Source: Lacibacter cauensis
GTDB taxonomy: Bacteria; Bacteroidota; Bacteroidia; Chitinophagales; Chitinophagaceae
NCBI RefSeq assembly: GCF_007830055.1
Contig: NZ_VLLE01000002.1
Location: forward strand, 321,953 to 385,952
Direction: 5' to 3'
DNA length: 64,000 nt
Notes under the pieces: generated by a model
The model's input: only the letters and a program-made list of their open reading frames with translations
Database searches by the model: none
Told to the model about the DNA's origin: nothing
Part shown: in pieces, positions 1-64,000 of the stretch
Layout: every line of letters begins with the position of its first letter
Numbering within the stretch: position 1 is the stretch's first letter
Translations under genes and position numbers: made by a program

Positions 1-8
1 AAGCTAAG

Positions 9-2753
9 ATGAGAATGAAACGATACTTGTTGATAGTTATGGTTGTTTTGCTGGGCTTTCAGTTAAACGCTCAGCAATTAACTGTTGTCAATCTTCGTTG
101 CGAAAGCAGAACTAATCCATTAGGCGTTGATGTAACGAAACCCAAACTCAGCTGGCAGTTACATTCAACTCAGCAAAATGTAGCACAAACTGCTTATCGT
201 ATTCTTGTTGCAGATGATGCGGCGTTATTGAAAAAGAATATCGGTAACGTGTGGGATTCGAAGCAGATCAAATCTTCAGCATCCATACAGGTTGCTTATG
301 CTGGTAAAGCATTACAATCAGCAAAAAAATATTACTGGAAAGTACAGGTGTGTGATAATAAGGGTGCCGTATCAGCATGGAGCAGCGGTTCGTATTGGCA
401 AATGGGTTTGTTGCAAACAAACAATTGGGGCAATGCAAAGTGGATCGGTTATGAAGAGATCAACGATACAGCCATCATTGCGCCGCACGTGCATCTGAGC
501 GGAAAAAAAGCATGGGGACCACGCAAAGATATTCTGCCGCTGCTGCGTAAGGAATTTGTTGTTGCAAAGAAAATCAAACAGGCGACAATGTTCATCTGTG
601 GGCTTGGTCATTTTGAAGTAAGCATCAACGGAGAAAAGATCGGCGATCATTTTCTGGCACCGGGCTGGACCAACTACAGTAAACATGCACAGTATGTAAC
701 CTTTGATGTAACAAAGAATATAAAGGAGGGGAAGAATGCGATTGGTGTAATGCTCGGTAATGGTTTTTATTATATTCCTTCGGAACGTTACCGCAAGATG
801 ACCGGTGCTTATGGCTATCCCAAGCTCATTACAAAAACAGTGATAGAGTTTACGGATGGAACTACACAGCAGATTAGTAGTGATGAAAGCTGGAAGACCG
901 ATCAGTCGCCCATTATTTATTCAAGCATCTTCGGTGGTGAGGATTATGATGCGAATCTTTTTCAGCAAGGATGGAACGAGCCGGGATTTAATGATGCGAA
1001 ATGGAAACAGGCAGTCGTTACCAACGGTCCGGCTTTGCTTGAATCGCAAATGAATGAGCCCGTGAAAGTGATGCAGCAATTACCTATACAAACAAAACGG
1101 GAATTAAAATCGGGCGTTACGTTGTATGATCTTGGACAAAATTTTTCCGGTGTTCCTTCCATTACGGTAAAAGGTAACAAAGGCGATACCGTGAAATTGA
1201 TCTGTGGCGAATTGATTAATGAAGATGGCACAGCCAATCAAAAAGCAACAGGCAGCCCGTCTTACTTTACATACATTTTAAAGGGGGATGGCGAAGAAAG
1301 CTGGCATCCTTTGTTTACATACACTGGCTTCCGCTATGTAGAAGTGCATTGCAATACGAAAGAAACGAATCAATCACTTCCGCAAGTAATAAAATTAGAA
1401 GGACTGCATATCCGTAATTCAGCAAATACGGTTGGCTCATTCAGTTGTTCGAACGATTTATTTAACCGCACACATACCTTGATTGACTGGGCCATTAAAA
1501 GCAATATGGTGAGTGTGTTCACCGATTGTCCGCACCGGGAGAAACTTGGCTGGCTCGAAGAAACACATTTAGTGGGCACTTCTGTTCATTACAGGTATGA
1601 TGTGGCAGCGTTGAATAAGAAAGTGATCAACGACATGAAGAATGCACAGTATGCCAACGGAAAAATTCCGGAGATTGCTCCTGAGTTTACGGTGTTTACG
1701 CCGCCGTTTGATGAATCACCAGAGTGGGGCAGTGCAGCCATAATTTATTCCTGGTATAATTATCAATGGTATGGCGATAAAGAAACCTTGCTGCAGTCGT
1801 ATGATATGATGAAGGCTTATGTGCTGTATTTAAAAGGCAAAGCGAAAAATAATATTCTGTCGCATGGGTTGGGCGATTGGTTTGATATTGGTCCGAACAA
1901 ATCAGGCTTTGCACAAATGACGAAGATGGGTGTAACAGCAACGGCCACGTTTTATTATGATCTCAAGATCATGATCAAAATTGCAACGATGCTGAAGAAG
2001 AATGAAGATGTGAAATTCTATGAGCAATTGGCAGCAGATGTAAAAACAGCTTTCAATCAAACATTTTTTGATCCCATCAAAATACAATACGATTCTTCCA
2101 GTCAAACTGCCAATGCCATGGCCTTGTACATGGGTTTGGTGGAAGAAAAAAACAGGCAGGCTGTTTTGGATGCGTTGATCCGTGAAATCAGAAGCAGGAA
2201 CAATGCCTTAACTGCCGGCGATATCGGTTACCGTTACGTATTACAGGCGCTGCAGCAGGCGGGTCGTAGCGATGTAATTTTTGATATGAACTATCGGGAT
2301 GATGTGCCGGGCTATGGTTATCAGCTGAAACATGGTGCAACTGCACTCACCGAAAGCTGGCAGGCGTATGAATCGGTGTCGAACAATCATTTTATGCTGG
2401 GGCATTTAATGGAATGGTTTTATGCCGGGCTTGCGGGTATTCAACAAACAGAAAATTCCATCGCATACAAAGAAATTGTGATCAAGCCTGAAGTGGTGGG
2501 CGATGTAACCAATGCTAAAGCAAGTTTTCAATCGCCGTATGGTTTAATTAAAAGTGAATGGGTAAAAACAATCTCATCATTTAACTTGCGGGTGGAAATA
2601 CCTGCCAACAGTACAGCTGTTGTTTATCTTCCTGCAAAGCCGGGGCAAACGGTTTTATTGAATGGAAAGAAAGCAGTTGTTATGAACGCAGATGGCAGAG
2701 CAGTTGTGAAAATTGGTTCAGGTACTTATGAGTTTAGTGTAGCAAGTAATTAG
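9..2753 (+). CDS. Secreted alpha-L-rhamnosidase, GH78 family
   Basis: Predicted exo-enzyme removing terminal alpha-L-rhamnose from pectic oligosaccharides, probably in the periplasm. A Sec signal peptide covers about residues 1-22, ending NAQQ. The GH78 order follows: N-terminal fibronectin-like domain, lectin-like beta-sandwich (about 150-340), beta-sandwich, (alpha/alpha)6 barrel (about 480-820) and C-terminal beta-sandwich. The acid-bearing motif DCPHRE is at 506-511 with E511 the likely general acid, and the base is probably E782 in LTESW. The 914-residue length is normal for the family. ATG at 9 or at 15 could start it. The window begins just upstream, so its operon start is not visible. 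Family call is firm; the exact rhamnoside linkage is unknown. Confidence 0.92.
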   Translation: MRMKRYLLIVMVVLLGFQLNAQQLTVVNLRCESRTNPLGVDVTKPKLSWQLHSTQQNVAQTAYRILVADDAALLKKNIGNVWDSKQIKSSASIQVAYAGKALQSAKKYYWKVQVCDNKGAVSAWSSGSYWQMGLLQTNNWGNAKWIGYEEINDTAIIAPHVHLSGKKAWGPRKDILPLLRKEFVVAKKIKQATMFICGLGHFEVSINGEKIGDHFLAPGWTNYSKHAQYVTFDVTKNIKEGKNAIGVMLGNGFYYIPSERYRKMTGAYGYPKLITKTVIEFTDGTTQQISSDESWKTDQSPIIYSSIFGGEDYDANLFQQGWNEPGFNDAKWKQAVVTNGPALLESQMNEPVKVMQQLPIQTKRELKSGVTLYDLGQNFSGVPSITVKGNKGDTVKLICGELINEDGTANQKATGSPSYFTYILKGDGEESWHPLFTYTGFRYVEVHCNTKETNQSLPQVIKLEGLHIRNSANTVGSFSCSNDLFNRTHTLIDWAIKSNMVSVFTDCPHREKLGWLEETHLVGTSVHYRYDVAALNKKVINDMKNAQYANGKIPEIAPEFTVFTPPFDESPEWGSAAIIYSWYNYQWYGDKETLLQSYDMMKAYVLYLKGKAKNNILSHGLGDWFDIGPNKSGFAQMTKMGVTATATFYYDLKIMIKIATMLKKNEDVKFYEQLAADVKTAFNQTFFDPIKIQYDSSSQTANAMALYMGLVEEKNRQAVLDALIREIRSRNNALTAGDIGYRYVLQALQQAGRSDVIFDMNYRDDVPGYGYQLKHGATALTESWQAYESVSNNHFMLGHLMEWFYAGLAGIQQTENSIAYKEIVIKPEVVGDVTNAKASFQSPYGLIKSEWVKTISSFNLRVEIPANSTAVVYLPAKPGQTVLLNGKKAVVMNADGRAVVKIGSGTYEFSVASN

Positions 2754-2777
2754 AATAGGTTGTTATGCCAATGGAAA

Positions 2778-2847
2778 AACCCCGTAGGGGTTAAAGGTTA
2801 ATAGAAAATAATCAATAGGGCAATCAGCTCCGTAGGAGCGACCTGTT
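2778..2847. repeat. Intergenic palindromic repeats (CCCCGTAGGGG and GCTCCGTAGGAGC)
   Basis: Two perfect short palindromes lie in the gap after the GH78 gene. AACCCCGTAGGGGTT is at 2778-2792 and GCTCCGTAGGAGC at 2827-2839, the latter followed by GACCTGTT. Both resemble dispersed extragenic repeats seen in Bacteroidota genomes. They may act as weak transcript-end hairpins, but neither has a T tract. Confidence 0.7.
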
Positions 2848-2864
2848 ATTTAAAACAGTTTTTT

Positions 2865-3878
2865 ATGAAAGCATTAGTGTGTCAGCAACCGGGTTTATTT
2901 GAATATGTCGAAAAGGAACAGCCTGCAATTCAACCCGGCCGTGCAATATTAAAAGTAAAACGCATCGGTATCTGCGGAACCGACCTGCATGCCTTTGAAG
3001 GTACACAACCTTACTTCGCCTATCCACGCATACTCGGTCATGAGCTGGGTTGCGAAATTGTACAAGTGGATGCAGAAGCGGGATTTGAAGTAGGAGAGCG
3101 TGTTACACTCATCCCATATTTTCATTGCGGTGAATGTATTGCATGCCGCAATGGTTTACCCAACTGTTGTGCGGCCATCAATGTATTTGGTGTGCATGTG
3201 GATGGTGGTATGATGGAATATATTTCAGTGCCCACATCGGCATTGCTGCATGGCGGCGATATGAGTTTTGATGAACTTGCACTCGTTGAACCGTTGGCAA
3301 TTGGTGCACATGGTATCCGCAGGGCAGGAGTGCGTGCAGGAGAGTTTGTACTGGTGATAGGTGCAGGCCCCATCGGTTTGGGTATTATGGAATTTGGCCG
3401 CATTGCAGGCGGACAGGTAATTGCAATGGATGTAAATGATACACGTTTAAATTTCTGTAAGGATAAATTAAAAGTGCAGCATACCATCAATCCGTTGAAT
3501 GAAGATGTACTGCAACGCTTAAAAGAAATCACCAACGGCGATATGCCAACGGTGGTAATTGATGCAACAGGAAGTCAAAAAGCCATCAACAATGCATTTC
3601 TATACATGGCCCATGGTGCACGGTATGTGCTGGTAGGATTACAGAAAGGCGAATTGATTGTGAGTCATCCAGAGTTTCACAAACGGGAGGCAACACTCAT
3701 GAGCAGTCGCAACGCCACGCAGGAAGATTTTGATCATGTGATGATGTGTATGCGCAACAAGTTGGTTGATCCATCAACTTACATTACACATCGGGTAAAG
3801 TTTGAGGAGGTGAAAGATCATTTCAAAAGCTGGCTCGATCCGAAGAATGGGGTGATCAAAGCAATGGTGGAGATTTGA
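2865..3878 (+). CDS. Zinc-dependent sugar/alcohol dehydrogenase (MDR family, RspB-like)
   Basis: Predicted cytoplasmic NAD(P)-dependent medium-chain dehydrogenase oxidising a sugar or polyol hydroxyl. The N-terminal GroES-like domain has the catalytic-zinc cysteine in GICGTDLH and a GHE motif (about residues 35-65). A structural zinc-type cluster (CGECIACRNGLPNCC) lies near 87-101. The Rossmann motif GAGPIGLG is near 166-173. At 337 residues it is standard for the family. It follows a rhamnosidase and precedes an aldo/keto reductase, which suggests oxidation of a released deoxy-sugar such as L-rhamnose or L-fucose, but the substrate is not readable from sequence. The stop codon coincides with the edge of a dispersed repeat. 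Confidence 0.85.
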   Translation: MKALVCQQPGLFEYVEKEQPAIQPGRAILKVKRIGICGTDLHAFEGTQPYFAYPRILGHELGCEIVQVDAEAGFEVGERVTLIPYFHCGECIACRNGLPNCCAAINVFGVHVDGGMMEYISVPTSALLHGGDMSFDELALVEPLAIGAHGIRRAGVRAGEFVLVIGAGPIGLGIMEFGRIAGGQVIAMDVNDTRLNFCKDKLKVQHTINPLNEDVLQRLKEITNGDMPTVVIDATGSQKAINNAFLYMAHGARYVLVGLQKGELIVSHPEFHKREATLMSSRNATQEDFDHVMMCMRNKLVDPSTYITHRVKFEEVKDHFKSWLDPKNGVIKAMVEI

Positions 3879-3942
3879 ACCACGAAGACACAAAGACAGA
3901 AAGTTACACAAAGGAAACTTCGTCAGACGCCCTCGTCGGACG
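3876..3942. repeat. Dispersed repeat, TGAACCAC(G/T)AAG family, copy 1
   Basis: The element starts on the stop codon of the zinc dehydrogenase gene (TGAACCACGAAGACACAAAG) and ends with CGTCAGACGCCCTCGTC. The next intergenic gap, at 4953-5021, carries the same composite in the same order, so both halves travel together. It fills almost the whole gap before the aldo/keto reductase. Confidence 0.8.
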
Positions 3943-3961
3943 AAAAAAATAAACAGCGAAA

Positions 3962-4948
3962 ATGGAATACAGAACACTCGGCAAAACCGGAATGAATATT
4001 TCAGCCATCAGTCTTGGTACATGGCAGGTAGGCGGTAAATGGGGCAGTGCGTTTGATGAAAAGAATGCAGATGCCATTTTAAATACTGCTGTTGATAACG
4101 GAGTCAACTTTATTGATACGGCAGATGTGTACAGCGATGGTGAAAGCGAAAAAGCAATCGGCCGATTTCTGAAAACGAGAAAAGAAAAATTGTTTGTCGC
4201 TACGAAGTGCGGACGACAAATTCAACCACATGTAAACGAAGGCTACACGCCTGCAGTGTTGCGGAAATATGTAGAAGACAGTTTGCAACGTTTGCAAATT
4301 GAAGCACTCGATCTGATTCAGTTGCATTGTCCGCCTACGCCTGTCTATTATCGTCCGGAAATCTTTGGTTTGTTTGAAGACCTGAAGAAAGAAGGCAAGA
4401 TTCAACACTTGGGTGTGAGTGTGGAGAAAGTGGAAGAAGCATTAAAGGCCATTGAGTTTGAGAATGTAACAACAGTGCAGATCATCTTCAATATGTTTCG
4501 TCAGCGTCCTGCAGAGTTATTTTTTGAACAGGCGAAGAAGAAAAATATTGGTGTGATTGTTCGTGTGCCGTTGGCAAGTGGATTGTTAACCGGTAACTAT
4601 TCTGCACAAACTGTTTTTGAAAGTGGTGATCATCGACAGTTCAACCGCAATGGTGAAGCGTTTGATAAAGGCGAAACTTTCTCCGGTATTGATTATTCAA
4701 CAGGTTTGCAGGCCGTGGAAGAATTGAAACAAATTGTTCCTTCTGGTAAAACATTGTCAGCACTGGCTTTGAAATGGATACTTGATTTTGATGCGGTAAG
4801 CACTGTAATACCTGGTGCATCCAAGCCCGAACAGGTTACACGCAACCTGGAAGCATTAAATGAACAATCGCTGAGCGCTGAACGGTTGCAACAGGTGCAG
4901 GCTGTATATGAAAAGTATATTAAGCAGGCGGTGCATCATTTATGGTGA
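3962..4948 (+). CDS. Aldo/keto reductase
   Basis: Predicted cytoplasmic NAD(P)H-dependent oxidoreductase of the TIM-barrel aldo/keto reductase family. The N-terminal GKTGMNISAISLGTW signature and the catalytic Asp/Tyr stretch FIDTADVYSDGESE (about residues 50-63) are visible. The C-terminal cofactor-binding part IPGASKPEQV is near 281-290. Length 328 is typical. It sits 83 bases after the zinc dehydrogenase with a repeat in between, and the two may share a transcript. This subfamily often acts on L-fucose, L-rhamnose or D-galactose-type sugars, but I cannot fix a substrate. Confidence 0.85.
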   Translation: MEYRTLGKTGMNISAISLGTWQVGGKWGSAFDEKNADAILNTAVDNGVNFIDTADVYSDGESEKAIGRFLKTRKEKLFVATKCGRQIQPHVNEGYTPAVLRKYVEDSLQRLQIEALDLIQLHCPPTPVYYRPEIFGLFEDLKKEGKIQHLGVSVEKVEEALKAIEFENVTTVQIIFNMFRQRPAELFFEQAKKKNIGVIVRVPLASGLLTGNYSAQTVFESGDHRQFNRNGEAFDKGETFSGIDYSTGLQAVEELKQIVPSGKTLSALALKWILDFDAVSTVIPGASKPEQVTRNLEALNEQSLSAERLQQVQAVYEKYIKQAVHHLW

Positions 4949-4952
4949 GGAT

Positions 4953-5021
4953 TGAACCACTAAGACGCAAAGGCAAGAAGAAGTACAAAGGAAACTCCCG
5001 TCAGACGCCCTTGTCTGCCGG
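4953..5021. repeat. Dispersed repeat, TGAACCAC(G/T)AAG family, copy 2
   Basis: This is a second copy of the composite at 3876-3942: TGAACCACTAAGACGCAAAG, then a CAAAGGAAACT stretch, then CGTCAGACGCCCTTGTC. The two copies align over about 67 bases with scattered substitutions. It lies just after the aldo/keto reductase stop. Confidence 0.8.
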
Positions 5022-5096
5022 ATAATAAAACTGCTACGGAAGCACTAAATGACGGAATAACTTCCCGCCTTTCCCTCTTCCCGGCAAACAAATAAA

Positions 5097-7514
5097 ATGA
5101 AGTTGAATAAACATACATTACTGGTTATCGCTTTATTGTTGAGTCTATTTTCAACAGCGCAGGTTCGTTCTGTTGTTGATTTCAACAACGGATGGAAGTT
5201 CCTGTTAGGTAATGATAGTCTTGCAAGCAATGCAAACTATAACGATGCCAAGTGGAGAAGTTTAAACCTGCCGCACGACTGGAGTATTGAAAGTAATTTC
5301 TCCTCTTCGTTTCCTGCAACCAACCAGGGCGGAGCATTACCCGGTGGTATTGGCTGGTATCGCAAAACGTTTACAGTTCCTGCTTCTTCGGCAGATAAAA
5401 AAATAAGAATAGAATTTGACGGCGTGTATAAGAACAGTGAAGTATGGATCAACGGGCATTACTTAGGGAAACGTCCTTATGGGTATGTCAATTTCTCTTA
5501 TGATCTCACTCCGTATTTGAATTATGGCAAACCAAATGTGCTTGCAGTGAAAGTTGATAACAGTCTGCAACCCGACTCCAGATGGTACAGCGGCAGTGGT
5601 ATTTACAGGGATGTGAAATTAGTTACAACAAGTAAAGTGGCGATTGCAGAGGCAGGCGTATTCATCACTACGCCTGTTATCAATCAAAGCAAAGCAACTG
5701 TTTCAATTCAATACACTGTTACAAACACCGGTAAACAAAATGAAATCGTTAACCTGTATACCGATGTGTATGATGCAGCAGGGAAGAAGGTTGCTACATC
5801 AAAAAATATCGTGAAGCGCACCATACCTGTTGGCGGTTATTCATATGCCAGTCAATTACAAATCAACGCACCCATTCTTTGGTCAATTGCCAAACCCTAT
5901 TTGTATAAAGCCGTTACACGCATTGAACGGAATGGTCAATTGATTGATGAAGTAAAAACAACGTTCGGTATCCGTTCATTCCGTTTCGATGCAGCCAATG
6001 GTTTCTTTCTCAACAATCAACCTTTGAAAATACAAGGCGTTTGTATGCATCACGATCTGGGTGCATTGGGTGCAGCGTATAATCATGCGGCAGCAAAGCG
6101 TCAATTAACGATATTAAAAGAGATGGGTGTGAATGCCATCCGTTTCTCTCACAATCCTCCGGCAGCAGCCATACTTGATCTCTGCGATGAAATGGGTTTT
6201 TTGGTGCAGGTGGAAGCATTCGATATGTGGAAGAAAAAGAAAAACAAATTCGATTATAACCTCTATTTCGATGAATGGCATGCACGTGATATACAAGCCA
6301 TGGTGTTGCGAGATCGTAATCATCCTTCTGTTTTTATGTGGAGCATCGGTAACGAAATACGGGAGCAATTCGACAGTACCGGTACAACCATCGCCAAACG
6401 TTTGGTTGACTTAGTGAAAGCTATTGATACAACAAGACCTGTAACCTGTGCATTAACGGAAAATTTTCCCGAGAAAAATTTCATCTGGAAATCCGGTGCA
6501 TTGGATGTACTCGGCTTCAATTACAAGTTGTACGATTATGCAGACCTGCCCAAACGTTTTCCGGGTCAGTCGTTTGTTGCAACTGAAACTGCATCCGCAT
6601 TAGCATCAAGAGGTTCGTACGATATGCCCAGCGACAGTAACCGTCTCTGGCCACCCGATGGTAAAACGCCAACAGTAAAAGGCAATGCTGATATGAGTGT
6701 ATCGGCTTATGATCATGTTTATGCTTACTGGGGTTCTTCACATGAAGCGGCATTATTGGCGGTGAACAAATACAAATTCATGTCGGGCATGTTTGTATGG
6801 AGCGGGTTCGATTTTATTGGAGAGCCTGTACCGTATGCATGGCCGGCACGCAGTTCGTACTATGGCATTGTTGACCTTGCAGGTCTTCCCAAAGATGTGT
6901 ATTACCTCTATCAAAGTGAGTGGACAACAAAACCGGTATTGCATTTATTTCCGCATTGGAACTGGAACAAAGGCGATACGGTTGATGTGTGGGCTTATTA
7001 TAATAATGCTGATGAAGTGGAATTATTCCTCAACGGAAAATCGTTAGGCAGCAAATCGAAAACTACGGATGTCTTACATGTAATGTGGCGTGTGCCTTAC
7101 CAGCCGGGAATAATCAAAGCAGTATCAAAAAAGAACGGAAAAATTATTCTTACGAAGGAAATCAGAACAGCAGGTGCTCCGGCAAAAATTCTACTAACAG
7201 CCGATAAATCAAAACTCAAAGCCAATGGAAAAGATCTTTCTTTTATTACCGTAAAACTGGTTGATAAAGATGGCAATCTGGTTCCAGATGCCGATCAGCT
7301 TCTTCAGATTTCTGTTACAGGAGCAGGTTTGTTGGCCGGCACAGACAATGGGTTTCCCGCCGACAGCAGTTCATTTAAAAATCCCCGCCGCAAAACATGG
7401 AAAGGAATGGCCCTGGCAATTGTACAGTCGCATGTAAAAAAGGGAAATATTACAGTTCTGGTAAAGGCAGATGGTTTAAAACAGGCAATGTTTACACTTA
7501 GAACCGAAGATTAG
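5097..7514 (+). CDS. Secreted glycoside hydrolase family 2 (beta-galactosidase-like)
   Basis: Predicted exo-acting GH2 enzyme on beta-galactoside, beta-uronide or alpha-L-arabinopyranoside ends. The signal peptide is residues 1-21 (ends STAQ). The jelly-roll sugar-binding domain covers about 25-190, an Ig-like domain about 200-300, and the TIM barrel about 300-590. The acid/base is in WSIGNE (E near 420) and the nucleophile in ATETAS (E near 496). C-terminal Ig-like modules (about 610-805) resemble the DUF4982 and following domains of Bacteroidota GH2 enzymes. Length 805 is usual. Substrate specificity in GH2 cannot be read from motifs alone. Confidence 0.9.
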   Translation: MKLNKHTLLVIALLLSLFSTAQVRSVVDFNNGWKFLLGNDSLASNANYNDAKWRSLNLPHDWSIESNFSSSFPATNQGGALPGGIGWYRKTFTVPASSADKKIRIEFDGVYKNSEVWINGHYLGKRPYGYVNFSYDLTPYLNYGKPNVLAVKVDNSLQPDSRWYSGSGIYRDVKLVTTSKVAIAEAGVFITTPVINQSKATVSIQYTVTNTGKQNEIVNLYTDVYDAAGKKVATSKNIVKRTIPVGGYSYASQLQINAPILWSIAKPYLYKAVTRIERNGQLIDEVKTTFGIRSFRFDAANGFFLNNQPLKIQGVCMHHDLGALGAAYNHAAAKRQLTILKEMGVNAIRFSHNPPAAAILDLCDEMGFLVQVEAFDMWKKKKNKFDYNLYFDEWHARDIQAMVLRDRNHPSVFMWSIGNEIREQFDSTGTTIAKRLVDLVKAIDTTRPVTCALTENFPEKNFIWKSGALDVLGFNYKLYDYADLPKRFPGQSFVATETASALASRGSYDMPSDSNRLWPPDGKTPTVKGNADMSVSAYDHVYAYWGSSHEAALLAVNKYKFMSGMFVWSGFDFIGEPVPYAWPARSSYYGIVDLAGLPKDVYYLYQSEWTTKPVLHLFPHWNWNKGDTVDVWAYYNNADEVELFLNGKSLGSKSKTTDVLHVMWRVPYQPGIIKAVSKKNGKIILTKEIRTAGAPAKILLTADKSKLKANGKDLSFITVKLVDKDGNLVPDADQLLQISVTGAGLLAGTDNGFPADSSSFKNPRRKTWKGMALAIVQSHVKKGNITVLVKADGLKQAMFTLRTED

Positions 7515-7531
7515 AGGGCGAAAACAGCTTT

Positions 7532-7545
7532 CGGGAACGTTTCCG
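7532..7545. promoter_or_regulatory. Candidate LacI/GalR-type operator upstream of the first sus operon
   Basis: CGGGAACGTTTCCG is palindromic at 12 of 14 positions and centred on CG, the arrangement typical of LacI/GalR-family operators. It lies about 140 bases before the DUF3826-like gene and just upstream of a possible TTTG -33 element at 7552-7555. A similar CG-centred palindrome precedes the second susC gene. No LacI-family regulator is encoded in the window. Confidence 0.4.
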
Positions 7546-7551
7546 TAACTA

Positions 7552-7600
7552 TTTGTTGAATAGTAAAATAATACATCAACTTAGCAAAACCTTACATTTT
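7552..7600 (+). promoter_or_regulatory. Possible promoter region of the first sus operon
   Basis: TTTG at 7552-7555 followed after 21 bases by CAACTTAG (7577-7584) loosely fits the Bacteroidota TTTG / TAnnTTTG promoter pattern. The block 7571-7600 shares spacing and letters (CATC, TTAG, then TACATT) with blocks at 42977-43006 and 47888-47917, which also lie ahead of operons in this window. The match is by eye and weak in places. Confidence 0.35.
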
Positions 7601-7684
7601 TAAGGGGTGGGGTCAATGTAATTTTAGACCATCATTTAAACAGCTTTTTTGTTTAAAACGGTTAACGATTAAACGGCTTCAGGT

Positions 7685-8440
7685 ATGATTTTAAGTTTGC
7701 CATTTCTACATACTTCACAGGATGCTCCAAAGGTATTTATCCGTAGTTTAACTGCAGATTTATCATCTGTTAAAAAAATAGTTTTTACGGTATCACTTTG
7801 TGCATTTGGTTTCGTTACTGCAGCGGGGCAAAACAACCAAACAGCCGAGGAAAAGGCAGCTTACATTAAAACAGTTACCGATCGCTCTGCGAAAATTGTT
7901 AACACACTTTCTATTAAAGATTCAGCAACGTACAAACAGGTACTTGCATTATTGGTTTATCAGTACAGCAACATCAACCGCATACACGAAGAAACTAAAA
8001 TAGCTTTAGCAGCAATCAAACAGCAATCAATCACCGCTCAGGAATCTGCTCTTCAGGTACAAAAGCAGGAAGAGAAAAAAAATGCGCAGCTTCAGCAACT
8101 GCACACATCTTTTCTTGCCGGGTTACAAACGAATTTAACTGGAGAGCAGATTGAGCTGGTGAAAGATGGTATGACCTATAAGGTGCTGCACGTTACTTAC
8201 ACTGCTTATGTTGACATGATTCCTTCCCTTACGGAAGAACAGAAGAAGAAAATATATGATTGGCTGGTAGAAGCAAGAGAGCTTGCTATGGACAGCGAAT
8301 CCTCAGATAAAAAGCACGCCATCTTTGGTAAGTACAAAGGCCGCATCAATAATTATCTTGCTGCTGCCGGTTACGATTTAACCAAAGAGAGAGAGGAGTG
8401 GCAAAAGCGGATTAAAGAAAAAAATGAATCTTCTAAATAA
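7685..8440 (+). CDS. Exported DUF3826-like protein of unknown function
   Basis: A 251-residue, Lys/Glu/Gln-rich, largely helical protein that I believe matches the DUF3826 family. A hydrophobic export segment (KIVFTVSLCAFGFVTAAG) lies at about residues 31-48, not at the N-terminus, so the first 28 residues are an unusual extension. No in-frame ATG lies between the one at 7685 and the hydrophobic segment. The body has two helical stretches rich in Gln/Lys (about 105-145) and a WLVEARELAMDSES region near 197-210. It sits directly ahead of susC, so it probably belongs to the same transcript and acts in the periplasm. Function is unknown. Confidence 0.7.
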   Translation: MILSLPFLHTSQDAPKVFIRSLTADLSSVKKIVFTVSLCAFGFVTAAGQNNQTAEEKAAYIKTVTDRSAKIVNTLSIKDSATYKQVLALLVYQYSNINRIHEETKIALAAIKQQSITAQESALQVQKQEEKKNAQLQQLHTSFLAGLQTNLTGEQIELVKDGMTYKVLHVTYTAYVDMIPSLTEEQKKKIYDWLVEARELAMDSESSDKKHAIFGKYKGRINNYLAAAGYDLTKEREEWQKRIKEKNESSK

Positions 8441-8481
8441 AACAATAACTACTGATTTTTCTTAAAAACCCAAAAAGCAAA

Positions 8482-11400
8482 ATGCCATATAACATGAAGT
8501 ATTTGCGACAACCAAAACTGCTGTTACTTACGATTTTTTCATTCCTTACAGTAACGCTGTTTGCACAGGAAGTAACTGTTAGCGGAACAGTAACTAACAA
8601 AGAAAACAATGAGCCTTTAGAAGGGGTGAGTGTAAAACTTAAAAACGCTGCTACAGGCACAACAACAAAAAAAGACGGAAGCTTTACATTAAAGGTTCCA
8701 TCTGCATCATCCATTCTTGTATTTTCTTATGTCGGCTTTGCGAACTTTGAAAGCAAAGCATCTGCATCAGGATCATTATCGGTACAACTTGAACGCAGCA
8801 GCAACGACCGTCTGGAAGAAGTTGTTGTTATTGGTTACGGCACCAAAAAGCGTGTTAACGTACAAGGTTCGGTAGGTACTATCAAAGCAACGGAGATTGA
8901 AGATTTGCCTGTGGCTAATTTGCCATCGGCACTCATTAACCGTTTACCCGGTGTAGGTATCAACTTCAGTTCAGGTAAACCAGGTTCTACAACCACCATT
9001 AATATCCGTAATGCAACTACTTTTCCAGGTGCTCCAACTGGTGTAACCAATCAGCCATTAATTGTTATTGATGGTATTATTTCAAACCCCACACAGTGGT
9101 CTCAGGCTACTAATGCAGACTGGCTGGAAAATTTAGATGCAAGCCAAATTGAAGACATTACATTCCTGAAAGATGCATCTGCTGCAATTTATGGTGCTGC
9201 CGGTGCAAAAGGTGTGGTGTTGATTACCACTAAAAAAGGTAAGGCAGGTAAACCTAAAATTTCTTACTCAGGCTACTTTGGTGTTTCTACCGAAGCAGTA
9301 AAAAATAAATCGCTCACAGCTTACGAGCATGCGCAGTTTTTAAACGATGGATACGAAATGACAGGTGCACCGCTCACGCAACGTTTTTCGCAAGCCGACC
9401 TCGATTCATTAAAATCAATGCCGGATAAGAGCTGGTACGATTACTTTTGGAAAAATGGCCGGGTGCAGCGCCATACCATCAACGTATCGGGTGGTACAGA
9501 TAAAGTAACCTTGTTTGCAGGCGGTAGTTATTACAACGAAAATGGTAATTATGGCATTACGCAAAATAATAAGTACAGTTTTCGTACAGGTATGAATGCA
9601 GTTATTGTTGATGGATTAAGTGCACAGGTAAACTTCGCATCAGATTTTAACAGAGAGCGTAGTAATAACTGGAAAAATGCGGGAAGTGAAACAGACGATG
9701 CTACTATTCGGGCACTTTACCTTACACCCAAATGGATTCCGGTAGAAATTAATGGTTTGCCGGTGGCTTTTGGTGGTAATGCTGCACCAAACAACAGCAC
9801 AGGTAACCCCTGGAGCTTATTGGGCGTACACCGCTCAGGTGCTTATCGTGATGCTAAATCGCAAGGTCTTTCGGTGAATGCTTCCTTGGAGTGGAAACCC
9901 AAATTTGTTAAAGGCTTAACTGCACGTGTACAATATGGTAATAATAACCGTACAAATAATGCTTTAGGTTATTATCCTGCTTACTTGGTTTATAATTTTA
10001 CCAGCCGTGGTCAAAACGGTTTGCTGTTATCGAATACATTAAATCCTACTACACCTTCTCGTCGTGTAACCAGCCAAAGCGATCAGATTGAAGAGGGGAT
10101 TACTACATCGAAAAACTACCAGTTCATCACTACACTTTCGTATGGTCGTAAATTTGGTGAACACGATGTTGATGTAATGGTTGGTTTCGACCAAGGTGAG
10201 GCAGACAGTAAAAACTATTTACTCTCTAAAACCGGACAAATTGTAGCCGGGGTAGATGAGTTTTGGGCATTCAATAATGATCCTTCTACTTTAGGCAGTA
10301 TTCAGGATGCATTGCGTAATCCGCAGTTTTTCCGTAACTCAAAACGCTCGTACATCAGCCGTGCCAACTATTCGTTTAAAGGCCGTTACTTCTTCGAGTT
10401 TATTGGCCGTGCCGATGCATCAGTAAACTTTTTACCCGAAAACCGTTGGGGCTTTTTTCCAACAGTAGGTTTGGGTTGGAAAGTAAGTGATGAAAGTTTC
10501 TTCCGCAATGTAGCTTTTGTCAATTCATTAAAGCTACGTGCCAACTATGGTTTAGTAGGTGAAGACAGGGTGGGTAACCGTTTATGGGAATCTCGCTTCA
10601 CGCAATCTACAGGCGTTGTATTTGGCAATAATGTTACCGGAGGTTTAGATCCAAACGTATATCCTAATCCGGATCTTACATGGGAAAAAGCACGAAACCT
10701 CAACGTAGGTTTTGATGCCTCTTTCTTATCAAATAAACTTTCTTTAACGGTAGATTTTTATAACCGCTACAGTTACGATGGTTTCGATACCTATTCAGCA
10801 AGTGTGTTTGCACCTACCGCAGGCATCCCTCCTCCAATTGTAAACTATGGCCGCCAGCTTAGTTGGGGTTCCGAGTTTTCTGTTGGCTACCGTACAAGGT
10901 TAGGTAAAGATTGGGGTGTGAATGCTGATGTGAACTTTGGTTGGAGCAACAGCCAAATGCTGCAGGTGTTTTATAACGAAGCGCAGTTGGGCACATTTGG
11001 CCCCGATCAGTTAGGTATATTGGTTGGGCGTGATCCTCGCAAGTACAATGGTACCAACCTTGGTTACATTGCCAAAGGTATTTTACGTACACAGGCCGCA
11101 GTAGATGCTATTCTTGCAAAAAATCCGAACTACCTCATTGGTGGTCAAAAGCCGCAGGTAGGTTTTATGGATTTTGAAGATATCAATGGCGATGGACAAA
11201 TTAATGATCTGGATATAACAACCATGTTCAATCGTACTACTCCGTTTGCTTCTTTCGGTATTACATTGGGAGCTACGTACAAAGAATTTAAACTGCAGAT
11301 GAACATGAACCTGCGTATTGGTGGTAAGGTAGCGTACGATAGCGAAGCACGCAAAGTACCAACAACCACACAAAATGCTCCGGCTTTCTGGGCCGATCAC

Positions 11401-11700
11401 TGGACGCCTACAAATCCTAACGGTAAGTTTCCAAGAGCCGATGCTCCTTTGGCCAGAGAAAACTCAACTTTCTGGTTAATGGATGGTACACAAAGCCGCA
11501 TTAACAATGCTGTATTATCTTATCAGTTACCAAAGCAGTTAGCTGCCAAATTCAAAATTCCGGATTTGCGTGTCATGCTTACCGGTACCAACCTGTTCAA
11601 TATCATCAATCCATTTAAGTACAAAGATCCTTACACTTCAAACTTTGCAAACTATCCAACATTGCGTACGATTTCGTTGGGTATTAATGCAAGCTTATAA
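8482..11700 (+). CDS. SusC/RagA-family TonB-dependent outer-membrane receptor
   Basis: Predicted outer-membrane importer of oligosaccharides, working with the SusD-like lid encoded next. A signal peptide ends near LFAQE (about residue 29). A carboxypeptidase-D-like domain (about 30-110, with GTVTNKENNEPLEGVSV) precedes the plug domain, which starts around EEVVVIGYGTKK (about 113-124). The 22-strand barrel fills the rest and ends ISLGINASL. Length 1072 is typical. ATG at 8494 (MKYLRQ) is an alternative start with a more usual signal peptide. susD follows six bases after the stop or 32, depending on the start chosen. Confidence 0.95.
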   Translation: MPYNMKYLRQPKLLLLTIFSFLTVTLFAQEVTVSGTVTNKENNEPLEGVSVKLKNAATGTTTKKDGSFTLKVPSASSILVFSYVGFANFESKASASGSLSVQLERSSNDRLEEVVVIGYGTKKRVNVQGSVGTIKATEIEDLPVANLPSALINRLPGVGINFSSGKPGSTTTINIRNATTFPGAPTGVTNQPLIVIDGIISNPTQWSQATNADWLENLDASQIEDITFLKDASAAIYGAAGAKGVVLITTKKGKAGKPKISYSGYFGVSTEAVKNKSLTAYEHAQFLNDGYEMTGAPLTQRFSQADLDSLKSMPDKSWYDYFWKNGRVQRHTINVSGGTDKVTLFAGGSYYNENGNYGITQNNKYSFRTGMNAVIVDGLSAQVNFASDFNRERSNNWKNAGSETDDATIRALYLTPKWIPVEINGLPVAFGGNAAPNNSTGNPWSLLGVHRSGAYRDAKSQGLSVNASLEWKPKFVKGLTARVQYGNNNRTNNALGYYPAYLVYNFTSRGQNGLLLSNTLNPTTPSRRVTSQSDQIEEGITTSKNYQFITTLSYGRKFGEHDVDVMVGFDQGEADSKNYLLSKTGQIVAGVDEFWAFNNDPSTLGSIQDALRNPQFFRNSKRSYISRANYSFKGRYFFEFIGRADASVNFLPENRWGFFPTVGLGWKVSDESFFRNVAFVNSLKLRANYGLVGEDRVGNRLWESRFTQSTGVVFGNNVTGGLDPNVYPNPDLTWEKARNLNVGFDASFLSNKLSLTVDFYNRYSYDGFDTYSASVFAPTAGIPPPIVNYGRQLSWGSEFSVGYRTRLGKDWGVNADVNFGWSNSQMLQVFYNEAQLGTFGPDQLGILVGRDPRKYNGTNLGYIAKGILRTQAAVDAILAKNPNYLIGGQKPQVGFMDFEDINGDGQINDLDITTMFNRTTPFASFGITLGATYKEFKLQMNMNLRIGGKVAYDSEARKVPTTTQNAPAFWADHWTPTNPNGKFPRADAPLARENSTFWLMDGTQSRINNAVLSYQLPKQLAAKFKIPDLRVMLTGTNLFNIINPFKYKDPYTSNFANYPTLRTISLGINASL

Positions 11701-11732
11701 TTTGAATGGTAACAATACAAAACGAATACACA

Positions 11733-13583
11733 ATGAAGCAGATAAAATATACAGGTTCTTTTATACTTGCAGCGATACTGCTGTTGTCTACAACACTTTC
11801 TTCCTGCAAAAAAGACGCTGAATTTTTTGATATCAAAGACCCTCAGGGTATCGATTCAAGAATTTGGGAAGATGAAGGTGCTGTTGGTCTTTTCCTGAAC
11901 CGCACATATGGTTTAATTATTCCGCAATGGCCGGCACCCGGTACAGCGCCAGGTAATATTCATATCACATCCGATGAAATGAATGGCGGTAACACGGGCT
12001 TTCTCTATGGAACGTTGGTAGAAAACTCAGTTACTGACTTAGGTACAGGTAATGGTATTACAACCAACCGCTATTTCGATATCAGACGTTGTAACCTTGC
12101 ATTGGAAGGTATTGATTCGAGTAAAGCAATTTCGGATGCAACCAAACGTAGCCTGAAAGGACAATTTTACTTTTTACGTGCTTATGTCTATTTCCGTATG
12201 GTAAGCTTGTATGGCGGTATTCCGTTGGTGTTAAAAGTGCAAGAGCTTACCAACGAGGGGATACCAACTACACCACGTTCGAAAACAAGCGAATGTATTG
12301 CTGCAATTGTGCGTGATTTTGATTCAGCGGCTGCAAATTTACCTGCCACCTGGCCAGCAGCAGAAGCAGGCCGTATCACTCGTGGTACAGCGTTGGCAAT
12401 GAAAGGTAAAACACTACTGTACTGGGCCAGCCCACAGTTTAACCCTACGAATATAGCCAGTCGTTGGGAAGATGCTTACCAGGCTAATAAAACTGCCTAT
12501 GACCAATGTATTGCAGATGGCTACGGTTTAATTGCACGTTACGCCGATATTTTCTTAACGGAAGATCATCGGGAGGTAATGATTGTAAGAAAATATACAA
12601 CCACAAGAGATTGGGGAACAAATATCGAAGCCATCACACGTCCAAGTTCCGAATCGCCCAGTGGCAGTGGTTCTTTTCAACCTACCTGGAACTTGGTGCA
12701 GGCTTATACTATGGCCGATGGTTTACCTATTACACATGCCTCATCGGGATACAACGCTAACCAGTTTTGGCAAAACAGAGATCCTCGTTTTGATGCAACT
12801 ATTGCGTACAATGGTGCACTTTGGGCATTAAGTGGTAAAGCAACCCGCAGACAATGGCAATACAATGGGGTTATTGATGAAACATCTTCTTCTATTGTAA
12901 CAGGTTTTTATAACCGCAGATTTTGCAATACAACCCTTACGCCAACACAAGCCCAGTATGTTTCCAGTACAGGTGGTGGCAGTGGTATGGATTGGGTTGA
13001 AATGCGATTTGCCGAGGTGATTTTAAATTTAGCCGAGTGTGCGAACGAAACAGGACGTTTGGCAGAAGCCAAAAATTATGTACGTACCATACGCCAGCGT
13101 GCTGGTATAGCAGCGGGTTCTTTCGATTATGGGTTGAGTATTGCTACAGATGCTGCAAGCATGCGTAACTTACTTTTAAACGAGCGCCAGATTGAGTTTG
13201 CAATGGAGGGAAAACGTTATGCAGATTTAAGAAGAACAAGAAATCTTTCTTTGATTGCTGCAAGACAATCGTATAAACTTGCGCCTAAATCTCCCTATTT
13301 CGCAGGTGCACTTCCTGGAAGCGGACCGGTTGCAGGACGTATTTATCTTGATGTTCCGAATGCTCTTGGACAAAGACCAAGAGATACAGTAAATATCAAC
13401 AATCTTGCATCTTATACAACTGTATTTACCGTACCGGGAACAGTTGCAAGTATTGAAGGTTCCAACGTAATAAGCATACCCAGTAAGTATTATTTCTATG
13501 CCCTGCCAAACTGGTTCAGCCAAAATTTCTTTATTGAGCAAACACAAGGTTGGGTAAACGGAACATTTGATCCATTACAGTAA
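11733..13583 (+). CDS. SusD/RagB-family outer-membrane lipoprotein
   Basis: Predicted surface glycan-binding lipoprotein that caps the SusC channel. I start it at 11733, where the lipoprotein signal is normal; the longer frame from 11706 adds nine polar residues. The lipobox LSSC places the lipidated cysteine near residue 25. TPR-like helices typical of SusD appear around LKGQFYFLRAYVYFRM, and the C-terminal part has the RQIEFAMEGKRYADLRR signature common in RagB proteins. Paired with the preceding susC; about 616 residues. Confidence 0.93.
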   Translation: MKQIKYTGSFILAAILLLSTTLSSCKKDAEFFDIKDPQGIDSRIWEDEGAVGLFLNRTYGLIIPQWPAPGTAPGNIHITSDEMNGGNTGFLYGTLVENSVTDLGTGNGITTNRYFDIRRCNLALEGIDSSKAISDATKRSLKGQFYFLRAYVYFRMVSLYGGIPLVLKVQELTNEGIPTTPRSKTSECIAAIVRDFDSAAANLPATWPAAEAGRITRGTALAMKGKTLLYWASPQFNPTNIASRWEDAYQANKTAYDQCIADGYGLIARYADIFLTEDHREVMIVRKYTTTRDWGTNIEAITRPSSESPSGSGSFQPTWNLVQAYTMADGLPITHASSGYNANQFWQNRDPRFDATIAYNGALWALSGKATRRQWQYNGVIDETSSSIVTGFYNRRFCNTTLTPTQAQYVSSTGGGSGMDWVEMRFAEVILNLAECANETGRLAEAKNYVRTIRQRAGIAAGSFDYGLSIATDAASMRNLLLNERQIEFAMEGKRYADLRRTRNLSLIAARQSYKLAPKSPYFAGALPGSGPVAGRIYLDVPNALGQRPRDTVNINNLASYTTVFTVPGTVASIEGSNVISIPSKYYFYALPNWFSQNFFIEQTQGWVNGTFDPLQ

Positions 13584-13608
13584 GTCTTAAACTAAAATAA
13601 CTACAGCA

Positions 13609-14547
13609 ATGAAAAAATATTTGACAGGGATTTTTGCAGCGGGCTTATTGTTATCTGCATGCGAAAAAAAGGTAAACCCGGTTGATACATACTATGTAAC
13701 GGTTGAGTATAAACAAAATACCGCTAAAGATCTAACCGGTAACGTAGAGTTAAATCCAAAGGACAGCATTTATCTCAATTTTACCATTTCGTCGCCCAAC
13801 GACATGGCGTATATTGAGATACAACGAAATGGTTCACGAATTGATACCTTTCAATTAAACACAGCCGATAAAAAACGTAGCTTTTCAACAATAAAAGGCT
13901 ACAGGGCAGACAGCGCTGCTGGAGTATATACTTACCGTGTACTCGCACGTGATGCCCGTGGTGTATTTATGGGTGATGGTGGTAAGCAGTTGAAGGTTAC
14001 TGTAAAACCCGATTTTGATTTTTGGTCGTATAGAATTTTACAGGTGCCGGATTCACTTACTCAAACCAATAAATGTTATTACTCTACAAAAGATGGTAAA
14101 GTGTACAGCTATGCCGATGGTCCGGGTAACTCAGCTTCAATTGATTTTGGTTATTATTGGGATACGACAGGCAGAGGAACAGCTTCTACAACCGATGATT
14201 TAAAACATTGTTTGTATGCTTTAAATGCACCTCAATCACAAATAGCCTTTAACGATGTATCGCAAACATCTTGGACGAAAAATGCAACCTTATTAAAGAA
14301 AATGCCAAGTTCGGTAAATTTTGTCACAGGGTTAACTTCTTCGGGAGCCATTCAAACATTGATTGGTGGTAATATGACCTCGGGAACATCTTCAAAGGTT
14401 ACTGCAATCAATACAACTGCCGGTAACAATGTAATCGGTTTTCGAACAGTCACCGGCAAGTTCGGAGCCATTCTTATCCGCTTTTTAAATGGCGATTCAC
14501 CCAGCAAGACGACGCAGATTGAAGTAGATGTAAAAGTGCAGAAATAG
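13609..14547 (+). CDS. Surface lipoprotein in SusE/SusF position, function unknown
   Basis: A 312-residue protein with a lipoprotein signal (lipobox LSAC, cysteine near residue 18). It has a beta-rich Ig-like N-terminal half (about 25-135) and a second beta-rich part containing repeated Asp/Thr/Tyr segments. It is the third gene of the susC-susD unit, the place where surface glycan-binding proteins usually lie. I do not recognise a named domain with confidence. A strong hairpin terminator follows 21 bases after the stop, closing the operon. A glycan-binding role is inferred from position only. Confidence 0.75.
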   Translation: MKKYLTGIFAAGLLLSACEKKVNPVDTYYVTVEYKQNTAKDLTGNVELNPKDSIYLNFTISSPNDMAYIEIQRNGSRIDTFQLNTADKKRSFSTIKGYRADSAAGVYTYRVLARDARGVFMGDGGKQLKVTVKPDFDFWSYRILQVPDSLTQTNKCYYSTKDGKVYSYADGPGNSASIDFGYYWDTTGRGTASTTDDLKHCLYALNAPQSQIAFNDVSQTSWTKNATLLKKMPSSVNFVTGLTSSGAIQTLIGGNMTSGTSSKVTAINTTAGNNVIGFRTVTGKFGAILIRFLNGDSPSKTTQIEVDVKVQK

Positions 14548-14568
14548 TTTTTGTATAACACAATCATT

Positions 14569-14600
14569 GAAAAGAGAAAGTGTTATCACTTTCTCTTTTC
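14569..14600 (+). terminator. Strong hairpin terminator after the first sus operon
   Basis: A perfect 14-bp inverted repeat, GAAAAGAGAAAGTG and its complement, is separated by the loop TTAT. The descending arm is pyrimidine-rich (CACTTTCTCTTTTC) and so supplies the U-rich end. It lies between the lipoprotein gene and the pectate lyase gene and could work in both directions. Confidence 0.85.
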
Positions 14601-14654
14601 GTTAGCGCAGGTTACAGTGTAAGAAATCGTCAATAATAAGTATAAATTAATAAC

Positions 14655-16307
14655 ATGAATTTCCTTCGTAAGAGAATTTACACAGCAGCAGTTTGCTTAG
14701 TGGCAGCAGGAAGTGTAGTTGCCCAGTATCCTGATATCCCTAAAGATGTTCAACAGAAATCAGATTCATTGATGCGTGCTGCCAATAAGCATTCCGATTC
14801 AGCATGGCAAGTGGCATGGCCTATTATTCAACAACAGGCAAAAGAAGGCAAGCCATATATCCCTTGGGCTTCACGATATGATGAATTACCTCAATCGGAT
14901 ATTTTAGCCTTTCCAGGTGCAGAAGGTGGAGGTAAATACAGCTTTGGTGGCCGTGGTGGTAAGGTGTATGTTGTAACAAACTTAAATGATGATGGTCCGG
15001 GTAGCTTACGTTGGGCTTGTGAACAGGGTGGTGCAAGAATTATTGTATTCAATGTTGCAGGTATTATTCGTTTACAAACACCGTTGATCATTCGTGCTCC
15101 TTATATTACGATTGCCGGACAAACAGCACCGGGTGATGGTGTATGTATAGCAGGCGAAAGTGTGTGGATCAATACACATGATGTGATCATTCGTTACATG
15201 CGTTTCCGTCGTGGTGAAACATGGGTGGGACGTAGAGATGATGCCATCGGTGGTAATCCCATCGGCAATATCATCATAGATCATGTAAGTGCAACATGGG
15301 GCCTGGATGAAAACATGAGTATGTATCGCCACATGTACAACGACAGCACAGGAAAGATTGAAGATAAATTCGGCACGGTGAATATCACTATTCAGAATTC
15401 AATTTTTGGTGAAGCGCTCGATACCTGGAACCATGCATTTGGCAGTACGTTGGGTGGAGAGAATTGCACCTTCATGCGTAATCTCTGGGCAAACAATGCA
15501 GGCCGTAATCCATCTGTTGGCTGGAATGGTGTGTTCAACTTTGCAAACAACGTGGTGTACAACTGGGTACATCGCAGTATTGATGGTGGTGATTACCGTG
15601 CACAGTTCAACATCATCAACAATTATTTCAAACCGGGGCCGGCTACTCCCAAAAATACGCCGGTTGGTCACCGTATTCTCAAGCCCGAAAGCGGACGAAG
15701 CAAACTCAAAGAAAAATATTACGGACGTTCTTATGTAAATGGCAATATTATGGAAGGTTATCCGGAGATCACAAAAGATAACTGGAACGGTGGTGTACAG
15801 GTTGAAGAAGAACGAGACGCCGGTAAATACAAAGATTTTATGAAGGTGAACAAGCCGTTGCCAATGGCGCCTGTTACTATTCTGTCTGCTGAAGAAGCAA
15901 GAAAATATGTATTGGCAAATGCCGGGGCAACCTTGCCAAAACGTGATGCGGTGGATGCACGGATTGTAAAAGAAGCAACAACTGGCAAAGTGGAAATCAA
16001 TCCGAATGTAAAATTGCCGGAAACACAATTCAAGCATCGCCGTTTACCAATCGACTCCTACAAGATCGGTATCATTACAGATCCTGCACAGGTAGGTGGT
16101 TATCCCGAATACAAAGGCACGCCTTATGTTGATAGTGATAATGATGGTATGCCGGATGCGTACGAATTGAAAGTTGGTTTGAATCCGAAAGATGCAGCTG
16201 ATGCAGCCAAAATTGCAAAGAATGGTTACAGCAACATCGAGAACTATCTCAACAGTGTGGTGGATGTAAAGAATGTAAAACCCATCCCTTCGGTAGTGAA
16301 GAAATAA
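14655..16307 (+). CDS. Secreted pectate lyase-like protein, PL1 type
   Basis: Predicted secreted lyase cleaving homogalacturonan next to RG-II or in pectin. A signal peptide covers about residues 1-23. A helical linker follows, then a right-handed beta-helix from about 75 to 380 with AFPGAEGGGKYSFGG, the VTNLNDDGPGSLRWA strand and ITIAGQTAPGDGV, all typical of PL1-like lyases in Bacteroidota. The C-terminal segment has a calcium-binding-type DSDNDGMPDAYELK motif near 495-508. Length 550. A PL1 lyase also occurs in the known RG-II locus of B. thetaiotaomicron. Catalytic arginine not assigned without alignment. Confidence 0.85.
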   Translation: MNFLRKRIYTAAVCLVAAGSVVAQYPDIPKDVQQKSDSLMRAANKHSDSAWQVAWPIIQQQAKEGKPYIPWASRYDELPQSDILAFPGAEGGGKYSFGGRGGKVYVVTNLNDDGPGSLRWACEQGGARIIVFNVAGIIRLQTPLIIRAPYITIAGQTAPGDGVCIAGESVWINTHDVIIRYMRFRRGETWVGRRDDAIGGNPIGNIIIDHVSATWGLDENMSMYRHMYNDSTGKIEDKFGTVNITIQNSIFGEALDTWNHAFGSTLGGENCTFMRNLWANNAGRNPSVGWNGVFNFANNVVYNWVHRSIDGGDYRAQFNIINNYFKPGPATPKNTPVGHRILKPESGRSKLKEKYYGRSYVNGNIMEGYPEITKDNWNGGVQVEEERDAGKYKDFMKVNKPLPMAPVTILSAEEARKYVLANAGATLPKRDAVDARIVKEATTGKVEINPNVKLPETQFKHRRLPIDSYKIGIITDPAQVGGYPEYKGTPYVDSDNDGMPDAYELKVGLNPKDAADAAKIAKNGYSNIENYLNSVVDVKNVKPIPSVVKK

Positions 16308-16357
16308 AGATTCGGCAGTACATACTGTTTTTGTATCTTATAATCAGTTTGAAAGGA

Positions 16358-19333
16358 ATGAATAAAAGAACAGTATATCGTTTTTTAATTTTAATCAGTC
16401 TTATTACAGTTCAACAGGCTTTACTTGCGCAAAAGCAGGTAAAGCCTGTTCCTCCTTTATACAGTGAGAAAGGGAAGTTGATGTATACCCCTGATCAACT
16501 TGGAAATCGTATTCCTGATTTTTCATATTGCGGTTACAAAGCATCGGAACAACCGATACCGATGGTTGATGTGAAAGTTACTGTACCTGCAAAGCAAGGC
16601 GATGCAACAACACGTATACAGGCTGCCATTGACTATGTAAGCAAATTACCGCTTGATGCAAATGGTTTTCGTGGTGCGGTGTTATTATTGCCCGGCAGGC
16701 ATGAAGTGTTGGGGCAGCTGCGTATTACAACATCCGGTGTGGTGTTGCGTGGCAGTGGTATCAACAGCACAACCATTGTTGGTGCAGGAACCGGACGTTT
16801 AGCATTGATCAAGATTGTTGGGAAGAATACCCTTGCAAAAGAACTTACCGGTTTAAAAATTACGGATGCGTATGTGCCGGTAAACGCAATGAGTTTTCAT
16901 GTTGATCAGATCAATCTGAAAGATCACTCCAATAAAATTATAATCCGTCGACCTTCAACAGCCAACTGGATTAATTTACTCGGTACAGATCATTTCGGTG
17001 GAGGTATTACTGCATTGGGTTGGAAACCGGGCGAACGGGATTTGTATTTCGATCGTACCATTACAAAAGTGGAAGGCAACACGGTTTACATTGATGCACC
17101 AATCACCACAGCACTTGATACAAGCTATAGTGGAGCAACGGTTTCTTTTTACAATAACAATGGTCGTATTACGAATTGTGCTGTTGAAAATATCAAACTC
17201 ATTTCTACTTACGACAAAGCAAATCCAAAAGATGAAGACCATCGCTGGAATGCCATCAATCTTGAAAATGCAGAAGACTGCTGGGTAAGGCAAATCACGT
17301 TTCAGCATTTTGCTGGTAGTGCCGTGAGTGTATTGGAGACTTCAAAAAGAATTACGGTTGAAGATTGTATTTCATTAGCACCTGTTTCAGAAATTGGCGG
17401 ACAACGTCGATACACATTTTTAACTACCGGCCAGCAAACATTGTTTCAGCGTTGTTATGCCGAGTATGGTTATCACGATTTTGCTGTAGGATTTTGTGCA
17501 GCCGGCCCGAATGCATTTGTGCAATGCGAATCGGTTTTGCCATTCAGTTTCAGCGGAGCGATCGACAGCTGGGCAAGCGGTGTTTTGTTTGATGTGGTGA
17601 ATGTGGATGGGAATGCGTTGCGTTTTGGTAATCGAGGACAGGATGCAAATGGAGCAGGCTGGTCGGCAGCCAATAGTGTATTCTGGAATTGCAGTGCAGC
17701 ACGTATCGATTGTTACAAACCACCAACTGCACAAAACTGGGCATTCGGCAGCTGGAGCCAGTTTGCCGGCGATGGTTACTGGAATGAAAGTAATAATACC
17801 ATTACTCCAAGAAGTCTATACTATGCACAGTTGCGTGAACGCTTAAATAAAAATGTAGATGCGCAGGCGCAGATCATGGATGTACCAACAGAAGCAAGTA
17901 GTAGTCCATCTGTTGAAGTAGCACAGGTACTTACAAAAGAAGCAGCAAAGCCAAAGCAGCAATTAAAAGATTTAATTGCACAGGCATCAGCACGAAACAA
18001 AATTTCGATTGCATACAGTAATGTAAAATCGATCGATGAAATTGGTATACCGCAGAAAGTAAAACCAACGCTTGCGCCTGCTTTACAAATTAAAAACGGT
18101 GTATTGGTAAGAGGTGATGAATTGGTAACAGGTAAACGTTCCGGTGTACAGTGGTGGAGCGGTGGTTTACAGGCAAAAGATATTCAGCAATCGAAATGGC
18201 ATATCACACGATTTGTTCCGGGTCGCAGCGGAAAAGGTTTAACGGATAACCTTGACGAAGTGGTAACAGAAATGAAAGCAACGAATCATGTTGCAATCGA
18301 ACATAATTACGGATTGTGGTACGACAGGAGAAGAGATGATCACCAACGTGTACGCAGAATGGATGGCGAAGTATGGCCTCCGTTTTATGAATTGCCTTTT
18401 GCAAGGAGCGGAAAAGAAACAGCCTGGGATGGTTTGAGTAAATATGATTTAACGAAGTATAACTTGTTTTACTGGAGCCGGTTGAAACAGTTTGCTGATC
18501 TCGCCGATCAGAGTGGATTAGTGTTAATGCACCAGAATTATTTTCAGCACAACATTATTGAAGCAGGTGCACATTATGCCGATTTCCCCTGGCGTACGGC
18601 GAACAACATCAACAACACCGGGTTTAATGAGCCGGTGAATTATGCAGGTGATAAACGCATTTTCTATGCCGAACAGTTTTACGATCTGTCGAATCCTGTT
18701 CGTAAAGAGTTACATAAAAAATACATCCGTCAGTGTTTAGCCAACTTCAAAGACAATAACGGTGTCATTCAACTCATTGGTGAAGAATATACAGGGCCAT
18801 TGCATTTTGTAAAATTCTGGCTCGATGTAATTCGTGAATGGGAACAGGAAACAGGCAAGCATCCGTTAATTGCATTGAGTGTAACCAAAGATGTACAGGA
18901 TGCGATATTGGCATTGCCTGCTTATGCAGCAGTCGTTGATATCATCGATATCCGTTATTGGCATTACCAGGCCGATGGTACAGCCTATGCACCAAAGGGT
19001 GGAGAAAATTTAGCACCACGTCAGCATGCACGTTTACTCAAACCGAAGAAAACAAGTTTTGAGCAGGTGTATCGTGCCGTAAAAGAATACCGCACAAAAT
19101 ATCCAACCAAAGTAGTGATGTACAGTGGCGATAATTATCCGGAGTTTGGAATAGCTGTGTTGATGGCAGGAGGCAGTATGCCTGTGCTGCCTGAAACAAT
19201 TGATGCAGCAATTTTAAAAGCTGCTGCTGGTATGAAGCCCGTAGCAGCAACCAACGCCAACGAGTATGTACTGAGTGATGGGAAGAGCAGCATTATCTAT
19301 AATACAGAAACGAGAAAATTTGAAAGACGATAA
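16358..19333 (+). CDS. Secreted beta-helix protein fused to a DUF6298-like domain
   Basis: Start chosen at 16358, preceded by GAAAGGA and giving a clean signal peptide; the longer frame from 16331 adds nine residues. Residues about 50-500 form a pectate-lyase-superfamily beta-helix (AAIDYVSKLP, VLLLPGRHEV, GVVLRGSG). Residues about 570-980 are a second, probably TIM-barrel, region starting near GVQWWSGGLQ with acidic motifs IGEEYTGPLHF and YSGDNYPEFG. From memory this second part corresponds to DUF6298. The two halves suggest a bifunctional pectin enzyme, for example lyase plus glycosidase. It lies 50 bases after the PL1 gene. Activities are not established. Confidence 0.75.
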   Translation: MNKRTVYRFLILISLITVQQALLAQKQVKPVPPLYSEKGKLMYTPDQLGNRIPDFSYCGYKASEQPIPMVDVKVTVPAKQGDATTRIQAAIDYVSKLPLDANGFRGAVLLLPGRHEVLGQLRITTSGVVLRGSGINSTTIVGAGTGRLALIKIVGKNTLAKELTGLKITDAYVPVNAMSFHVDQINLKDHSNKIIIRRPSTANWINLLGTDHFGGGITALGWKPGERDLYFDRTITKVEGNTVYIDAPITTALDTSYSGATVSFYNNNGRITNCAVENIKLISTYDKANPKDEDHRWNAINLENAEDCWVRQITFQHFAGSAVSVLETSKRITVEDCISLAPVSEIGGQRRYTFLTTGQQTLFQRCYAEYGYHDFAVGFCAAGPNAFVQCESVLPFSFSGAIDSWASGVLFDVVNVDGNALRFGNRGQDANGAGWSAANSVFWNCSAARIDCYKPPTAQNWAFGSWSQFAGDGYWNESNNTITPRSLYYAQLRERLNKNVDAQAQIMDVPTEASSSPSVEVAQVLTKEAAKPKQQLKDLIAQASARNKISIAYSNVKSIDEIGIPQKVKPTLAPALQIKNGVLVRGDELVTGKRSGVQWWSGGLQAKDIQQSKWHITRFVPGRSGKGLTDNLDEVVTEMKATNHVAIEHNYGLWYDRRRDDHQRVRRMDGEVWPPFYELPFARSGKETAWDGLSKYDLTKYNLFYWSRLKQFADLADQSGLVLMHQNYFQHNIIEAGAHYADFPWRTANNINNTGFNEPVNYAGDKRIFYAEQFYDLSNPVRKELHKKYIRQCLANFKDNNGVIQLIGEEYTGPLHFVKFWLDVIREWEQETGKHPLIALSVTKDVQDAILALPAYAAVVDIIDIRYWHYQADGTAYAPKGGENLAPRQHARLLKPKKTSFEQVYRAVKEYRTKYPTKVVMYSGDNYPEFGIAVLMAGGSMPVLPETIDAAILKAAAGMKPVAATNANEYVLSDGKSSIIYNTETRKFERR

Positions 19334-19336
19334 GTG

Positions 19337-20707
19337 ATGAAAAACAGATTGACAGTTTTGTTTTTAGTATTTGCCTTGTTTGCAAACGCACAGGTGAAGC
19401 AACTCAAAGTTTCGGCCAATAAACGCTTTTTTCAAACAGTTGATGGTAAACCTTTCTTCTGGATTGGAGATACCGGCTGGTTGTTGTTTGTAAAATGCAG
19501 CAGGGAAGATGCCATCCGTTATCTCGAAACAAGAAAGCAACAAGGCTTTAATGTGGTGCAGGTAATGGTGCTGCATGATCTAAACAATACGAAAAACGTG
19601 TATGGCGATTTTGCATTGATCAACGAGGATGCATCAAAGCCGAATGTTACTCCCGGAAATAATTTCGCCGATACTGCTGCTTATGATTATTGGGATCATG
19701 TTGATTTTATTGTGGACGAAGCAGCGAAGCGTGGCATTTATATGGCAATGGTTCCGGTGTGGGGCAGCAATGTAAAAGCCGGTAAAGTAAATGCACAACA
19801 GGGTGAAGTGTATGCAAAGTTTTTAGCCAATCGTTATAAAAACCGAACAAACATTATTTGGTTGAATGGTGGTGATGTGCGGGGAACAGAAGGAATGGAA
19901 GTGTGGAAAGTGATTGGTCCCACCTTGAAGAAATACGATCCGAAACATTTGGTTACCTATCATCCACGTGGACGTACTTCATCAAGCGATTGGTTTCATA
20001 ACGAAGCATGGCTTGATTTTAATCTGTTTCAAAGCGGTCATAAAGATTATGCACAGGATACCAGCAGCAACGAAACCAATCATTATGGTGAAGACAACTG
20101 GAAGTTTATTGCTGTTGATTACAACTTAAAACCGGTGAAGCCAACATTGGATGGTGAACCATCGTATGAAAATATTCCGCATGGTTTGCACGATAGTTTG
20201 CAGCCTCGCTGGACAGCTGGCGATCTGCGTCGCTACGCCTACTGGAGTGTGTTTGCAGGTGGTGCAGGTTTTACTTATGGTGAAAACGCAACGATGCAGT
20301 TTAATAAGATGGGCGACTGGACAGCGAACTATGGTGTAACCATGAACTGGAAGCAGGCGCTTCTATCACCAGGTGCAACACAAATGGTTCATTTGAAAAA
20401 ACTCATGTTAAGTAAATCGTATTACGATCGTGTGCCTGCACAGGAATTGGTGGTTGACAGTGGTGAACGTTACAATCGTGTTGCTGCAACAAGAGCAACT
20501 AACTATGCGATGTTCTATGTTTATAATGGAAGAGATTTTAAAATAGATGTATCGAAGCTGAAGTTTGTGCCAACGAAAGCAAACTGGTTTAATCCGGCTA
20601 CAGGCAAACAGCAACTTGTTGAAGGATATAAAAAAGGTACAACCAGTTTCGATCCTCCCGGTGAACAGAAAGATGGGAATGATTGGGTATTGATTTTAGA
20701 GAAATAG
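19337..20707 (+). CDS. Secreted GH140-like apiosidase (DUF4038 family)
   Basis: Predicted TIM-barrel glycosidase; the characterised GH140 enzyme (BT1012 of B. thetaiotaomicron) removes apiose-linked chains from RG-II. Signal peptide about residues 1-20 (ALFANAQ). The family opening DGKPFFWIGDTGWLLF is near 35-50. Candidate catalytic residues are D180 in WLNGGD and E274 in LDGEPSYE; their spacing of 94 is close to that I recall for BT1012. The C-terminal Ig-like domain has GRDFKIDVSKL and WFNPATGK. It begins right at the end of the preceding gene, with an optional GTG at 19334, so it is co-transcribed. Linkage to apiose is inferred from family and context. Confidence 0.8.
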   Translation: MKNRLTVLFLVFALFANAQVKQLKVSANKRFFQTVDGKPFFWIGDTGWLLFVKCSREDAIRYLETRKQQGFNVVQVMVLHDLNNTKNVYGDFALINEDASKPNVTPGNNFADTAAYDYWDHVDFIVDEAAKRGIYMAMVPVWGSNVKAGKVNAQQGEVYAKFLANRYKNRTNIIWLNGGDVRGTEGMEVWKVIGPTLKKYDPKHLVTYHPRGRTSSSDWFHNEAWLDFNLFQSGHKDYAQDTSSNETNHYGEDNWKFIAVDYNLKPVKPTLDGEPSYENIPHGLHDSLQPRWTAGDLRRYAYWSVFAGGAGFTYGENATMQFNKMGDWTANYGVTMNWKQALLSPGATQMVHLKKLMLSKSYYDRVPAQELVVDSGERYNRVAATRATNYAMFYVYNGRDFKIDVSKLKFVPTKANWFNPATGKQQLVEGYKKGTTSFDPPGEQKDGNDWVLILEK

Positions 20708-20710
20708 GCC

Positions 20711-21631
20711 ATGCATAGGAAATTATTAATTATTAATTGTTCATTATTAATTCTGCTGGCTTCTTGCAGTAGCAAAGCTTACCTGTTCACTTCCTTTCAC
20801 GAACCGGCCGATGCGGGTTTACGGATGCTATACAGTTATGATGGAAAAAACTGGACGGATTTAGATACAGTTCTTTTACAGCCGAAAGTGGGTAATCAAA
20901 AAGTAATGCGTGATCCCAGCATGCTGCAAGGGCCTGATGGTACTTTTCATTTAGTGTGGACCAGCAGCTGGCGTGGCGATCTGGGTTTTGGTTATGCTTC
21001 ATCGAAAGATCTGTTGCACTGGAGTGAGCAACAATTTATTCCGGTAATGAAGAATGAACCAACAACGGTGAATGTGTGGGCGCCTGAATTATTTTATGAT
21101 GATGAAGCAAAGCAATACATCATCATTTGGGCCAGTTGTATTCCGGGGCGTTTTGAACGGGGTATTGAAGAAGACAGCAACAATCACCGTATGTACGTAA
21201 CAACAACAACTGATTTTAAAACATTCAGCGATACAAAATTATTTCTCGATCCGAAGTTCAGTGTAATTGATGCGGTGATTGTAAAGCGAAAAAAGAATGA
21301 CTATATATTGGTGCTGAAAGATAATACCAGGCCTGAGCGGAATATTAAAGTGGAATTTGGCAAATCGCCGCTTGGTCCGTGGACAAATATTTCAAAACCA
21401 TTCTCCGTCAATTTCACCGAAGGACCTTCGGTAGTAAAGCTGAAAGATGAATGGCTGATCTATTTCGATTCGTACCAAAAGAAAATTTACGAAGCAGTTG
21501 CAACGAAAGACTTTGTGAAGTTTGAAAATGTAACGACAAAAGTAAAAGTACCGGAAGGACATAAACATGGAACAATTGTTCCCGTGAAGAAGAAAACAGT
21601 AAAGCAATTAATAAAGAAAACAGGCCACTAA
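20711..21631 (+). CDS. Lipoprotein glycosidase, GH43-like five-bladed propeller
   Basis: Predicted surface or periplasmic exo-glycosidase, such as an alpha-L-arabinofuranosidase. The GH43 triad is visible: D68 in RDPSM, D187 in VIDAVIV and E237 in TEGPSVVK. The lipobox LASC places the lipidated cysteine at residue 19. The signal peptide MHRKLLIINCSLLILLASC is encoded by an AT-rich ATTAATT repeat (20720-20752) of a kind found between genes. It begins four bases after the GH140-like stop. Its C-terminus KKTGH ends inside a palindromic repeat. At 306 residues it is a short single-domain member. Confidence 0.82.
   Translation: MHRKLLIINCSLLILLASCSSKAYLFTSFHEPADAGLRMLYSYDGKNWTDLDTVLLQPKVGNQKVMRDPSMLQGPDGTFHLVWTSSWRGDLGFGYASSKDLLHWSEQQFIPVMKNEPTTVNVWAPELFYDDEAKQYIIIWASCIPGRFERGIEEDSNNHRMYVTTTTDFKTFSDTKLFLDPKFSVIDAVIVKRKKNDYILVLKDNTRPERNIKVEFGKSPLGPWTNISKPFSVNFTEGPSVVKLKDEWLIYFDSYQKKIYEAVATKDFVKFENVTTKVKVPEGHKHGTIVPVKKKTVKQLIKKTGH
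20720..20752. repeat. AT-rich ATTAATT repeat encoding a lipoprotein signal
   Basis: The stretch reads as tandem ATTATTAATT and TGTTCATT units and codes for the hydrophobic core LLIINCSLLIL of the GH43-like lipoprotein. Repeats of this kind are common between genes in Bacteroidota. Here the translated frame supplies the export signal. Confidence 0.6.
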
Positions 21632-21684
21632 GGCACAAAGACAGAAAGCAGCACAAAGTCTTAGAGCCTTTGTGACTTCGTGGC
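21624..21684. repeat. Palindromic repeat, CCAC(G/T)AAG family, inverted pair
   Basis: GCCACTAAGGCACAAAG at the left end and CTTTGTGACTTCGTGGC at the right end are inverted copies matching at 15 of 17 positions. Together they make a 61-base hairpin-capable element. Its left end provides the stop codon of the GH43-like gene and its right end lies 10 bases before the next ATG. Confidence 0.85.
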
Positions 21685-21694
21685 AAATAATAAA

Positions 21695-23521
21695 ATGAGA
21701 TTTAGAAATACATTTATCGTTGGCTCAATACTCCTTGCTTCAGCATTGCAGGCGCAGGACACAGTTCGATATTCAGGTACAACCTTGTCGAACGTGGATT
21801 ATCATCACGGGCAATTATCGCCGGCTGTTGGTGTGCACAATATTCAAACCATGCGGGCGAATCGTGCAGATACCGGTGCAATATCATGGACCTACAATCA
21901 TGCACCCATGCTGGCGTACTGGAATAATACTTTTTACCTTGAATATTTAAGTGATCCTGTTGGTGAACATATTCCTCCCGGCCAAACATTGTTGCAAACA
22001 TCAAAAGATGGTTACAGCTGGAGCAATCCGGTTGTGATCTTTCCGCCTTACAAAGTACCCGATGGTTTTGTAAAGCCCGGCAAAACAGATACTGCAAAGA
22101 ATGCGTATGCTGTTATGCATCAACGGATGGGCTTTTATACATCCAAGTCGAAGCGTTTGTTTGCATTGGCGTTTTATGGAATTGTTTTGGGTCAAAAAGA
22201 TGATCCGAATGATGGGAATGGTATTGGCCGTGTGATTCGTGAAATAAAAGCAGATGGAAGTTTCGGCCCGATCTATTTTCTGCGGTACAATCATTCCTTT
22301 AATGAAAAGAATACGATCTATCCGTTTTACAAATCATCGAAGGACAAAGGATTGATCGCAGCGTGTGATGAAATTCTGAGTACACCCTTATTAATGATGC
22401 AGACAGTAGAAGAGGCTGATCGGAACGATCCCTTGATTCCGCTGCAGAAAGATTTTAAAGCATTCAACTATTATCATTTAGCCAATGGAAATGTAGTAGC
22501 GCTCTGGAAATATTCGTTGACCAGCATTAGTAAAGATGAAGGGAAGACCTGGCAATACAATCCAACAAGAGCACCCGGGTTCGTGAATGCCAATGCCAAG
22601 ATATGGGGACAACGCACAACTGATGGTAAATATGCAACAGTATATAATCCTTCTGAATTTCGCTGGCCGTTGGCCATTAGTGTAAGTGATGATGGATTGA
22701 ATTATAGAAATCTGTTGCTGGTAAATGGAGAGATCACTTCCATGCGTTATGGTGGTGCCTACAAAAGTTATGGTCCGCAATATGTGCGTGGTATCCAGGA
22801 AATGGATGGGAAACCTGCCGATGGAAACATGTGGGTAACCTACAGCATGAACAAAGAAGATATGTGGGTGAGCAGGATTGCAGTTCCGGTAAAACAAAAA
22901 GTAGCAGCACCTGTCAACGATGTATTCAATAATTTCCCCGCAGGCAAAGAACTCAACGAATGGAATCTCTATAGTCCGCTTTGGTGTAGAACAGTTATTG
23001 AACAGCACAACAATCAAAAAGTATTGGCACTGCACGACAGTGATCCGTTCGATTATGCAAAAGCAGAACGCATTTTTCCTGAATCGAAAAATGTGGTGAT
23101 TGAATTTACGATTACAGCCAATCAAACAAACACCGGTAGCCTGGAAGTTGAATTGCTGGATAAAAAAGGGATGGCGACACTCCGCATAATGCTTGATTCA
23201 ACAGGAAGTATTTTAACCAAGCAGGGGTATCGTAACAAAAGCCTGGGCAAATACAATGCGGGTGAACAACTCCATTTCAAAGTTGAGTTGAATACCTCAA
23301 CACGTTTTTATACGGTGACCATCAACAATGGCAAACCGAATCTGAATGTATTCTTCCAGCCGGTTGAATCTGTAGAACGATTGTCGTTCAGAACAGGATC
23401 TGTGCGTCGTTTCCCCAATGCAGATACGCCAACCGACCAGGATTACGATCTGCCCGGTGCAGATGCTAAGGCGAAAGAAGCGATTTATTTTATTCATTCA
23501 GTAAAAACAAGTAGTCTGTGA
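21695..23521 (+). CDS. Secreted beta-propeller glycosidase, GH143/sialidase-like candidate
   Basis: Start at ATG 21695 gives a proper signal peptide ending LQAQ; an upstream GTG at 21680 lies in a repeat. The first 420 residues are a beta-propeller with sialidase-like elements (SKDGYSWSNPVVIF, SISKDEGKTWQYN, SVSDDGLNYRN). The rest is a beta-sandwich domain resembling laminin-G-type modules (KVELNTSTRFYTVTINNG). The next gene overlaps it and encodes an (alpha/alpha)6 glycosidase. That propeller-then-barrel order recalls BT1020 of the RG-II system, where GH143 (Dha hydrolase) and GH142 are one protein. GH143 is my best guess; GH145-like or another BNR-type hydrolase is possible. Confidence 0.6.
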   Translation: MRFRNTFIVGSILLASALQAQDTVRYSGTTLSNVDYHHGQLSPAVGVHNIQTMRANRADTGAISWTYNHAPMLAYWNNTFYLEYLSDPVGEHIPPGQTLLQTSKDGYSWSNPVVIFPPYKVPDGFVKPGKTDTAKNAYAVMHQRMGFYTSKSKRLFALAFYGIVLGQKDDPNDGNGIGRVIREIKADGSFGPIYFLRYNHSFNEKNTIYPFYKSSKDKGLIAACDEILSTPLLMMQTVEEADRNDPLIPLQKDFKAFNYYHLANGNVVALWKYSLTSISKDEGKTWQYNPTRAPGFVNANAKIWGQRTTDGKYATVYNPSEFRWPLAISVSDDGLNYRNLLLVNGEITSMRYGGAYKSYGPQYVRGIQEMDGKPADGNMWVTYSMNKEDMWVSRIAVPVKQKVAAPVNDVFNNFPAGKELNEWNLYSPLWCRTVIEQHNNQKVLALHDSDPFDYAKAERIFPESKNVVIEFTITANQTNTGSLEVELLDKKGMATLRIMLDSTGSILTKQGYRNKSLGKYNAGEQLHFKVELNTSTRFYTVTINNGKPNLNVFFQPVESVERLSFRTGSVRRFPNADTPTDQDYDLPGADAKAKEAIYFIHSVKTSSL

Positions 23522-25119
23522 TGCTTGGAATGAATTTTATAAGAGTAATGATCTCGCAGCGTTCGCAGCGTAACCGCAGCGATCGCAGCGTGAAACTGTT
23601 TTTTCTTTGTGCCTTTGTGACTTTGTGGCAATCTTCTTCTGCACAACAAAAGCCATTGATATTAAAACAGGACCAGTTCAAACACTACGTTGATTATTTC
23701 AATACAATGGAAGAACCGAATATTGAGCAGGCCATTCCCAATGTAAAAAGCTGGGAGTGGATGAAAAAAAATATTCCGTTGTTTGAATGTCCGCAACAGA
23801 ATTTTGAAGAGATTTTTTACTACCGCTGGTGGACCTTACGTAAGCACATCAAGAAAACAGAAAAAGGATTTGTGTTTACCGAGTTTTTGGTGCAACGCAG
23901 TTATGCGGATAAATACAATCTCATCTCCAGTGGTCTAGGTCATCATATTTATGAGTCAAGATGGCTGCATGATAAAGCCTACATGGATAACAACCTGCAG
24001 GTGTGGTATCGGGGCAACGATGGTAAGCCGTTAAAGAAACTGCGTTTTTATAGCGGCTGGAATGAAGATGCTATTTATAATCGTTTCCTGGTGAATGGCG
24101 ATAAAAATTTTATGCTTGATCTGTTACCTGATCTGCTAACCAACTATGCAGCATGGGAAGCCGAACGGAAAAGAGCAGATGGTTTGTTCTGGCAGTATGA
24201 TGTTCGTGATGCTATGGAAGAAACCATCAGCGGTGGCCGGACGGAAAAAAATCCACGGCCTTCCATCAACGGCTATATGTTCGGTAATGCCAAAGCCATT
24301 GCAGCAATGGCAGCAATGAAAGGCGATGCAGACGTTGTTGCTTTGTACAACCGTAAAGCCGATTCGTTAAAACAGCTTACCCAAGCCAAACTCTGGAACA
24401 GCAAGCACACCTTCTTTGAAGTGTTGAAAGAGAAAGGAGATACGGCGGCGAATGTAAAAGAAGAGATCGGGTTTATTCCCTGGTATTTCAATTTGCCTGA
24501 TACGCAATACAGCAAAGCATGGCAAAGCCTGATTGACACGAAAACATTTTGTGCGCCATTTGGTATCACCACTGCCGATCGCAGTCATCCTGAATTTCGC
24601 ACACATGGTTGCTGCAAATGCGAATGGGATGGTGCGGTATGGCCGTTTGCAACAGCACAAACATTAACAGGCATGGCCAACCTGCTGAATAATTACCAGC
24701 AGGATTATTTGGCTGACAGTAATTATTTCAGTTTGTTGAATACGTATGTTGAATCGCAGTACTACCGTGGCCGTCCGTATATCGGTGAATACCTGGATGA
24801 GAAAACGGGCTATTGGTTGAAGGGTGATGAGGAACGCAGTCGCTATTACAATCATTCTACATTCAATGATCTCATCATCAGTGGATTGGTTGGTCTGCGC
24901 CCAAGAGCGGATAATACCATTGAAGTAAATCCTTTATTGCCGGATAATAAATGGAATTGGTTCTGTCTCGACAATGTGTTGTATCACGGCAAGATTGTTA
25001 CAATTGTTTGGGATAAGGACGGATTAAAATATAAAAAGGGAAAAGGATTAAGTGTGTGGGTGAATGGAAAGAAAGTGGCTTCGTCGTTGAAGCTGGAAAA
25101 AATTACAGGTAAAATGTGA
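23521..25119 (+). CDS. Secreted six-hairpin glycosidase, MGH1/GH63-like, GH142 candidate
   Basis: An (alpha/alpha)6-barrel glycosidase with GWNEDAIYNRFL, LFWQYDVRDAMEETISGG, CKCEWDGAVWPFATAQTL and a C-terminal IEVNPLLPDNKWNWF strand, as in mannosylglycerate-hydrolase-like enzymes. The ATG at 23521 overlaps the previous stop (TGATG), indicating translational coupling; ATG 23548 gives a shorter signal peptide. The signal sequence (RSQRNRSDRSVK, then LFFLCAFVTLW) is encoded by two dispersed repeats. Position after a propeller gene suggests the counterpart of the GH142 part of BT1020, a beta-L-arabinofuranosidase acting on the Araf-Dha side chain of RG-II. The fold call is good and the family number is inference. 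Confidence 0.65.
   Translation: MLGMNFIRVMISQRSQRNRSDRSVKLFFLCAFVTLWQSSSAQQKPLILKQDQFKHYVDYFNTMEEPNIEQAIPNVKSWEWMKKNIPLFECPQQNFEEIFYYRWWTLRKHIKKTEKGFVFTEFLVQRSYADKYNLISSGLGHHIYESRWLHDKAYMDNNLQVWYRGNDGKPLKKLRFYSGWNEDAIYNRFLVNGDKNFMLDLLPDLLTNYAAWEAERKRADGLFWQYDVRDAMEETISGGRTEKNPRPSINGYMFGNAKAIAAMAAMKGDADVVALYNRKADSLKQLTQAKLWNSKHTFFEVLKEKGDTAANVKEEIGFIPWYFNLPDTQYSKAWQSLIDTKTFCAPFGITTADRSHPEFRTHGCCKCEWDGAVWPFATAQTLTGMANLLNNYQQDYLADSNYFSLLNTYVESQYYRGRPYIGEYLDEKTGYWLKGDEERSRYYNHSTFNDLIISGLVGLRPRADNTIEVNPLLPDNKWNWFCLDNVLYHGKIVTIVWDKDGLKYKKGKGLSVWVNGKKVASSLKLEKITGKM
23553..23630. repeat. CGCAGCG tandem repeat plus TTTGTG repeat inside a signal peptide
   Basis: CGCAGCG units recur four times between 23555 and 23590 (CTCGCAGCGTTCGCAGCGTAA, then CCGCAGCGATCGCAGCGTG). 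CTTTGTGCCTTTGTGACTTTGTGGC follows at 23605-23629 and is the inverted form of the CCAC(G/T)AAG repeat family found between genes here. All of it is translated as the basic and hydrophobic parts of a signal peptide. Confidence 0.75.
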
Positions 25120-25231
25120 ATGGTCAATGGTCAATTGTGAATTTAATACAGTCAACTTTATAAGCAGCAAGATGTTCAAGTACATTCTTGCTATTGCCTT
25201 TTTCATTCACCATTCACTATTCACCATTCAC
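25117..25231. repeat. Inverted GTGAATGGTCAATGG / CATTCACCATTCAC repeat
   Basis: Short tandem units (TGAATGGTCAATGGTCAATTG) lie at 25118-25138 around the end of the six-hairpin gene. The inverse-sense units (CATTCACCATTCACTATTCAC) lie at 25204-25231. The right part is translated as the hydrophobic core FIHHSLFTIHL of the next protein's signal peptide. Left and right halves flank about 60 bases of non-repeat sequence including the start codon. Confidence 0.65.
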
Positions 25232-27949
25232 CTATCTGCTCAAACAACAGAAAAAGTCTATCTCTCCGGCACAGGCAGTGATCAAACCGTACAATGGGAT
25301 TTCTTTTGCACAGGTGGTATGAATGCCAACAAGTGGACAAAGATTGCTGTGCCAAGCTGCTGGGAATTGCAAGGCTTTGGTAAATACGATTATGGTTTTG
25401 CAAAAGACAGTGTGCGTGGAAGAGAAAAGGGTTTGTACAAACATCGGTTTAATGTGCCTGTCAACTGGAAAGGTAAGGTCATCAACATCGTGTTTGAAGG
25501 TGTGATGACCGATGCAGAAGTAAAAGTAAACGGCAAATCTGCAGGGGAAGTACATCAAGGCGCATTTTATGCTTTCAAATACGACATCAGCAAATTGCTC
25601 AACTACGGAAAAGAAAACTTACTTGAAGTAAGCGTTGCCAAACATTCAGCCAATCAATCGGTGAATGAAGCCGAACGCAAAGCCGATTTTTGGATATTTG
25701 GCGGCATCTTCCGCCCGGTGTGGTTGGAAGTGTTGCCTGCAGTGCATATAGAGCAGGTGGCGATCAATGCAAAGGCAGATGGGAATTTTTCAGCCAACAT
25801 CAAAACAAACGTAGCTCCTGAATCAGTAACAATACAACTGTATTCCTCAGCTAATGAAAAATTTGGTAACCCTATTGCGATGCAATGGGATAAGGCAAGT
25901 AACGCTATTACTGTAAAGAATCAATTCGCTTCTCCCAAGCAATGGAATGCAGAATCGCCTGTACTATACAAAGCAGTTATTGCAATTTATAAGAATGGTA
26001 AAGAGTTGCATACTGTTACAAAACAATTCGGTTTCCGTACCGTAGAAGTTAAACAGCGTGATGGTATTTATGTAAACGGTGTGAAGGTGAAAATGAAAGG
26101 AGTGAACCGTCATGCATTTCGTCCGGAGTCAGGAAGAACCACGAGCAAACAAATCAGCATTGAAGATGTATTGCTAATGAAAGAAATGAACATGAATGCA
26201 GTGCGGATGAGTCATTATCCACCCGATGATCATTTCTTGGATGTATGTGATTCGCTTGGTTTGTTTGTGATGGATGAGCTTGCTGGCTGGCATGGTAACT
26301 ATGATGAGCCAACAGGAAAAAAGTTATTGAAAGAAATGATCGATCATGATGTGAATCATCCATCCATCATCTTCTGGGCAAACGGCAACGAAGGCGGACA
26401 CAATTTGGCGCTCGATAAATACTTTACTGAGTTCGATATTCAACAACGGCCTGTGGTGCACCCTTGGCAGTTGTTTGGCGGCTTTGATACACAGCATTAC
26501 CGTGAGTACAATTATGGTATCGGCAATTATGAGAACGGAAAAGACATTGTTATGCCGACAGAATTTTTACACGGACAGTTTGATGGTGGGCATGGTGCAG
26601 GCATTGAAGATTATTGGGAAAAGATGTGGCACAACCCGTTAAGTGCAGGAGGTTTTCTCTGGGACTTTGCCGATAATGCTGTTGTACGAAAAGATAAGAA
26701 CGATTCATTGGATACTGATAAGCATCGTGCAGCAGATGGTATTGTTGGTCCGCACCACGAAAAAGAAACAAGCTTTTATACCATCAAAGAAGTATGGAGC
26801 CCGGTGTTTTTTGAACGCAGAGAAATTGCAGAAGGTTTCGATGGAAAACTGAACATTGAGAATCGCTATCATTATACCAGTACAAAAGAATGTTCTTTCA
26901 GCTGGAAGCTGAAACGTTTTGATATAGCCACATCAAAAGAAACAGAAGGCATAGCAACAGCGCCGGATATTCAACCCGGCGCAAAAGGAGTGGTACAAAT
27001 TCCCTTGCCAGCAGACTGGAAAAATTATGATGTGCTGTATGTAACAGTGAAAGACCGTTACCAAAAAGAATTGTTTACCTGGAGTTTCCCGATCAGTAGT
27101 CCTGCAACAACAGGCGCAAGAATGATTGTTAAAGAAGGCAACAATATCATTACTACTTCAGAAAAAGATTCATTGCTCACTGTTACAGTAAAGGATGTAA
27201 TGGTTGTACTGAATAAAAACAATGGCTTATTAGTTTCAGTAAAGAACAGTAAGGGCGAATTGCCTTTTAACAATGGCCCGGTGTTACAGGAAGGAGCGAA
27301 CAACTTTAAAGGATTCAAACAATACAAAGAAGGAAACAAGCTTGTGCTGGAATCTTCTTTCAACCAAAAAGAAAGTTACAACACACTCAAGTGGACGATC
27401 TATCCTTCGGGCTGGGTACAGTTGCAGGTGAATTATTTCCCTGCTGCTTACTTTACCAATTTCGCAGGCATCAATTTTTCTTTCCCTGAAAACGAAATTC
27501 AATCGGTCACTTATATGGGCGATGGTCCTTATAGAGTTTGGAAAAACCGTTTGAAAGGAAACCAGTTTGGCGTGTGGACTAAAACGTACAATAACACCGA
27601 AGCAGGTGAAGCGCCGTGGATCTATCCGGAGTTTAAAGGATATCATTCCAATTTCTATGGTGGTTATTTCTTTACCCAAACAAATCGTTTCACCGTTGTA
27701 ACCGAAACTGAAGGTTTGTTCCTGCGACTGTTGACACCTGCATGGAAAACCGATCAGTGGCATAATTATGAACCGTTGTTCCCTTCAGGTGATATTTCAT
27801 TTATGAATGGCATCAGCAGCATTGGCAGTAAAACACAACGCAACGAAACAACAGGCCCAATGGGCAGCAAGAATATTTTTTACGATTACGAAAAAGATCC
27901 CTCAAGGGCTTTGCACATCAACTTATACTTTAACTTTTCTGCACAATAA
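25172..27949 (+). CDS. Secreted glycoside hydrolase family 2 enzyme
   Basis: Predicted GH2 exo-enzyme on beta-galactosides, beta-uronides or alpha-L-arabinopyranosides of pectin. I start at 25172 (MFKYILAIAFF), which gives a signal peptide ending LSAQ; the frame continues upstream to 25127. It has a jelly-roll domain with WIFGGIFRPVWLE (about 170-182), an Ig-like domain, and a TIM barrel with acid/base in WANGNEGGHN (E near 409) and likely nucleophile in MPTEFLHG (E near 463). A large C-terminal beta-sandwich as in LacZ-type enzymes follows. About 925 residues. A different GH2 subfamily from the gene at 5097. Confidence 0.87.
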   Translation: MFKYILAIAFFIHHSLFTIHLSAQTTEKVYLSGTGSDQTVQWDFFCTGGMNANKWTKIAVPSCWELQGFGKYDYGFAKDSVRGREKGLYKHRFNVPVNWKGKVINIVFEGVMTDAEVKVNGKSAGEVHQGAFYAFKYDISKLLNYGKENLLEVSVAKHSANQSVNEAERKADFWIFGGIFRPVWLEVLPAVHIEQVAINAKADGNFSANIKTNVAPESVTIQLYSSANEKFGNPIAMQWDKASNAITVKNQFASPKQWNAESPVLYKAVIAIYKNGKELHTVTKQFGFRTVEVKQRDGIYVNGVKVKMKGVNRHAFRPESGRTTSKQISIEDVLLMKEMNMNAVRMSHYPPDDHFLDVCDSLGLFVMDELAGWHGNYDEPTGKKLLKEMIDHDVNHPSIIFWANGNEGGHNLALDKYFTEFDIQQRPVVHPWQLFGGFDTQHYREYNYGIGNYENGKDIVMPTEFLHGQFDGGHGAGIEDYWEKMWHNPLSAGGFLWDFADNAVVRKDKNDSLDTDKHRAADGIVGPHHEKETSFYTIKEVWSPVFFERREIAEGFDGKLNIENRYHYTSTKECSFSWKLKRFDIATSKETEGIATAPDIQPGAKGVVQIPLPADWKNYDVLYVTVKDRYQKELFTWSFPISSPATTGARMIVKEGNNIITTSEKDSLLTVTVKDVMVVLNKNNGLLVSVKNSKGELPFNNGPVLQEGANNFKGFKQYKEGNKLVLESSFNQKESYNTLKWTIYPSGWVQLQVNYFPAAYFTNFAGINFSFPENEIQSVTYMGDGPYRVWKNRLKGNQFGVWTKTYNNTEAGEAPWIYPEFKGYHSNFYGGYFFTQTNRFTVVTETEGLFLRLLTPAWKTDQWHNYEPLFPSGDISFMNGISSIGSKTQRNETTGPMGSKNIFYDYEKDPSRALHINLYFNFSAQ

Positions 27950-27951
27950 CA

Positions 27952-30900
27952 ATGAAACGAATTATAACCTTACTTGTTCTGTTTATTTCTGTTCAGCAGT
28001 TAACTGCACAGGTAACAGTGAGTAATCTCCGCTGCGAAATGCTGGTGAACCCGCAGGGTATTGATGTGAAACAACCACGCCTCAGCTGGCAGTTACAAAG
28101 TAATCTCCGAAATGTGGTGCAGACAAGCTATCAGATTCTTGTAAGCAGCACCCCGCAAAACCTGCAACAGAACAAAGGTGATGTGTGGAACTCGGGCAAC
28201 ATCAGCAGCAATCAATCCTTGCATGTACCATACAAGGGTGCAGAACTCAAGCCAGGTAAAACCTATTACTGGAAAGTGCTGGTGCAGACGAATAAAGGCA
28301 AAGCGCTTGCTGCACAAACTGCTTTCTTCTCCACGGGACTTACAGCTGAATTATGGAAAGCAAAATGGATTGGTTACGATAAAGCATCCTCATGGGACAG
28401 TGTTACGCAATGGAGCCGCTTAAGTGCAAGATACCTGCGCAAAGAATTTGCAAGCAAGCCTGCAGTAAAACGTGCAACCGTTTATCTCTCCGGGTTGGGT
28501 ATGTATGAACTGTACATCAATGGGAAAAAGATCGGCGACCAGGTGCTTGCACCAAACCCGACTGATTACCGCAAAACTTATTTCTACAATACGCATAATG
28601 TAACCAGGCAGATCAAAGCTGGCAACAATGCCATTGCAACGGTGTTGGGCAATGGCCGTTTTTTTACCATGCGTCAGAATTACAAAACACATAAGCATAA
28701 CACATTCGGTTTTCCGAAACTGTTGTTGCAGTTAGAAATTGAATATACAGATGGAACAACGAAAACGATTGTGAGTGATGAAAGCTGGAAGCTGAATGTG
28801 GATGGCCCCATCCGTACCAACAATGAATATGATGGCGAAGAGTATGATGCTCGTAAAGAATTTATTGGCTGGACGAATGCCGGCTTCAACGACAGCAAAT
28901 GGATGCAGCCTGAATTGGTAGAAGCACCAACAGGAAAGATGGTGGCACAAATGAGCGAACCAATGAAAGTGATGCAAACCATCAAACCCGTTTCCATTAA
29001 AAAAACTGCGAGCGGAAAATATATCCTTGATATGGGACAGAATTTTGCAGGATGGATCAAACTGCAAAACATCAACGGCAAAAAAGGAGAGAAGATCACT
29101 TTACGATTTGCAGAAAGCTTGCAATCGAACGGCGATATTTTTGTAGCGAACCTAAGAGATGCGAAGGTCACAAATGTCTACACCTTTGGTAACTCCCCTT
29201 TAGGGGATGGGGGTTGGCAACCTTCTTTTGTGTACAATGGTTTCCGTTATGTGGAAGTATCAACATTTCCCGGCACACCAACCATCAATCAGTTTGAAGG
29301 AAAGCTGGTGTATGATGCTTTGGAAACAACAGGATCGTTTCAAACTGCAAACGCAACACTCAATCGTATTTATCAAAACGCATGGTGGGGCATTGCATCG
29401 AATTACAAAGGTATGCCGGTTGATTGTCCGCAACGCAACGAACGTCAACCATGGTTAGGCGATCGTACGGTTGGCTCACAGGGCGAAAGCTATGTATTCA
29501 ACAATGCTACTTTGTATGCAAAGTGGATGCAGGATATAGAAGATAGTCAAACAGAAGAAGGAAGCATTCCCGATGTAGCGCCTGCCTTCTGGAATTATTA
29601 CAGCGATGATGTAACATGGCCTGCTGCCTATTTCTTCGTTACAAATAATTTATACAACCAGTTTGGTGATGTTACGCCGATTCAGAAACATTATCCATCG
29701 ATGAAGAAATGGATGCTGTACATGAAGAGTAAGTACATGAAGAATTACATCATCACCCGTGATAAATATGGTGATTGGTGTGTGCCGCCGGAAAGTCTGA
29801 ACCTCATTCATGCAAAAGACAGCAACCGTTTAACGGATGGTAAACTGATTGCAACCGCTTACTATTACAAGTTGCTGTCGTATATGCAACGCTTTGCCAA
29901 CATCACGGACAATACAGATGATGCGAAGTATTATGGCTTGTTGAGCGATAGTATCCGCACTGCCTTTCAACAGGAGTTTTACAATCCAAAACTGAAGCAA
30001 TACAGTAACAATACAGTTACTGCAAACTTATTAGCGTTGTATTTTGGTATTTGTCCCGATTCGTTGCGAGCACCTGTGTTTGAAAAAATAAGGCATAAAG
30101 TGCATGTAGAAAATCATGGGCATATCAGCACAGGTCTCATCGGTTCACAATGGATCATGCGTGGGTTGACCGAATATGGTTATGCTGATCTGGCGTACAT
30201 CATGGCATCCAACAAAACTTATCCCAGCTGGGGTTATATGGTGGAAAATGGTGCGACCACGATCTGGGAATTGTGGAATGGCAATACAGCCGATCCCGGT
30301 ATGAACAGTCAGAACCATGTGATGTTGCTCGGCGATCTGCTCACCTGGTTCTATGAAAATCTGGCTGGCATCCGCACCAACAAAACAGATGTGGCGTTCA
30401 AGAAGATCATCATGAAACCAACCATACCTGCAGGTTTGGATTTTGTAAAAGCATCGTACAACAGTTTTCATGGTTTGATCAAAAGTGAATGGAAAAATTC
30501 TGTCGATCAATTTGAATGGAAGATCAGCATCCCTGCCAACACATCGGCAACGGTTTATATTCCTGCAAACAGCGTGGAAGAAATTACGGAGAGCGGTTTG
30601 TCTATTGCCAACAGCAAAGACATCAAGTTCATGAAAGAAGATGATGGAGCTGTGGTGCTGGAGATTGCATCGGGCAACTACACCTTCATCCGCAACAAAC
30701 AATTCAAAAAAGGAATTGTAAAAGATGAATTCATTTTTGAGCGTGCAAGCTTTCCTGAGAGCCATGCGGCAACAATTGCAGAAACACCGGAAGGATTGAT
30801 TGCTGCATGGTTTGGTGGTACGAAAGAAGGTTACAAGGATGTGTGCATCTGGACAAGTCATTTCAAAAACGGTAAATGGACTGAACCTGCAAAAGTTGCT

Positions 30901-31749
30901 GATGGGGTGATGAATGATACATTACGTTATCCAACATACAATCCTGTTTTGTTTTATGCACCGAATGACGAGTTGTTGTTGTTTTATAAGATAGGCCCCA
31001 ACGTTGCAGGCTGGACGGGCTGGATGAAACGCAGCAAAGACAACGGCCACACATGGAGCGAACGGGAAGCATTACCTGAAGGATTTTTAGGTCCGATTAA
31101 AAACAAACCCGAACTCATCAACGGCGTTTTGCTTTGTCCGAGCAGTACCGAAAAAACAGGTTGGAAAGCACATATCGAATTCACAACAGATTTCGGCAAA
31201 ACATGGACGAAAACAGATGCGATCAACGATCCGAAAATTTTACAAGCCATTCAACCAAGTATTTTAAAATATGCAGATGGCCGTTTGCAGATTCTTTGCA
31301 GAAGCCGCAACACCACATTGAACGAAAGCTGGAGTACAGACGGTGGTAAAACATGGAGCACCATGCAGGCATCAGCATTGCCGAATAACAATTCAGGAAC
31401 CGATGCCGTAACACTGAAAGATGGAAGACAATTGCTCGTGTACAATCATAATTTGCCAAACTCATCATGGGTAAATGGGAAAGGTCCACGTACGCCGTTG
31501 AATGTTGCAGTGAGTAAAGATGGGAAAGTGTGGAACGCAGCGTTGGTATTGGAAGATTCACCTATCAGCCAGTATTCCTATCCATCGGTGATTCAAACAA
31601 AAGATGGACTGGTGCATATTGTGTATACATGGCGGAGAGAGAAAGTGAAGCATGTGGTGGTTGATCCGAGTAAACTGGAGTTGAAAGAAATTGTGAATAA
31701 GCAATGGCCGGGAGCGAAAGAAGGAAGCGGGAAGACAACGGATGATTAA
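27952..31749 (+). CDS. GH78 alpha-L-rhamnosidase fused to a sialidase-like propeller
   Basis: A 1265-residue two-enzyme protein starting two bases after the previous stop. The signal peptide ends LTAQ. Residues about 20-915 are a full GH78 rhamnosidase with DCPQRNE at 491-497 (acid E497) and TTIWELW (base E773). Residues 921-1265 are a BNR/sialidase-type propeller with FPESHAATIAETPEG, Asp-box-like SKDNGHTWSE, TDFGKTWT and STDGGKTWS, and a YPSVIQTKDG strand. The fold pairs rhamnose removal with hydrolysis of a possible ulosonic acid. RG-II side chain C is rhamnosyl-Kdo, which would fit. A 23-base piece of a dispersed repeat is translated near residue 415. No internal start suggests two separate proteins. 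Confidence 0.85.
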   Translation: MKRIITLLVLFISVQQLTAQVTVSNLRCEMLVNPQGIDVKQPRLSWQLQSNLRNVVQTSYQILVSSTPQNLQQNKGDVWNSGNISSNQSLHVPYKGAELKPGKTYYWKVLVQTNKGKALAAQTAFFSTGLTAELWKAKWIGYDKASSWDSVTQWSRLSARYLRKEFASKPAVKRATVYLSGLGMYELYINGKKIGDQVLAPNPTDYRKTYFYNTHNVTRQIKAGNNAIATVLGNGRFFTMRQNYKTHKHNTFGFPKLLLQLEIEYTDGTTKTIVSDESWKLNVDGPIRTNNEYDGEEYDARKEFIGWTNAGFNDSKWMQPELVEAPTGKMVAQMSEPMKVMQTIKPVSIKKTASGKYILDMGQNFAGWIKLQNINGKKGEKITLRFAESLQSNGDIFVANLRDAKVTNVYTFGNSPLGDGGWQPSFVYNGFRYVEVSTFPGTPTINQFEGKLVYDALETTGSFQTANATLNRIYQNAWWGIASNYKGMPVDCPQRNERQPWLGDRTVGSQGESYVFNNATLYAKWMQDIEDSQTEEGSIPDVAPAFWNYYSDDVTWPAAYFFVTNNLYNQFGDVTPIQKHYPSMKKWMLYMKSKYMKNYIITRDKYGDWCVPPESLNLIHAKDSNRLTDGKLIATAYYYKLLSYMQRFANITDNTDDAKYYGLLSDSIRTAFQQEFYNPKLKQYSNNTVTANLLALYFGICPDSLRAPVFEKIRHKVHVENHGHISTGLIGSQWIMRGLTEYGYADLAYIMASNKTYPSWGYMVENGATTIWELWNGNTADPGMNSQNHVMLLGDLLTWFYENLAGIRTNKTDVAFKKIIMKPTIPAGLDFVKASYNSFHGLIKSEWKNSVDQFEWKISIPANTSATVYIPANSVEEITESGLSIANSKDIKFMKEDDGAVVLEIASGNYTFIRNKQFKKGIVKDEFIFERASFPESHAATIAETPEGLIAAWFGGTKEGYKDVCIWTSHFKNGKWTEPAKVADGVMNDTLRYPTYNPVLFYAPNDELLLFYKIGPNVAGWTGWMKRSKDNGHTWSEREALPEGFLGPIKNKPELINGVLLCPSSTEKTGWKAHIEFTTDFGKTWTKTDAINDPKILQAIQPSILKYADGRLQILCRSRNTTLNESWSTDGGKTWSTMQASALPNNNSGTDAVTLKDGRQLLVYNHNLPNSSWVNGKGPRTPLNVAVSKDGKVWNAALVLEDSPISQYSYPSVIQTKDGLVHIVYTWRREKVKHVVVDPSKLELKEIVNKQWPGAKEGSGKTTDD
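29193..29215. repeat. Fragment of the CTCCCC..AGGGGA..GGGGG repeat inside GH78 coding sequence
   Basis: CTCCCCTTTAGGGGATGGGG closely matches CTCCCCCTTCAGGGGACTTG at 40651-40670. It is in frame and codes for NSPLGDGGW just before the conserved PSFVYNGFRYVEV strand. In the GH78 at 9-2753 the same place reads KGDGEESW. Confidence 0.65.
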
Positions 31750-31751
31750 AC

Positions 31752-31938
31752 CCTCTTCTTCTCTCCCTAAAGGAAGAGTGTCTAACCACAGCCCTTGCTT
31801 TTCAACAATGTTGTGTACTAAATAAAAATCTGAAAATGTTGAATAGAAATATTGTGATGATGTGGTAGCTGAAATAGTTTAATCAAAATATACTGCACCG
31901 CTTCCTCTCTGAAGGAGAGGGAGAAGGTGGGAGAGGTT
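31752..31938. repeat. Composite dispersed repeat (MITE-like), intergenic copy
   Basis: This 193-base gap has no gene. It holds CTCTCCCTAAAGGAAGAG near the left end and CTTCCTCTCTGAAGGAGAGG near the right end. Near the left end it also has ACCACAGCCCTTGCTTTTCA then ACAATGTTGTG. The same internal block (CAGCCCCCGCTATTCTACAA then TGCTTTGTTG) occurs at 40580-40612. Inverted ends plus a conserved core suggest a small mobile element without coding capacity. Confidence 0.6.
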
Positions 31939-31942
31939 TACG

Positions 31943-33499
31943 ATGCACAATTTGCCATTTATCGATCTTGCAGTCATTGCACTTTACATGCTTGCCATGG
32001 TGGGCATTGGTTTTTATTTTTCACGCAGGAATAAAAACAGCGACCAGTTTACCAAAGCATCGGGACGAATTCCCGGCTGGGCCATTGGTCTTTCTATCTA
32101 CGCCACTTTTTTAAGCAGTAATACATTTTTAGGTGTGCCGGGGAAAGCATTCGGCAGCAACTGGAACGCATTTGTGTTCAGCATTTCCATGCCATTGGCT
32201 GCATGGGTGGCATCCAAATATTTTGTTCCGTTTTACAGAAGCACAGGTGAAATATCGGCGTACACACATTTGGAAAAACGGTTTGGTCCGTGGGCAAGAA
32301 CCTATGCGGTGGTTTGTTTTCTATTGACACAGTTTGCACGTATGGGTTCCATCTTCTTTGGTATTGCACTAAGTCTGCAGGCACTCACAGGTTTCAGTAT
32401 GCAATCCATCATGATCGTGATGGGCATCTGTATTATCATTTACACGGTGCTGGGTGGCATGGAAGCGGTGATCTGGACGGAAGTGGCACAAGGCATCATC
32501 AAAACATTGGGGGCGTTGCTGATTTTATTTTTAGTAGTGAATGATCTACCCGGCGGTTTTTCTACCATTATCAATGTAGCAACAGCAGATCATAAAACAA
32601 GTCTCGGCAGTTTCTCACCCAACTTTACCGAATCAACGTTCTGGGTAGTGTTGTTCTATGGCTTCTTCATCAACCTGAATAATTTCGGGATGGATCAGAA
32701 TTATATTCAACGTTATCATACTGCACAAACGGAGAAGCAGGCAGCGAAGTCCGTTTGGCTTTGTGTGTGGATGTATGTGCCTGCATCGTTATTGTTCTTC
32801 ATCATCGGCACTGCCTTGTATGCATTTTATCAAACACAACCCGGTTTGATTGATCCGGTGAAACTACAGGTAGCAGCCGAACGTTTAGGCGTAGCCGCAA
32901 ATGCACCCGAAGCAAAACAATTGGCTGCAACATTGGCACCTGCCGATTATGGCGATAAAGTATTACCGTTTTTCATGGTGAACAATATCCCGACAGGATT
33001 GGTTGGTTTGATCGTATCTGCCTTATTATCGGCTGCCATGAGTACCATCAGCAGTAATATGAATGCATCGGCTACTGTGTTTACGGTTGACATCTATCAG
33101 AAATATTTCAAACCCGATATCACCGATAAACGTAAACTCTTTTTGCTGCACGTATCAACCATTGTGTTTGGCGTAATTGGTTTGTGTACAGGTTTGGCGA
33201 TGATTGGTGCAAAGAGCCTGCTCGACATCTGGTGGGAGTTGAGTGGCATTTTCGCCGGTGGTATGCTTGGTTTGTTTTTGCTTGGACTCATCAGCCGGCA
33301 AACAAAAAATGCAGCAGCCATAACAGCCGTTATCATTGGCATCATTGTGATTTTGTGGATGACCTTCTCGGGTAAACTCAATGAAAATTATGCGTTCCTG
33401 AAAAATCCCTTGCACAAGAATATGGTCATTGTGGTGGGAACCTTGAGCATTTTCCTTACTGGCTTACTTATTACCAAACTCCGTCCTTCAAAACAGTAA
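31943..33499 (+). CDS. Sodium:solute symporter (SSS family)
   Basis: Predicted inner-membrane Na+-coupled importer with about 13 transmembrane helices over 518 residues. The first helix DLAVIALYMLAMVGIGFYF is typical of the family, followed by the SSS core with SALLSAAMSTISSNMNA (about 355-371), which carries the sodium-site serines. It sits directly ahead of the aldolase/dehydrogenase/kinase cassette, so it likely brings in the substrate of that cassette. Some SSS transporters import sialic acid, a 2-keto-3-deoxy acid, which suits the ulosonic-acid reading. Substrate not determinable from sequence. Confidence 0.88.
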   Translation: MHNLPFIDLAVIALYMLAMVGIGFYFSRRNKNSDQFTKASGRIPGWAIGLSIYATFLSSNTFLGVPGKAFGSNWNAFVFSISMPLAAWVASKYFVPFYRSTGEISAYTHLEKRFGPWARTYAVVCFLLTQFARMGSIFFGIALSLQALTGFSMQSIMIVMGICIIIYTVLGGMEAVIWTEVAQGIIKTLGALLILFLVVNDLPGGFSTIINVATADHKTSLGSFSPNFTESTFWVVLFYGFFINLNNFGMDQNYIQRYHTAQTEKQAAKSVWLCVWMYVPASLLFFIIGTALYAFYQTQPGLIDPVKLQVAAERLGVAANAPEAKQLAATLAPADYGDKVLPFFMVNNIPTGLVGLIVSALLSAAMSTISSNMNASATVFTVDIYQKYFKPDITDKRKLFLLHVSTIVFGVIGLCTGLAMIGAKSLLDIWWELSGIFAGGMLGLFLLGLISRQTKNAAAITAVIIGIIVILWMTFSGKLNENYAFLKNPLHKNMVIVVGTLSIFLTGLLITKLRPSKQ

Positions 33500-33580
33500 A
33501 ATTGTACAGCAGAAAAGTGAAATGCTACATTGTAAACCCGTGCCGATAAAGTCAAATTTATGCATTAAATAAAGGTTGTT

Positions 33581-34558
33581 ATGCCCGATAAAAAATTTGT
33601 CCCGGTAATGATCACCCCATACAATCTCAAAGCAGAGGTTGATCTGGATGTAGTAAGTATATTGGTTGAGTTTTATTTAGCGGCCGGCGTAAAAGGTTTT
33701 TTCGCCAACTGTCTCAGCAGCGAAATGTTCAGCATAACAGAAAGTGAGCGTTTGAATTTAACCGCACATATTGTAAAACAGGTAAGAGGTCGTGTGCCTG
33801 TAGTGGCAACAGGCTCGTTTGGGTTGACCATTGCCGATAAAGCACAGTTTACCAAAAAGATTTACGATACTGGAATTGATGCGGCGATCATGATCACCGG
33901 TCATTTTGCAAAGGAAGAAGACAGTGACGACATTCTGCTCCGCAATTTTGAACAGATGTTTTTGGCCACCGGCAATATACCGTTGGGTATGTACGAATGT
34001 CCGGCTCCTTACAAACGCATCATCACGAACGATGTGTTCCGTCAACTGCTTTCGGCAAACCGGTTGATCTATCACAAAGACACATCCATCACACACGAAA
34101 ATGTAAAAGGTAAACTCGATATACTGGCTTCAACGCCAAATAACATGGAGTTTTACGATGCACATACACCCAATGCAGCGTTTAGTCTGCAGCAAGGCGC
34201 AAAAGGGATGTCGTCTATCTCCGGTAATTTTTATCCGGAAGTAATGGTGTGGATGGTGAACAATGCAAACAATCCCGATAAAAAGGAAGAAGTAAAATGG
34301 TTGCAGGAAGAGTTGACAAAAGTGGATCCGTTGATTCATATTGCATACCCCATGTGTTCGAAATATTTTTTACAGAAGAGAGGATTGCCTGTGCGAACTA
34401 TCAGCCGTGCAGTTGCCACCAAGTTAACACCTGAACAACGACAAACATTAGATGATATATACGATCGTTTCCGGCACTGGTGCGAAAAACTGGGCATCCA
34501 GCAAGTAGATATTCCATCCATTATAGGATCGAACAGTTTGCAGGAAACCGTTTATTAA
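33581..34558 (+). CDS. DHDPS/NAL-family aldolase A, atypical active-site loop
   Basis: Predicted class I TIM-barrel aldolase forming or cleaving a pyruvate-derived bond. The Schiff-base lysine is K166 in IYHKDTS and the catalytic tyrosine is Y138 in MYECPAPY. Where most members have G(T/S)TGE, this protein has ANCLSSEMFS, so the carboxylate-binding loop differs. Length 325 is slightly long. It leads a tight gene set: nine bases to the Fe-alcohol dehydrogenase. A catabolic 2-keto-3-deoxy-acid aldolase role (Dha or Kdo) is inferred from context, because lysine synthesis genes are absent nearby and a second family member is two genes on. Confidence 0.82.
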   Translation: MPDKKFVPVMITPYNLKAEVDLDVVSILVEFYLAAGVKGFFANCLSSEMFSITESERLNLTAHIVKQVRGRVPVVATGSFGLTIADKAQFTKKIYDTGIDAAIMITGHFAKEEDSDDILLRNFEQMFLATGNIPLGMYECPAPYKRIITNDVFRQLLSANRLIYHKDTSITHENVKGKLDILASTPNNMEFYDAHTPNAAFSLQQGAKGMSSISGNFYPEVMVWMVNNANNPDKKEEVKWLQEELTKVDPLIHIAYPMCSKYFLQKRGLPVRTISRAVATKLTPEQRQTLDDIYDRFRHWCEKLGIQQVDIPSIIGSNSLQETVY

Positions 34559-34567
34559 ACAAAGAAT

Positions 34568-35719
34568 ATGTCACAGCTTCCTTTGCGTATTTTTTTTCCC
34601 GGTAAACTGGTTACGGGTAACGGAACATTTGAACAGTTGATCGATGATGTAGTGGCTTTGCAACCGACAAAAGTGTTTATTGCAACCATTACGCCGTTGC
34701 AACAGATCATTGATGCATTTACCGCAAAACTCACTGCACAAAACATAAATGTTGTAACGGATAGATCCATAGTTGCCGAACCAAGCTTCAGCGATTTTGA
34801 GACGCTGATGAAAAAAGTTACGCCTTTCAATCCCGATGTGGTGATTGGTATTGGCGGCGGCAGTGTTTTGGATATTGCCAAATTGGTGGCTGCACAATTG
34901 GAAAATGAGCAGCAGCTGGGAGAATATGTTGGGATAGGTTTACTGAAAGGAAGAAAGAAAAAATTGATTTGTGTTCCTGCAACATCGGGTACGGGCAGTG
35001 AAGTATCGCCCAATGCAATTTTGGTTGATGATGCAGATAACCAGAAGAAAGGCATCATCAGTCCATACCTTGTTCCTGATATTGTATATGTTGATCCGCT
35101 GTTAACGGTATCTGTTCCGCCTGCAATAACCGCAGCAACAGGAATGGATGCGTTGACGCATTGCCTGGAGGCTTACACCAACAAATTTGCATTGCCGTTC
35201 ATCGACCTGTTTGCATACGAAGGCATGCGTTTGATCGCTGCACATATTGAAACAGCAGTGAAAGACGGTAGCAATATCGAAGCAAGAGAAAAAGTAGCGA
35301 TGGGTAGTTTGTATGGCGGCTTTTGTTTAGGTCCGGTGAACACAGCAGGTGTGCATGCATTGTCTTATCCATTGGGAAGTATGTATCATTTGGCGCATGG
35401 TTTATCAAATGCTGTGTTATTACCGTATGTAATGGAGTATAATATTGTGGCAGCAGTAGATCGTTATGCAGATGTGGCTGTTGCATTGGGCTGCACACGT
35501 GAAACAGATGCATGGACAACGGCGAAAGCTGGTGTGGAGAAGATAAAAGAACTGAACAAAGCCTGCAGCATTCCAACAACCTTGCGGGAAGTGGGCGTGA
35601 AAGAAGAAGCCATTTCGCAAATGGCGAGTGAAGCCATGAAGATCCAGCGACTGCTGAAAAATAATCCAAGAGAAATTACCGAACAGGATGCGGTGGCAAT
35701 TTTTAAATCGGCATTTTGA
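34568..35719 (+). CDS. Iron-containing alcohol dehydrogenase
   Basis: Predicted cytoplasmic group III (Fe-type) NAD(P)-dependent alcohol dehydrogenase. The nucleotide-binding GGGSVLDIAK (about residues 97-106) and PATSGTGSEVSP (about 138-149) motifs are present. Metal ligands are D194 and H198 in DALTHCLEAY, followed by the family histidines in GVHALSYPLG and MYHLAHG. Length 383 is standard. It is sandwiched between two DHDPS-family aldolases, with its stop overlapping the next start (TGATG). In a pathway from Dha it would reduce the four-carbon aldehydic acid to D-threonate; a lactaldehyde-reductase role is an alternative. Confidence 0.87.
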   Translation: MSQLPLRIFFPGKLVTGNGTFEQLIDDVVALQPTKVFIATITPLQQIIDAFTAKLTAQNINVVTDRSIVAEPSFSDFETLMKKVTPFNPDVVIGIGGGSVLDIAKLVAAQLENEQQLGEYVGIGLLKGRKKKLICVPATSGTGSEVSPNAILVDDADNQKKGIISPYLVPDIVYVDPLLTVSVPPAITAATGMDALTHCLEAYTNKFALPFIDLFAYEGMRLIAAHIETAVKDGSNIEAREKVAMGSLYGGFCLGPVNTAGVHALSYPLGSMYHLAHGLSNAVLLPYVMEYNIVAAVDRYADVAVALGCTRETDAWTTAKAGVEKIKELNKACSIPTTLREVGVKEEAISQMASEAMKIQRLLKNNPREITEQDAVAIFKSAF

Positions 35720-36621
35720 TGAAGAAGAATAAGAAATTTAGTGGCGTGATTGTTCCGGCTGTAACGCCGCTTACACAGCAACTGCAGATCGATGAAGCAG
35801 CTGTTGAACGATTGTTCAACTCTTTTTACCAGCATCATATCTCTCCGTTCATCTTAGGTACAACAGGTGAATCGGCTTCCTTACCTGCTGACGTAAAAGA
35901 ACAGTATGTAAAAGCGGCTGCAAAATTCAAACAGGCAGGATCGGTTTTGTATGCAGGCATATCATCGAACATACTCAACGAATCAATTGCGTTTGCAAAG
36001 CTCTGTGCCGATCATGCAGTCGATGCTGTTGCAGCAACTTTGCCTTCGTACTATGCGTTAACCGAAACGCAGATGAGGATTTATTTTGAAACACTGGCTG
36101 ATGCATCGCCACTACCCGTGATCATTTACAATATTCCTGCAACCACACACATGAGTATTCCGTTGCAGTTGATTGATGAGTTAAGTCATCACCCAAATAT
36201 TATTGCAACAAAAGATTCAGAACGCAGCGATGAACGTTTAGCTCAATCACTGGATTTGTGGAAAGACCGTGCAGATTTTGGTCATTTTCTTGGCTGGGCT
36301 GCAAAGTCCGCTGAAGCATTGATCGGTGGCAGTGATGGCTTGATACCAAGTACAGGAAATTTAATGCCTGAGATATATGAAGAGATGCTGCAGGCAGTTG
36401 CAGCAAATGATCATACAAAAGCATTCGACATGCAAAAGCTGAGTGATGTGTATGGCAACTTATACCAAAGTGGAAAAACATTAGGTGAAAGTTTGTGGGC
36501 ATTGAAAGCAGTGATGCAGCACAAAGGAATTTGTGAAGATGTGGTGATGCCGCCGTTGCAGGCATTAGATGAAGAGGAGAAACAAAAATTAATTCAGTCG
36601 TACGAAGAAATAAAAGGATAA
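35719..36621 (+). CDS. DHDPS/NAL-family aldolase B
   Basis: Second class I aldolase of the dihydrodipicolinate synthase / N-acetylneuraminate lyase superfamily. It keeps the usual loop LGTTGESASL (about residues 46-55), tyrosine Y137 in IIYNIPATTH and Schiff-base lysine K165 in IATKDSE. Length 301 is typical. The start codon overlaps the Fe-dehydrogenase stop, implying coupled translation. It differs strongly from aldolase A in the active-site loop, so the two probably take different 2-keto-3-deoxy acids. In the RG-II reading, Dha and Kdo are the candidates. Which one takes which cannot be told from sequence. Confidence 0.85.
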   Translation: MKKNKKFSGVIVPAVTPLTQQLQIDEAAVERLFNSFYQHHISPFILGTTGESASLPADVKEQYVKAAAKFKQAGSVLYAGISSNILNESIAFAKLCADHAVDAVAATLPSYYALTETQMRIYFETLADASPLPVIIYNIPATTHMSIPLQLIDELSHHPNIIATKDSERSDERLAQSLDLWKDRADFGHFLGWAAKSAEALIGGSDGLIPSTGNLMPEIYEEMLQAVAANDHTKAFDMQKLSDVYGNLYQSGKTLGESLWALKAVMQHKGICEDVVMPPLQALDEEEKQKLIQSYEEIKG

Positions 36622-36627
36622 GTAGTT

Positions 36628-37656
36628 ATGAGCACATTACCAGTTTTAGCCATTACAATGGGCGACCCTGCAAGCATCGGTCCCGAGATTGCTGTAAAAG
36701 CATTGTTGCAAAAAGAGACCTACGATATCTGCAAACCATTATTGGTAGGTGATGCTATCGTTTTTCAGCAGATCATTGATAAACTGCAACTCAATGCAAA
36801 AGTGAATGCCGTAACAAAAGTGGCGGATGCAAAATTTGAATTAGGAACAATTGATGTGTACGACCTCGGCATCACAGATATTGCAAAGCTGGAATTTGGT
36901 AAAATCCAAGCCATGTGTGGCGAAGCATCGTTTCAGGCAGTGAAAAAGGCAATTGAACTGGCATTGGCGAAAGAAGTGGATGGAACAGTAACAGGTCCTA
37001 TCAACAAAAAATCCATCAACGAAGCCGGTCATCATTTTGCAGGACATACAGAAATCTATGCGCATTACACCGGCACAAAAAAATATGCGATGCTGCTGGT
37101 GGAAGATCATATCAATGTAATCCATGTAAGTACGCATGTGTCACTCCGGCAAGCATGTGATTTGGTAAAGAAAGAACGCATTGTGCAGGTCATCGAATTG
37201 ATCGTTGATGGATTAAAACGTTTAGGCAAAACAAATCTGAAAATTGGTGTGGCAGGATTGAATCCGCACGCAGGTGATAGCGGTTTGTTCGGCACCGAAG
37301 ATGATGAAGAAATACTACCTGCAGTTATCGAGGCAAGAAACTTAGGTTATGATGTAGAAGGTCCCGTACCACCTGATACCATGTTTGCAAAAGCAGCAAT
37401 GGGAGCGTACGGTGGTGTGGTGGCTATGTATCACGACCAGGGACATATTCCTTTTAAGCTGGCAGGTTTTAAATGGAATGCAGAGAAACAACAGATGGAT
37501 AGTGTGAAAGGTGTGAACATTACATTGGGCTTGCCCATTGTGCGTACATCTGTTGATCATGGTACTGCATTTGAAATTGCAGGCAAAGGCATTGCCAGCG
37601 CCGATGCAATGGTGTTGGCCATTGAAAGTGCGGTGCAACTGACAAAAAACAAATAA
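36628..37656 (+). CDS. PdxA-family 4-phospho-acid dehydrogenase (PdxA2-like)
   Basis: Predicted NAD-dependent dehydrogenase/decarboxylase of the PdxA family. It has GDPASIGPEI at the N-terminus, metal-ligand histidines in HFAGHTEIYA, NPHAGDSGLFG and HDQGHIPFK, and RTSVDHGTAFEIAG at the C-terminus. Length 342. True PdxA acts in vitamin B6 synthesis, but PdxA2 paralogues next to DUF1537 kinases oxidise and decarboxylate D-threonate or D-erythronate 4-phosphate to dihydroxyacetone phosphate. The adjacent downstream gene is such a kinase, so the catabolic role is favoured. Confidence 0.87.
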   Translation: MSTLPVLAITMGDPASIGPEIAVKALLQKETYDICKPLLVGDAIVFQQIIDKLQLNAKVNAVTKVADAKFELGTIDVYDLGITDIAKLEFGKIQAMCGEASFQAVKKAIELALAKEVDGTVTGPINKKSINEAGHHFAGHTEIYAHYTGTKKYAMLLVEDHINVIHVSTHVSLRQACDLVKKERIVQVIELIVDGLKRLGKTNLKIGVAGLNPHAGDSGLFGTEDDEEILPAVIEARNLGYDVEGPVPPDTMFAKAAMGAYGGVVAMYHDQGHIPFKLAGFKWNAEKQQMDSVKGVNITLGLPIVRTSVDHGTAFEIAGKGIASADAMVLAIESAVQLTKNK

Positions 37657-37709
37657 TGAATGATGAGTAATGAGTGGCCACTCATTATTCATCACTGATC
37701 ACTCATCAT
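37657..37709. repeat. Palindromic ATGATGAGTAATGAGTGG repeat
   Basis: AATGATGAGTAATGAGTGG and CCACTCATTATTCATCACT meet head to head as an inverted repeat with few mismatches, followed by GATCACTCATCAT. It fills the gap between the PdxA-like gene and the kinase start at 37710. The reading frame stays open through it from 37674 but reads as repeat-derived residues. Confidence 0.75.
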
Positions 37710-38834
37710 ATGATTGCAGTAATAGCCGATGATTTTACAGGAGCCGCTGAGTTAGCTGGCATCAGTCTGCGTTACGGACTGAATGTAGAATTATGTACGG
37801 CTGATGTTGCTGTAACATCTGCAGATGTGCTGATCGTAAGTACAGATAGCCGCTCTTTGAATAAAACTGCTGCTTTAGAAAAAACAGCAGAAGCAATAAA
37901 GCAAGTGTTGCAACTTAATCCATCGCTTGTTTATAAAAAGATCGATTCGGTGTTGCGTGGGTATGTGTTAGATGAACTGAAAGTTCAGATGCAGTTGATG
38001 CAGAAAAGCAAAGCCTTTATTCTTCCTGCAAATCCATTCTTGAACAGAACCATCAGCAACGGAACCTATTATGTGCAGGGAACACCCATCAGCGAAACAG
38101 GTTTTGCAAACGATCCGGAATTTCCTGTAAGCAGTTCTTTTGTAAAACAAATACTGAATGATGAAGTAGAGGTGCTTCAACACAACGATCAACTTCCAGC
38201 AACAGGATTTATTGTTGGCGAAGCAACAACTGATGCAGATGTGCAGGCATGGGCTGCAAAGATGAACGATGAATTTGTGCTGGCAGGCGCAGGTGATTTT
38301 TATACAGCACTGCTGGAACAACGGTTTGAATTGAAGCAACAGGAGGGCTTTCAACTGAAACAACCTTTTTTGTATGTGTGCGGCACAGCTTATGAAAATT
38401 CGGTGAATTATATCAAAGAAGTTAGTGAACGAAGTGAAGTGGTATTGTATGTAGGGAAAGAGATCAGTACAAATGATGGAGCAGTAACAGAAGAGTGGTG
38501 GCAGCAATGCAGAAATGTTTTGGCAAAAGAACAGAAAGCCATCATAGCAGTAAAGAAAGAAGAGTTGCCTGAAAATGCATCTGCTCTAACACTACGCAAC
38601 AATATGGCAAAACTGGTGGCGCAGGTAGTGGAAGAGCAGCAGATCAAAGAACTGTTCCTCGAAGGTGGATCAACAGCAACAGCTATTTTAAATGAACTGA
38701 ATATCAAAAAGCTTTCACCCTTGCAGGAATTAACGAGAGGAGTTGTACGGATGAAAACAAACAATTTATACATCACGGTTAAACCCGGTAGTTACGAATT
38801 AAGCAATGAAATAAAACAACTGTTTAGTCAATAG
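37710..38834 (+). CDS. Four-carbon acid sugar kinase (DUF1537 family), PdxA-linked
   Basis: Predicted ATP-dependent kinase phosphorylating a four-carbon sugar acid such as D-threonate at O4. The N-terminal IADDFTGAAELAG motif (residues 4-16) is the family substrate-binding signature. A C-terminal nucleotide-binding region includes LFLEGGSTATAIL. I start it at 37710; the frame upstream to 37674 lies in a palindromic repeat. Length 374, slightly shorter than the usual 400-430. With the PdxA-like gene it forms the known acid-sugar pair that yields dihydroxyacetone phosphate and CO2. Confidence 0.85.
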   Translation: MIAVIADDFTGAAELAGISLRYGLNVELCTADVAVTSADVLIVSTDSRSLNKTAALEKTAEAIKQVLQLNPSLVYKKIDSVLRGYVLDELKVQMQLMQKSKAFILPANPFLNRTISNGTYYVQGTPISETGFANDPEFPVSSSFVKQILNDEVEVLQHNDQLPATGFIVGEATTDADVQAWAAKMNDEFVLAGAGDFYTALLEQRFELKQQEGFQLKQPFLYVCGTAYENSVNYIKEVSERSEVVLYVGKEISTNDGAVTEEWWQQCRNVLAKEQKAIIAVKKEELPENASALTLRNNMAKLVAQVVEEQQIKELFLEGGSTATAILNELNIKKLSPLQELTRGVVRMKTNNLYITVKPGSYELSNEIKQLFSQ

Positions 38835-38842
38835 CATAAAAC

Positions 38843-38871
38843 AATCTGTGTTCATCAGTGCAATCAGTGAG
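38843..38871. repeat. ATCTGTGTTnATCnGnGnnATC repeat, copy 1
   Basis: ATCTGTGTTCATCAGTGCAATC with GTGAG after it is one copy of a 28-base dispersed repeat. Its inverted counterpart lies at 62544-62571. It fills the gap between the kinase and the SSS symporter. Confidence 0.65.
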
Positions 38872-38896
38872 CACAGCACCACATAACGATTCGTCC

Positions 38897-40438
38897 ATGA
38901 ACCATTTACATTTTATTGATTACTGCATTATCCTGCTGGTATTAGGCATTACGCTTTACCTCGGTTTTCGTTTTGCCAAAAGACAGGATACAACGGAAAA
39001 ATATTTTTTATCGAAAGGTAATTTTCCCGCATGGGCATTGGGCTTGTCGTTGCTTTCCACACTTATCAGCAGTGTAACATTTCTCGGCTATCCTGCGCAA
39101 GGGTATACCAGCAATTGGATATTATTGGTGCAAGGCTTAATGGTACCCATCGTTTTGTTGGGAACCATCTGGTTTATCGTGCCACTCTTCCGCAAAGTGA
39201 TCGGACTTAGTACGTACGAATATTTTGAAAAACGATTCGGAGGTTTTGCACGCTACTACAGTTCGTCATCGTTTATCATCCGGCAGTTTGCAGGTATGGG
39301 CACAGTGTTGTTTTTAATTGCCGTGGCCATTCATGAAATGACAACCATCAGTCCCTACATCATTCTTGCCGTAGTTGGGTTTGTATTGGTGTTGGTGAAT
39401 TTAAAAGGAGGCATGCAGGCTGTTATCTGGCTCGATGTGTTTCAGGGTTTCATGTTGTTTGCAAGCAGTATCATCTGTTTAGGCGTGTTGTTGTTTTCCA
39501 TAAAAGGGGGGGTGCCAGAAGCAATCAAAGTTGCAACCGAAAACAACCGCACAGGTTTTGGCCCTTATGATTTTCGTTTCGATCAACTCACTCTGATTGT
39601 GATGATCATCAACGGCGCATTTTATGCTATTCAGAAATATGCAACTGATCAAACCGTGGTGCAGCGTTATCTCACAGCTAAATCAGATCGTGCAGCAGAG
39701 AAAGCGTCGTTGTTGGGCATTTCATTAACTGTTCCTATCTGGACGATCTTTATGTTTATCGGTACAGCCTTGTTTGTGTTTTATAAACAAAACAATTTAC
39801 CCGAAGGCATGAAAGCCGAAGCAGTGTTCCCGCATTTTATTATGACGGAGTTGCCAACAGGTGTCATTGGTTTTTTAGTTGCGGCGCTCATCTCTGCAGC
39901 TATCTGTAGTCTCAGTGCCGATTTGAATTCATTGGCTGCAGTTGGCATGCAGGATTATTATAAAAAACTACGTCCAAAGAAAACAGATAAAGAATATCTC
40001 TACATGAGTAAAACCTTTGTGGTGTTATCGGGATTGATTTCTATTGCCATCGGTGCACTTTATCTTGTATTGGGCAACGAAGGTGTGTTGGGTGTCATCT
40101 TCACCATCTATGCTATTTTCTCCGGTGGTATTGTTGGTATTTTTCTGTTGGGTCTGTTTAGTGCAAGAGCAAATCGTCAAGGTGTGAACATCGGTATCAT
40201 TACATGTATTTTGTTTACTGCATGGGCTTTCTTAACCAGCACGCCCATTGGTGTAAAGGAACCAAAACTCTTACTCGATTTAGGTAATTTTAATTTCACA
40301 CATCATAAACTCATGCTTGGCGTATACAGTCATTTGGTTGTGATCGTGGTTGGTTATATCGCCAGTTTGTTTTTTCCGAAACCTGTACTCGAACCAAATT
40401 TATTGTACAGTAGTTGGAAAGCAAATCGGCATAAATAA
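38897..40438 (+). CDS. Sodium:solute symporter (SSS family)
   Basis: Second Na+-coupled importer, about 513 residues and 13 predicted membrane helices. I start at 38897 (MNHLHFIDYCIILLVLGI); the upstream part of the frame is repeat-derived. Family features are the first helix, FLGYPAQGYTSNW in the early part, and ALISAAICSLSADLNSLAA near 330-348. It closes the aldolase-kinase cassette opened by another SSS gene, so the cassette is bracketed by two importers. Substrate unknown; a rare acidic sugar is plausible. Confidence 0.87.
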   Translation: MNHLHFIDYCIILLVLGITLYLGFRFAKRQDTTEKYFLSKGNFPAWALGLSLLSTLISSVTFLGYPAQGYTSNWILLVQGLMVPIVLLGTIWFIVPLFRKVIGLSTYEYFEKRFGGFARYYSSSSFIIRQFAGMGTVLFLIAVAIHEMTTISPYIILAVVGFVLVLVNLKGGMQAVIWLDVFQGFMLFASSIICLGVLLFSIKGGVPEAIKVATENNRTGFGPYDFRFDQLTLIVMIINGAFYAIQKYATDQTVVQRYLTAKSDRAAEKASLLGISLTVPIWTIFMFIGTALFVFYKQNNLPEGMKAEAVFPHFIMTELPTGVIGFLVAALISAAICSLSADLNSLAAVGMQDYYKKLRPKKTDKEYLYMSKTFVVLSGLISIAIGALYLVLGNEGVLGVIFTIYAIFSGGIVGIFLLGLFSARANRQGVNIGIITCILFTAWAFLTSTPIGVKEPKLLLDLGNFNFTHHKLMLGVYSHLVVIVVGYIASLFFPKPVLEPNLLYSSWKANRHK

Positions 40439-40502
40439 AAATGGGTAATTATGAAATGGATAAATAATAATGTAACAGGCAACACTAACACTATGAATCT
40501 TC

Positions 40503-40533
40503 TGTTGCGTCGCACACTTGTGCGTATTGTTCG
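40503..40533. repeat. TTGCGTCGCACACTTGTG repeat, copy 1
   Basis: TGTTGCGTCGCACACTTGTG followed by CGTATTGTTCG recurs in inverted orientation at 61798-61836. It lies in the 5' region of the esterase gene, upstream of the start I prefer. Confidence 0.65.
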
Positions 40534-40544
40534 CTATTCATCAA

Positions 40545-40677
40545 CCCACCCCAACCCCTCCCAAGAGGGGATAACCACACGCAGCCCCCGCTATTCTACA
40601 ATGCTTTGTTGTAATAAAGCTGTTCAACAAGATAGGGCTGTGCATCAGAGCTCCCCCTTCAGGGGACTTGGGGGGCT
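40545..40677. repeat. Composite dispersed repeat (MITE-like), 5' end of the esterase gene
   Basis: CCCACCCCAACCCCTCCCAA at the left and CTCCCCCTTCAGGGGACTTG then GGGGGG at the right are imperfect inverted ends. The core CGCAGCCCCCGCTATTCTAC then AATGCTTTGTTG matches the core of the copy at 31752-31938. It overlaps the coding region and contains the ATG at 40601 that may now start the protein. Confidence 0.65.
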
Positions 40678-42865
40678 TCTGCTTTGCGCTTTTGTATTTT
40701 TGTGGTTCAACTCTTCCGCACAACTCAACACCGATCAACAATATGCTAAGCCTTTAAAAGAAGTACTGACTGATATTCAAAAGAAATACGGCATTACCAT
40801 CAAGTACGTTGATAGTATGGTAAATAACAAGATGGTTACCTATGCCGAATGGAAGTATCGTCCCGATGTAGAAGTAACGCTGGATAATATTCTGAAGCCG
40901 TTGGAATTAAAAGTGAAGAAAGAAAAAGATAAGCAATACAAGTTAAGTGCGTACGAATATTACCGCTGGCCTGTGGAAGAAGGCTGGGCTGAGATGGATC
41001 GTATTGCTGCACAATACAAAACAGTAGAAGAGTGGGAGAAGCGCAAAGCAGAGTTGAAACCTTGTTTAAAAGAAGCGCTGCAGTTAAATCATTTACCGGC
41101 AGCACCAAACAGCAAACCAATTGTTACTCCCAAACGCCTCTTCGATGGTTATAGCGTAGAGAATGTGGCCATTGAAATATTACCCGGCGTTTGGATCAAC
41201 GGGTCATTATACAAGCCACTTAAGTTTAAAGGCAAAATTCCGGTTATCTTAAACCCCGATGGTCATTGGGAAAAACAACGTTACCGTGCCGATTGCCAAC
41301 TGCGTTGTGCTGCCATGGCAAAGATGGGTGCCATGGCATTCAGTTACGATCTGTTTGCATGGGGCGAATCGTTACTGCAATTCAAAGTTGAAGATCATCG
41401 CAGAAGTTTGGCGATGACTATACAGGCATTGGGCGCTATCCGCATTCTTGATTATTTACTGGCACAGAAAGATGCCGATACAAACCGTGTAGGCATCACC
41501 GGTGGTTCAGGTGGCGGCAGTCATACGGTGTTAATGACGGCGTTGGATGATCGCATTAAAGTATCTGCACCTGTTGTTTCATTGTCCTCTTATTTCTATG
41601 GCGGTTGCCCATGCGAAAGCGGTATGAATATTCATGCATGTGGCGGCAGAACAAACAATGTAGAGATTGCAGCCATGGCCGCCCCTCGTCCGCAGTTAAT
41701 TGTTAGTGATGGCGGCGACTGGACAGATAAAATGCCCGAACATGATTTCCCTTATCTGCAAACGATGTACAGTTGGTATAACAAAAAGGAAAACGTAACC
41801 AATGTGCACCTGCCGCAAGACAAACATGATTTCGGAATAACCAAACGTAAACCGGTGTATGTATTCATGGCAAAACAGCTGGGTTTAAACATCAAGGCCA
41901 TCCAGGATGCAAACGGTAATATCGATGAATCAAAAATCACCATTGAACCGGAGAAGAGTTTGTATGTGTTTGGCGAGAATGGAGAGAAACTACCTGCACA
42001 TGCAGTAAAAGGGTTTGAAAATTTAGAACGTGTCTTTGCAGAAGAAATAGAAAAGGCGAGAACCAATCAACGCTATAAAATCGGTTTGATCGATCTGATG
42101 TTGCTTAAACGCCAGAAGCTTGGTGCTATCACGCTTACTGCAGAACTGAAAGCCGATGGTGTGGAAGTGGATATGGGCGGATTGGGCAATCGTCCAACAT
42201 TCGATAATCAATTGCTCATCGACAGTGTGCGTAACCATTTCATTAAAACAGCCAAAGAAAAGAAGGTAGAAATATTCTGCTTGGCAATGACGGGCTATTA
42301 TGCACAATCGTTTTGCGGTAGGGCAGAATACATCCGCAGCATTGAAGATTGTATTAAAACTATGCAGCTGATGAATGTAAAACATGCATTCCTGCCATTG
42401 GGTGTGCAGTGCGATATCAAAAAGAATCCGGCTATTCGTGATTCGGTGATTGCACGTTTGAAAATAGCAGGTAAGCTGGCAGAAGAAGCAGGTGTCATCA
42501 TCGGCATTGAAACTTCACTCACTGCAAAAGAAGAAGTGGAGTTGCTGAAACAGATTGGCTCACCTGCCATCAAAATTTATTTCAACTTTTCCAATCCGTT
42601 GAAAGAAGGCAGAGACCTCATCAGCGAATTAAAAATCCTCGGCAAGGATCGCATCAGCATGATACATGCCACCAACAAAGACAGTGTGTGGTTAGAAAAT
42701 GATCCGCAGATAGATCTGTACAAAGTGAAAAAGGCGCTGGATGAAATAGGATGGAGTGGATGGTTAGTGATTGAACGCAGCAGAGATGCACGCAAACCTT
42801 CTGATACAAAATATAACTATGGTGCAAATACAACCTATCTTAAAAAGGTATTTCAGGGCGAATAA
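40601..42865 (+). CDS. Exported STN domain + esterase + xylose-isomerase-like TIM barrel
   Basis: A three-part exported protein. Numbering from ATG 40601, a hydrophobic export segment (LLLCAFVFLWFNSSAQ) is at about 28-43, an STN-type domain (EVLTDIQKKYGITIKYVDS) at about 50-120, and an alpha/beta-hydrolase with nucleophile S303 in GGSGGGS and late motif LPQDKHDFG at about 130-450. A sugar-phosphate-isomerase-like TIM barrel (EVDMGGLGNRPTFDN, VIIGIETSLTAKEE, WSGWLVIERS) covers about 490-755. The frame is open back to 40451, but that part is repeat sequence. Likely roles are deacetylation or demethylation plus sugar isomerisation or epimerisation. A terminator follows, ending the cassette operon. 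Confidence 0.75.
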   Translation: MLCCNKAVQQDRAVHQSSPFRGLGGLLLCAFVFLWFNSSAQLNTDQQYAKPLKEVLTDIQKKYGITIKYVDSMVNNKMVTYAEWKYRPDVEVTLDNILKPLELKVKKEKDKQYKLSAYEYYRWPVEEGWAEMDRIAAQYKTVEEWEKRKAELKPCLKEALQLNHLPAAPNSKPIVTPKRLFDGYSVENVAIEILPGVWINGSLYKPLKFKGKIPVILNPDGHWEKQRYRADCQLRCAAMAKMGAMAFSYDLFAWGESLLQFKVEDHRRSLAMTIQALGAIRILDYLLAQKDADTNRVGITGGSGGGSHTVLMTALDDRIKVSAPVVSLSSYFYGGCPCESGMNIHACGGRTNNVEIAAMAAPRPQLIVSDGGDWTDKMPEHDFPYLQTMYSWYNKKENVTNVHLPQDKHDFGITKRKPVYVFMAKQLGLNIKAIQDANGNIDESKITIEPEKSLYVFGENGEKLPAHAVKGFENLERVFAEEIEKARTNQRYKIGLIDLMLLKRQKLGAITLTAELKADGVEVDMGGLGNRPTFDNQLLIDSVRNHFIKTAKEKKVEIFCLAMTGYYAQSFCGRAEYIRSIEDCIKTMQLMNVKHAFLPLGVQCDIKKNPAIRDSVIARLKIAGKLAEEAGVIIGIETSLTAKEEVELLKQIGSPAIKIYFNFSNPLKEGRDLISELKILGKDRISMIHATNKDSVWLENDPQIDLYKVKKALDEIGWSGWLVIERSRDARKPSDTKYNYGANTTYLKKVFQGE

Positions 42866-42890
42866 TTTTTTCTTAGTAGAATTTCAACAA

Positions 42891-42927
42891 AGAGGTTTGT
42901 AATTTTTACAAACCTCTTTTTCTTTAT
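42891..42927 (+). terminator. Rho-independent terminator after the esterase gene
   Basis: AGAGGTTTGTAA and TTACAAACCTCT form a perfect 12-bp stem with a three-base loop, followed by TTTTTCTTTATT. It ends the transcript carrying the SSS, aldolase, kinase and esterase genes. Confidence 0.92.
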
Positions 42928-42976
42928 TGCAAACACTGATTCAGCAAGTATTACAAGAAAATAAAAAAGTAAAATC

Positions 42977-43006
42977 TTCCATCTTTTTAGTTGATAAATA
43001 CATTGC
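42977..43006 (+). promoter_or_regulatory. Possible promoter block before the second susC
   Basis: TTCCATCTTTTTAGTTGATA followed by AATACATTGC shares the TTCCATCTTTT(T/C)AG and TACATT parts, at identical 22-base spacing, with 47888-47917. CATCTTTT resembles the Bacteroidota -7 element. No clear -33 box is visible. The 231-base gap 42866-43096 holds this block, the terminator and the operator candidate, and no gene. Confidence 0.35.
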
Positions 43007-43016
43007 AATCGTTTGC
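43005..43016. promoter_or_regulatory. Candidate LacI/GalR-type operator before the second susC
   Basis: GCAATCGTTTGC is palindromic at 10 of 12 positions around a central CG. It lies 81 bases before the susC ATG and right after the possible promoter block, a position suited to repression. It shares the CG-centred A/T flanks with the site at 7532-7545 but not the outer bases. Confidence 0.35.
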
Positions 43017-43096
43017 GGTCGCTTCTACCTTTAATTCACTTTCAAATTACAGGTAACTATTTCTTAGCAAAAAACTAAAACTTAAACGATTCTTCC

Positions 43097-46000
43097 ATGA
43101 AACGACAATTGTTTGCCGTTGGTATAGCGTTTTGTCTATACCTACAGGGAATGTCACATCCTATTTTATCGGAAAAAAGGTTTACAATTCCTGATCATCA
43201 TCCTGCAATTCAAAATGCAGTAACAGGTAAAGTAACAGATCAAAACAACGAGCCTCTTGCAGGTGTAACCGTTACTGCAAAAGGAACTGCACAGTCGGTG
43301 ATTACCGACAGCGAGGGAAATTTTTCTATTCAATTACCGGCAAATGTTACAACACTTGTCTTCTCTTATGTAGGATTTACAGAACAAGAGATATTAATTA
43401 CCGGGAAAAACAGTATAACGGTTCAGTTAAAACCAAGCGACAATAATTTATCCGACATTGTTATTGTTGGTTATGGTTCGCAGAAGAAAGGAAATCTTAC
43501 CGGTGCTGTGGTGAGCATATCAGGTGCTGAATTAACAAAACGACCGGTACCCAATGCTTCGAACTTGTTACAGGGTCGTGTAACAGGTTTACAGGTTACG
43601 CAACCGTCTGCAGAGCCGGGCCGAGATAATGCGAACTTGTTGATCAGAGGCCGCAGTTCCTTTTCTACAGGTACAGGGCCACTGGTTTTAATTGACGGTG
43701 TGGTTGGTAACTTCAACAATATTTCGCCAAACGATATTGAGAATGTGACCGTATTAAAAGATGCAGCTTCAGCTTCTATCTATGGTTCACGTGCTGCTAA
43801 CGGTGTAATTCTGATTACCACACGAAAAGGAAAAAAGGGAGCACCTGTAATTAACTACTCTGCAAACTTTTCACGTCAGTCGGCAACCGAACTTCCGGAT
43901 TTTATCACCAACTCTGCTGAGTATATGGAAATGTACAATGCCGCTGCTACAAGAAGTGGTGTTGCCTTCAAATACGATCCGGCCGAGATCGAGAAGTACC
44001 GTACATCCAAAGACCGTATTCTTTATCCCAACTTTAATGCAATGGATTATTATTTCCGTCCTGCATTTGTTACTAATCACAATCTTTCGGTGTCGGGTGG
44101 ATCGGATAAGAACACGTATAATCTTTCTGCAAGCTATCTTGATCAGGATGCATTGTTGCCTGTGTATAATTTCAAACGGTATAACCTTATGTTGAATTAC
44201 ACTTCGCAGATCAGCAAAGCGGTTACAATTGGTACGATTATGAATATGACGTACAAGGATCGTAAAGAGCCGCCGTTTACCAGCGAAAACGTTGCGTTGC
44301 TGGTGTATGCTGCCGGTCCGTTGATAGGTCCATACTTACCTGATGGCAGCGGTAGAATTGCTTCAAAAGCATATGTTAATGAAGGAAAGAACCGGAACGT
44401 GCAGGAAGCATTTGAAATGGGTTGGCAAAACACAAAAGAGTACAACCTTAATGCGCAGGCATTTATGGATGTGAAGTTGCTGAAAAACTTTGTATGGTCA
44501 TCGAAAGTAGCGGTGAACTATGTAGATGAATATTATAAAATGTACCAGCATCCTTACCAATCGTATTACACGCAGGTGAAGAATGCAACAACAGGCGATT
44601 ACGAAGTATTTAACCTTGGTCCCGATCTTGTTGGTGTAACCGATCAGTATTCAAAAGTAATATCACCTACGCTTTATTCAACACTTACCTACAGCAAATA
44701 CTTTGGCGATCATTCTGTAAAAGGATTGGCAGGTTACGAACAGTTCTTTACAAAATCGCAGGGCTTACGTGGCCGCAGGTTTAATGGTGTGTCATCTGCC
44801 ATTCAGGAAATTTCCGGTTATACATCTACAGGCGAAGCATTGAACAATACCTATCCTCGTTTACCCGGCTTGCCCGGCACCAACGAAGCGGCATTGCAAT
44901 CATTGTTCGGCCGCATTAATTACGATTATCAAGGCAAATATTTAATTGAAGCCAATATCCGTTACGATGGTACCTCACGTGTATCACCGGATTATCGTTG
45001 GGGTGTGTTTCCTTCGGTATCGGCAGGTTGGTATGTTAGCAAAGAAAACTTTGTACGTGATAATGCAAAATGGATCAACAATCTGAAGCTGCGTGTTTCG
45101 TATGGTGTGTTGGGTAACCAGGATATTGGTAACTATCCATACCAGGATGTGTTATCGTTAAACGTAAGTTATCCATTCGGAAACGCTACTCCAACTTCAG
45201 GCGCTGTTATTAATTCGTTCAGAGATCAGAGTATCCGTTGGGAGTCGACCAAGATCACCGATATTGGTTTTGACCTGGATATTTTCAACGGCTTGTTTGG
45301 TTTAACATTTGATTGGTTCAAGAAACAAACCTATGATATTCTTTCATCGATTCCGGTACCTGCAAGTTTAGGTTTAAGTGGTCCAACAACCAACAACGGC
45401 CGCATGCATGCAAAAGGTATTGAGCTGGATCTGCGTCACGAATACCACATCGGCAAGGTTTCTTATGGTGTTAACGGAAATATTTCAACAGCAAAAAACA
45501 AGGTTGATCAGATCATTACACCTTCGTTGGGTAGTACCATTCGCCAGGTTGGACTACCGTACGATGCACATTACCTCTACGTTTGGGACGGAATTTTCCA
45601 GGTAGAAGATATTGGTAACCCCAACGTGCCCGTACATGCGTTAAACACTTCTCCGAAAGCTGGTGATCTGAAGATGAAAGATATGAATGGTGATATGAAA
45701 GTTGATGCCAATGATCGTGTTGTGGTTGGTGGTGCCTATCCCGATTTTATTTATTCCTTTGGCGGGCATGTTGATTACAATGCATTCAGCCTCTCGTTTT
45801 TCTTCCAGGGTGTTGAGGGCATTAAAGCAAGAGTAAACAACTGGGGTGTAGATCCGTTTATGCAGGGTACACCACCTACAACCAAATGGCGTAATGCGTG
45901 GACTCCACAAAACCGCAGTAACACATTGCCTGCAATTTATACCGCTGGTTATACCGGTGTTGCAGCTTACGGCGCATCTACATATTATCTTATGGATGCA

Positions 46001-46222
46001 TCCTACCTGCGTTTGAAAAATGTGATGCTTTCATACACCGTTCCTGCATCGGTAACAAAGCGTATCGCTTCTAAAGGATTAACCGTGTATATATCGGGCG
46101 AAAACCTGCTCACATTTACCAAGTATGAAGGTAGTGATCCAGAAAGAGCAAGTGTGTCGGGCAATTTTGCACAGTATCCGCAGGTAATGATTTTAAACGC
46201 AGGCTTCAACATCAAATTCTAA
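43097..46222 (+). CDS. SusC/RagA-family TonB-dependent outer-membrane receptor
   Basis: Second oligosaccharide importer of the window, 1041 residues. The signal peptide is about 1-20. The carboxypeptidase-D-like domain with GKVTDQNNEPLAGVTVTAKG is at about 43-125, and the plug starts around DIVIVGYGSQKKGN (about 119-132). Plug motifs include LIRGRSSFSTG and VTVLKDAASASIYGSRAANG. The protein ends VMILNAGFNIKF, a normal outer-membrane C-terminus. Only moderately related to the first SusC, so it probably takes a different oligosaccharide. susD follows after three bases. Confidence 0.95.
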   Translation: MKRQLFAVGIAFCLYLQGMSHPILSEKRFTIPDHHPAIQNAVTGKVTDQNNEPLAGVTVTAKGTAQSVITDSEGNFSIQLPANVTTLVFSYVGFTEQEILITGKNSITVQLKPSDNNLSDIVIVGYGSQKKGNLTGAVVSISGAELTKRPVPNASNLLQGRVTGLQVTQPSAEPGRDNANLLIRGRSSFSTGTGPLVLIDGVVGNFNNISPNDIENVTVLKDAASASIYGSRAANGVILITTRKGKKGAPVINYSANFSRQSATELPDFITNSAEYMEMYNAAATRSGVAFKYDPAEIEKYRTSKDRILYPNFNAMDYYFRPAFVTNHNLSVSGGSDKNTYNLSASYLDQDALLPVYNFKRYNLMLNYTSQISKAVTIGTIMNMTYKDRKEPPFTSENVALLVYAAGPLIGPYLPDGSGRIASKAYVNEGKNRNVQEAFEMGWQNTKEYNLNAQAFMDVKLLKNFVWSSKVAVNYVDEYYKMYQHPYQSYYTQVKNATTGDYEVFNLGPDLVGVTDQYSKVISPTLYSTLTYSKYFGDHSVKGLAGYEQFFTKSQGLRGRRFNGVSSAIQEISGYTSTGEALNNTYPRLPGLPGTNEAALQSLFGRINYDYQGKYLIEANIRYDGTSRVSPDYRWGVFPSVSAGWYVSKENFVRDNAKWINNLKLRVSYGVLGNQDIGNYPYQDVLSLNVSYPFGNATPTSGAVINSFRDQSIRWESTKITDIGFDLDIFNGLFGLTFDWFKKQTYDILSSIPVPASLGLSGPTTNNGRMHAKGIELDLRHEYHIGKVSYGVNGNISTAKNKVDQIITPSLGSTIRQVGLPYDAHYLYVWDGIFQVEDIGNPNVPVHALNTSPKAGDLKMKDMNGDMKVDANDRVVVGGAYPDFIYSFGGHVDYNAFSLSFFFQGVEGIKARVNNWGVDPFMQGTPPTTKWRNAWTPQNRSNTLPAIYTAGYTGVAAYGASTYYLMDASYLRLKNVMLSYTVPASVTKRIASKGLTVYISGENLLTFTKYEGSDPERASVSGNFAQYPQVMILNAGFNIKF

Positions 46223-46225
46223 AAC

Positions 46226-47782
46226 ATGAAATCGAACAATAAATTATCCTATACGCTTTTACTTGTACTGCTGGTTTCATTGGCAGCTTGTAAAAAGAAT
46301 TTACTCGACAGGGCGCCGCTCGACAGCGTATCAACGCAAACATTCTGGACTTCGGAAACAGATGTGCAAAGTGCATTAGCCGGTGTATACTCCCGTTTGC
46401 AGCAAAACTTTTTAGGTTATGAACGTGTATATCTCGACGGGTTAAGCGACAACGCTTATCTTGATGCCAATACCAATCAGCCCAATATGCTGTTAATGAC
46501 AACGGGTGGTATTTCGGCAACGCTTGGCGGTGCATTACCCAATATGTACAGTACGCCTTATCGTGCCATCAGTACCTGTAATTTCTTTCTGGATAACGTA
46601 GACAAGGCTCCGGTTACGGAAGCAAAGAAGAATCAATACAAGGCAGAAGTGCGCTTTATACGTGCATTGTGTTATTTCGACCTGGTTCAGGCTTATGGTG
46701 GAGTAGTGTTGTACAAAAACTATCCTAAAACGTTGGATGAAGTAAAAATTGCCAAAAGCACAAAAGAACAAGTTTACGCATTCATTGAAGAAGATCTTGA
46801 TTTTGCTATAACCAATTTGCCAGATGAAAAATACAATGGTCGTGCAGTAAGAGGCAGTGCGCAGGGAATGAAGGCACGTGTGCTGTTAACACAGCAAAAA
46901 TGGGCTGCAGCCGCAACATTGCTGCAAACGATCATGAGTGGGGCTGCTGGGAAGTTTGGATTATCGAATAACTACGCCGCATTGTTTAAAACGGCCGGTC
47001 AGGCGAATGCAGCAGTAAATATTGAAATTATGTTCTCCACACAATACCTGGCTGTAAGCAATCCGCAACGTACAAGTCCGGGTGCGGCTGGTATGGATAT
47101 TGAACTGGGTTGGTATTCATTAATGCAGCCGTATAAAAATTTGGTAGATGATTATGAAATGACCGATGGTAAATCGATCAGCGAATCGCCATTGTACAAT
47201 GCAGCAACGCCCTATGCTAATCGTGACCCGAGGTTGGATCTTACCATTAAACTTCCGGGCGAAGTTTGGAAAAATCCCACTACCAATGCAACCTGGAGCG
47301 GAAGCTATGCACCTGCAACCACGTTTATCACAGAAAAGTATGTTGATCTTACAAGGGCTCCGTTTACAACAGCTACAGCTACAGCTACCGATCAGGATTA
47401 TATACACTTACGCTATGCCGATATTTTACTGATGTATGCCGAAGCAAAGAATGAAGCAACAGGACCCGATGCAAGTGTGTATGCTGCTATTGACCAGGTA
47501 AGGGGCAGAACAGGAATCGCAATGCCGCCAACCGACCAGGTAAAGTATAATACCAAAGAAAAGCTGCGTGATTATATCCGCCACGAACGCCGTATTGAAT
47601 TTGCACTCGAAGGTCAGCGTTACAATGATCTCAAACGTTGGAACATTGCACACATTAAACTGCCCACACTTTCAACCCCGGCCAATGTGCCCCTGAAGTT
47701 TGATACAAAGAATTATGTGTTGCCTTTCTCGCAAGGTGAGTTGGATAATAACCCCAATCTTCGGCAGAACGATGGGTACTAA
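46226..47782 (+). CDS. SusD/RagB-family outer-membrane lipoprotein
   Basis: Surface lid lipoprotein partnering the preceding SusC. The lipobox LAAC puts the lipidated cysteine near residue 22. Family features include DRAPLDSVSTQTFWTSETDV at the mature N-terminus, KAEVRFIRALCYFDLVQAYGG, and the late RHERRIEFALEGQRYNDLKRW signature split over about 445-466. Length 518 is typical. A strong terminator follows 46 bases after the stop, so the second sus unit is a two-gene operon. Confidence 0.94.
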   Translation: MKSNNKLSYTLLLVLLVSLAACKKNLLDRAPLDSVSTQTFWTSETDVQSALAGVYSRLQQNFLGYERVYLDGLSDNAYLDANTNQPNMLLMTTGGISATLGGALPNMYSTPYRAISTCNFFLDNVDKAPVTEAKKNQYKAEVRFIRALCYFDLVQAYGGVVLYKNYPKTLDEVKIAKSTKEQVYAFIEEDLDFAITNLPDEKYNGRAVRGSAQGMKARVLLTQQKWAAAATLLQTIMSGAAGKFGLSNNYAALFKTAGQANAAVNIEIMFSTQYLAVSNPQRTSPGAAGMDIELGWYSLMQPYKNLVDDYEMTDGKSISESPLYNAATPYANRDPRLDLTIKLPGEVWKNPTTNATWSGSYAPATTFITEKYVDLTRAPFTTATATATDQDYIHLRYADILLMYAEAKNEATGPDASVYAAIDQVRGRTGIAMPPTDQVKYNTKEKLRDYIRHERRIEFALEGQRYNDLKRWNIAHIKLPTLSTPANVPLKFDTKNYVLPFSQGELDNNPNLRQNDGY

Positions 47783-47828
47783 ATTGTGAACATTTTCTAT
47801 TTATACAGCAGTTATTTAGTAGTTAACG

Positions 47829-47857
47829 ACCGGGAATTCTTTCCCGGTTTCTTTTTT
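47829..47857 (+). terminator. Rho-independent terminator after the second susD
   Basis: ACCGGGAA and TTCCCGGT form a perfect 8-bp stem with a four-base loop, followed by a TTTCTTTTTT tract. It separates the susCD unit from the beta-helix gene, which then needs its own promoter. Confidence 0.93.
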
Positions 47858-47863
47858 GTAAGA

Positions 47864-47917
47864 TTTGGGCTGCAAAACAGGAAAATATTCCATCTTTTCA
47901 GCTATTCCTTACATTTT
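47864..47917 (+). promoter_or_regulatory. Possible promoter before the beta-helix gene
   Basis: TTTG at 47864-47867 and CATCTTTT at 47891-47898, 23 bases apart, loosely fit the Bacteroidota promoter pattern. The 47888-47917 block matches the block before the second susC in sequence and spacing. It sits just after the terminator, where a promoter is expected. Confidence 0.4.
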
Positions 47918-47991
47918 TCACCCAGTGCAGCAGCGGTACATTTATTGGCCTGAATACCTGCTTTTGAGGCAGTTTTTTTAGCTTCAAGCTG

Positions 47992-50511
47992 ATGAACAAC
48001 ATGAAACGATTGCGATCTTGCTTATTGCTTGTTTGTATCCTGTTTGCTCAAGTGAGCAGTGCAGCAGATATTTATGTTTCCCCCAATGGTTCCGACCGCA
48101 ACGATGGTTCAAAAGAAAACCCTTTTGCAACATTGAACATGGCCTTGCGCAAAGCAAGAGAATTGCGCAGGTTGAATGATGCAACAATCAAAGATGGTAT
48201 TCATATTATTTTACGTGGAGGCAATTATCAAGTGCTTGAAACCATTGTGATACGGCCTGAAGATAGCGGCACCCGTGAAAGCTCCACGTTTATTGAAGCA
48301 GCAGAAAATGAACAGCCTGTTTTAAGTGGCGGCGTACAGATCGGCAATTGGAAAAGAGTAACTGTTCCGGTCAGCGGTTTGCAGGCTAAGCATCAAAATA
48401 AAATTTGGGTGGCGGATGTGCCACAGGTAAATGGTAATGATTTTAATTTTCGTCAACTGTGGGTAGATGATGTGAAAGCAGTAAGAGCTAAATCTTCCAA
48501 TGGCGATACCATGTTGCGCATTTTAAACTGGAACAAAGCAGAAGCCGCCTGTGTGATACCGACATTGGTTTTTCAGAACTTGGATAAAGCAAAAGGATTG
48601 GAGTTATTTATTCATCAATGGTGGGAGATCGCTAACCTGCGGGTGAAGAAAGTGCAGGTGATGGGCGACAGTACAAAACTGTTCTTTCATCAGCCCGAAA
48701 GCAAAATACAAAACGAACATCCCTGGCCAGCTCCTTGGATGAGTAATGAAACCGGCAACTCTGCATTTTACTTGACTAATGCGATTCAGTTTTTAGATGA
48801 ACCCGGCGAATGGTATTTAGATGTCACCAGTAAAAAAATCTATTACTGGCCACGCAACAATGAAAATTTATCAACAGCAAAAATAATTGCACCGTTTACC
48901 GAAACATTGATCCGTGTAGACGGAACAATTGATGATCCGGTTGAGAACGTAGTGATCGATGGTCTTTCTTTTCAGCATACAGGTTGGTTGCGACCATCAT
49001 TGCAAGGTCATGTGCCGCACCAGGTTGGTTTGTATATGACGGAAGCATACCGGTTAAAACCTGCAGGCACAAAAACAAAACCGGGTTTGGATAACCAGGC
49101 TTGGGTTGGCAGACAAGCGGCTGCAGTAGAATTGAGTTATGCCCTTCGTACAAGAATTAAAAACTGTTCTTTTCTTCATTTGGCAGCAACAGGTGTTGAT
49201 TTGAAAAAAGGTGTGCAGGATAATATGACGAAGAATAATCTGTTCAGCGATATTGGCGGTACGGCTATCCTCGCCGGTAATTATGGTGATGAAGGAAGAG
49301 AAATTCATTTGCCGTTTGATCCGAAAGATGAACGGGAGAAATGTGATGTGCTTTTTATTGAAAACAACTTCATCACCAATGCTACCAACGAAGATTGGGG
49401 CACAGTCGGTATAGGCTGTGGTTTTGTTAGCAGAACAAGTATCCGTCACAACGAAATTGAAAATGTATCGTACAGTGGTATCAGTTTGGGTTGGGGATGG
49501 TCACCTGCACAGAATATGATGAAGGACAACCGAATCGTCGCCAACAAAATTCATCATTACGGCAAATGGAATTACGATTGTGCTGGTATCTATACATTGA
49601 GTGCACAACAAAATTCCATCATTGAAGAGAATTATATCGACAGTATTTACAAATCGCCCATTGCTCACTTACCATCACACTGGTTTTATATTTATACCGA
49701 TGAAGGCTCTTCGCATTTTACTGTAAAAAATAATTGGACGCCTTCACGAAAGTACTTGCAGAATAACAATGGTCCCGGTAATGTGTGGAGTAATAATGGT
49801 CCGCAGGTGCACGACAGTGTAAAGCAAAATGCGGGACTTGAAAAACGCTTCCACTATTTAACTGCCAACAAAACGGTGAAGGTTGGTGCCATCAACGAAG
49901 AACATAACGAAGTAATTGAATTAGTGGTGAAAGATGGTATGCAATTGAATTTACCCAAGCTGAAAGAATTGCTGGCGAAGAACAACATGGATAGCAATGC
50001 CATTTATCATTGGCAGAATCATTATGTCATCTTCGATAAAGTGCAGGACATCGGCGTAATGCAGGGACGCATCGCCAACAATTTTCCTGAAGCAGAAGTA
50101 AGAGTTTATCACAACATGTTTTACGAATACAGTAAGAAAAAACATTGCAGTGATAAATCTGTAGCAAAAGAGTGGGAGCATATCATCCTCACGGCAAATT
50201 TGGTGGAAGATAAAAGGATGCAGAAAGAATACCTCGACTATCATGCTACGCAGTTTGAAAAATGGCCGGAGATATCCAAAGGATTCTGCAATGCAGATTT
50301 TCAGCAGTTGTTGTTGTTCAGGAACGGAAGGCAATTAATGTTGGTCATCAGCATTCCAAAAGGAGAGAGTTTGGATAAACTCAACCCAAGAACAACCGAG
50401 AACAATCCTCGTGTGGATGAATGGAATAAGATCATGAAAAAATACCAAGAAGGCATTAACGGAACGAAACTGGGTGAGACGTGGGTGTTTCTCAAGCAAA
50501 TGAATGACTAG
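47992..50511 (+). CDS. Secreted beta-helix glycosidase (GH141-like?) with mutarotase-like tail
   Basis: An 839-residue exported protein. The signal peptide is about residues 1-24 (ends SSAADI). A parallel beta-helix starts at IYVSPNGSDRNDGSKENPFA (about 25-44) and runs to about 620 with NVVIDGLSFQHTG and SYSGISLGWGW. This layout resembles GH141, whose member BT1002 is an RG-II alpha-L-fucosidase. Residues about 725-839 look like L-rhamnose mutarotase (RhaM): EYLDYHATQFEKWPE keeps the Y-x3-H spacing and WPE, and NPRVDEWNKIMKKYQEGI matches the C-terminal RhaM motif. A related half-domain may lie at 650-720. Such a fusion is new to me. ATG at 48001 is an alternative start. Confidence 0.75.
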   Translation: MNNMKRLRSCLLLVCILFAQVSSAADIYVSPNGSDRNDGSKENPFATLNMALRKARELRRLNDATIKDGIHIILRGGNYQVLETIVIRPEDSGTRESSTFIEAAENEQPVLSGGVQIGNWKRVTVPVSGLQAKHQNKIWVADVPQVNGNDFNFRQLWVDDVKAVRAKSSNGDTMLRILNWNKAEAACVIPTLVFQNLDKAKGLELFIHQWWEIANLRVKKVQVMGDSTKLFFHQPESKIQNEHPWPAPWMSNETGNSAFYLTNAIQFLDEPGEWYLDVTSKKIYYWPRNNENLSTAKIIAPFTETLIRVDGTIDDPVENVVIDGLSFQHTGWLRPSLQGHVPHQVGLYMTEAYRLKPAGTKTKPGLDNQAWVGRQAAAVELSYALRTRIKNCSFLHLAATGVDLKKGVQDNMTKNNLFSDIGGTAILAGNYGDEGREIHLPFDPKDEREKCDVLFIENNFITNATNEDWGTVGIGCGFVSRTSIRHNEIENVSYSGISLGWGWSPAQNMMKDNRIVANKIHHYGKWNYDCAGIYTLSAQQNSIIEENYIDSIYKSPIAHLPSHWFYIYTDEGSSHFTVKNNWTPSRKYLQNNNGPGNVWSNNGPQVHDSVKQNAGLEKRFHYLTANKTVKVGAINEEHNEVIELVVKDGMQLNLPKLKELLAKNNMDSNAIYHWQNHYVIFDKVQDIGVMQGRIANNFPEAEVRVYHNMFYEYSKKKHCSDKSVAKEWEHIILTANLVEDKRMQKEYLDYHATQFEKWPEISKGFCNADFQQLLLFRNGRQLMLVISIPKGESLDKLNPRTTENNPRVDEWNKIMKKYQEGINGTKLGETWVFLKQMND

Positions 50512-50531
50512 CCACCAGATTTATCCGGTGG
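50512..50531. repeat. CCACCAGAT/ATCCGGTGG hairpin
   Basis: CCACCAGATTTATCCGGTGG folds as a 9-bp stem with one mismatch and a two-base loop. It follows the beta-helix gene stop directly. An A/T-rich run follows but no clear T tract, so it is more likely a dispersed repeat or RNA stabiliser than a terminator. Confidence 0.6.
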
Positions 50532-50546
50532 AATAAAAAATAAATT

Positions 50547-51626
50547 ATGTTGACAATCGGAATTTTAGGCGTTGGTGAAGGTCGCAGTACCATGAGCGCA
50601 GCGTTGCAAAGCAAAAAGCTGCATCTCAAAACTATTTGCGATCGTAACGAAGAATTATGCAAACAACGTTGCAAAGAATTTGATTTTAATAATTACACGA
50701 CCAACTACGATGATCTGCTCAACGATGCAGAGATCGACATCATCGCCATTTATACTCCCGATCATCTGCATGCCGATCATATCAAACAGGCATTGCTGCA
50801 TGGCAAACATGTAGTGTGCACCAAACCGTTTATTGATGATTTGAGCAGGGCGAAAGAATTGCTTGAGCTTCAACAACAAACAGGTAAAAAAGTGTTTGTG
50901 GGACAAAGCTCCCGTTTCTTCGAGCCGTATAGACGCCAGCGCAAAGATTTTGAAGCAGGAGAAATTGGCGAACTCATCACCATCGAAAGTCATTACAACG
51001 CCGATCATCGTTGGTTCCTCGAAAAGAAATGGGCATTAGAAGATTCATTCAAATGGTTGTACGGCGGGTTAAGTCATCCTGTTGATTTCATCCGTTACTA
51101 TTTGCCCAACATCGAAGAAGTGATGGGCTATGGAATGATTAGCGCCAATGGAAAAGCAGCCGGTTTAAAAAACGAAGACACGATGCATTTCATCTTTAAA
51201 GCAACCGATGGACGTATTGCAAGAGTGAGCGGAACATACACGAGTCCAACACAACCGGTGAAACGTGATAGCGGCATGACCTGTATTCTGCGTGGTACAG
51301 AAGGTGCATCACAAGCCGATTATCATGAACTGCGTTATTCCATCACCGACAAAACAGGTGAAGAAAAAATCATTCATTGGGGCGACAGCACCTTGAAATA
51401 TTATTTCCGTTTCGAAGGACAGAGTCATCATGCAGGCGAGTATCAGAATTACCTGGAATACTTCGTTGATTCAATTGAACAAGGCTTCACTGCATATCCT
51501 GATATGAAAGAAGGAATTGGAACCGTAGCGTTGTTGCAGGCAATGGATAAGAGTTTGAAGAGTGGAGTGCCGGTGAAGATCAAAGACATTTGTCTGAACC
51601 ATGATTTGAATGATTTATTTGATTAA
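50547..51626 (+). CDS. Gfo/Idh/MocA-family NAD(P)-dependent oxidoreductase
   Basis: Predicted cytoplasmic sugar oxidoreductase. The N-terminal Rossmann fold has GILGVGEGRSTM (residues 4-15), and the family motif near 90 is CTKPF in place of the common EKP. The C-terminal alpha/beta substrate domain includes GGLSHPVDFIRYYLPN (about 174-189). Length 359 is typical. No signal peptide, so it acts on an imported sugar. In the described apiose pathway a Gfo/Idh-type enzyme, as I recall, oxidises D-apiose; this gene is a candidate given the GH140-like and RuBisCO-like genes, but other pyranoses are equally possible. Confidence 0.85.
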   Translation: MLTIGILGVGEGRSTMSAALQSKKLHLKTICDRNEELCKQRCKEFDFNNYTTNYDDLLNDAEIDIIAIYTPDHLHADHIKQALLHGKHVVCTKPFIDDLSRAKELLELQQQTGKKVFVGQSSRFFEPYRRQRKDFEAGEIGELITIESHYNADHRWFLEKKWALEDSFKWLYGGLSHPVDFIRYYLPNIEEVMGYGMISANGKAAGLKNEDTMHFIFKATDGRIARVSGTYTSPTQPVKRDSGMTCILRGTEGASQADYHELRYSITDKTGEEKIIHWGDSTLKYYFRFEGQSHHAGEYQNYLEYFVDSIEQGFTAYPDMKEGIGTVALLQAMDKSLKSGVPVKIKDICLNHDLNDLFD

Positions 51627-51639
51627 CGGGTTTAATCTT

Positions 51640-51735
51640 CTGAATCAGTAAAATCTTATTAATCCCAGTTCAGACAATTGATGAATAAAAAACAAAACGT
51701 TGAAGTGAGTGACACAACGAAGATGCCACAAGTGC
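51640..51735. repeat. Degenerate repeat remnants
   Basis: TTCTGAATCAGTAAAATC followed by TTAATCCCAGTTCAGAC (51640-51675) resembles Bacteroidota dispersed repeats built on ATCCTGTTAATCCTG. GATGCCACAAGTGCGAAAGC further on resembles the TTGCGTCGCACACTTGTG family. Both matches are weak. Confidence 0.35.
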
Positions 51736-51757
51736 GAAAGCAGGTAACAAAAAATAA

Positions 51758-53347
51758 ATGAATAAAATTTACGATAAACTTACACAACTCGACTTTGCCA
51801 TCGTTGCAATTTATCTCATTGCATTGCTGGTGATCGGTTATGTTGCCAGTTTCCGCAACAAGAAAAAAGATGAAACCTTGTTCCTTGCCAGCAACTCACT
51901 CAACTGGTACAACATTGGCTTTAATATGTGGGGGACAAATGTCGGCCCTTCATCATTACTTGCTTTTGCAAGTATTGGTTTTTCAGCAGGTATTGTGGGC
52001 GGAAATTTTGAATGGTATGCATTTGTGTTTTTAACACTGTTGGCAATGGTGTTTGCACCTCGTTACATCGCCAGTAAAGTGAGCACCATGCCTGAGTTCA
52101 TGGGCAAGCGTTACGGCAAAAGCACACAGGATATTTTAGCAGGTTATGCGTTGGTAAAAATTTTGATCAGTTGGTTAAGCCTTGGTTTATTCAGCGGAGG
52201 AATTTTAGTTCGACAGATTTTAGGCATCCCCATGTGGCAATCCACAATTGTATTGGTTGCCTTCTCCGGTTTGTTTACCTACATGGGCGGTTTAAAAGCA
52301 ATAGCGAAAGTAAATGTGTTTCAAATGATCCTGTTGATCATTGTTTCATTGGCATTAACGTTTATCGGCTTGCAAAAGCTTGGTGGCATCACTGCATTGA
52401 TCGATAAAACACCGAATCACTTTTGGAACTTGATTCATCCTGCATCCGATCCCGGTTATCCGTGGCATGCATTGTTATTGGGTTATCCTGTATCGGCCGT
52501 TGCCTTTTTCTGTACCGATCAAAGCATGGTGCAAAGTGTATTGGGTGCAAAAAATTTAAAGCAGGGACAGTTGGGTGTAAACTTCATCGGCTGGTTAAAA
52601 GTATTGGCATTGCCCATGTTTATCTTGCCGGGCATTTTATGTTTTGCATTGTTTCCTGATTTGACTGATGATAAGTTAGCCTACATGACAATGGTAACAA
52701 ACCTGTTTCCTTCGGGCTTAAATGGTTTGGTAATTTGTGTATTGATAGCAGTATTGGTTGCAACCATTGGTTCGTCATTGAATGCATTGAGTACTGTGTT
52801 TACAAAAGATATTTATGTCAACAATATCAATCCAAAGGCAACTGTGAAAAAACAGATCAATGTTGGTCGCTACACGGTGATTGCAGGTTGTGTGCTGGCT
52901 GTGTTAATGGCCATTGCATTTGATAATATACAAGGCAAAACATTGTTTGATATTTTTCAATCCATACTGGGATATCTTGCGCCACCATTAGCTGTTACCT
53001 TTTTATTGAGTGTGTTTTGGAAACGAACAACAAAGCTTGCGGTAAATGTAATTTTATCAGCAGGTTCTGCATTCAGCTTATTGGTAGGCATGCTCAATTT
53101 ATGGATCTTACCGCCCGATGCTGCAACAGGTTCCAACACTTGGTGGCCGCATTATTTCCTGATATCGTTTTACATCTTCGCTGTATTGTTTGTTGCAGCG
53201 ATCATCATTTCATTAGTAGATAAAAACAAAGTAACGGCTGCTATCGAAACAGCACCATTACCAAAAGCAGATAAGCAGGTAAAAATTTTATTTGTCTTAT
53301 TAGGACTTGTCATACTAACTCTCTACATCATATTTAACGGACACTAA
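51758..53347 (+). CDS. Sodium:solute symporter (SSS family)
   Basis: Third SSS importer of the window, 529 residues with about 14 membrane helices. The first helix FAIVAIYLIALLVIGYVA and the GGNFEWYAFVF, TDQSMVQSVLGAK and VLVATIGSSLNALSTVFTKD motifs resemble the SGLT-like sugar branch of the family. It differs from the other two SSS proteins and is more like monosaccharide transporters. It is followed two bases later by an MFS permease, an unusual side-by-side pair. Substrate unknown. Confidence 0.87.
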   Translation: MNKIYDKLTQLDFAIVAIYLIALLVIGYVASFRNKKKDETLFLASNSLNWYNIGFNMWGTNVGPSSLLAFASIGFSAGIVGGNFEWYAFVFLTLLAMVFAPRYIASKVSTMPEFMGKRYGKSTQDILAGYALVKILISWLSLGLFSGGILVRQILGIPMWQSTIVLVAFSGLFTYMGGLKAIAKVNVFQMILLIIVSLALTFIGLQKLGGITALIDKTPNHFWNLIHPASDPGYPWHALLLGYPVSAVAFFCTDQSMVQSVLGAKNLKQGQLGVNFIGWLKVLALPMFILPGILCFALFPDLTDDKLAYMTMVTNLFPSGLNGLVICVLIAVLVATIGSSLNALSTVFTKDIYVNNINPKATVKKQINVGRYTVIAGCVLAVLMAIAFDNIQGKTLFDIFQSILGYLAPPLAVTFLLSVFWKRTTKLAVNVILSAGSAFSLLVGMLNLWILPPDAATGSNTWWPHYFLISFYIFAVLFVAAIIISLVDKNKVTAAIETAPLPKADKQVKILFVLLGLVILTLYIIFNGH

Positions 53348-53349
53348 AC

Positions 53350-54717
53350 ATGGAACATAAAAAAGGAAGTTTAAAAAGTACGATTGCTGTATCGCTCACA
53401 AATTACCTGGATGCAGGAGCAATCGTTGCAGGCGCAAGCGGGTTGACGCTTTGGCAAAATTACCTTGGGCTTAACGAAGGGCATCTCGGTTGGCTGAATG
53501 CGCTTAGCGCTAACGCATTTGGAGCGGCTATTGGTGCAATTTTCGGTGGTTTCCTTGCCGACAAATACGGACGCAAAACCATTTATACATACAACATGCT
53601 TGTATATATGCTTGGGATAGCTATCATCATGTTTACTGTTAATTTTCCCATGCTATTGATTGGCTTCCTTGTTACAGGTATTTCTGTAGGTGTGGGTGTT
53701 CCTGCTTCCTGGACCTATATTTCCGAAAATTCAGAAGTAGGTAACCGTGGAAAGAATATGGGTATTTCACAGTTTGCATGGGGTGTGGGTCCAATGATTA
53801 TTTTATTGCTGGGCATGCTCCTTGCTCCTGGCAACGCTGATGCTTCGGCTGGTGTTTTATTTGATTACGTGCAAAAAATAGCAACACTTTTTATTGGTAA
53901 AGATGCAAGTGTTGAAGCCATCAATGTATTCAGCAGCCGTATCATTTTTGGATCGTTGTTAGTGGTTGCTTTTATCGCATGGACGTTGCAACGAAAACTC
54001 AATGAATCGAAAGATTGGGAAGAAGCAAAGCAATCACAATCAAACGAAAAACAACCGGACGTTTTCGCATCGTTTGGTACGCTCTTTACCAACAAAGTGA
54101 ATATCCGCACAATGCTATTCCTGGCCGGCATTTACATCAGCTGGAATATGGTGGCTTCGGTAATGGGTTTCTTTCAGCAACATATTTATGAAACCGCAGG
54201 CGGTCTTTCAAATGGTGAGGCCAACATGATTACGGCAGTACAATGGATTGTGATTATTGCAGTCACTTATTTTGGATTTGCCATGTTGGTTGATAAAGTG
54301 AATCAACGCTGGCTCTATGTTTTCGGTACAACGATTGGGATAGTGGCCTGGTTCATTCTTATTTTCATCGGAATAAAAAATCATGTTGCATTATGGACGT
54401 TCACCATGCTTTGGGGCATACATGCCGGCATAAGTGTGCAGGCATTTTATGCGCTTTGGGCTTCAGAACTTTTTCCGGCAAAATACCGGGCAGCTGCGCA
54501 GGGCATCATGTTCTTTGCCGTTAGAAGCATTGCAGCAGCATGGGGATTTGGTTTTGTAAATATTTATGGTGAGAATGGTGAAGGATTTTATACTGCAGCT
54601 TACATTATGATCGGGCTGCTCATTTTTGCACTGATCGTAGGAACAATCTGGACACCAAAAACCCAAGGCAAATCATTACAACAAATAACCAATGAAAGAT
54701 ACGGAGAGGATATCTAG
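53350..54717 (+). CDS. MFS transporter
   Basis: Predicted inner-membrane major-facilitator permease, 455 residues and about 12 helices. The loop 2-3 motif GGFLADKYGRKTIY (about 72-85) and the sugar-porter-type helix TGISVGVGVPASWTYISE (about 112-129) are clear, and a long cytoplasmic loop (about 215-250) lies between helices 6 and 7. It lies between an SSS gene and a GH78 without signal peptide, so it may import rhamnose-bearing oligosaccharides for cleavage inside the cell. Confidence 0.85.
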   Translation: MEHKKGSLKSTIAVSLTNYLDAGAIVAGASGLTLWQNYLGLNEGHLGWLNALSANAFGAAIGAIFGGFLADKYGRKTIYTYNMLVYMLGIAIIMFTVNFPMLLIGFLVTGISVGVGVPASWTYISENSEVGNRGKNMGISQFAWGVGPMIILLLGMLLAPGNADASAGVLFDYVQKIATLFIGKDASVEAINVFSSRIIFGSLLVVAFIAWTLQRKLNESKDWEEAKQSQSNEKQPDVFASFGTLFTNKVNIRTMLFLAGIYISWNMVASVMGFFQQHIYETAGGLSNGEANMITAVQWIVIIAVTYFGFAMLVDKVNQRWLYVFGTTIGIVAWFILIFIGIKNHVALWTFTMLWGIHAGISVQAFYALWASELFPAKYRAAAQGIMFFAVRSIAAAWGFGFVNIYGENGEGFYTAAYIMIGLLIFALIVGTIWTPKTQGKSLQQITNERYGEDI

Positions 54718-54767
54718 AGTTTTAGAATAATGTAAAGCAAACAACACGAAGCAATTAACGTGAAGCA

Positions 54768-56900
54768 ATGAACAACTCTTTTTTATCAAATATTTCTTCT
54801 GCAGCAACCTGGATATGGTATCCCGGCGATTTTGAAATTGTGCTAGCCAATAAAATGCAAAACCGTCGTACAGAACGAGGCACCTTCTTTCCTGTATTTT
54901 GGAAAATAGATAGCCATTATGTGCTGATGGATTTTCACAAAGTGTTTGATGTGCCCACAGAAGAAACGGTGGACATTTACGTAGAAGGCGAATACAATGT
55001 AAAGCTCGATGGAAAAGCATTTGAAGGAAGTCCCAAGCAGATTACAGTTCCTGCCGGTAAACACAAGATCAACATTAAAGTATTTAATCAGGCCAACGTG
55101 CCTGCTATTTATGTCAAAGGAAAGACCATCGTATCGGATGCTACCTGGCTCGTGACATTTGAAGACAAAGAATGGATTGATGAAACGGGCAAAGCCTCCG
55201 ACATCTCCGCTACTAAATGGGTTCATGCAGGTAGTTCGAATTTTAATTCGCCTACGCAATTGCCTTCGGAGTTTATGCTACCGACAAGAAAGCAAGCAGC
55301 AGTATCAACCTTAAAAGGAAAGAACTCTATGCTGGTTGATTTTGGAAAGGAAACCTTTGGGTTTATTCAATTGCACGGGTTGAGTGGGAAAGGTAAACTG
55401 TCGGTGTACTATGGTGAATCAGAAGAAGAAGCATTATCAGCAGAGCATTGCGAAACGTTGGACAGGGTAGATGTGAACAACCCTGAGAAGAAAGATAAGA
55501 TCATGAAACTGTCGAAAGCTTTTCGTTTTGTAAATGTGCAATACGATGAAGGGGTGACACTTGATTCTGTTTCGATGCTGTATGAATATGCTGATGTAAA
55601 AGAACGTGGCAGTTTCAGTTGTAACGATGAAGAGATCAATCGTATTTACGATGTATCAAAATATACGTTTGAATTAAACACAAGAGAATTTTTTATTGAT
55701 GGTATCAAACGTGATCGTTGGATCTGGAGTGGTGATGCCTTTCAAAGTTATTTGATGAACTATTATCTCTACTTCGACAACGAAACAGTAAAACGTACTA
55801 CCTATGCGTTGCGGGGAAAAGATCCGGTAACAGGGCACATTAACACCATCATGGATTATACGTTCTACTGGTTCCTCGGTATTTATGATTATTATCTCTA
55901 CACCGGCGATAAAGATTTTATTGTACAGAACTATGATCGCATGAAAACGCTGATGGATTACGTGCTGGCAAGAAGAAATAGAGAGGGGTTGATGGAATGG
56001 ATGACAGGCGACTGGATTTTTATCGATTGGGCTGCTGAACTCAGCAAAAAAGGCGAAGTGAGCTTTGAACAGTTATTGCTTGCACGTAGCCTGGAAACAA
56101 TGGCTTTGTGCGCTAACATTGCCAACAATAAAGATGCTGCAACACACTACAATACCCTGGCTGCAGATATGCGTAGTAAGTTATTCAACATTTACTGGAA
56201 CGATACAAAGCAGGCATTGGTGCACAGCCGTGTAGATGGCAAGCAAACAGAAAATGTTACACGTTATGCCAATATGTTCTCCATCTTCTTCGATTATTTT
56301 AATGAGCAACAAAAACAACAGGTGAAAACATCTGTTTTACTGAACGACGATATTCAGAAGATCACTACACCTTACATGCGTTTCTACGAACTGGAAGCAT
56401 TGTGTGCTTTAGGCGAACAGGATTATGTGTTGAAAGAAATGAAAGACTATTGGGGAGGAATGTTGAAACTCGGAGCAACAAGTTTCTGGGAAGAATACGA
56501 TCCAACCAAAAAAGGAGCAGAGCATTATGCGATGTATGGCAGAGCGTTTGGAAAAAGTTTATGCCATGCTTGGGGCGCAAGTCCGTTGTATTTGTTGGGT
56601 AAATATTACCTCGGCGTAAAGCCAACAGCGCCGGGTTATTCTGAATATGTTGTTGAACCAAATCTTGGTGGATTGGAATGGATGCAGGGTAAAGTACCTA
56701 CGCCACAAGGTGAAATTGAATTGTATGTAAGTAAAGAGCAGGTGAAGATCAAAGGGGTAACAGGAGAGGGGACAATTAAATTAAAAAGTAAATCTCAGCC
56801 TTTAGGTAATAATGTAACAGCTGTTTCAAAAGGAAATGATTTGTATGAGATAACTGTTATGCCCGGAGTTGAATATGTTATTAACTATAAAGCACAATAA
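54768..56900 (+). CDS. Intracellular GH78-type alpha-L-rhamnosidase
   Basis: A 710-residue GH78 homologue without signal peptide, so probably cytoplasmic. N-terminal beta-sandwich (about 10-260) starts with AATWIWYPGDFE. The (alpha/alpha)6 barrel (about 290-620) has FIDGIKRDRWIWSGDAF, in place of the DCPxRxE motif of the secreted GH78 proteins, and the base region LGATSFWEEYDP. A C-terminal beta-sandwich ends the protein. The shorter length and DGIKRDR motif place it in a distinct GH78 subgroup. Neighbouring permeases suggest it acts on imported rhamnosides. Its stop is one base before the GH127 start. Confidence 0.85.
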   Translation: MNNSFLSNISSAATWIWYPGDFEIVLANKMQNRRTERGTFFPVFWKIDSHYVLMDFHKVFDVPTEETVDIYVEGEYNVKLDGKAFEGSPKQITVPAGKHKINIKVFNQANVPAIYVKGKTIVSDATWLVTFEDKEWIDETGKASDISATKWVHAGSSNFNSPTQLPSEFMLPTRKQAAVSTLKGKNSMLVDFGKETFGFIQLHGLSGKGKLSVYYGESEEEALSAEHCETLDRVDVNNPEKKDKIMKLSKAFRFVNVQYDEGVTLDSVSMLYEYADVKERGSFSCNDEEINRIYDVSKYTFELNTREFFIDGIKRDRWIWSGDAFQSYLMNYYLYFDNETVKRTTYALRGKDPVTGHINTIMDYTFYWFLGIYDYYLYTGDKDFIVQNYDRMKTLMDYVLARRNREGLMEWMTGDWIFIDWAAELSKKGEVSFEQLLLARSLETMALCANIANNKDAATHYNTLAADMRSKLFNIYWNDTKQALVHSRVDGKQTENVTRYANMFSIFFDYFNEQQKQQVKTSVLLNDDIQKITTPYMRFYELEALCALGEQDYVLKEMKDYWGGMLKLGATSFWEEYDPTKKGAEHYAMYGRAFGKSLCHAWGASPLYLLGKYYLGVKPTAPGYSEYVVEPNLGGLEWMQGKVPTPQGEIELYVSKEQVKIKGVTGEGTIKLKSKSQPLGNNVTAVSKGNDLYEITVMPGVEYVINYKAQ

Positions 56901-56901
56901 G

Positions 56902-58908
56902 ATGAAAAGAATCAGTGTTACATTGGTGCTATCTATTTTATTGCTGAACCAGGTTTCAGCGCAAACAAGTCTTGTCAACACACAAGGCAGCAGTTATGCA
57001 AAGCTTACCGGCGTAGGCATCAGTGATGTGCAATGGACAAAAGGTTTCTGGGCCGAACGTTTTGCTGTTTGTCGTGATGCCATGCTGCCGCAGCTTTGGC
57101 AAACCTATACCAGCAAAGACATCTGTTATTCGTTTCAGAATTTTCGAGTGGCTGCCGGTTTAGATACCGGTCGTTTCCGTGGCCCATCGTTTCATGATGG
57201 TGATTTTTATAAAACACTGGAAGCGGTGGCAGCCATGTATGCCAACACTAAAGATCCGAAGTTGGAAAAATGGATGGATGAAGCCATTGATGTAATTGGT
57301 AAAGCACAAAAGAGCGATGGTTATATCTATACCAAGAACATCATCGAACAAAAGAAAACAGGCAAGGATAAAATGTTTGATGATCAGTTAAGTTTTGAAG
57401 CCTACAACTTTGGTCATTTAATGACGGCGGCCTGTGTGCATTACCGTGCAACGGGTAAAACAACTTTGCTCAACATTGCAAAGAAAGCAGCCGATTTTCT
57501 GATTGGGTTTTATGCAACGGCAACTCCTGAACTGGCACGCAATGCGATCTGTCCATCGCATTACATGGGCTTAACCGAATTGTACCGCACTACAAACGAA
57601 AAGAAATATCTCGATCTGGTGATTCATCTCATCAATATCCGTGGTACGGTTGAAGGAACAGATGATAACAGCGACCGTGCACCTTTCCGTGAAATGAATA
57701 AAGTGGTTGGTCATGCTGTGAGGGCGAATTATTTGTTTGCAGGTGTGGCCGATGTGTATGCTGAAACAGGCGATGCAACCTTGATGAACACTTTGAACAA
57801 AATGTGGAACAATGTCATCAATACAAAAATGTATGTAACCGGTGGTTGCGGTGCGTTATATGATGGTGTGAGTGTGGATGGTACTTCGTACAAACCTGAC
57901 ACCGTGCAGAAAGTGCACCAGAGTTATGGAAGAGATTATCAGTTACCCAACTTCAGTGCACACAATGAAACCTGCGCCAACATTGGTAATGTATTGTGGA
58001 ACTGGCGGATGTTTTTATTAACTGGAGAATCGAGATATGCTGATATTGTTGAACTCGCTTTATACAACAGCGTGTTGAGCGGTGTGAGCATGGACGGCAC
58101 AAAATATTTTTACACCAATCCATTGGCAGCAACAGCAAACTACCCGTACCATCTGCGTTGGGAAGGTGGAAGAGTGCCTTATATCAGCAAATCGAATTGC
58201 TGTCCGCCGAATGTAGTGCGTACCATTGCTGAAGTAAACAGTTATATGTACAGTATTGGTGAAAAAGGTTTGTACATCAATATGTACGGCGGCAATACAT
58301 TGGTAACGGAGTTACATGATGGAACCAAGATCAAACTGGAGCAAACAACCAATTATCCCTGGAGCGGTGCGGTTGTTATGAACATAAAAGAACTGTCAAA
58401 GAATGGAACGAAAATTTTTCTTCGCATTCCGGGTTGGTGCAATCGATTTGACATAAAACAAAACGGTAAACTTGTTGCAGCGAAAAGAGAAAATGGTTAT
58501 GTTGAGTTAACGGTAAAAGCAAATGATAAACTAGAGCTCACTATGGATATGCCTGCAACACTTATCGAAAGCAATCCATTGGTGGAAGAAACAAGAAACC
58601 AGGTAACAGTAAAGCGTGGACCGGTGATCTATTGTCTGGAATCAACAGACCTGCCACAACAAAACGTATTTGATGTGCTGATTCCATCCAACATCAAACT
58701 GCAACCTGTGCCGATGAAAATTGCAGAAGGAAATGTAATGGCCTTAACAGGTGAAGCAAGATTGCTCGATCAGAATCAATGGAACAATACCTTATATAAA
58801 GAAGTAAATACAAAACTAAAGCCGGTAATCATTAAACTTATTCCGTATTACGCATGGGCCAACCGTGGTAAAACAGATATGACGGTTTGGTTGCCGTTGG
58901 CAAGATAG
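56902..58908 (+). CDS. Secreted GH127 beta-L-arabinofuranosidase-type enzyme
   Basis: Predicted zinc-thiolate glycosidase of the GH127 (former DUF1680) family. I start at 56902, giving a signal peptide ending VSAQ. The zinc/nucleophile residues are visible: E356 and C358 in NETCAN, C433 and C434 in NCCPPN. The (alpha/alpha)6 barrel covers about 35-440, with YSFQNFRVAAGL and SFHDGDFYKTLEA, and C-terminal beta-sandwiches follow. Length 669. GH127 enzymes act on beta-L-arabinofuranose, and one RG-II member is reported, as I recall, to act on aceric acid. Both sugars occur in RG-II, so either substrate is possible here. Confidence 0.9.
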   Translation: MKRISVTLVLSILLLNQVSAQTSLVNTQGSSYAKLTGVGISDVQWTKGFWAERFAVCRDAMLPQLWQTYTSKDICYSFQNFRVAAGLDTGRFRGPSFHDGDFYKTLEAVAAMYANTKDPKLEKWMDEAIDVIGKAQKSDGYIYTKNIIEQKKTGKDKMFDDQLSFEAYNFGHLMTAACVHYRATGKTTLLNIAKKAADFLIGFYATATPELARNAICPSHYMGLTELYRTTNEKKYLDLVIHLINIRGTVEGTDDNSDRAPFREMNKVVGHAVRANYLFAGVADVYAETGDATLMNTLNKMWNNVINTKMYVTGGCGALYDGVSVDGTSYKPDTVQKVHQSYGRDYQLPNFSAHNETCANIGNVLWNWRMFLLTGESRYADIVELALYNSVLSGVSMDGTKYFYTNPLAATANYPYHLRWEGGRVPYISKSNCCPPNVVRTIAEVNSYMYSIGEKGLYINMYGGNTLVTELHDGTKIKLEQTTNYPWSGAVVMNIKELSKNGTKIFLRIPGWCNRFDIKQNGKLVAAKRENGYVELTVKANDKLELTMDMPATLIESNPLVEETRNQVTVKRGPVIYCLESTDLPQQNVFDVLIPSNIKLQPVPMKIAEGNVMALTGEARLLDQNQWNNTLYKEVNTKLKPVIIKLIPYYAWANRGKTDMTVWLPLAR

Positions 58909-58914
58909 TAGATG

Positions 58915-58990
58915 GAACCACAAAGACACGAAGGCAGAAAGATTCACTAAGACTTCGTGTTGCGTTGTGCACTTAGTGTCTTAAGGGTTC
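58915..58990. repeat. Palindromic repeat, CCAC(G/T)AAG family
   Basis: GAACCACAAAGACACGAAGG at the left and CACTTAGTGTCTTAAGGGTT(C) at the right are imperfect inverted copies of the same motif. The element fills most of the 95-base gap between the GH127 gene and the RuBisCO-like gene. Confidence 0.75.
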
Positions 58991-59003
58991 AAAACAAAAA
59001 AAC

Positions 59004-60248
59004 ATGGAAAGAATTTTAGCAACATATTACATCGAAACGCCGTATGCGCCGGAGAAGGCAGCAGCGGTATTGGCCGGTGAACAATCATCTGGAACATTTG
59101 TAGCGGTGCCCGGCGAAACAGCGGAACTCAAACAACGCTTTGCGGCAAGAGTGGAATCGGTAGAAGTATTGGAAACAGTGAATGAACCAGCCATTCCCGG
59201 TGCAACGAGTAAGGATGGGAAGTACCACCGTGCCATTGTGAAAGTATCGTGGAGCATCGAAAACTTCGGTTACAATCTCCCTGTGATGGTTTCAACCCTG
59301 CAGGGAAATTTATACGAGATCACACAATTCACCGGTTTAAAGTTGATGGATATTGAATTGCCTGCCTCATTCGGCGAACAATTCAAAGGTCCAGCATTTG
59401 GTATTGAAGGATGCAGACAATTAACAGGCGTGCAAGGTCGTCCAATGATCGGCACTATCATCAAGCCATCTATTGGTTTATCGCCTGAGCAAACGGCTGC
59501 AATGGTTAAGACATTGGCTGAAGCAGGAATTGATTTTGTAAAAGATGATGAACTGCTTTCTTCATCGGGCAACTCCAGTTTCAATGACCGTGTTGATGCA
59601 GTGATGAACGTCATCAACGCACATGCAGATAAGACAGGTAAGAAAGTAATGTATGCATTCAATCTCAGTGGAGAAGTGGATGAAATGCTGCAGCGTTATG
59701 AGAAGATTGTTAACAGTGGCGGTACCTGTGCTATGATCAGCATTAACAGTGTAGGCCTGGCAGCTGCGAAGAAAATTATGGATCAGCGGCAATTGGCGAT
59801 ACATGCACACCGCAATGGTTGGGGTATGCTGACAAGACATCCATTGTTAGGAATCGATTATAAAGCGTATCAGAAAATATGGCGATTGGCAGGTGCAGAC
59901 CAGATGCATGTGAACGGTATTCAAAATAAATTCTGGGAGAGTGATGATAGTGTCGTGGCATCGATTGAAGCATGCTTAACAAAAATGTTTGATCATAAAA
60001 CAGTGGTGCCGGTTGTATCATCGGGTCAATGGGGAGGACAGGCATTTGAAACATACAGAAGAACAAAAACAGTTGATCTGTTGTACATGGCTGGTGGCGG
60101 TATCATGGCCCATCCAATGGGTGCAGCAGCAGGCGTGGTGGCATTACAGCAGGCATGGAAAGCAGCGGTGGATGGTTTAACGTTGGAAGATGCGGCAAAG
60201 CAGTATAAAGAGTTTGCAGCAGCTGTTGAAAAATTCGGTAAGAGGTAA
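59004..60248 (+). CDS. RuBisCO-like protein, 3-oxo-isoapionate-4-phosphate enzyme candidate
   Basis: A 414-residue form of the RuBisCO large-subunit fold. Active-site counterparts are visible: K154 in TIIKPSIGLS (RuBisCO K175), K180-D-D182-E183 in FVKDDELL (carbamylated K201, D203, E204), H269-R270 (H294, R295), K309 in loop 6 (K334), S339/S340 in SSGQWGG (S379 region) and the AGGGIMAHP phosphate loop. The K177 position is S156, so it is not a genuine RuBisCO. The next gene is a DUF1537 kinase. RuBisCO-like proteins next to such kinases (OiaX, OiaT with OiaK) act on 3-oxo-isoapionate 4-phosphate in D-apiose catabolism. I cannot tell the decarboxylase from the transcarboxylase type. Confidence 0.83.
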   Translation: MERILATYYIETPYAPEKAAAVLAGEQSSGTFVAVPGETAELKQRFAARVESVEVLETVNEPAIPGATSKDGKYHRAIVKVSWSIENFGYNLPVMVSTLQGNLYEITQFTGLKLMDIELPASFGEQFKGPAFGIEGCRQLTGVQGRPMIGTIIKPSIGLSPEQTAAMVKTLAEAGIDFVKDDELLSSSGNSSFNDRVDAVMNVINAHADKTGKKVMYAFNLSGEVDEMLQRYEKIVNSGGTCAMISINSVGLAAAKKIMDQRQLAIHAHRNGWGMLTRHPLLGIDYKAYQKIWRLAGADQMHVNGIQNKFWESDDSVVASIEACLTKMFDHKTVVPVVSSGQWGGQAFETYRRTKTVDLLYMAGGGIMAHPMGAAAGVVALQQAWKAAVDGLTLEDAAKQYKEFAAAVEKFGKR

Positions 60249-60250
60249 TT

Positions 60251-60361
60251 GCCACGAAGACACAAAGACAGGAAGCCTGCCTGGCGGCAGACAGGAAACA
60301 CAAAGAAGAAAACAATAATAAAAAATTTGAGTCGCTTAGTGCCTTCGTGCCTTAGTGGCAA
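60251..60361. repeat. Palindromic repeat, CCAC(G/T)AAG family, with nested element
   Basis: GCCACGAAGACACAAAGACA at the left and GTGCCTTCGTGCCTTAGTGG(C) at the right are inverted copies. A second palindrome, CCTGCCTGGCGGCAGACAGG (60278-60297), is nested inside, as if one repeat landed in another. It fills the gap before the kinase; the reading frame is open through it but is not protein-like. Confidence 0.75.
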
Positions 60362-60365
60362 AAAA

Positions 60366-61655
60366 ATGAACAACAAACAAAACATATTACTCGCATTTTA
60401 CGGTGATGATTTCACCGGCAGCACTGATGCGCTTGAATTTATTACAAGAGCCGGTGCAAAAGCCGTGTTGTTTATTGAACCACCAACTGCAGAACAGTTA
60501 CTGCAGTTTCCGGATATTGATGTGATTGGAGTGGCGGGTAAAACAAGAGCTTTATCACCTGCACAGATGCAGGAGATATTGTTGCCTGCATTTGAACAAC
60601 TGAAAGCAAGTGGTGCAAAGCAGGTGCATTACAAAGTGTGCTCTACATTTGATTCGTCAGCAACAGTTGGCAGTATTGGTAAAGCCATTGATTGCGGTGC
60701 AACAGTTTTTCCAAACAAACTGATTCCGGTAATTGGCGGTATGCCTGCATTGGGTCGGTATTGTTTGTTCGGTAATCTGTTTGCACGCATGGGCATTGGA
60801 AGTAACGGAAAAATTTATCGATTGGATCGTCATCCATCGATGAGTAAACATCCGGTAACACCGGCAGATGAAAGTGATCTGCGTCTGCATATTGGAAAAC
60901 AAACAGAAAAGAAAATAGGATTGATCGATATTACACAACTTGATCTTCCTGTTGAGCAATGGAAAGAAGCGTTAACAGATGAAGAAGTTATTTTAGTTGA
61001 TACGATGTATGAAGAACAATTGACAAAGGTCGGAGAGTGGATGAATGACTTGGAAGAAGAAAAGACATTGTTCAGTGTGGGAGGCTCAGGTGTGGAAGCT
61101 GCATTGGGTAATTACTGGAATGAAAAAGGATTATTGACCAAAGTAAGTGAATGGAAAAAACCGGTCAAGGCAACGCCGTTATTGGTAGTGTCGGGCAGTT
61201 GTTCGCCTGTTACAGCTGCACAGATTGCATGGGCAAAGTCAAATGATTTTGAAGAAGTGATCATTGATGCACAGAAAATAGTGGATGAAGGAACGGTTGA
61301 TGCAGCTGTACTAAATCATGTGGCGGTATTTCTGCAAAAACAAAAGAACGTACTTGTACATACAGGCAGTAAACAAACAGAAAATCTTTCTTCGGAGAAA
61401 TTGGGAGCAGCGTTGGGCATTATTGCTAAGCATGCGGTGTTGCATTCAAATGTGAAACGTGTGGTGGTGGCCGGTGGCGATACAAGCAGTTATGCAGCGA
61501 GAGCCATGGGGATTGATGCAGTGGAAATGATCGCACCAATTGTAAGTGGGGCACCGTTGTGTAAAGCTTATTCGAAGAATAAAAAGATCAACGGACTGGA
61601 AGTGAATTTTAAAGGCGGACAGGTTGGGGCGGAGGATTATTTCGGACTCTTTTGA
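60366..61655 (+). CDS. Four-carbon acid sugar kinase (DUF1537), OiaK-like candidate
   Basis: Predicted ATP-dependent kinase for a sugar acid. I start at 60366 because the 39 upstream residues in frame are repeat-derived. The N-terminal FYGDDFTGSTDALEF signature and the C-terminal VVAGGDTSSYAARAMGI nucleotide-binding motif are clear. Length 429 is the usual family size and longer than the PdxA-linked kinase at 37710. Pairing with a RuBisCO-like protein points to 3-oxo-isoapionate kinase in the D-apiose route. The stop codon is part of the next repeat (TTTTGAACCACTAAGG). Confidence 0.83.
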   Translation: MNNKQNILLAFYGDDFTGSTDALEFITRAGAKAVLFIEPPTAEQLLQFPDIDVIGVAGKTRALSPAQMQEILLPAFEQLKASGAKQVHYKVCSTFDSSATVGSIGKAIDCGATVFPNKLIPVIGGMPALGRYCLFGNLFARMGIGSNGKIYRLDRHPSMSKHPVTPADESDLRLHIGKQTEKKIGLIDITQLDLPVEQWKEALTDEEVILVDTMYEEQLTKVGEWMNDLEEEKTLFSVGGSGVEAALGNYWNEKGLLTKVSEWKKPVKATPLLVVSGSCSPVTAAQIAWAKSNDFEEVIIDAQKIVDEGTVDAAVLNHVAVFLQKQKNVLVHTGSKQTENLSSEKLGAALGIIAKHAVLHSNVKRVVVAGGDTSSYAARAMGIDAVEMIAPIVSGAPLCKAYSKNKKINGLEVNFKGGQVGAEDYFGLF

Positions 61656-61735
61656 ACCACTAAGGCGCTAAGTCACGAAGGGACACGAAGAATAGCCTTT
61701 GTGTTACTTAATGTTATCTGTGTCTTTGTGGTTCC
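61653..61735. repeat. Palindromic repeat, TGAACCAC(G/T)AAG family
   Basis: TGAACCACTAAGGCGCTAAG begins on the kinase stop codon and ATCTGTGTCTTTGTGGTTCC ends the element, as an imperfect inverted pair. It is one of several copies whose left edge coincides with a stop codon. Confidence 0.75.
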
Positions 61736-61744
61736 CAAAAAGAT

Positions 61745-61860
61745 GAACAGAAATACAGAACGTACCACCGCTTGCAGCGGGGTGCCACAAAAATGTTCAT
61801 TCGTATTGTGTGGCACAAGTGTGCGACGCAACAACAGCTAAACAGAAATACAAAAGTTGG
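61745..61860. repeat. TTGCGTCGCACACTTGTG repeat, copy 2 (inverted), in a mixed repeat block
   Basis: GGCACAAGTGTGCGACGCAA followed by CAACA (61812-61836) is the inverse of the copy at 40503. CCGCTTGCAGCGG (61769-61781) is a small palindrome, and GAACAGAAATACAGAAC and TAAACAGAAATACAAAAG flank the block as direct repeats. The 234-base gap 61656-61889 is filled by this and the preceding repeat; I see no gene in it. Confidence 0.65.
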
Positions 61861-61889
61861 TATCATAAAATAAAACGAACATAAACAAG

Positions 61890-62564
61890 ATGTCACAAAA
61901 AACATTAGGATTGGTTCATACATCGGCAACATTGGTGCCTGTGTTTGCAGACTTGGTGAGTAAGTATTTGCCGAATGTAAAAGTCTTCAACATTGTGGAT
62001 GACAGTTTGATCAAGAACACCATTGCTTGCGGTGAATTAACTGCGTCAACAAGTAAACGAGTGGTGAACTATGCCGCATCGGCAGAAGAAGCAGGAGCAG
62101 ATTATATTTTGTTCACCTGTTCTTCCATCGGTCCTGCAGTTGAAACCGCAGCAACATTAACAGGTGTGCCTGTGTTGCGGGTAGATCAGCCAATGGCCGA
62201 CAAAGCAGTAGCAACCGGGAAAAAGATCGGCGTGGTAGCAACACTGTCAACCACATTAAATCCAACAAGCGATTTGGTTAGAAGAAGGGCATTGGTCGCA
62301 GGAAAAGAAATTGAATTGAAAGCTGTGTTGTGCGAAGGCGCATTTGAAGCATTGATGAGTGGCGATGCAGCCACACACGATCAAAAAGTAGGTGATGTAT
62401 TAAAGCAACTCGCCAACGAGGTAGATGTAATTGTATTGGCGCAGGCAAGCATGGCAAGAGTGGTGGACACATTAACCGATGCAGAAAAGAAAGTGCCGAT
62501 ACTGGCAAGCCCGCCAATTGCGATGGAATATTTAAAAACATTGCTCACAGATAACGCAGATTAA
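61890..62564 (+). CDS. Asp/Glu-racemase-family protein, single catalytic cysteine
   Basis: A 224-residue two-lobed protein of the aspartate/glutamate racemase superfamily. The first-lobe cysteine is present in FTCSSIGP (about residue 72). Where racemases have the second cysteine the sequence reads ILASPPIAM, so a two-base racemase mechanism is unlikely. A decarboxylase-like or isomerase-like reaction on a sugar acid is more plausible. It follows the RuBisCO-like gene and kinase and precedes a transporter, so it may act in the same pathway. The last residues LLTDNAD are encoded by a dispersed repeat. Confidence 0.75.
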   Translation: MSQKTLGLVHTSATLVPVFADLVSKYLPNVKVFNIVDDSLIKNTIACGELTASTSKRVVNYAASAEEAGADYILFTCSSIGPAVETAATLTGVPVLRVDQPMADKAVATGKKIGVVATLSTTLNPTSDLVRRRALVAGKEIELKAVLCEGAFEALMSGDAATHDQKVGDVLKQLANEVDVIVLAQASMARVVDTLTDAEKKVPILASPPIAMEYLKTLLTDNAD

Positions 62565-62604
62565 CACAGATGTATTAGTCAGTGAAATCCGTGTAATCAG
62601 TGAG
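62544..62604. repeat. ATCTGTGTTAATC repeat pair, copy 2
   Basis: CTCACAGATAACGCAGATTA followed by ACACAGAT (62544-62571) is the inverse of the copy at 38843. ATCCGTGTAATCAGTGAG (62587-62604) makes the other arm. The left arm is translated as the end of the racemase-like protein. Confidence 0.7.
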
Positions 62605-62611
62605 AAATAAA

Positions 62612-63895
62612 ATGAAGAAATCTTTTTTATACATATCGCTTGTTTGCCTTTTGCTCGTTGTCGTTGGTGCGGCAATTGAGAATGCATCGTTGTACAAACC
62701 TTCGGCATTGATCGCTGCCATCAGTTTGGCAATCGGGCTTGGTTCGGTGCCATCGCTGAAAGGATATCAATACACCGCATGGATCATCAGTGCTGTTGCT
62801 GCGGGAATGCTGTTCCCGGAAGCATTTAAAAACTGGGGTGGCGTCAACCTGCGGGATAAAACATTGATCCTTGTCATTATTCAACTAGTGATGTTTGGCA
62901 TGGGTACACATATGAGCTTAAAAGATTTCAGCGGATTGGCATCAACAGGCAAAGGTGTATTGGTGGGTTTGTTCTGTCATTTCTCCATAATGCCGTTGAT
63001 GGGTTTATTGCTGACAAAAGTTTTTCAGTTTGAACCGGAGATTGCAGCCGGTATTATTCTCATCGGTAGTTGCAGCAGTGGCCTGGCAAGTAATGTAATG
63101 GTGTATTTGGCAAAAGCGAATTTAGTGTTGAGTGTAATTGTAACAGCCATGGCAACTTTGGTAGCACCGCTGTTAACACCATTGCTAATGAAAACACTGG
63201 CCGGCACACTCATTGAAATAAAGTTTGTGGATATGATGATGGAGATCATCAAGATTGTACTGGTGCCGATCGGCGCTGCACTGGTACACGATTTTTTAAA
63301 ACATGCAGGCACAACACAAAAAAAGAAAGTACACCTCATAGCTGCAGTTGCTGCTATCTGGATCGTTACAGTGGTATTGTTGCAAGGCAACATTGATAAT
63401 AACGGTCTGTTGCAAAGCATACAGCTATCGGCTTTTTTTGCAGGAGCTGTGATTGCAGGTGTGTTGTATCATTGGCTGTGGGTGAAGTTTCCAAAGCTCG
63501 ACAGTATCATGCCGTTGATCTCGATGTTTGGGATTATTTATTTTACAACTGTAACCACCGCTGCAGGAAGAGAAAATTTGATGAAGGTTGGATTGTTATT
63601 GTTTATTGCATCGGTTATTCATAATGCAGCCGGTTACTTCTTTGGTTACTGGCTCAGTCGTTTGTTTGGGATGGATAAAAATTCAAGTCGCACCATTGCG
63701 TTTGAAGTTGGTTTGCAAAACGGCGGCATGGCAAGCGGTATTGCAGGCAGCATGGGTAAGTTGGGAACGGTTGGTTTGGCAGCTGCGGTGTTTAGTCCGT
63801 GGATGAACATCAGCGGAAGTTTGCTGGCGAACTACTGGAGAAGAAGACCGGTTGAAACACAAAGACCGGAAGACACAAAGGAACACAAAGATTAA
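62612..63895 (+). CDS. BASS-family (bile acid:sodium symporter-like) transporter
   Basis: Predicted inner-membrane transporter, 427 residues with about 11 helices. The BASS core includes FGMGTHMSLKDF (about 93-104), SCSSGLASNVMVYLAKAN (about 148-165, the crossover region) and EVGLQNGGMASGIAG near 367-381. The N-terminal two helices are additional to the bacterial core of about 300 residues. Related BASS proteins carry organic anions such as keto acids, so it may move a sugar acid of the apiose-like pathway. Its last 14 residues (ETQRPEDTKEHKD region) are encoded by a CACAAAG repeat. ATG 62612 is preferred over GTG 62600. Confidence 0.83.
   Translation: MKKSFLYISLVCLLLVVVGAAIENASLYKPSALIAAISLAIGLGSVPSLKGYQYTAWIISAVAAGMLFPEAFKNWGGVNLRDKTLILVIIQLVMFGMGTHMSLKDFSGLASTGKGVLVGLFCHFSIMPLMGLLLTKVFQFEPEIAAGIILIGSCSSGLASNVMVYLAKANLVLSVIVTAMATLVAPLLTPLLMKTLAGTLIEIKFVDMMMEIIKIVLVPIGAALVHDFLKHAGTTQKKKVHLIAAVAAIWIVTVVLLQGNIDNNGLLQSIQLSAFFAGAVIAGVLYHWLWVKFPKLDSIMPLISMFGIIYFTTVTTAAGRENLMKVGLLLFIASVIHNAAGYFFGYWLSRLFGMDKNSSRTIAFEVGLQNGGMASGIAGSMGKLGTVGLAAAVFSPWMNISGSLLANYWRRRPVETQRPEDTKEHKD
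63854..63890. repeat. CACAAAG repeat translated as a protein tail
   Basis: GAAACACAAAGACCGGAAGA followed by CACAAAGGAACACAAAG belongs to the CCAC(G/T)AAG / CACAAAG repeat family. It encodes the charged C-terminal tail of the BASS transporter. Another copy starts at 63951. Confidence 0.65.
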
Positions 63896-63905
63896 ATCTT
63901 ATAAA

Positions 63906-64000
63906 ATGATAAAATCACTTGTACGTTCTGTACGCTACTCTGCAGATAGAACCACAGAGACAGGAAGACACAAAGGAACACGAAGGAAATTCTTTGTGCT
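63906..64000 (+). CDS. Possible start of a further gene, cut by the window edge
   Basis: From ATG 63906 the frame stays open to the end of the window and reads MIKSLVRSVRYSADR, then RHKGTRRKFFV. The basic stretch followed by FFV at the edge looks like the beginning of a repeat-encoded signal peptide such as that of the gene at 23521. The region 63951-64000 is a dispersed repeat (GAACCACAGAGACAGGAAGA, then CACAAAGGAACACGAAGG). It could equally be just intergenic repeat sequence. Confidence 0.3.
   Translation, partial: MIKSLVRSVRYSADRTTETGRHKGTRRKFFV

Follow-up and report, generated by a model that had tools for sequence, protein, structure and literature searches.

A candidate module for the catabolism of the RG-II acid sugar Dha in Lacibacter cauensis and other Bacteroidota

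RG-II, the most complex plant pectin, contains 13 sugars, and the enzymes releasing them were reportedly largely assigned in the work of Ndeh in 2017. A DUF1537 kinase and PdxA2 together are said, following Zhang in 2016, to constitute a D-threonate pathway, although we know of no natural source of D-threonate. DtnK is confirmed as the D-threonate kinase (PMC10971088). The locus described here shares the kinase and dehydrogenase families of the DtnK/PdxA2 pathway, which also provides the nearest models and structures, but its kinase is short and divergent, and both proteins score below the curated D-threonate cut-offs. Because the two genes are joined to an aldolase and an iron-type alcohol dehydrogenase (Fe-ADH), D-threonate would here be an intermediate and not a nutrient. 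The first steps of sialic acid catabolism (sialidase, symporter, NanA lyase) likewise combine a sialidase-fold ketosidase, a sodium symporter and a class I pyruvate aldolase acting on an acid sugar of the 2-keto-3-deoxy type, but the product here would be a four-carbon aldehydic acid, and aldolase B of this locus is 22-25% identical to NAL structures. The D-apionate/apiose pathway (OiaX, OiaK) similarly handles a rare sugar of RG-II through a DUF1537 kinase, is encoded in the same locus and is equally tied to GH143 in our sample; however, it uses another kinase subfamily, a RuBisCO-like decarboxylase in place of PdxA, and no aldolase. Finally, the cluster in region GR6 of E. coli BEN2908 and a cluster of S. 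meliloti, both linked to pyridoxal phosphate in PMC12928451, contain sialidase-like, DapA-like and Fe-ADH genes as found here, and GR6 also has DUF1537 and PdxA2-like genes (same source; we also observed the E. coli gene order directly). In contrast to the module described below, the enterobacterial and rhizobial aldolases examined belong to other lineages, and GH143 was detected in none of seven genomes of Proteobacterial relatives tested, Rhizobium and Pectobacterium included.

The window, that is, the whole analyzed stretch of 64,000 nucleotides of the L. cauensis genome, includes an RG-II locus with GH143-type, GH142-like, apiosidase-like and GH141 genes and SusC/SusD pairs, and with apiose genes as well (Table 1). 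We take the GH142-like protein to be a member of GH142, for which beta-L-arabinofuranosidase activity is listed, in view of the two-domain architecture of BT_1020, and the apiosidase-like protein is of the GH140 type. The GH78/BNR_2 fusion matches in two pieces in several relatives, which we interpret as split genes. Five adjacent open reading frames follow each other in the order given in a preliminary description of this DNA, each with a Pfam family above cut-off, and the first four overlap or nearly touch, as was also claimed: aldolase A and Fe-ADH are separated by 9 nt, Fe-ADH and aldolase B overlap by 1 or 4 nt (depending on whether aldolase B starts at ATG 35719 or TTG 35716), and 6 nt separate aldolase B from the PdxA-family gene. 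The gap to the kinase is 17 or 53 nt, for a start at GTG 37674 or at the in-frame, family-like ATG 37710. Two sodium:solute symporters, SSF1 and SSF2, travel with the five genes and were absent from the preliminary description.

Table 1. Features of the L. cauensis window relevant to RG-II degradation and the proposed Dha catabolism
Feature	Position	Strand	Basis
Apiosidase-like protein	19334..20707	+	PF13204, 372 bits
GH143-type (BT_1020-like) protein, candidate Dha hydrolase	21680..23521	+	PF24067, 397 bits
GH142-like glycosidase, candidate beta-L-arabinofuranosidase	23518..25119	+	PF22422, 294 bits
GH78-type alpha-L-rhamnosidase fused to BNR_2 sialidase-like domain, proposed to act on chain C (Rha-Kdo)	27952..31749	+	Pfam domains
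SSF1, sodium:solute symporter often paired with aldolase A	31943..33499	+	PF00474
Aldolase A (aldA), divergent DHDPS-family protein	33581..34558	+	PF00701, 91 bits
Iron-type alcohol dehydrogenase (Fe-ADH), proposed D-threuronate reductase	34568..35719	+	PF25137/PF00465; ADH_Fe_C, 187 bits
Aldolase B (aldB), DHDPS/NAL-family class I pyruvate aldolase, proposed to cleave Dha	35719..36621	+	PF00701, 135 bits
PdxA2-like dehydrogenase of the PdxA family, proposed decarboxylating D-threonate 4-phosphate dehydrogenase that forms DHAP	36628..37656	+	PF04166, 343 bits
Short-form DUF1537 kinase (start at ATG 37710, 374 aa), proposed D-threonate 4-kinase	37710..38834	+	PF07005 (SBD_N), 126 bits; PF17042, 37 bits
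SSF2, sodium:solute symporter of the core module, proposed to import Dha	38858..40438	+	PF00474
Genes for apiose/apionate catabolism: OiaX-like decarboxylase and OiaK-like DUF1537 kinase	59004..61655	+	NCBIfam, 519 and 405 bits

The five-gene row is a composite, whose core consists of Fe-ADH, aldolase B, the PdxA-family dehydrogenase and the DUF1537 kinase, together with SSF2. Among 244 sampled genomes of the host's family, module genomes were picked by kinase type alone; this kinase occurred in 20 genomes (including the host), and all four enzymes, Fe-ADH among them, were found together in each. SSF2 lay close to them in all but one of these genomes (19/20) and was not found in G543. A second scan, with Fe-ADH as query, covered the best 80 loci as a ranked sample, in which loci beyond L120 mostly had no full module. 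Among the matches listed, it contained eight further full modules, from Puia, three Sphingobacteriaceae, Marinoscillum, Paludibacter, another Bacteroidales and a member of the Ignavibacteriales, all eight with SSF2; two low-identity full-module flags (L122, L180) were left out of these eight Bacteroidota-type modules. The recurrence of the four enzymes in all 20 kinase-picked genomes and in these eight argues against a chance grouping.

Strong GH143 matches (over 200 bits) were present in 47 of the 244 family genomes, and all 20 module genomes were among them (hypergeometric 9e-17; by genus 15/15, 3e-11). The module is located 13-51 kb from GH143 in 14 of the 20 and far away or on another contig in the other 6. 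The eight additional loci came from the Fe-ADH scan and were selected because the four genes were all present, so only their GH143 status counts as a test, and all eight were positive. Predominance of the cassette in genomes without RG-II enzymes had been named beforehand as evidence against the Dha pathway; what we found for the Bacteroidota/Ignavibacteriota form is the reverse, as in the genomes examined from these groups the module occurs only with GH143 (20/20 and 8/8). Dha release does not require the module, since 27 of the 47 strong-GH143 genomes lack its kinase; a Bacteroides control genome contained GH143 and no DUF1537. The OiaX/OiaK pair, whose best NCBIfam matches are both below the curated cut-off of 700 bits, served as a comparison: the OiaK-type kinase was present in 22/244 family genomes, all 22 with strong GH143, which mirrors the pattern of the D-threonate-type kinase. 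The association with RG-II cannot alone single out Dha as the substrate.

Among NCBIfam models, the D-threonate kinase model was the best match of the window kinase (155 bits, compared with 73 for 3-oxo-tetronate kinase), albeit under its curated cut-off of 450. Its AF2 model (pLDDT 90.9) has the two-domain DUF1537 fold, and all eight Foldseek matches at E<=0.001 were DUF1537-type structures (best TM 0.85). The closest solved structure to the dehydrogenase is PdxA2 (2hi1, 289 bits), followed by 4jqp, named as a 4-hydroxythreonine-4-phosphate dehydrogenase (277), the D-threonate 4-phosphate dehydrogenase 6e85 (271) and E. coli PdxA (168). With 322 bits against PRK03371 it misses the curated D-threonate-4-phosphate dehydrogenase cut-off of 583; it passes the general pdxA model TIGR00557 (337, cut-off 290), as does the D-threonate enzyme of Pectobacterium, and reaches 374 against another PdxA-named model with a cut-off of 470. 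By likeness the kinase fits D-threonate best, as had been suggested, and the dehydrogenase may act in the same pathway, with both activities predicted from these comparisons.

Aldolase B is modelled as a TIM barrel (AF2, pLDDT 94.3), with C. glutamicum NAL 5c54, YagE and 4xky as nearest folds by Foldseek. In a 28-row alignment the Schiff-base Lys165 and Tyr137 are invariant, the KDSE motif is present in every row, and the GTTGE loop reads GTSGE in L111. In DHDPS, the arginine after YNxPx binds the semialdehyde carboxylate; at this position aldolase B and its relatives have Thr (27/28) or Met (1/28) and never Arg. Assignment as DapA was rejected owing to the missing arginine and the low score against the dapA model (152, cut-off 206). 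The 28 rows form one clade, and the enterobacterial and rhizobial aldolases examined fall into separate lineages in the tree; both aldolase trees were flagged for long branches, so that only grouping within clades was used. Fe-ADH has the residues expected of group III iron alcohol dehydrogenases: D194, H198, H263 and H277, which we take to be the metal ligands of this group, and GGGS are invariant in a 19-row alignment. Its scores as a lactaldehyde reductase (FucO) were below the NCBIfam cut-offs (245 and 231 bits compared with 523 and 537).

The gene families, the aligned catalytic residues, two confident folds, the conserved grouping and the co-occurrence with GH143 together make it probable that the genes at 34568-40438 act as one module to break down Dha, a heptulosaric acid found in RG-II, with substrates and reactions predicted throughout. 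Judged by their families, GH142- and GH143-type enzymes would free Dha from RG-II, and SSF2 would import it. Aldolase B, likely the Dha aldolase, would form a Schiff base with Dha and cleave it between C3 and C4 to pyruvate and D-threuronate, whose aldehyde Fe-ADH would reduce to D-threonate. The DUF1537 kinase would then produce D-threonate 4-phosphate, and oxidation at C3 by the PdxA2-like enzyme would yield a beta-keto acid that loses CO2 to give dihydroxyacetone phosphate. The stereochemical argument of the preliminary description held when redone by hand: C5 and C6 of D-lyxo Dha become those of D-threuronate, which on reduction is D-threonate. Also in agreement with it, we found no description of Dha catabolism in searchable papers, which does not establish its absence in print.

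Alternatively, the module might degrade D-threonate or a related tetronate imported as such, with aldolase B and Fe-ADH as neighbours from another pathway. The kinase and PdxA2 alone would suffice for D-threonate, 14 of 27 enterobacterial D-threonate-kinase loci lack an aldolase, and in L118 (Opitutae) Fe-ADH is found with PdxA and DUF1537 genes but no aldolase B was detected among the matches listed, and its genome is without GH143. However, the kinase is accompanied by Fe-ADH and aldolase B in every kinase-picked family genome, and the pairing recurs with a separate aldolase lineage in the other 13 of the 27 enterobacterial loci, which join kinase, Fe-ADH and a DHDPS-family aldolase; we thus consider a tetronate nutrient unlikely. 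Such a linkage is present in 1,043 of 5,426 complete E. coli genomes, about a fifth, in which RefSeq names the cluster proteins as D-threonate enzymes. Also in favour of the Dha module, in Pectobacterium (L180) the kinase matches PDB 4xfm/4xgj over its full length (855 bits) and passes the curated D-threonate kinase cut-off (612, cut-off 450), as does its D-threonate-4-phosphate dehydrogenase (683, cut-off 583); their neighbours are Fe-ADH, a DHDPS-type aldolase, an SSF symporter, a BNR_2 protein and a YhcH/NanQ-like protein (104 bits, below its cut-off of 160).

L-aceric acid, another component of RG-II, would predict the same genomic association. Fe-ADH would reduce its aldehyde, the kinase would phosphorylate the primary alcohol so formed, and oxidation and decarboxylation of the beta-hydroxy acid by the PdxA-family enzyme would give a 5-deoxypentulose 1-phosphate; worked out by hand, reduced aceric acid has the same HOOC-C(OH)-CHOH-CH2OP pattern. 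This would leave the pyruvate-type aldolase of all 20 kinase-picked loci without a step, and the greater likeness of kinase and dehydrogenase to D-threonate enzymes and the Pectobacterium counterpart with its below-cut-off NanQ-like protein also speak against it, rendering aceric acid an improbable substrate.

The preliminary description had envisaged a single five-gene cassette, with aldolase A acting on Dha and aldolase B on Kdo. In its favour, aldA is directly upstream of the core in the window, in nine other family genomes and in L111. In the other 10 of the 20 module genomes, however, it is not beside the core; aldA and SSF1 occur without the other four genes in the RG-II loci of G300, G080, G175 and G188, and a sister species (G471) has aldA and no core. 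Overall, aldA was present in 45 of the 244 family genomes, 30 of them with strong GH143, and among seven further aldA loci inspected, five have SSF1 next to it. The pair of aldA and SSF1 is therefore a separable unit and an optional neighbour of the core, and the single cassette was set aside as quite improbable. Beside aldA in L199-L201 there are pieces that we identify as BNR_2 from match length and ORF size. Because aldA adjoins the core in only half of the module genomes and elsewhere accompanies another symporter, aldolase B is the better candidate for Dha. The predicted roles of the two aldolases are exchanged: Dha fits aldolase B, and aldolase A with SSF1 may serve Kdo. The preliminary interpretation is partly supported. 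That kinase and PdxA-family enzyme provide a pyridoxal phosphate precursor for vitamin B6 salvage, as PMC12928451 proposes for the related E. coli cluster and as the TIGR00557 match might suggest, is extremely unlikely, since it explains neither aldolase, Fe-ADH and symporter nor the RG-II setting, and a second PdxA at C2:768355 led us to reject the PdxA-family gene as the B6 gene of this genome.

Tentatively, the D-threonate kinase/dehydrogenase pathway could often be the lower half of a Dha pathway that came together on several occasions by recruiting aldolases of distinct lineages, in Bacteroidota/Ignavibacteriota, in enterobacteria and perhaps in Alphaproteobacteria. Gut and soil Bacteroidota would free Dha, many of them without the module, and the E. 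coli form is carried by about a fifth of the genomes; this scenario, which we regard as quite possible, predicts cross-feeding on Dha. If our reading is correct, the D-threonate pathway gains a natural source, and the E. coli cluster, now named for D-threonate in RefSeq or tied to vitamin B6 in PMC12928451, would be seen in a new way. With a named gene module and an exact chemistry, the fate of Dha in cells becomes directly testable. RG-II-degrading bacteria often carry a conserved gene set that would, on paper, turn the rare sugar Dha into central metabolites.

All five open reading frames of the row proposed in the preliminary description (aldolase A, iron alcohol dehydrogenase (Fe-ADH), aldolase B, PdxA-family dehydrogenase and DUF1537 kinase) were recovered in that order, each exceeding its own Pfam cut-off. 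The surrounding genes are of RG-II type (GH78, GH2, apiosidase-like, BT_1020-like (GH143 type), GH142-like, a GH78/BNR_2 fusion, GH141 and GH127), accompanied by two SusC/SusD pairs and, at the end of the window, OiaX- and OiaK-like apiose genes. GH137-139 are found together with GH142 and GH143 according to an excerpt of PMC7922503, and this co-occurrence points to RG-II.

DUF1537 was above the cut-off in 24 of 244 genomes of the family, with a weak match in one more. Sorted by kinase score and length, 20 of the 24 have a kinase of the short, threonate type and 22 one of the OiaK type, with both present in 18; the neighbours of the OiaK type were viewed at part of the loci, whereas all 20 short-kinase loci (the window, G110 and 18 others) were read. 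Fe-ADH, aldolase B, PdxA and kinase are grouped at every one of these 20 loci, and the symporter SSF2 accompanies them at 19 (G543 was the sole locus without a match). Gene order within the module is altered in G496, and likewise at L116 and L120. The four enzymes form a unit, but aldolase A, which is directly upstream at only 10 of the 20 loci, is not a regular member of a single five-gene cassette. The gene unit should better be drawn from Fe-ADH to SSF2, with aldolase B as the candidate for Dha, 3-deoxy-D-lyxo-2-heptulosaric acid.

Coordinates of features in the window and at further loci
Feature	Sequence	Coordinates
Protein with no Pfam match	window	14655-16307
DUF6298 protein	window	16331-19333
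Alpha-L-rhamnosidase (GH78)/BNR_2 sialidase-like fusion	window	27952-31749
Core module, Fe-ADH to SSF2	window	34568-40438
Xylose-isomerase-like TIM barrel/esterase-like fusion	window	40451-42865
OiaX-like, OiaK-like, Asp/Glu racemase-like, SBF transporter	window	59004-63895
Fe-ADH, PdxA-family, BNR_2-type cluster	L127 (Rhizobium)	7705-12131
Fe-ADH, PdxA-family, BNR_2-type cluster	L143 (Roseomonas)	7909-12249
DeoR-type regulator, D-threonate-4-P dehydrogenase, dtnK, Fe-ADH, DHDPS-type aldolase, TerC, sialidase-like, YhcH, SLC13 permease	L260 (E. coli NZ_CP019455)	5246-14225

GH143 exceeds 200 bits in 47 of the 244 family genomes (50 are above the curated cut-off and 57 have any match; the ten weaker ones were left out), and all 20 short-kinase genomes fall within these 47 (hypergeometric 9e-17). 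Counted by genus, GH143 is present in 15 of 15 short-kinase genera (3e-11); both tests leave relatedness above genus level out of account. An occurrence of the cassette mostly in genomes without RG-II enzymes, which the preliminary description had named as evidence against its proposal, is thus not seen in the family. The 22 genomes with OiaK-type kinases are all GH143-positive at the same threshold, as are 30 of the 45 family genomes with aldolase A (E<=1e-40). Kinase and GH143 genes are 13-51 kb apart in 14 of the 20 genomes, at least 255 kb apart on one contig in four and on separate contigs in two; 27 of the 47 GH143 genomes lack the short threonate-type kinase. At class level, 395 genomes were screened: GH143 scored above the cut-off in 12 and DUF1537 in eight, five of which are GH143 genomes.

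A profile search of genome contigs with the Fe-ADH alignment yielded at least 80 loci. Among the matches listed, eight carry the full Bacteroidota-type module and were picked for this reason (L111-L117 and L120, from Puia, Sphingobacterium, Mucilaginibacter, Olivibacter, Ignavibacteriales, Paludibacter, Marinoscillum and Bacteroidales). GH143 is present in all eight genomes, and in L111, L112, L113, L117 and L120 RG-II-type genes are located within 10 kb of Fe-ADH. GH143 was absent from all nine other genomes tested (L118, L119, L121, L122, L126, L127, L129, L143 and L180). Fe-ADH, PdxA and DUF1537 genes are present at L118 (Opitutae), where aldolase B was not found. The alphaproteobacterial clusters at L127 and L143, in whose genomes the search for GH143 found none, include a DHDPS-type aldolase of yet another lineage.

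With Dha configured C4 left, C5 left and C6 right, a derivation by hand predicts that C3-C4 cleavage would release CHO-left-right-COOH, i.e. D-threuronate, whose reduction would, after rotation of the projection, give D-threonate; C4 phosphorylation, C3 oxidation and loss of CO2 would then lead to DHAP, the product of the PdxA2 step. Of the other RG-II sugars considered, only L-aceric acid could also supply kinase and PdxA, but this route leaves the aldolase without a role. D-arabinose, the product expected from Kdo, is not an expected substrate for the two enzymes.

The enzymes assigned to the Dha route were compared with known relatives. Aldolase B from 28 modules forms one clade in the tree, distinct from aldolase A, own-genome paralogs and proteobacterial aldolases. 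In the alignment lysine 165 and tyrosine 137 are kept, the DHDPS arginine occurs in none of the 28 rows, and KDSE is found in all of them (KDSER in 27). The nearest folds to the predicted structure (pLDDT 94.3) are a NAL of C. glutamicum, YagE and a protein of B. thetaiotaomicron that is titled DHDPS. In the window kinase, which is short, the C-terminal domain is matched weakly (37 bits), but the protein could be modelled with confidence (pLDDT 90.9), and the model matched eight structures at E<=0.001, all of DUF1537 type. The dehydrogenase, the second PdxA of the genome, is nearest among solved-structure sequences to 2hi1 (PdxA2, 289 bits), followed by 4jqp (277) and the D-threonate-4-phosphate dehydrogenase 6e85 (271), compared with 168 for E. 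coli PdxA. Its top NCBIfam model is PdxA-named (374, cut-off 470), and its score of 322 with the D-threonate model falls short of the cut-off of 583. It passes the general pdxA model (337, cut-off 290), which cannot separate the two functions, because the Pectobacterium D-threonate enzyme likewise passes (366).

RG-II chain C is Rha-Kdo and chain D is Araf-Dha. The termini, rhamnose for chain C and arabinofuranose for chain D, are given in an excerpt of PMC12282258. In four genomes (40-68% identity), RG-II loci contain aldolase A together with the symporter SSF1 but lack the core. Seven more aldolase A loci were read; SSF1 is present at five, and three have a match to the GH78/BNR_2 fusion of a length short enough for the BNR_2 part. 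Because BNR_2 is fused to a rhamnosidase in the window, we tentatively suggest that aldolase A and SSF1 handle Kdo, a possibility weaker than the Dha reading. The fusion protein itself looks as if it strips rhamnose and then Kdo off RG-II; in several relatives two separate pieces match it.

Other genes of the window also recur. The four-gene order from OiaX to SBF is repeated in G300, G080, G110, G065, G513 and G599 of the family sample, and the racemase-like and SBF genes may therefore be part of apiose metabolism. Matches to the TIM barrel/esterase-like fusion are split in two pieces in some RG-II relatives. In regions of about 20 kb read from 11 GH143 genomes, relatives of the DUF6298 protein were found in seven and of the protein with no Pfam match in eight; both possibly have RG-II functions not yet assigned.

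Independent evidence comes from enterobacteria, where a similar set of genes occurs. The kinase of Pectobacterium polonicum (L180) gives a full-length match to 4xfm (855 bits); 4xgj (P. atrosepticum ECA3761) has the same sequence, and this structure was reportedly solved with D-threonate. Kinase and dehydrogenase of L180 both exceed the curated D-threonate cut-offs. Fe-ADH and an aldolase of DHDPS type adjoin them, as do an SSF symporter, a protein with a BNR_2 domain and one resembling YhcH/NanQ (104 bits, below the anomerase cut-off of 160). The D-threonate kinase is above its cut-off in 27 of 119 genomes of this family, and at all 27 loci (26 and L180) nine proteins were sought. Fe-ADH and aldolase are adjacent to the kinase at 13 loci, seven of which also have symporter, BNR_2, NanQ-like and SDR genes; at the other 14, solely kinase, dehydrogenase and regulator (the latter in 13) were found among the nine. 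DtnK is cited as D-threonate kinase in an excerpt of PMC10971088. The kinase-Fe-ADH-aldolase stretch is matched over at least 80% of its length, at 60-80% identity, in 1,043 of 5,426 complete E. coli genomes, and in the one region opened (L260) the genes form a single cluster between glnS and nagE, where the TerC, sialidase-like, YhcH and SLC13 genes come after this stretch. Such a region of E. coli, along with its S. meliloti counterpart, is the subject of an excerpt of PMC12928451, which ties both to pyridoxal phosphate. We regard the L260 cluster as a candidate for a pathway of the Dha type, in a species amenable to experiment. The idea of a Dha pathway, whose enzyme activities are predicted, is probably correct and finds good support in both genomics and chemistry.
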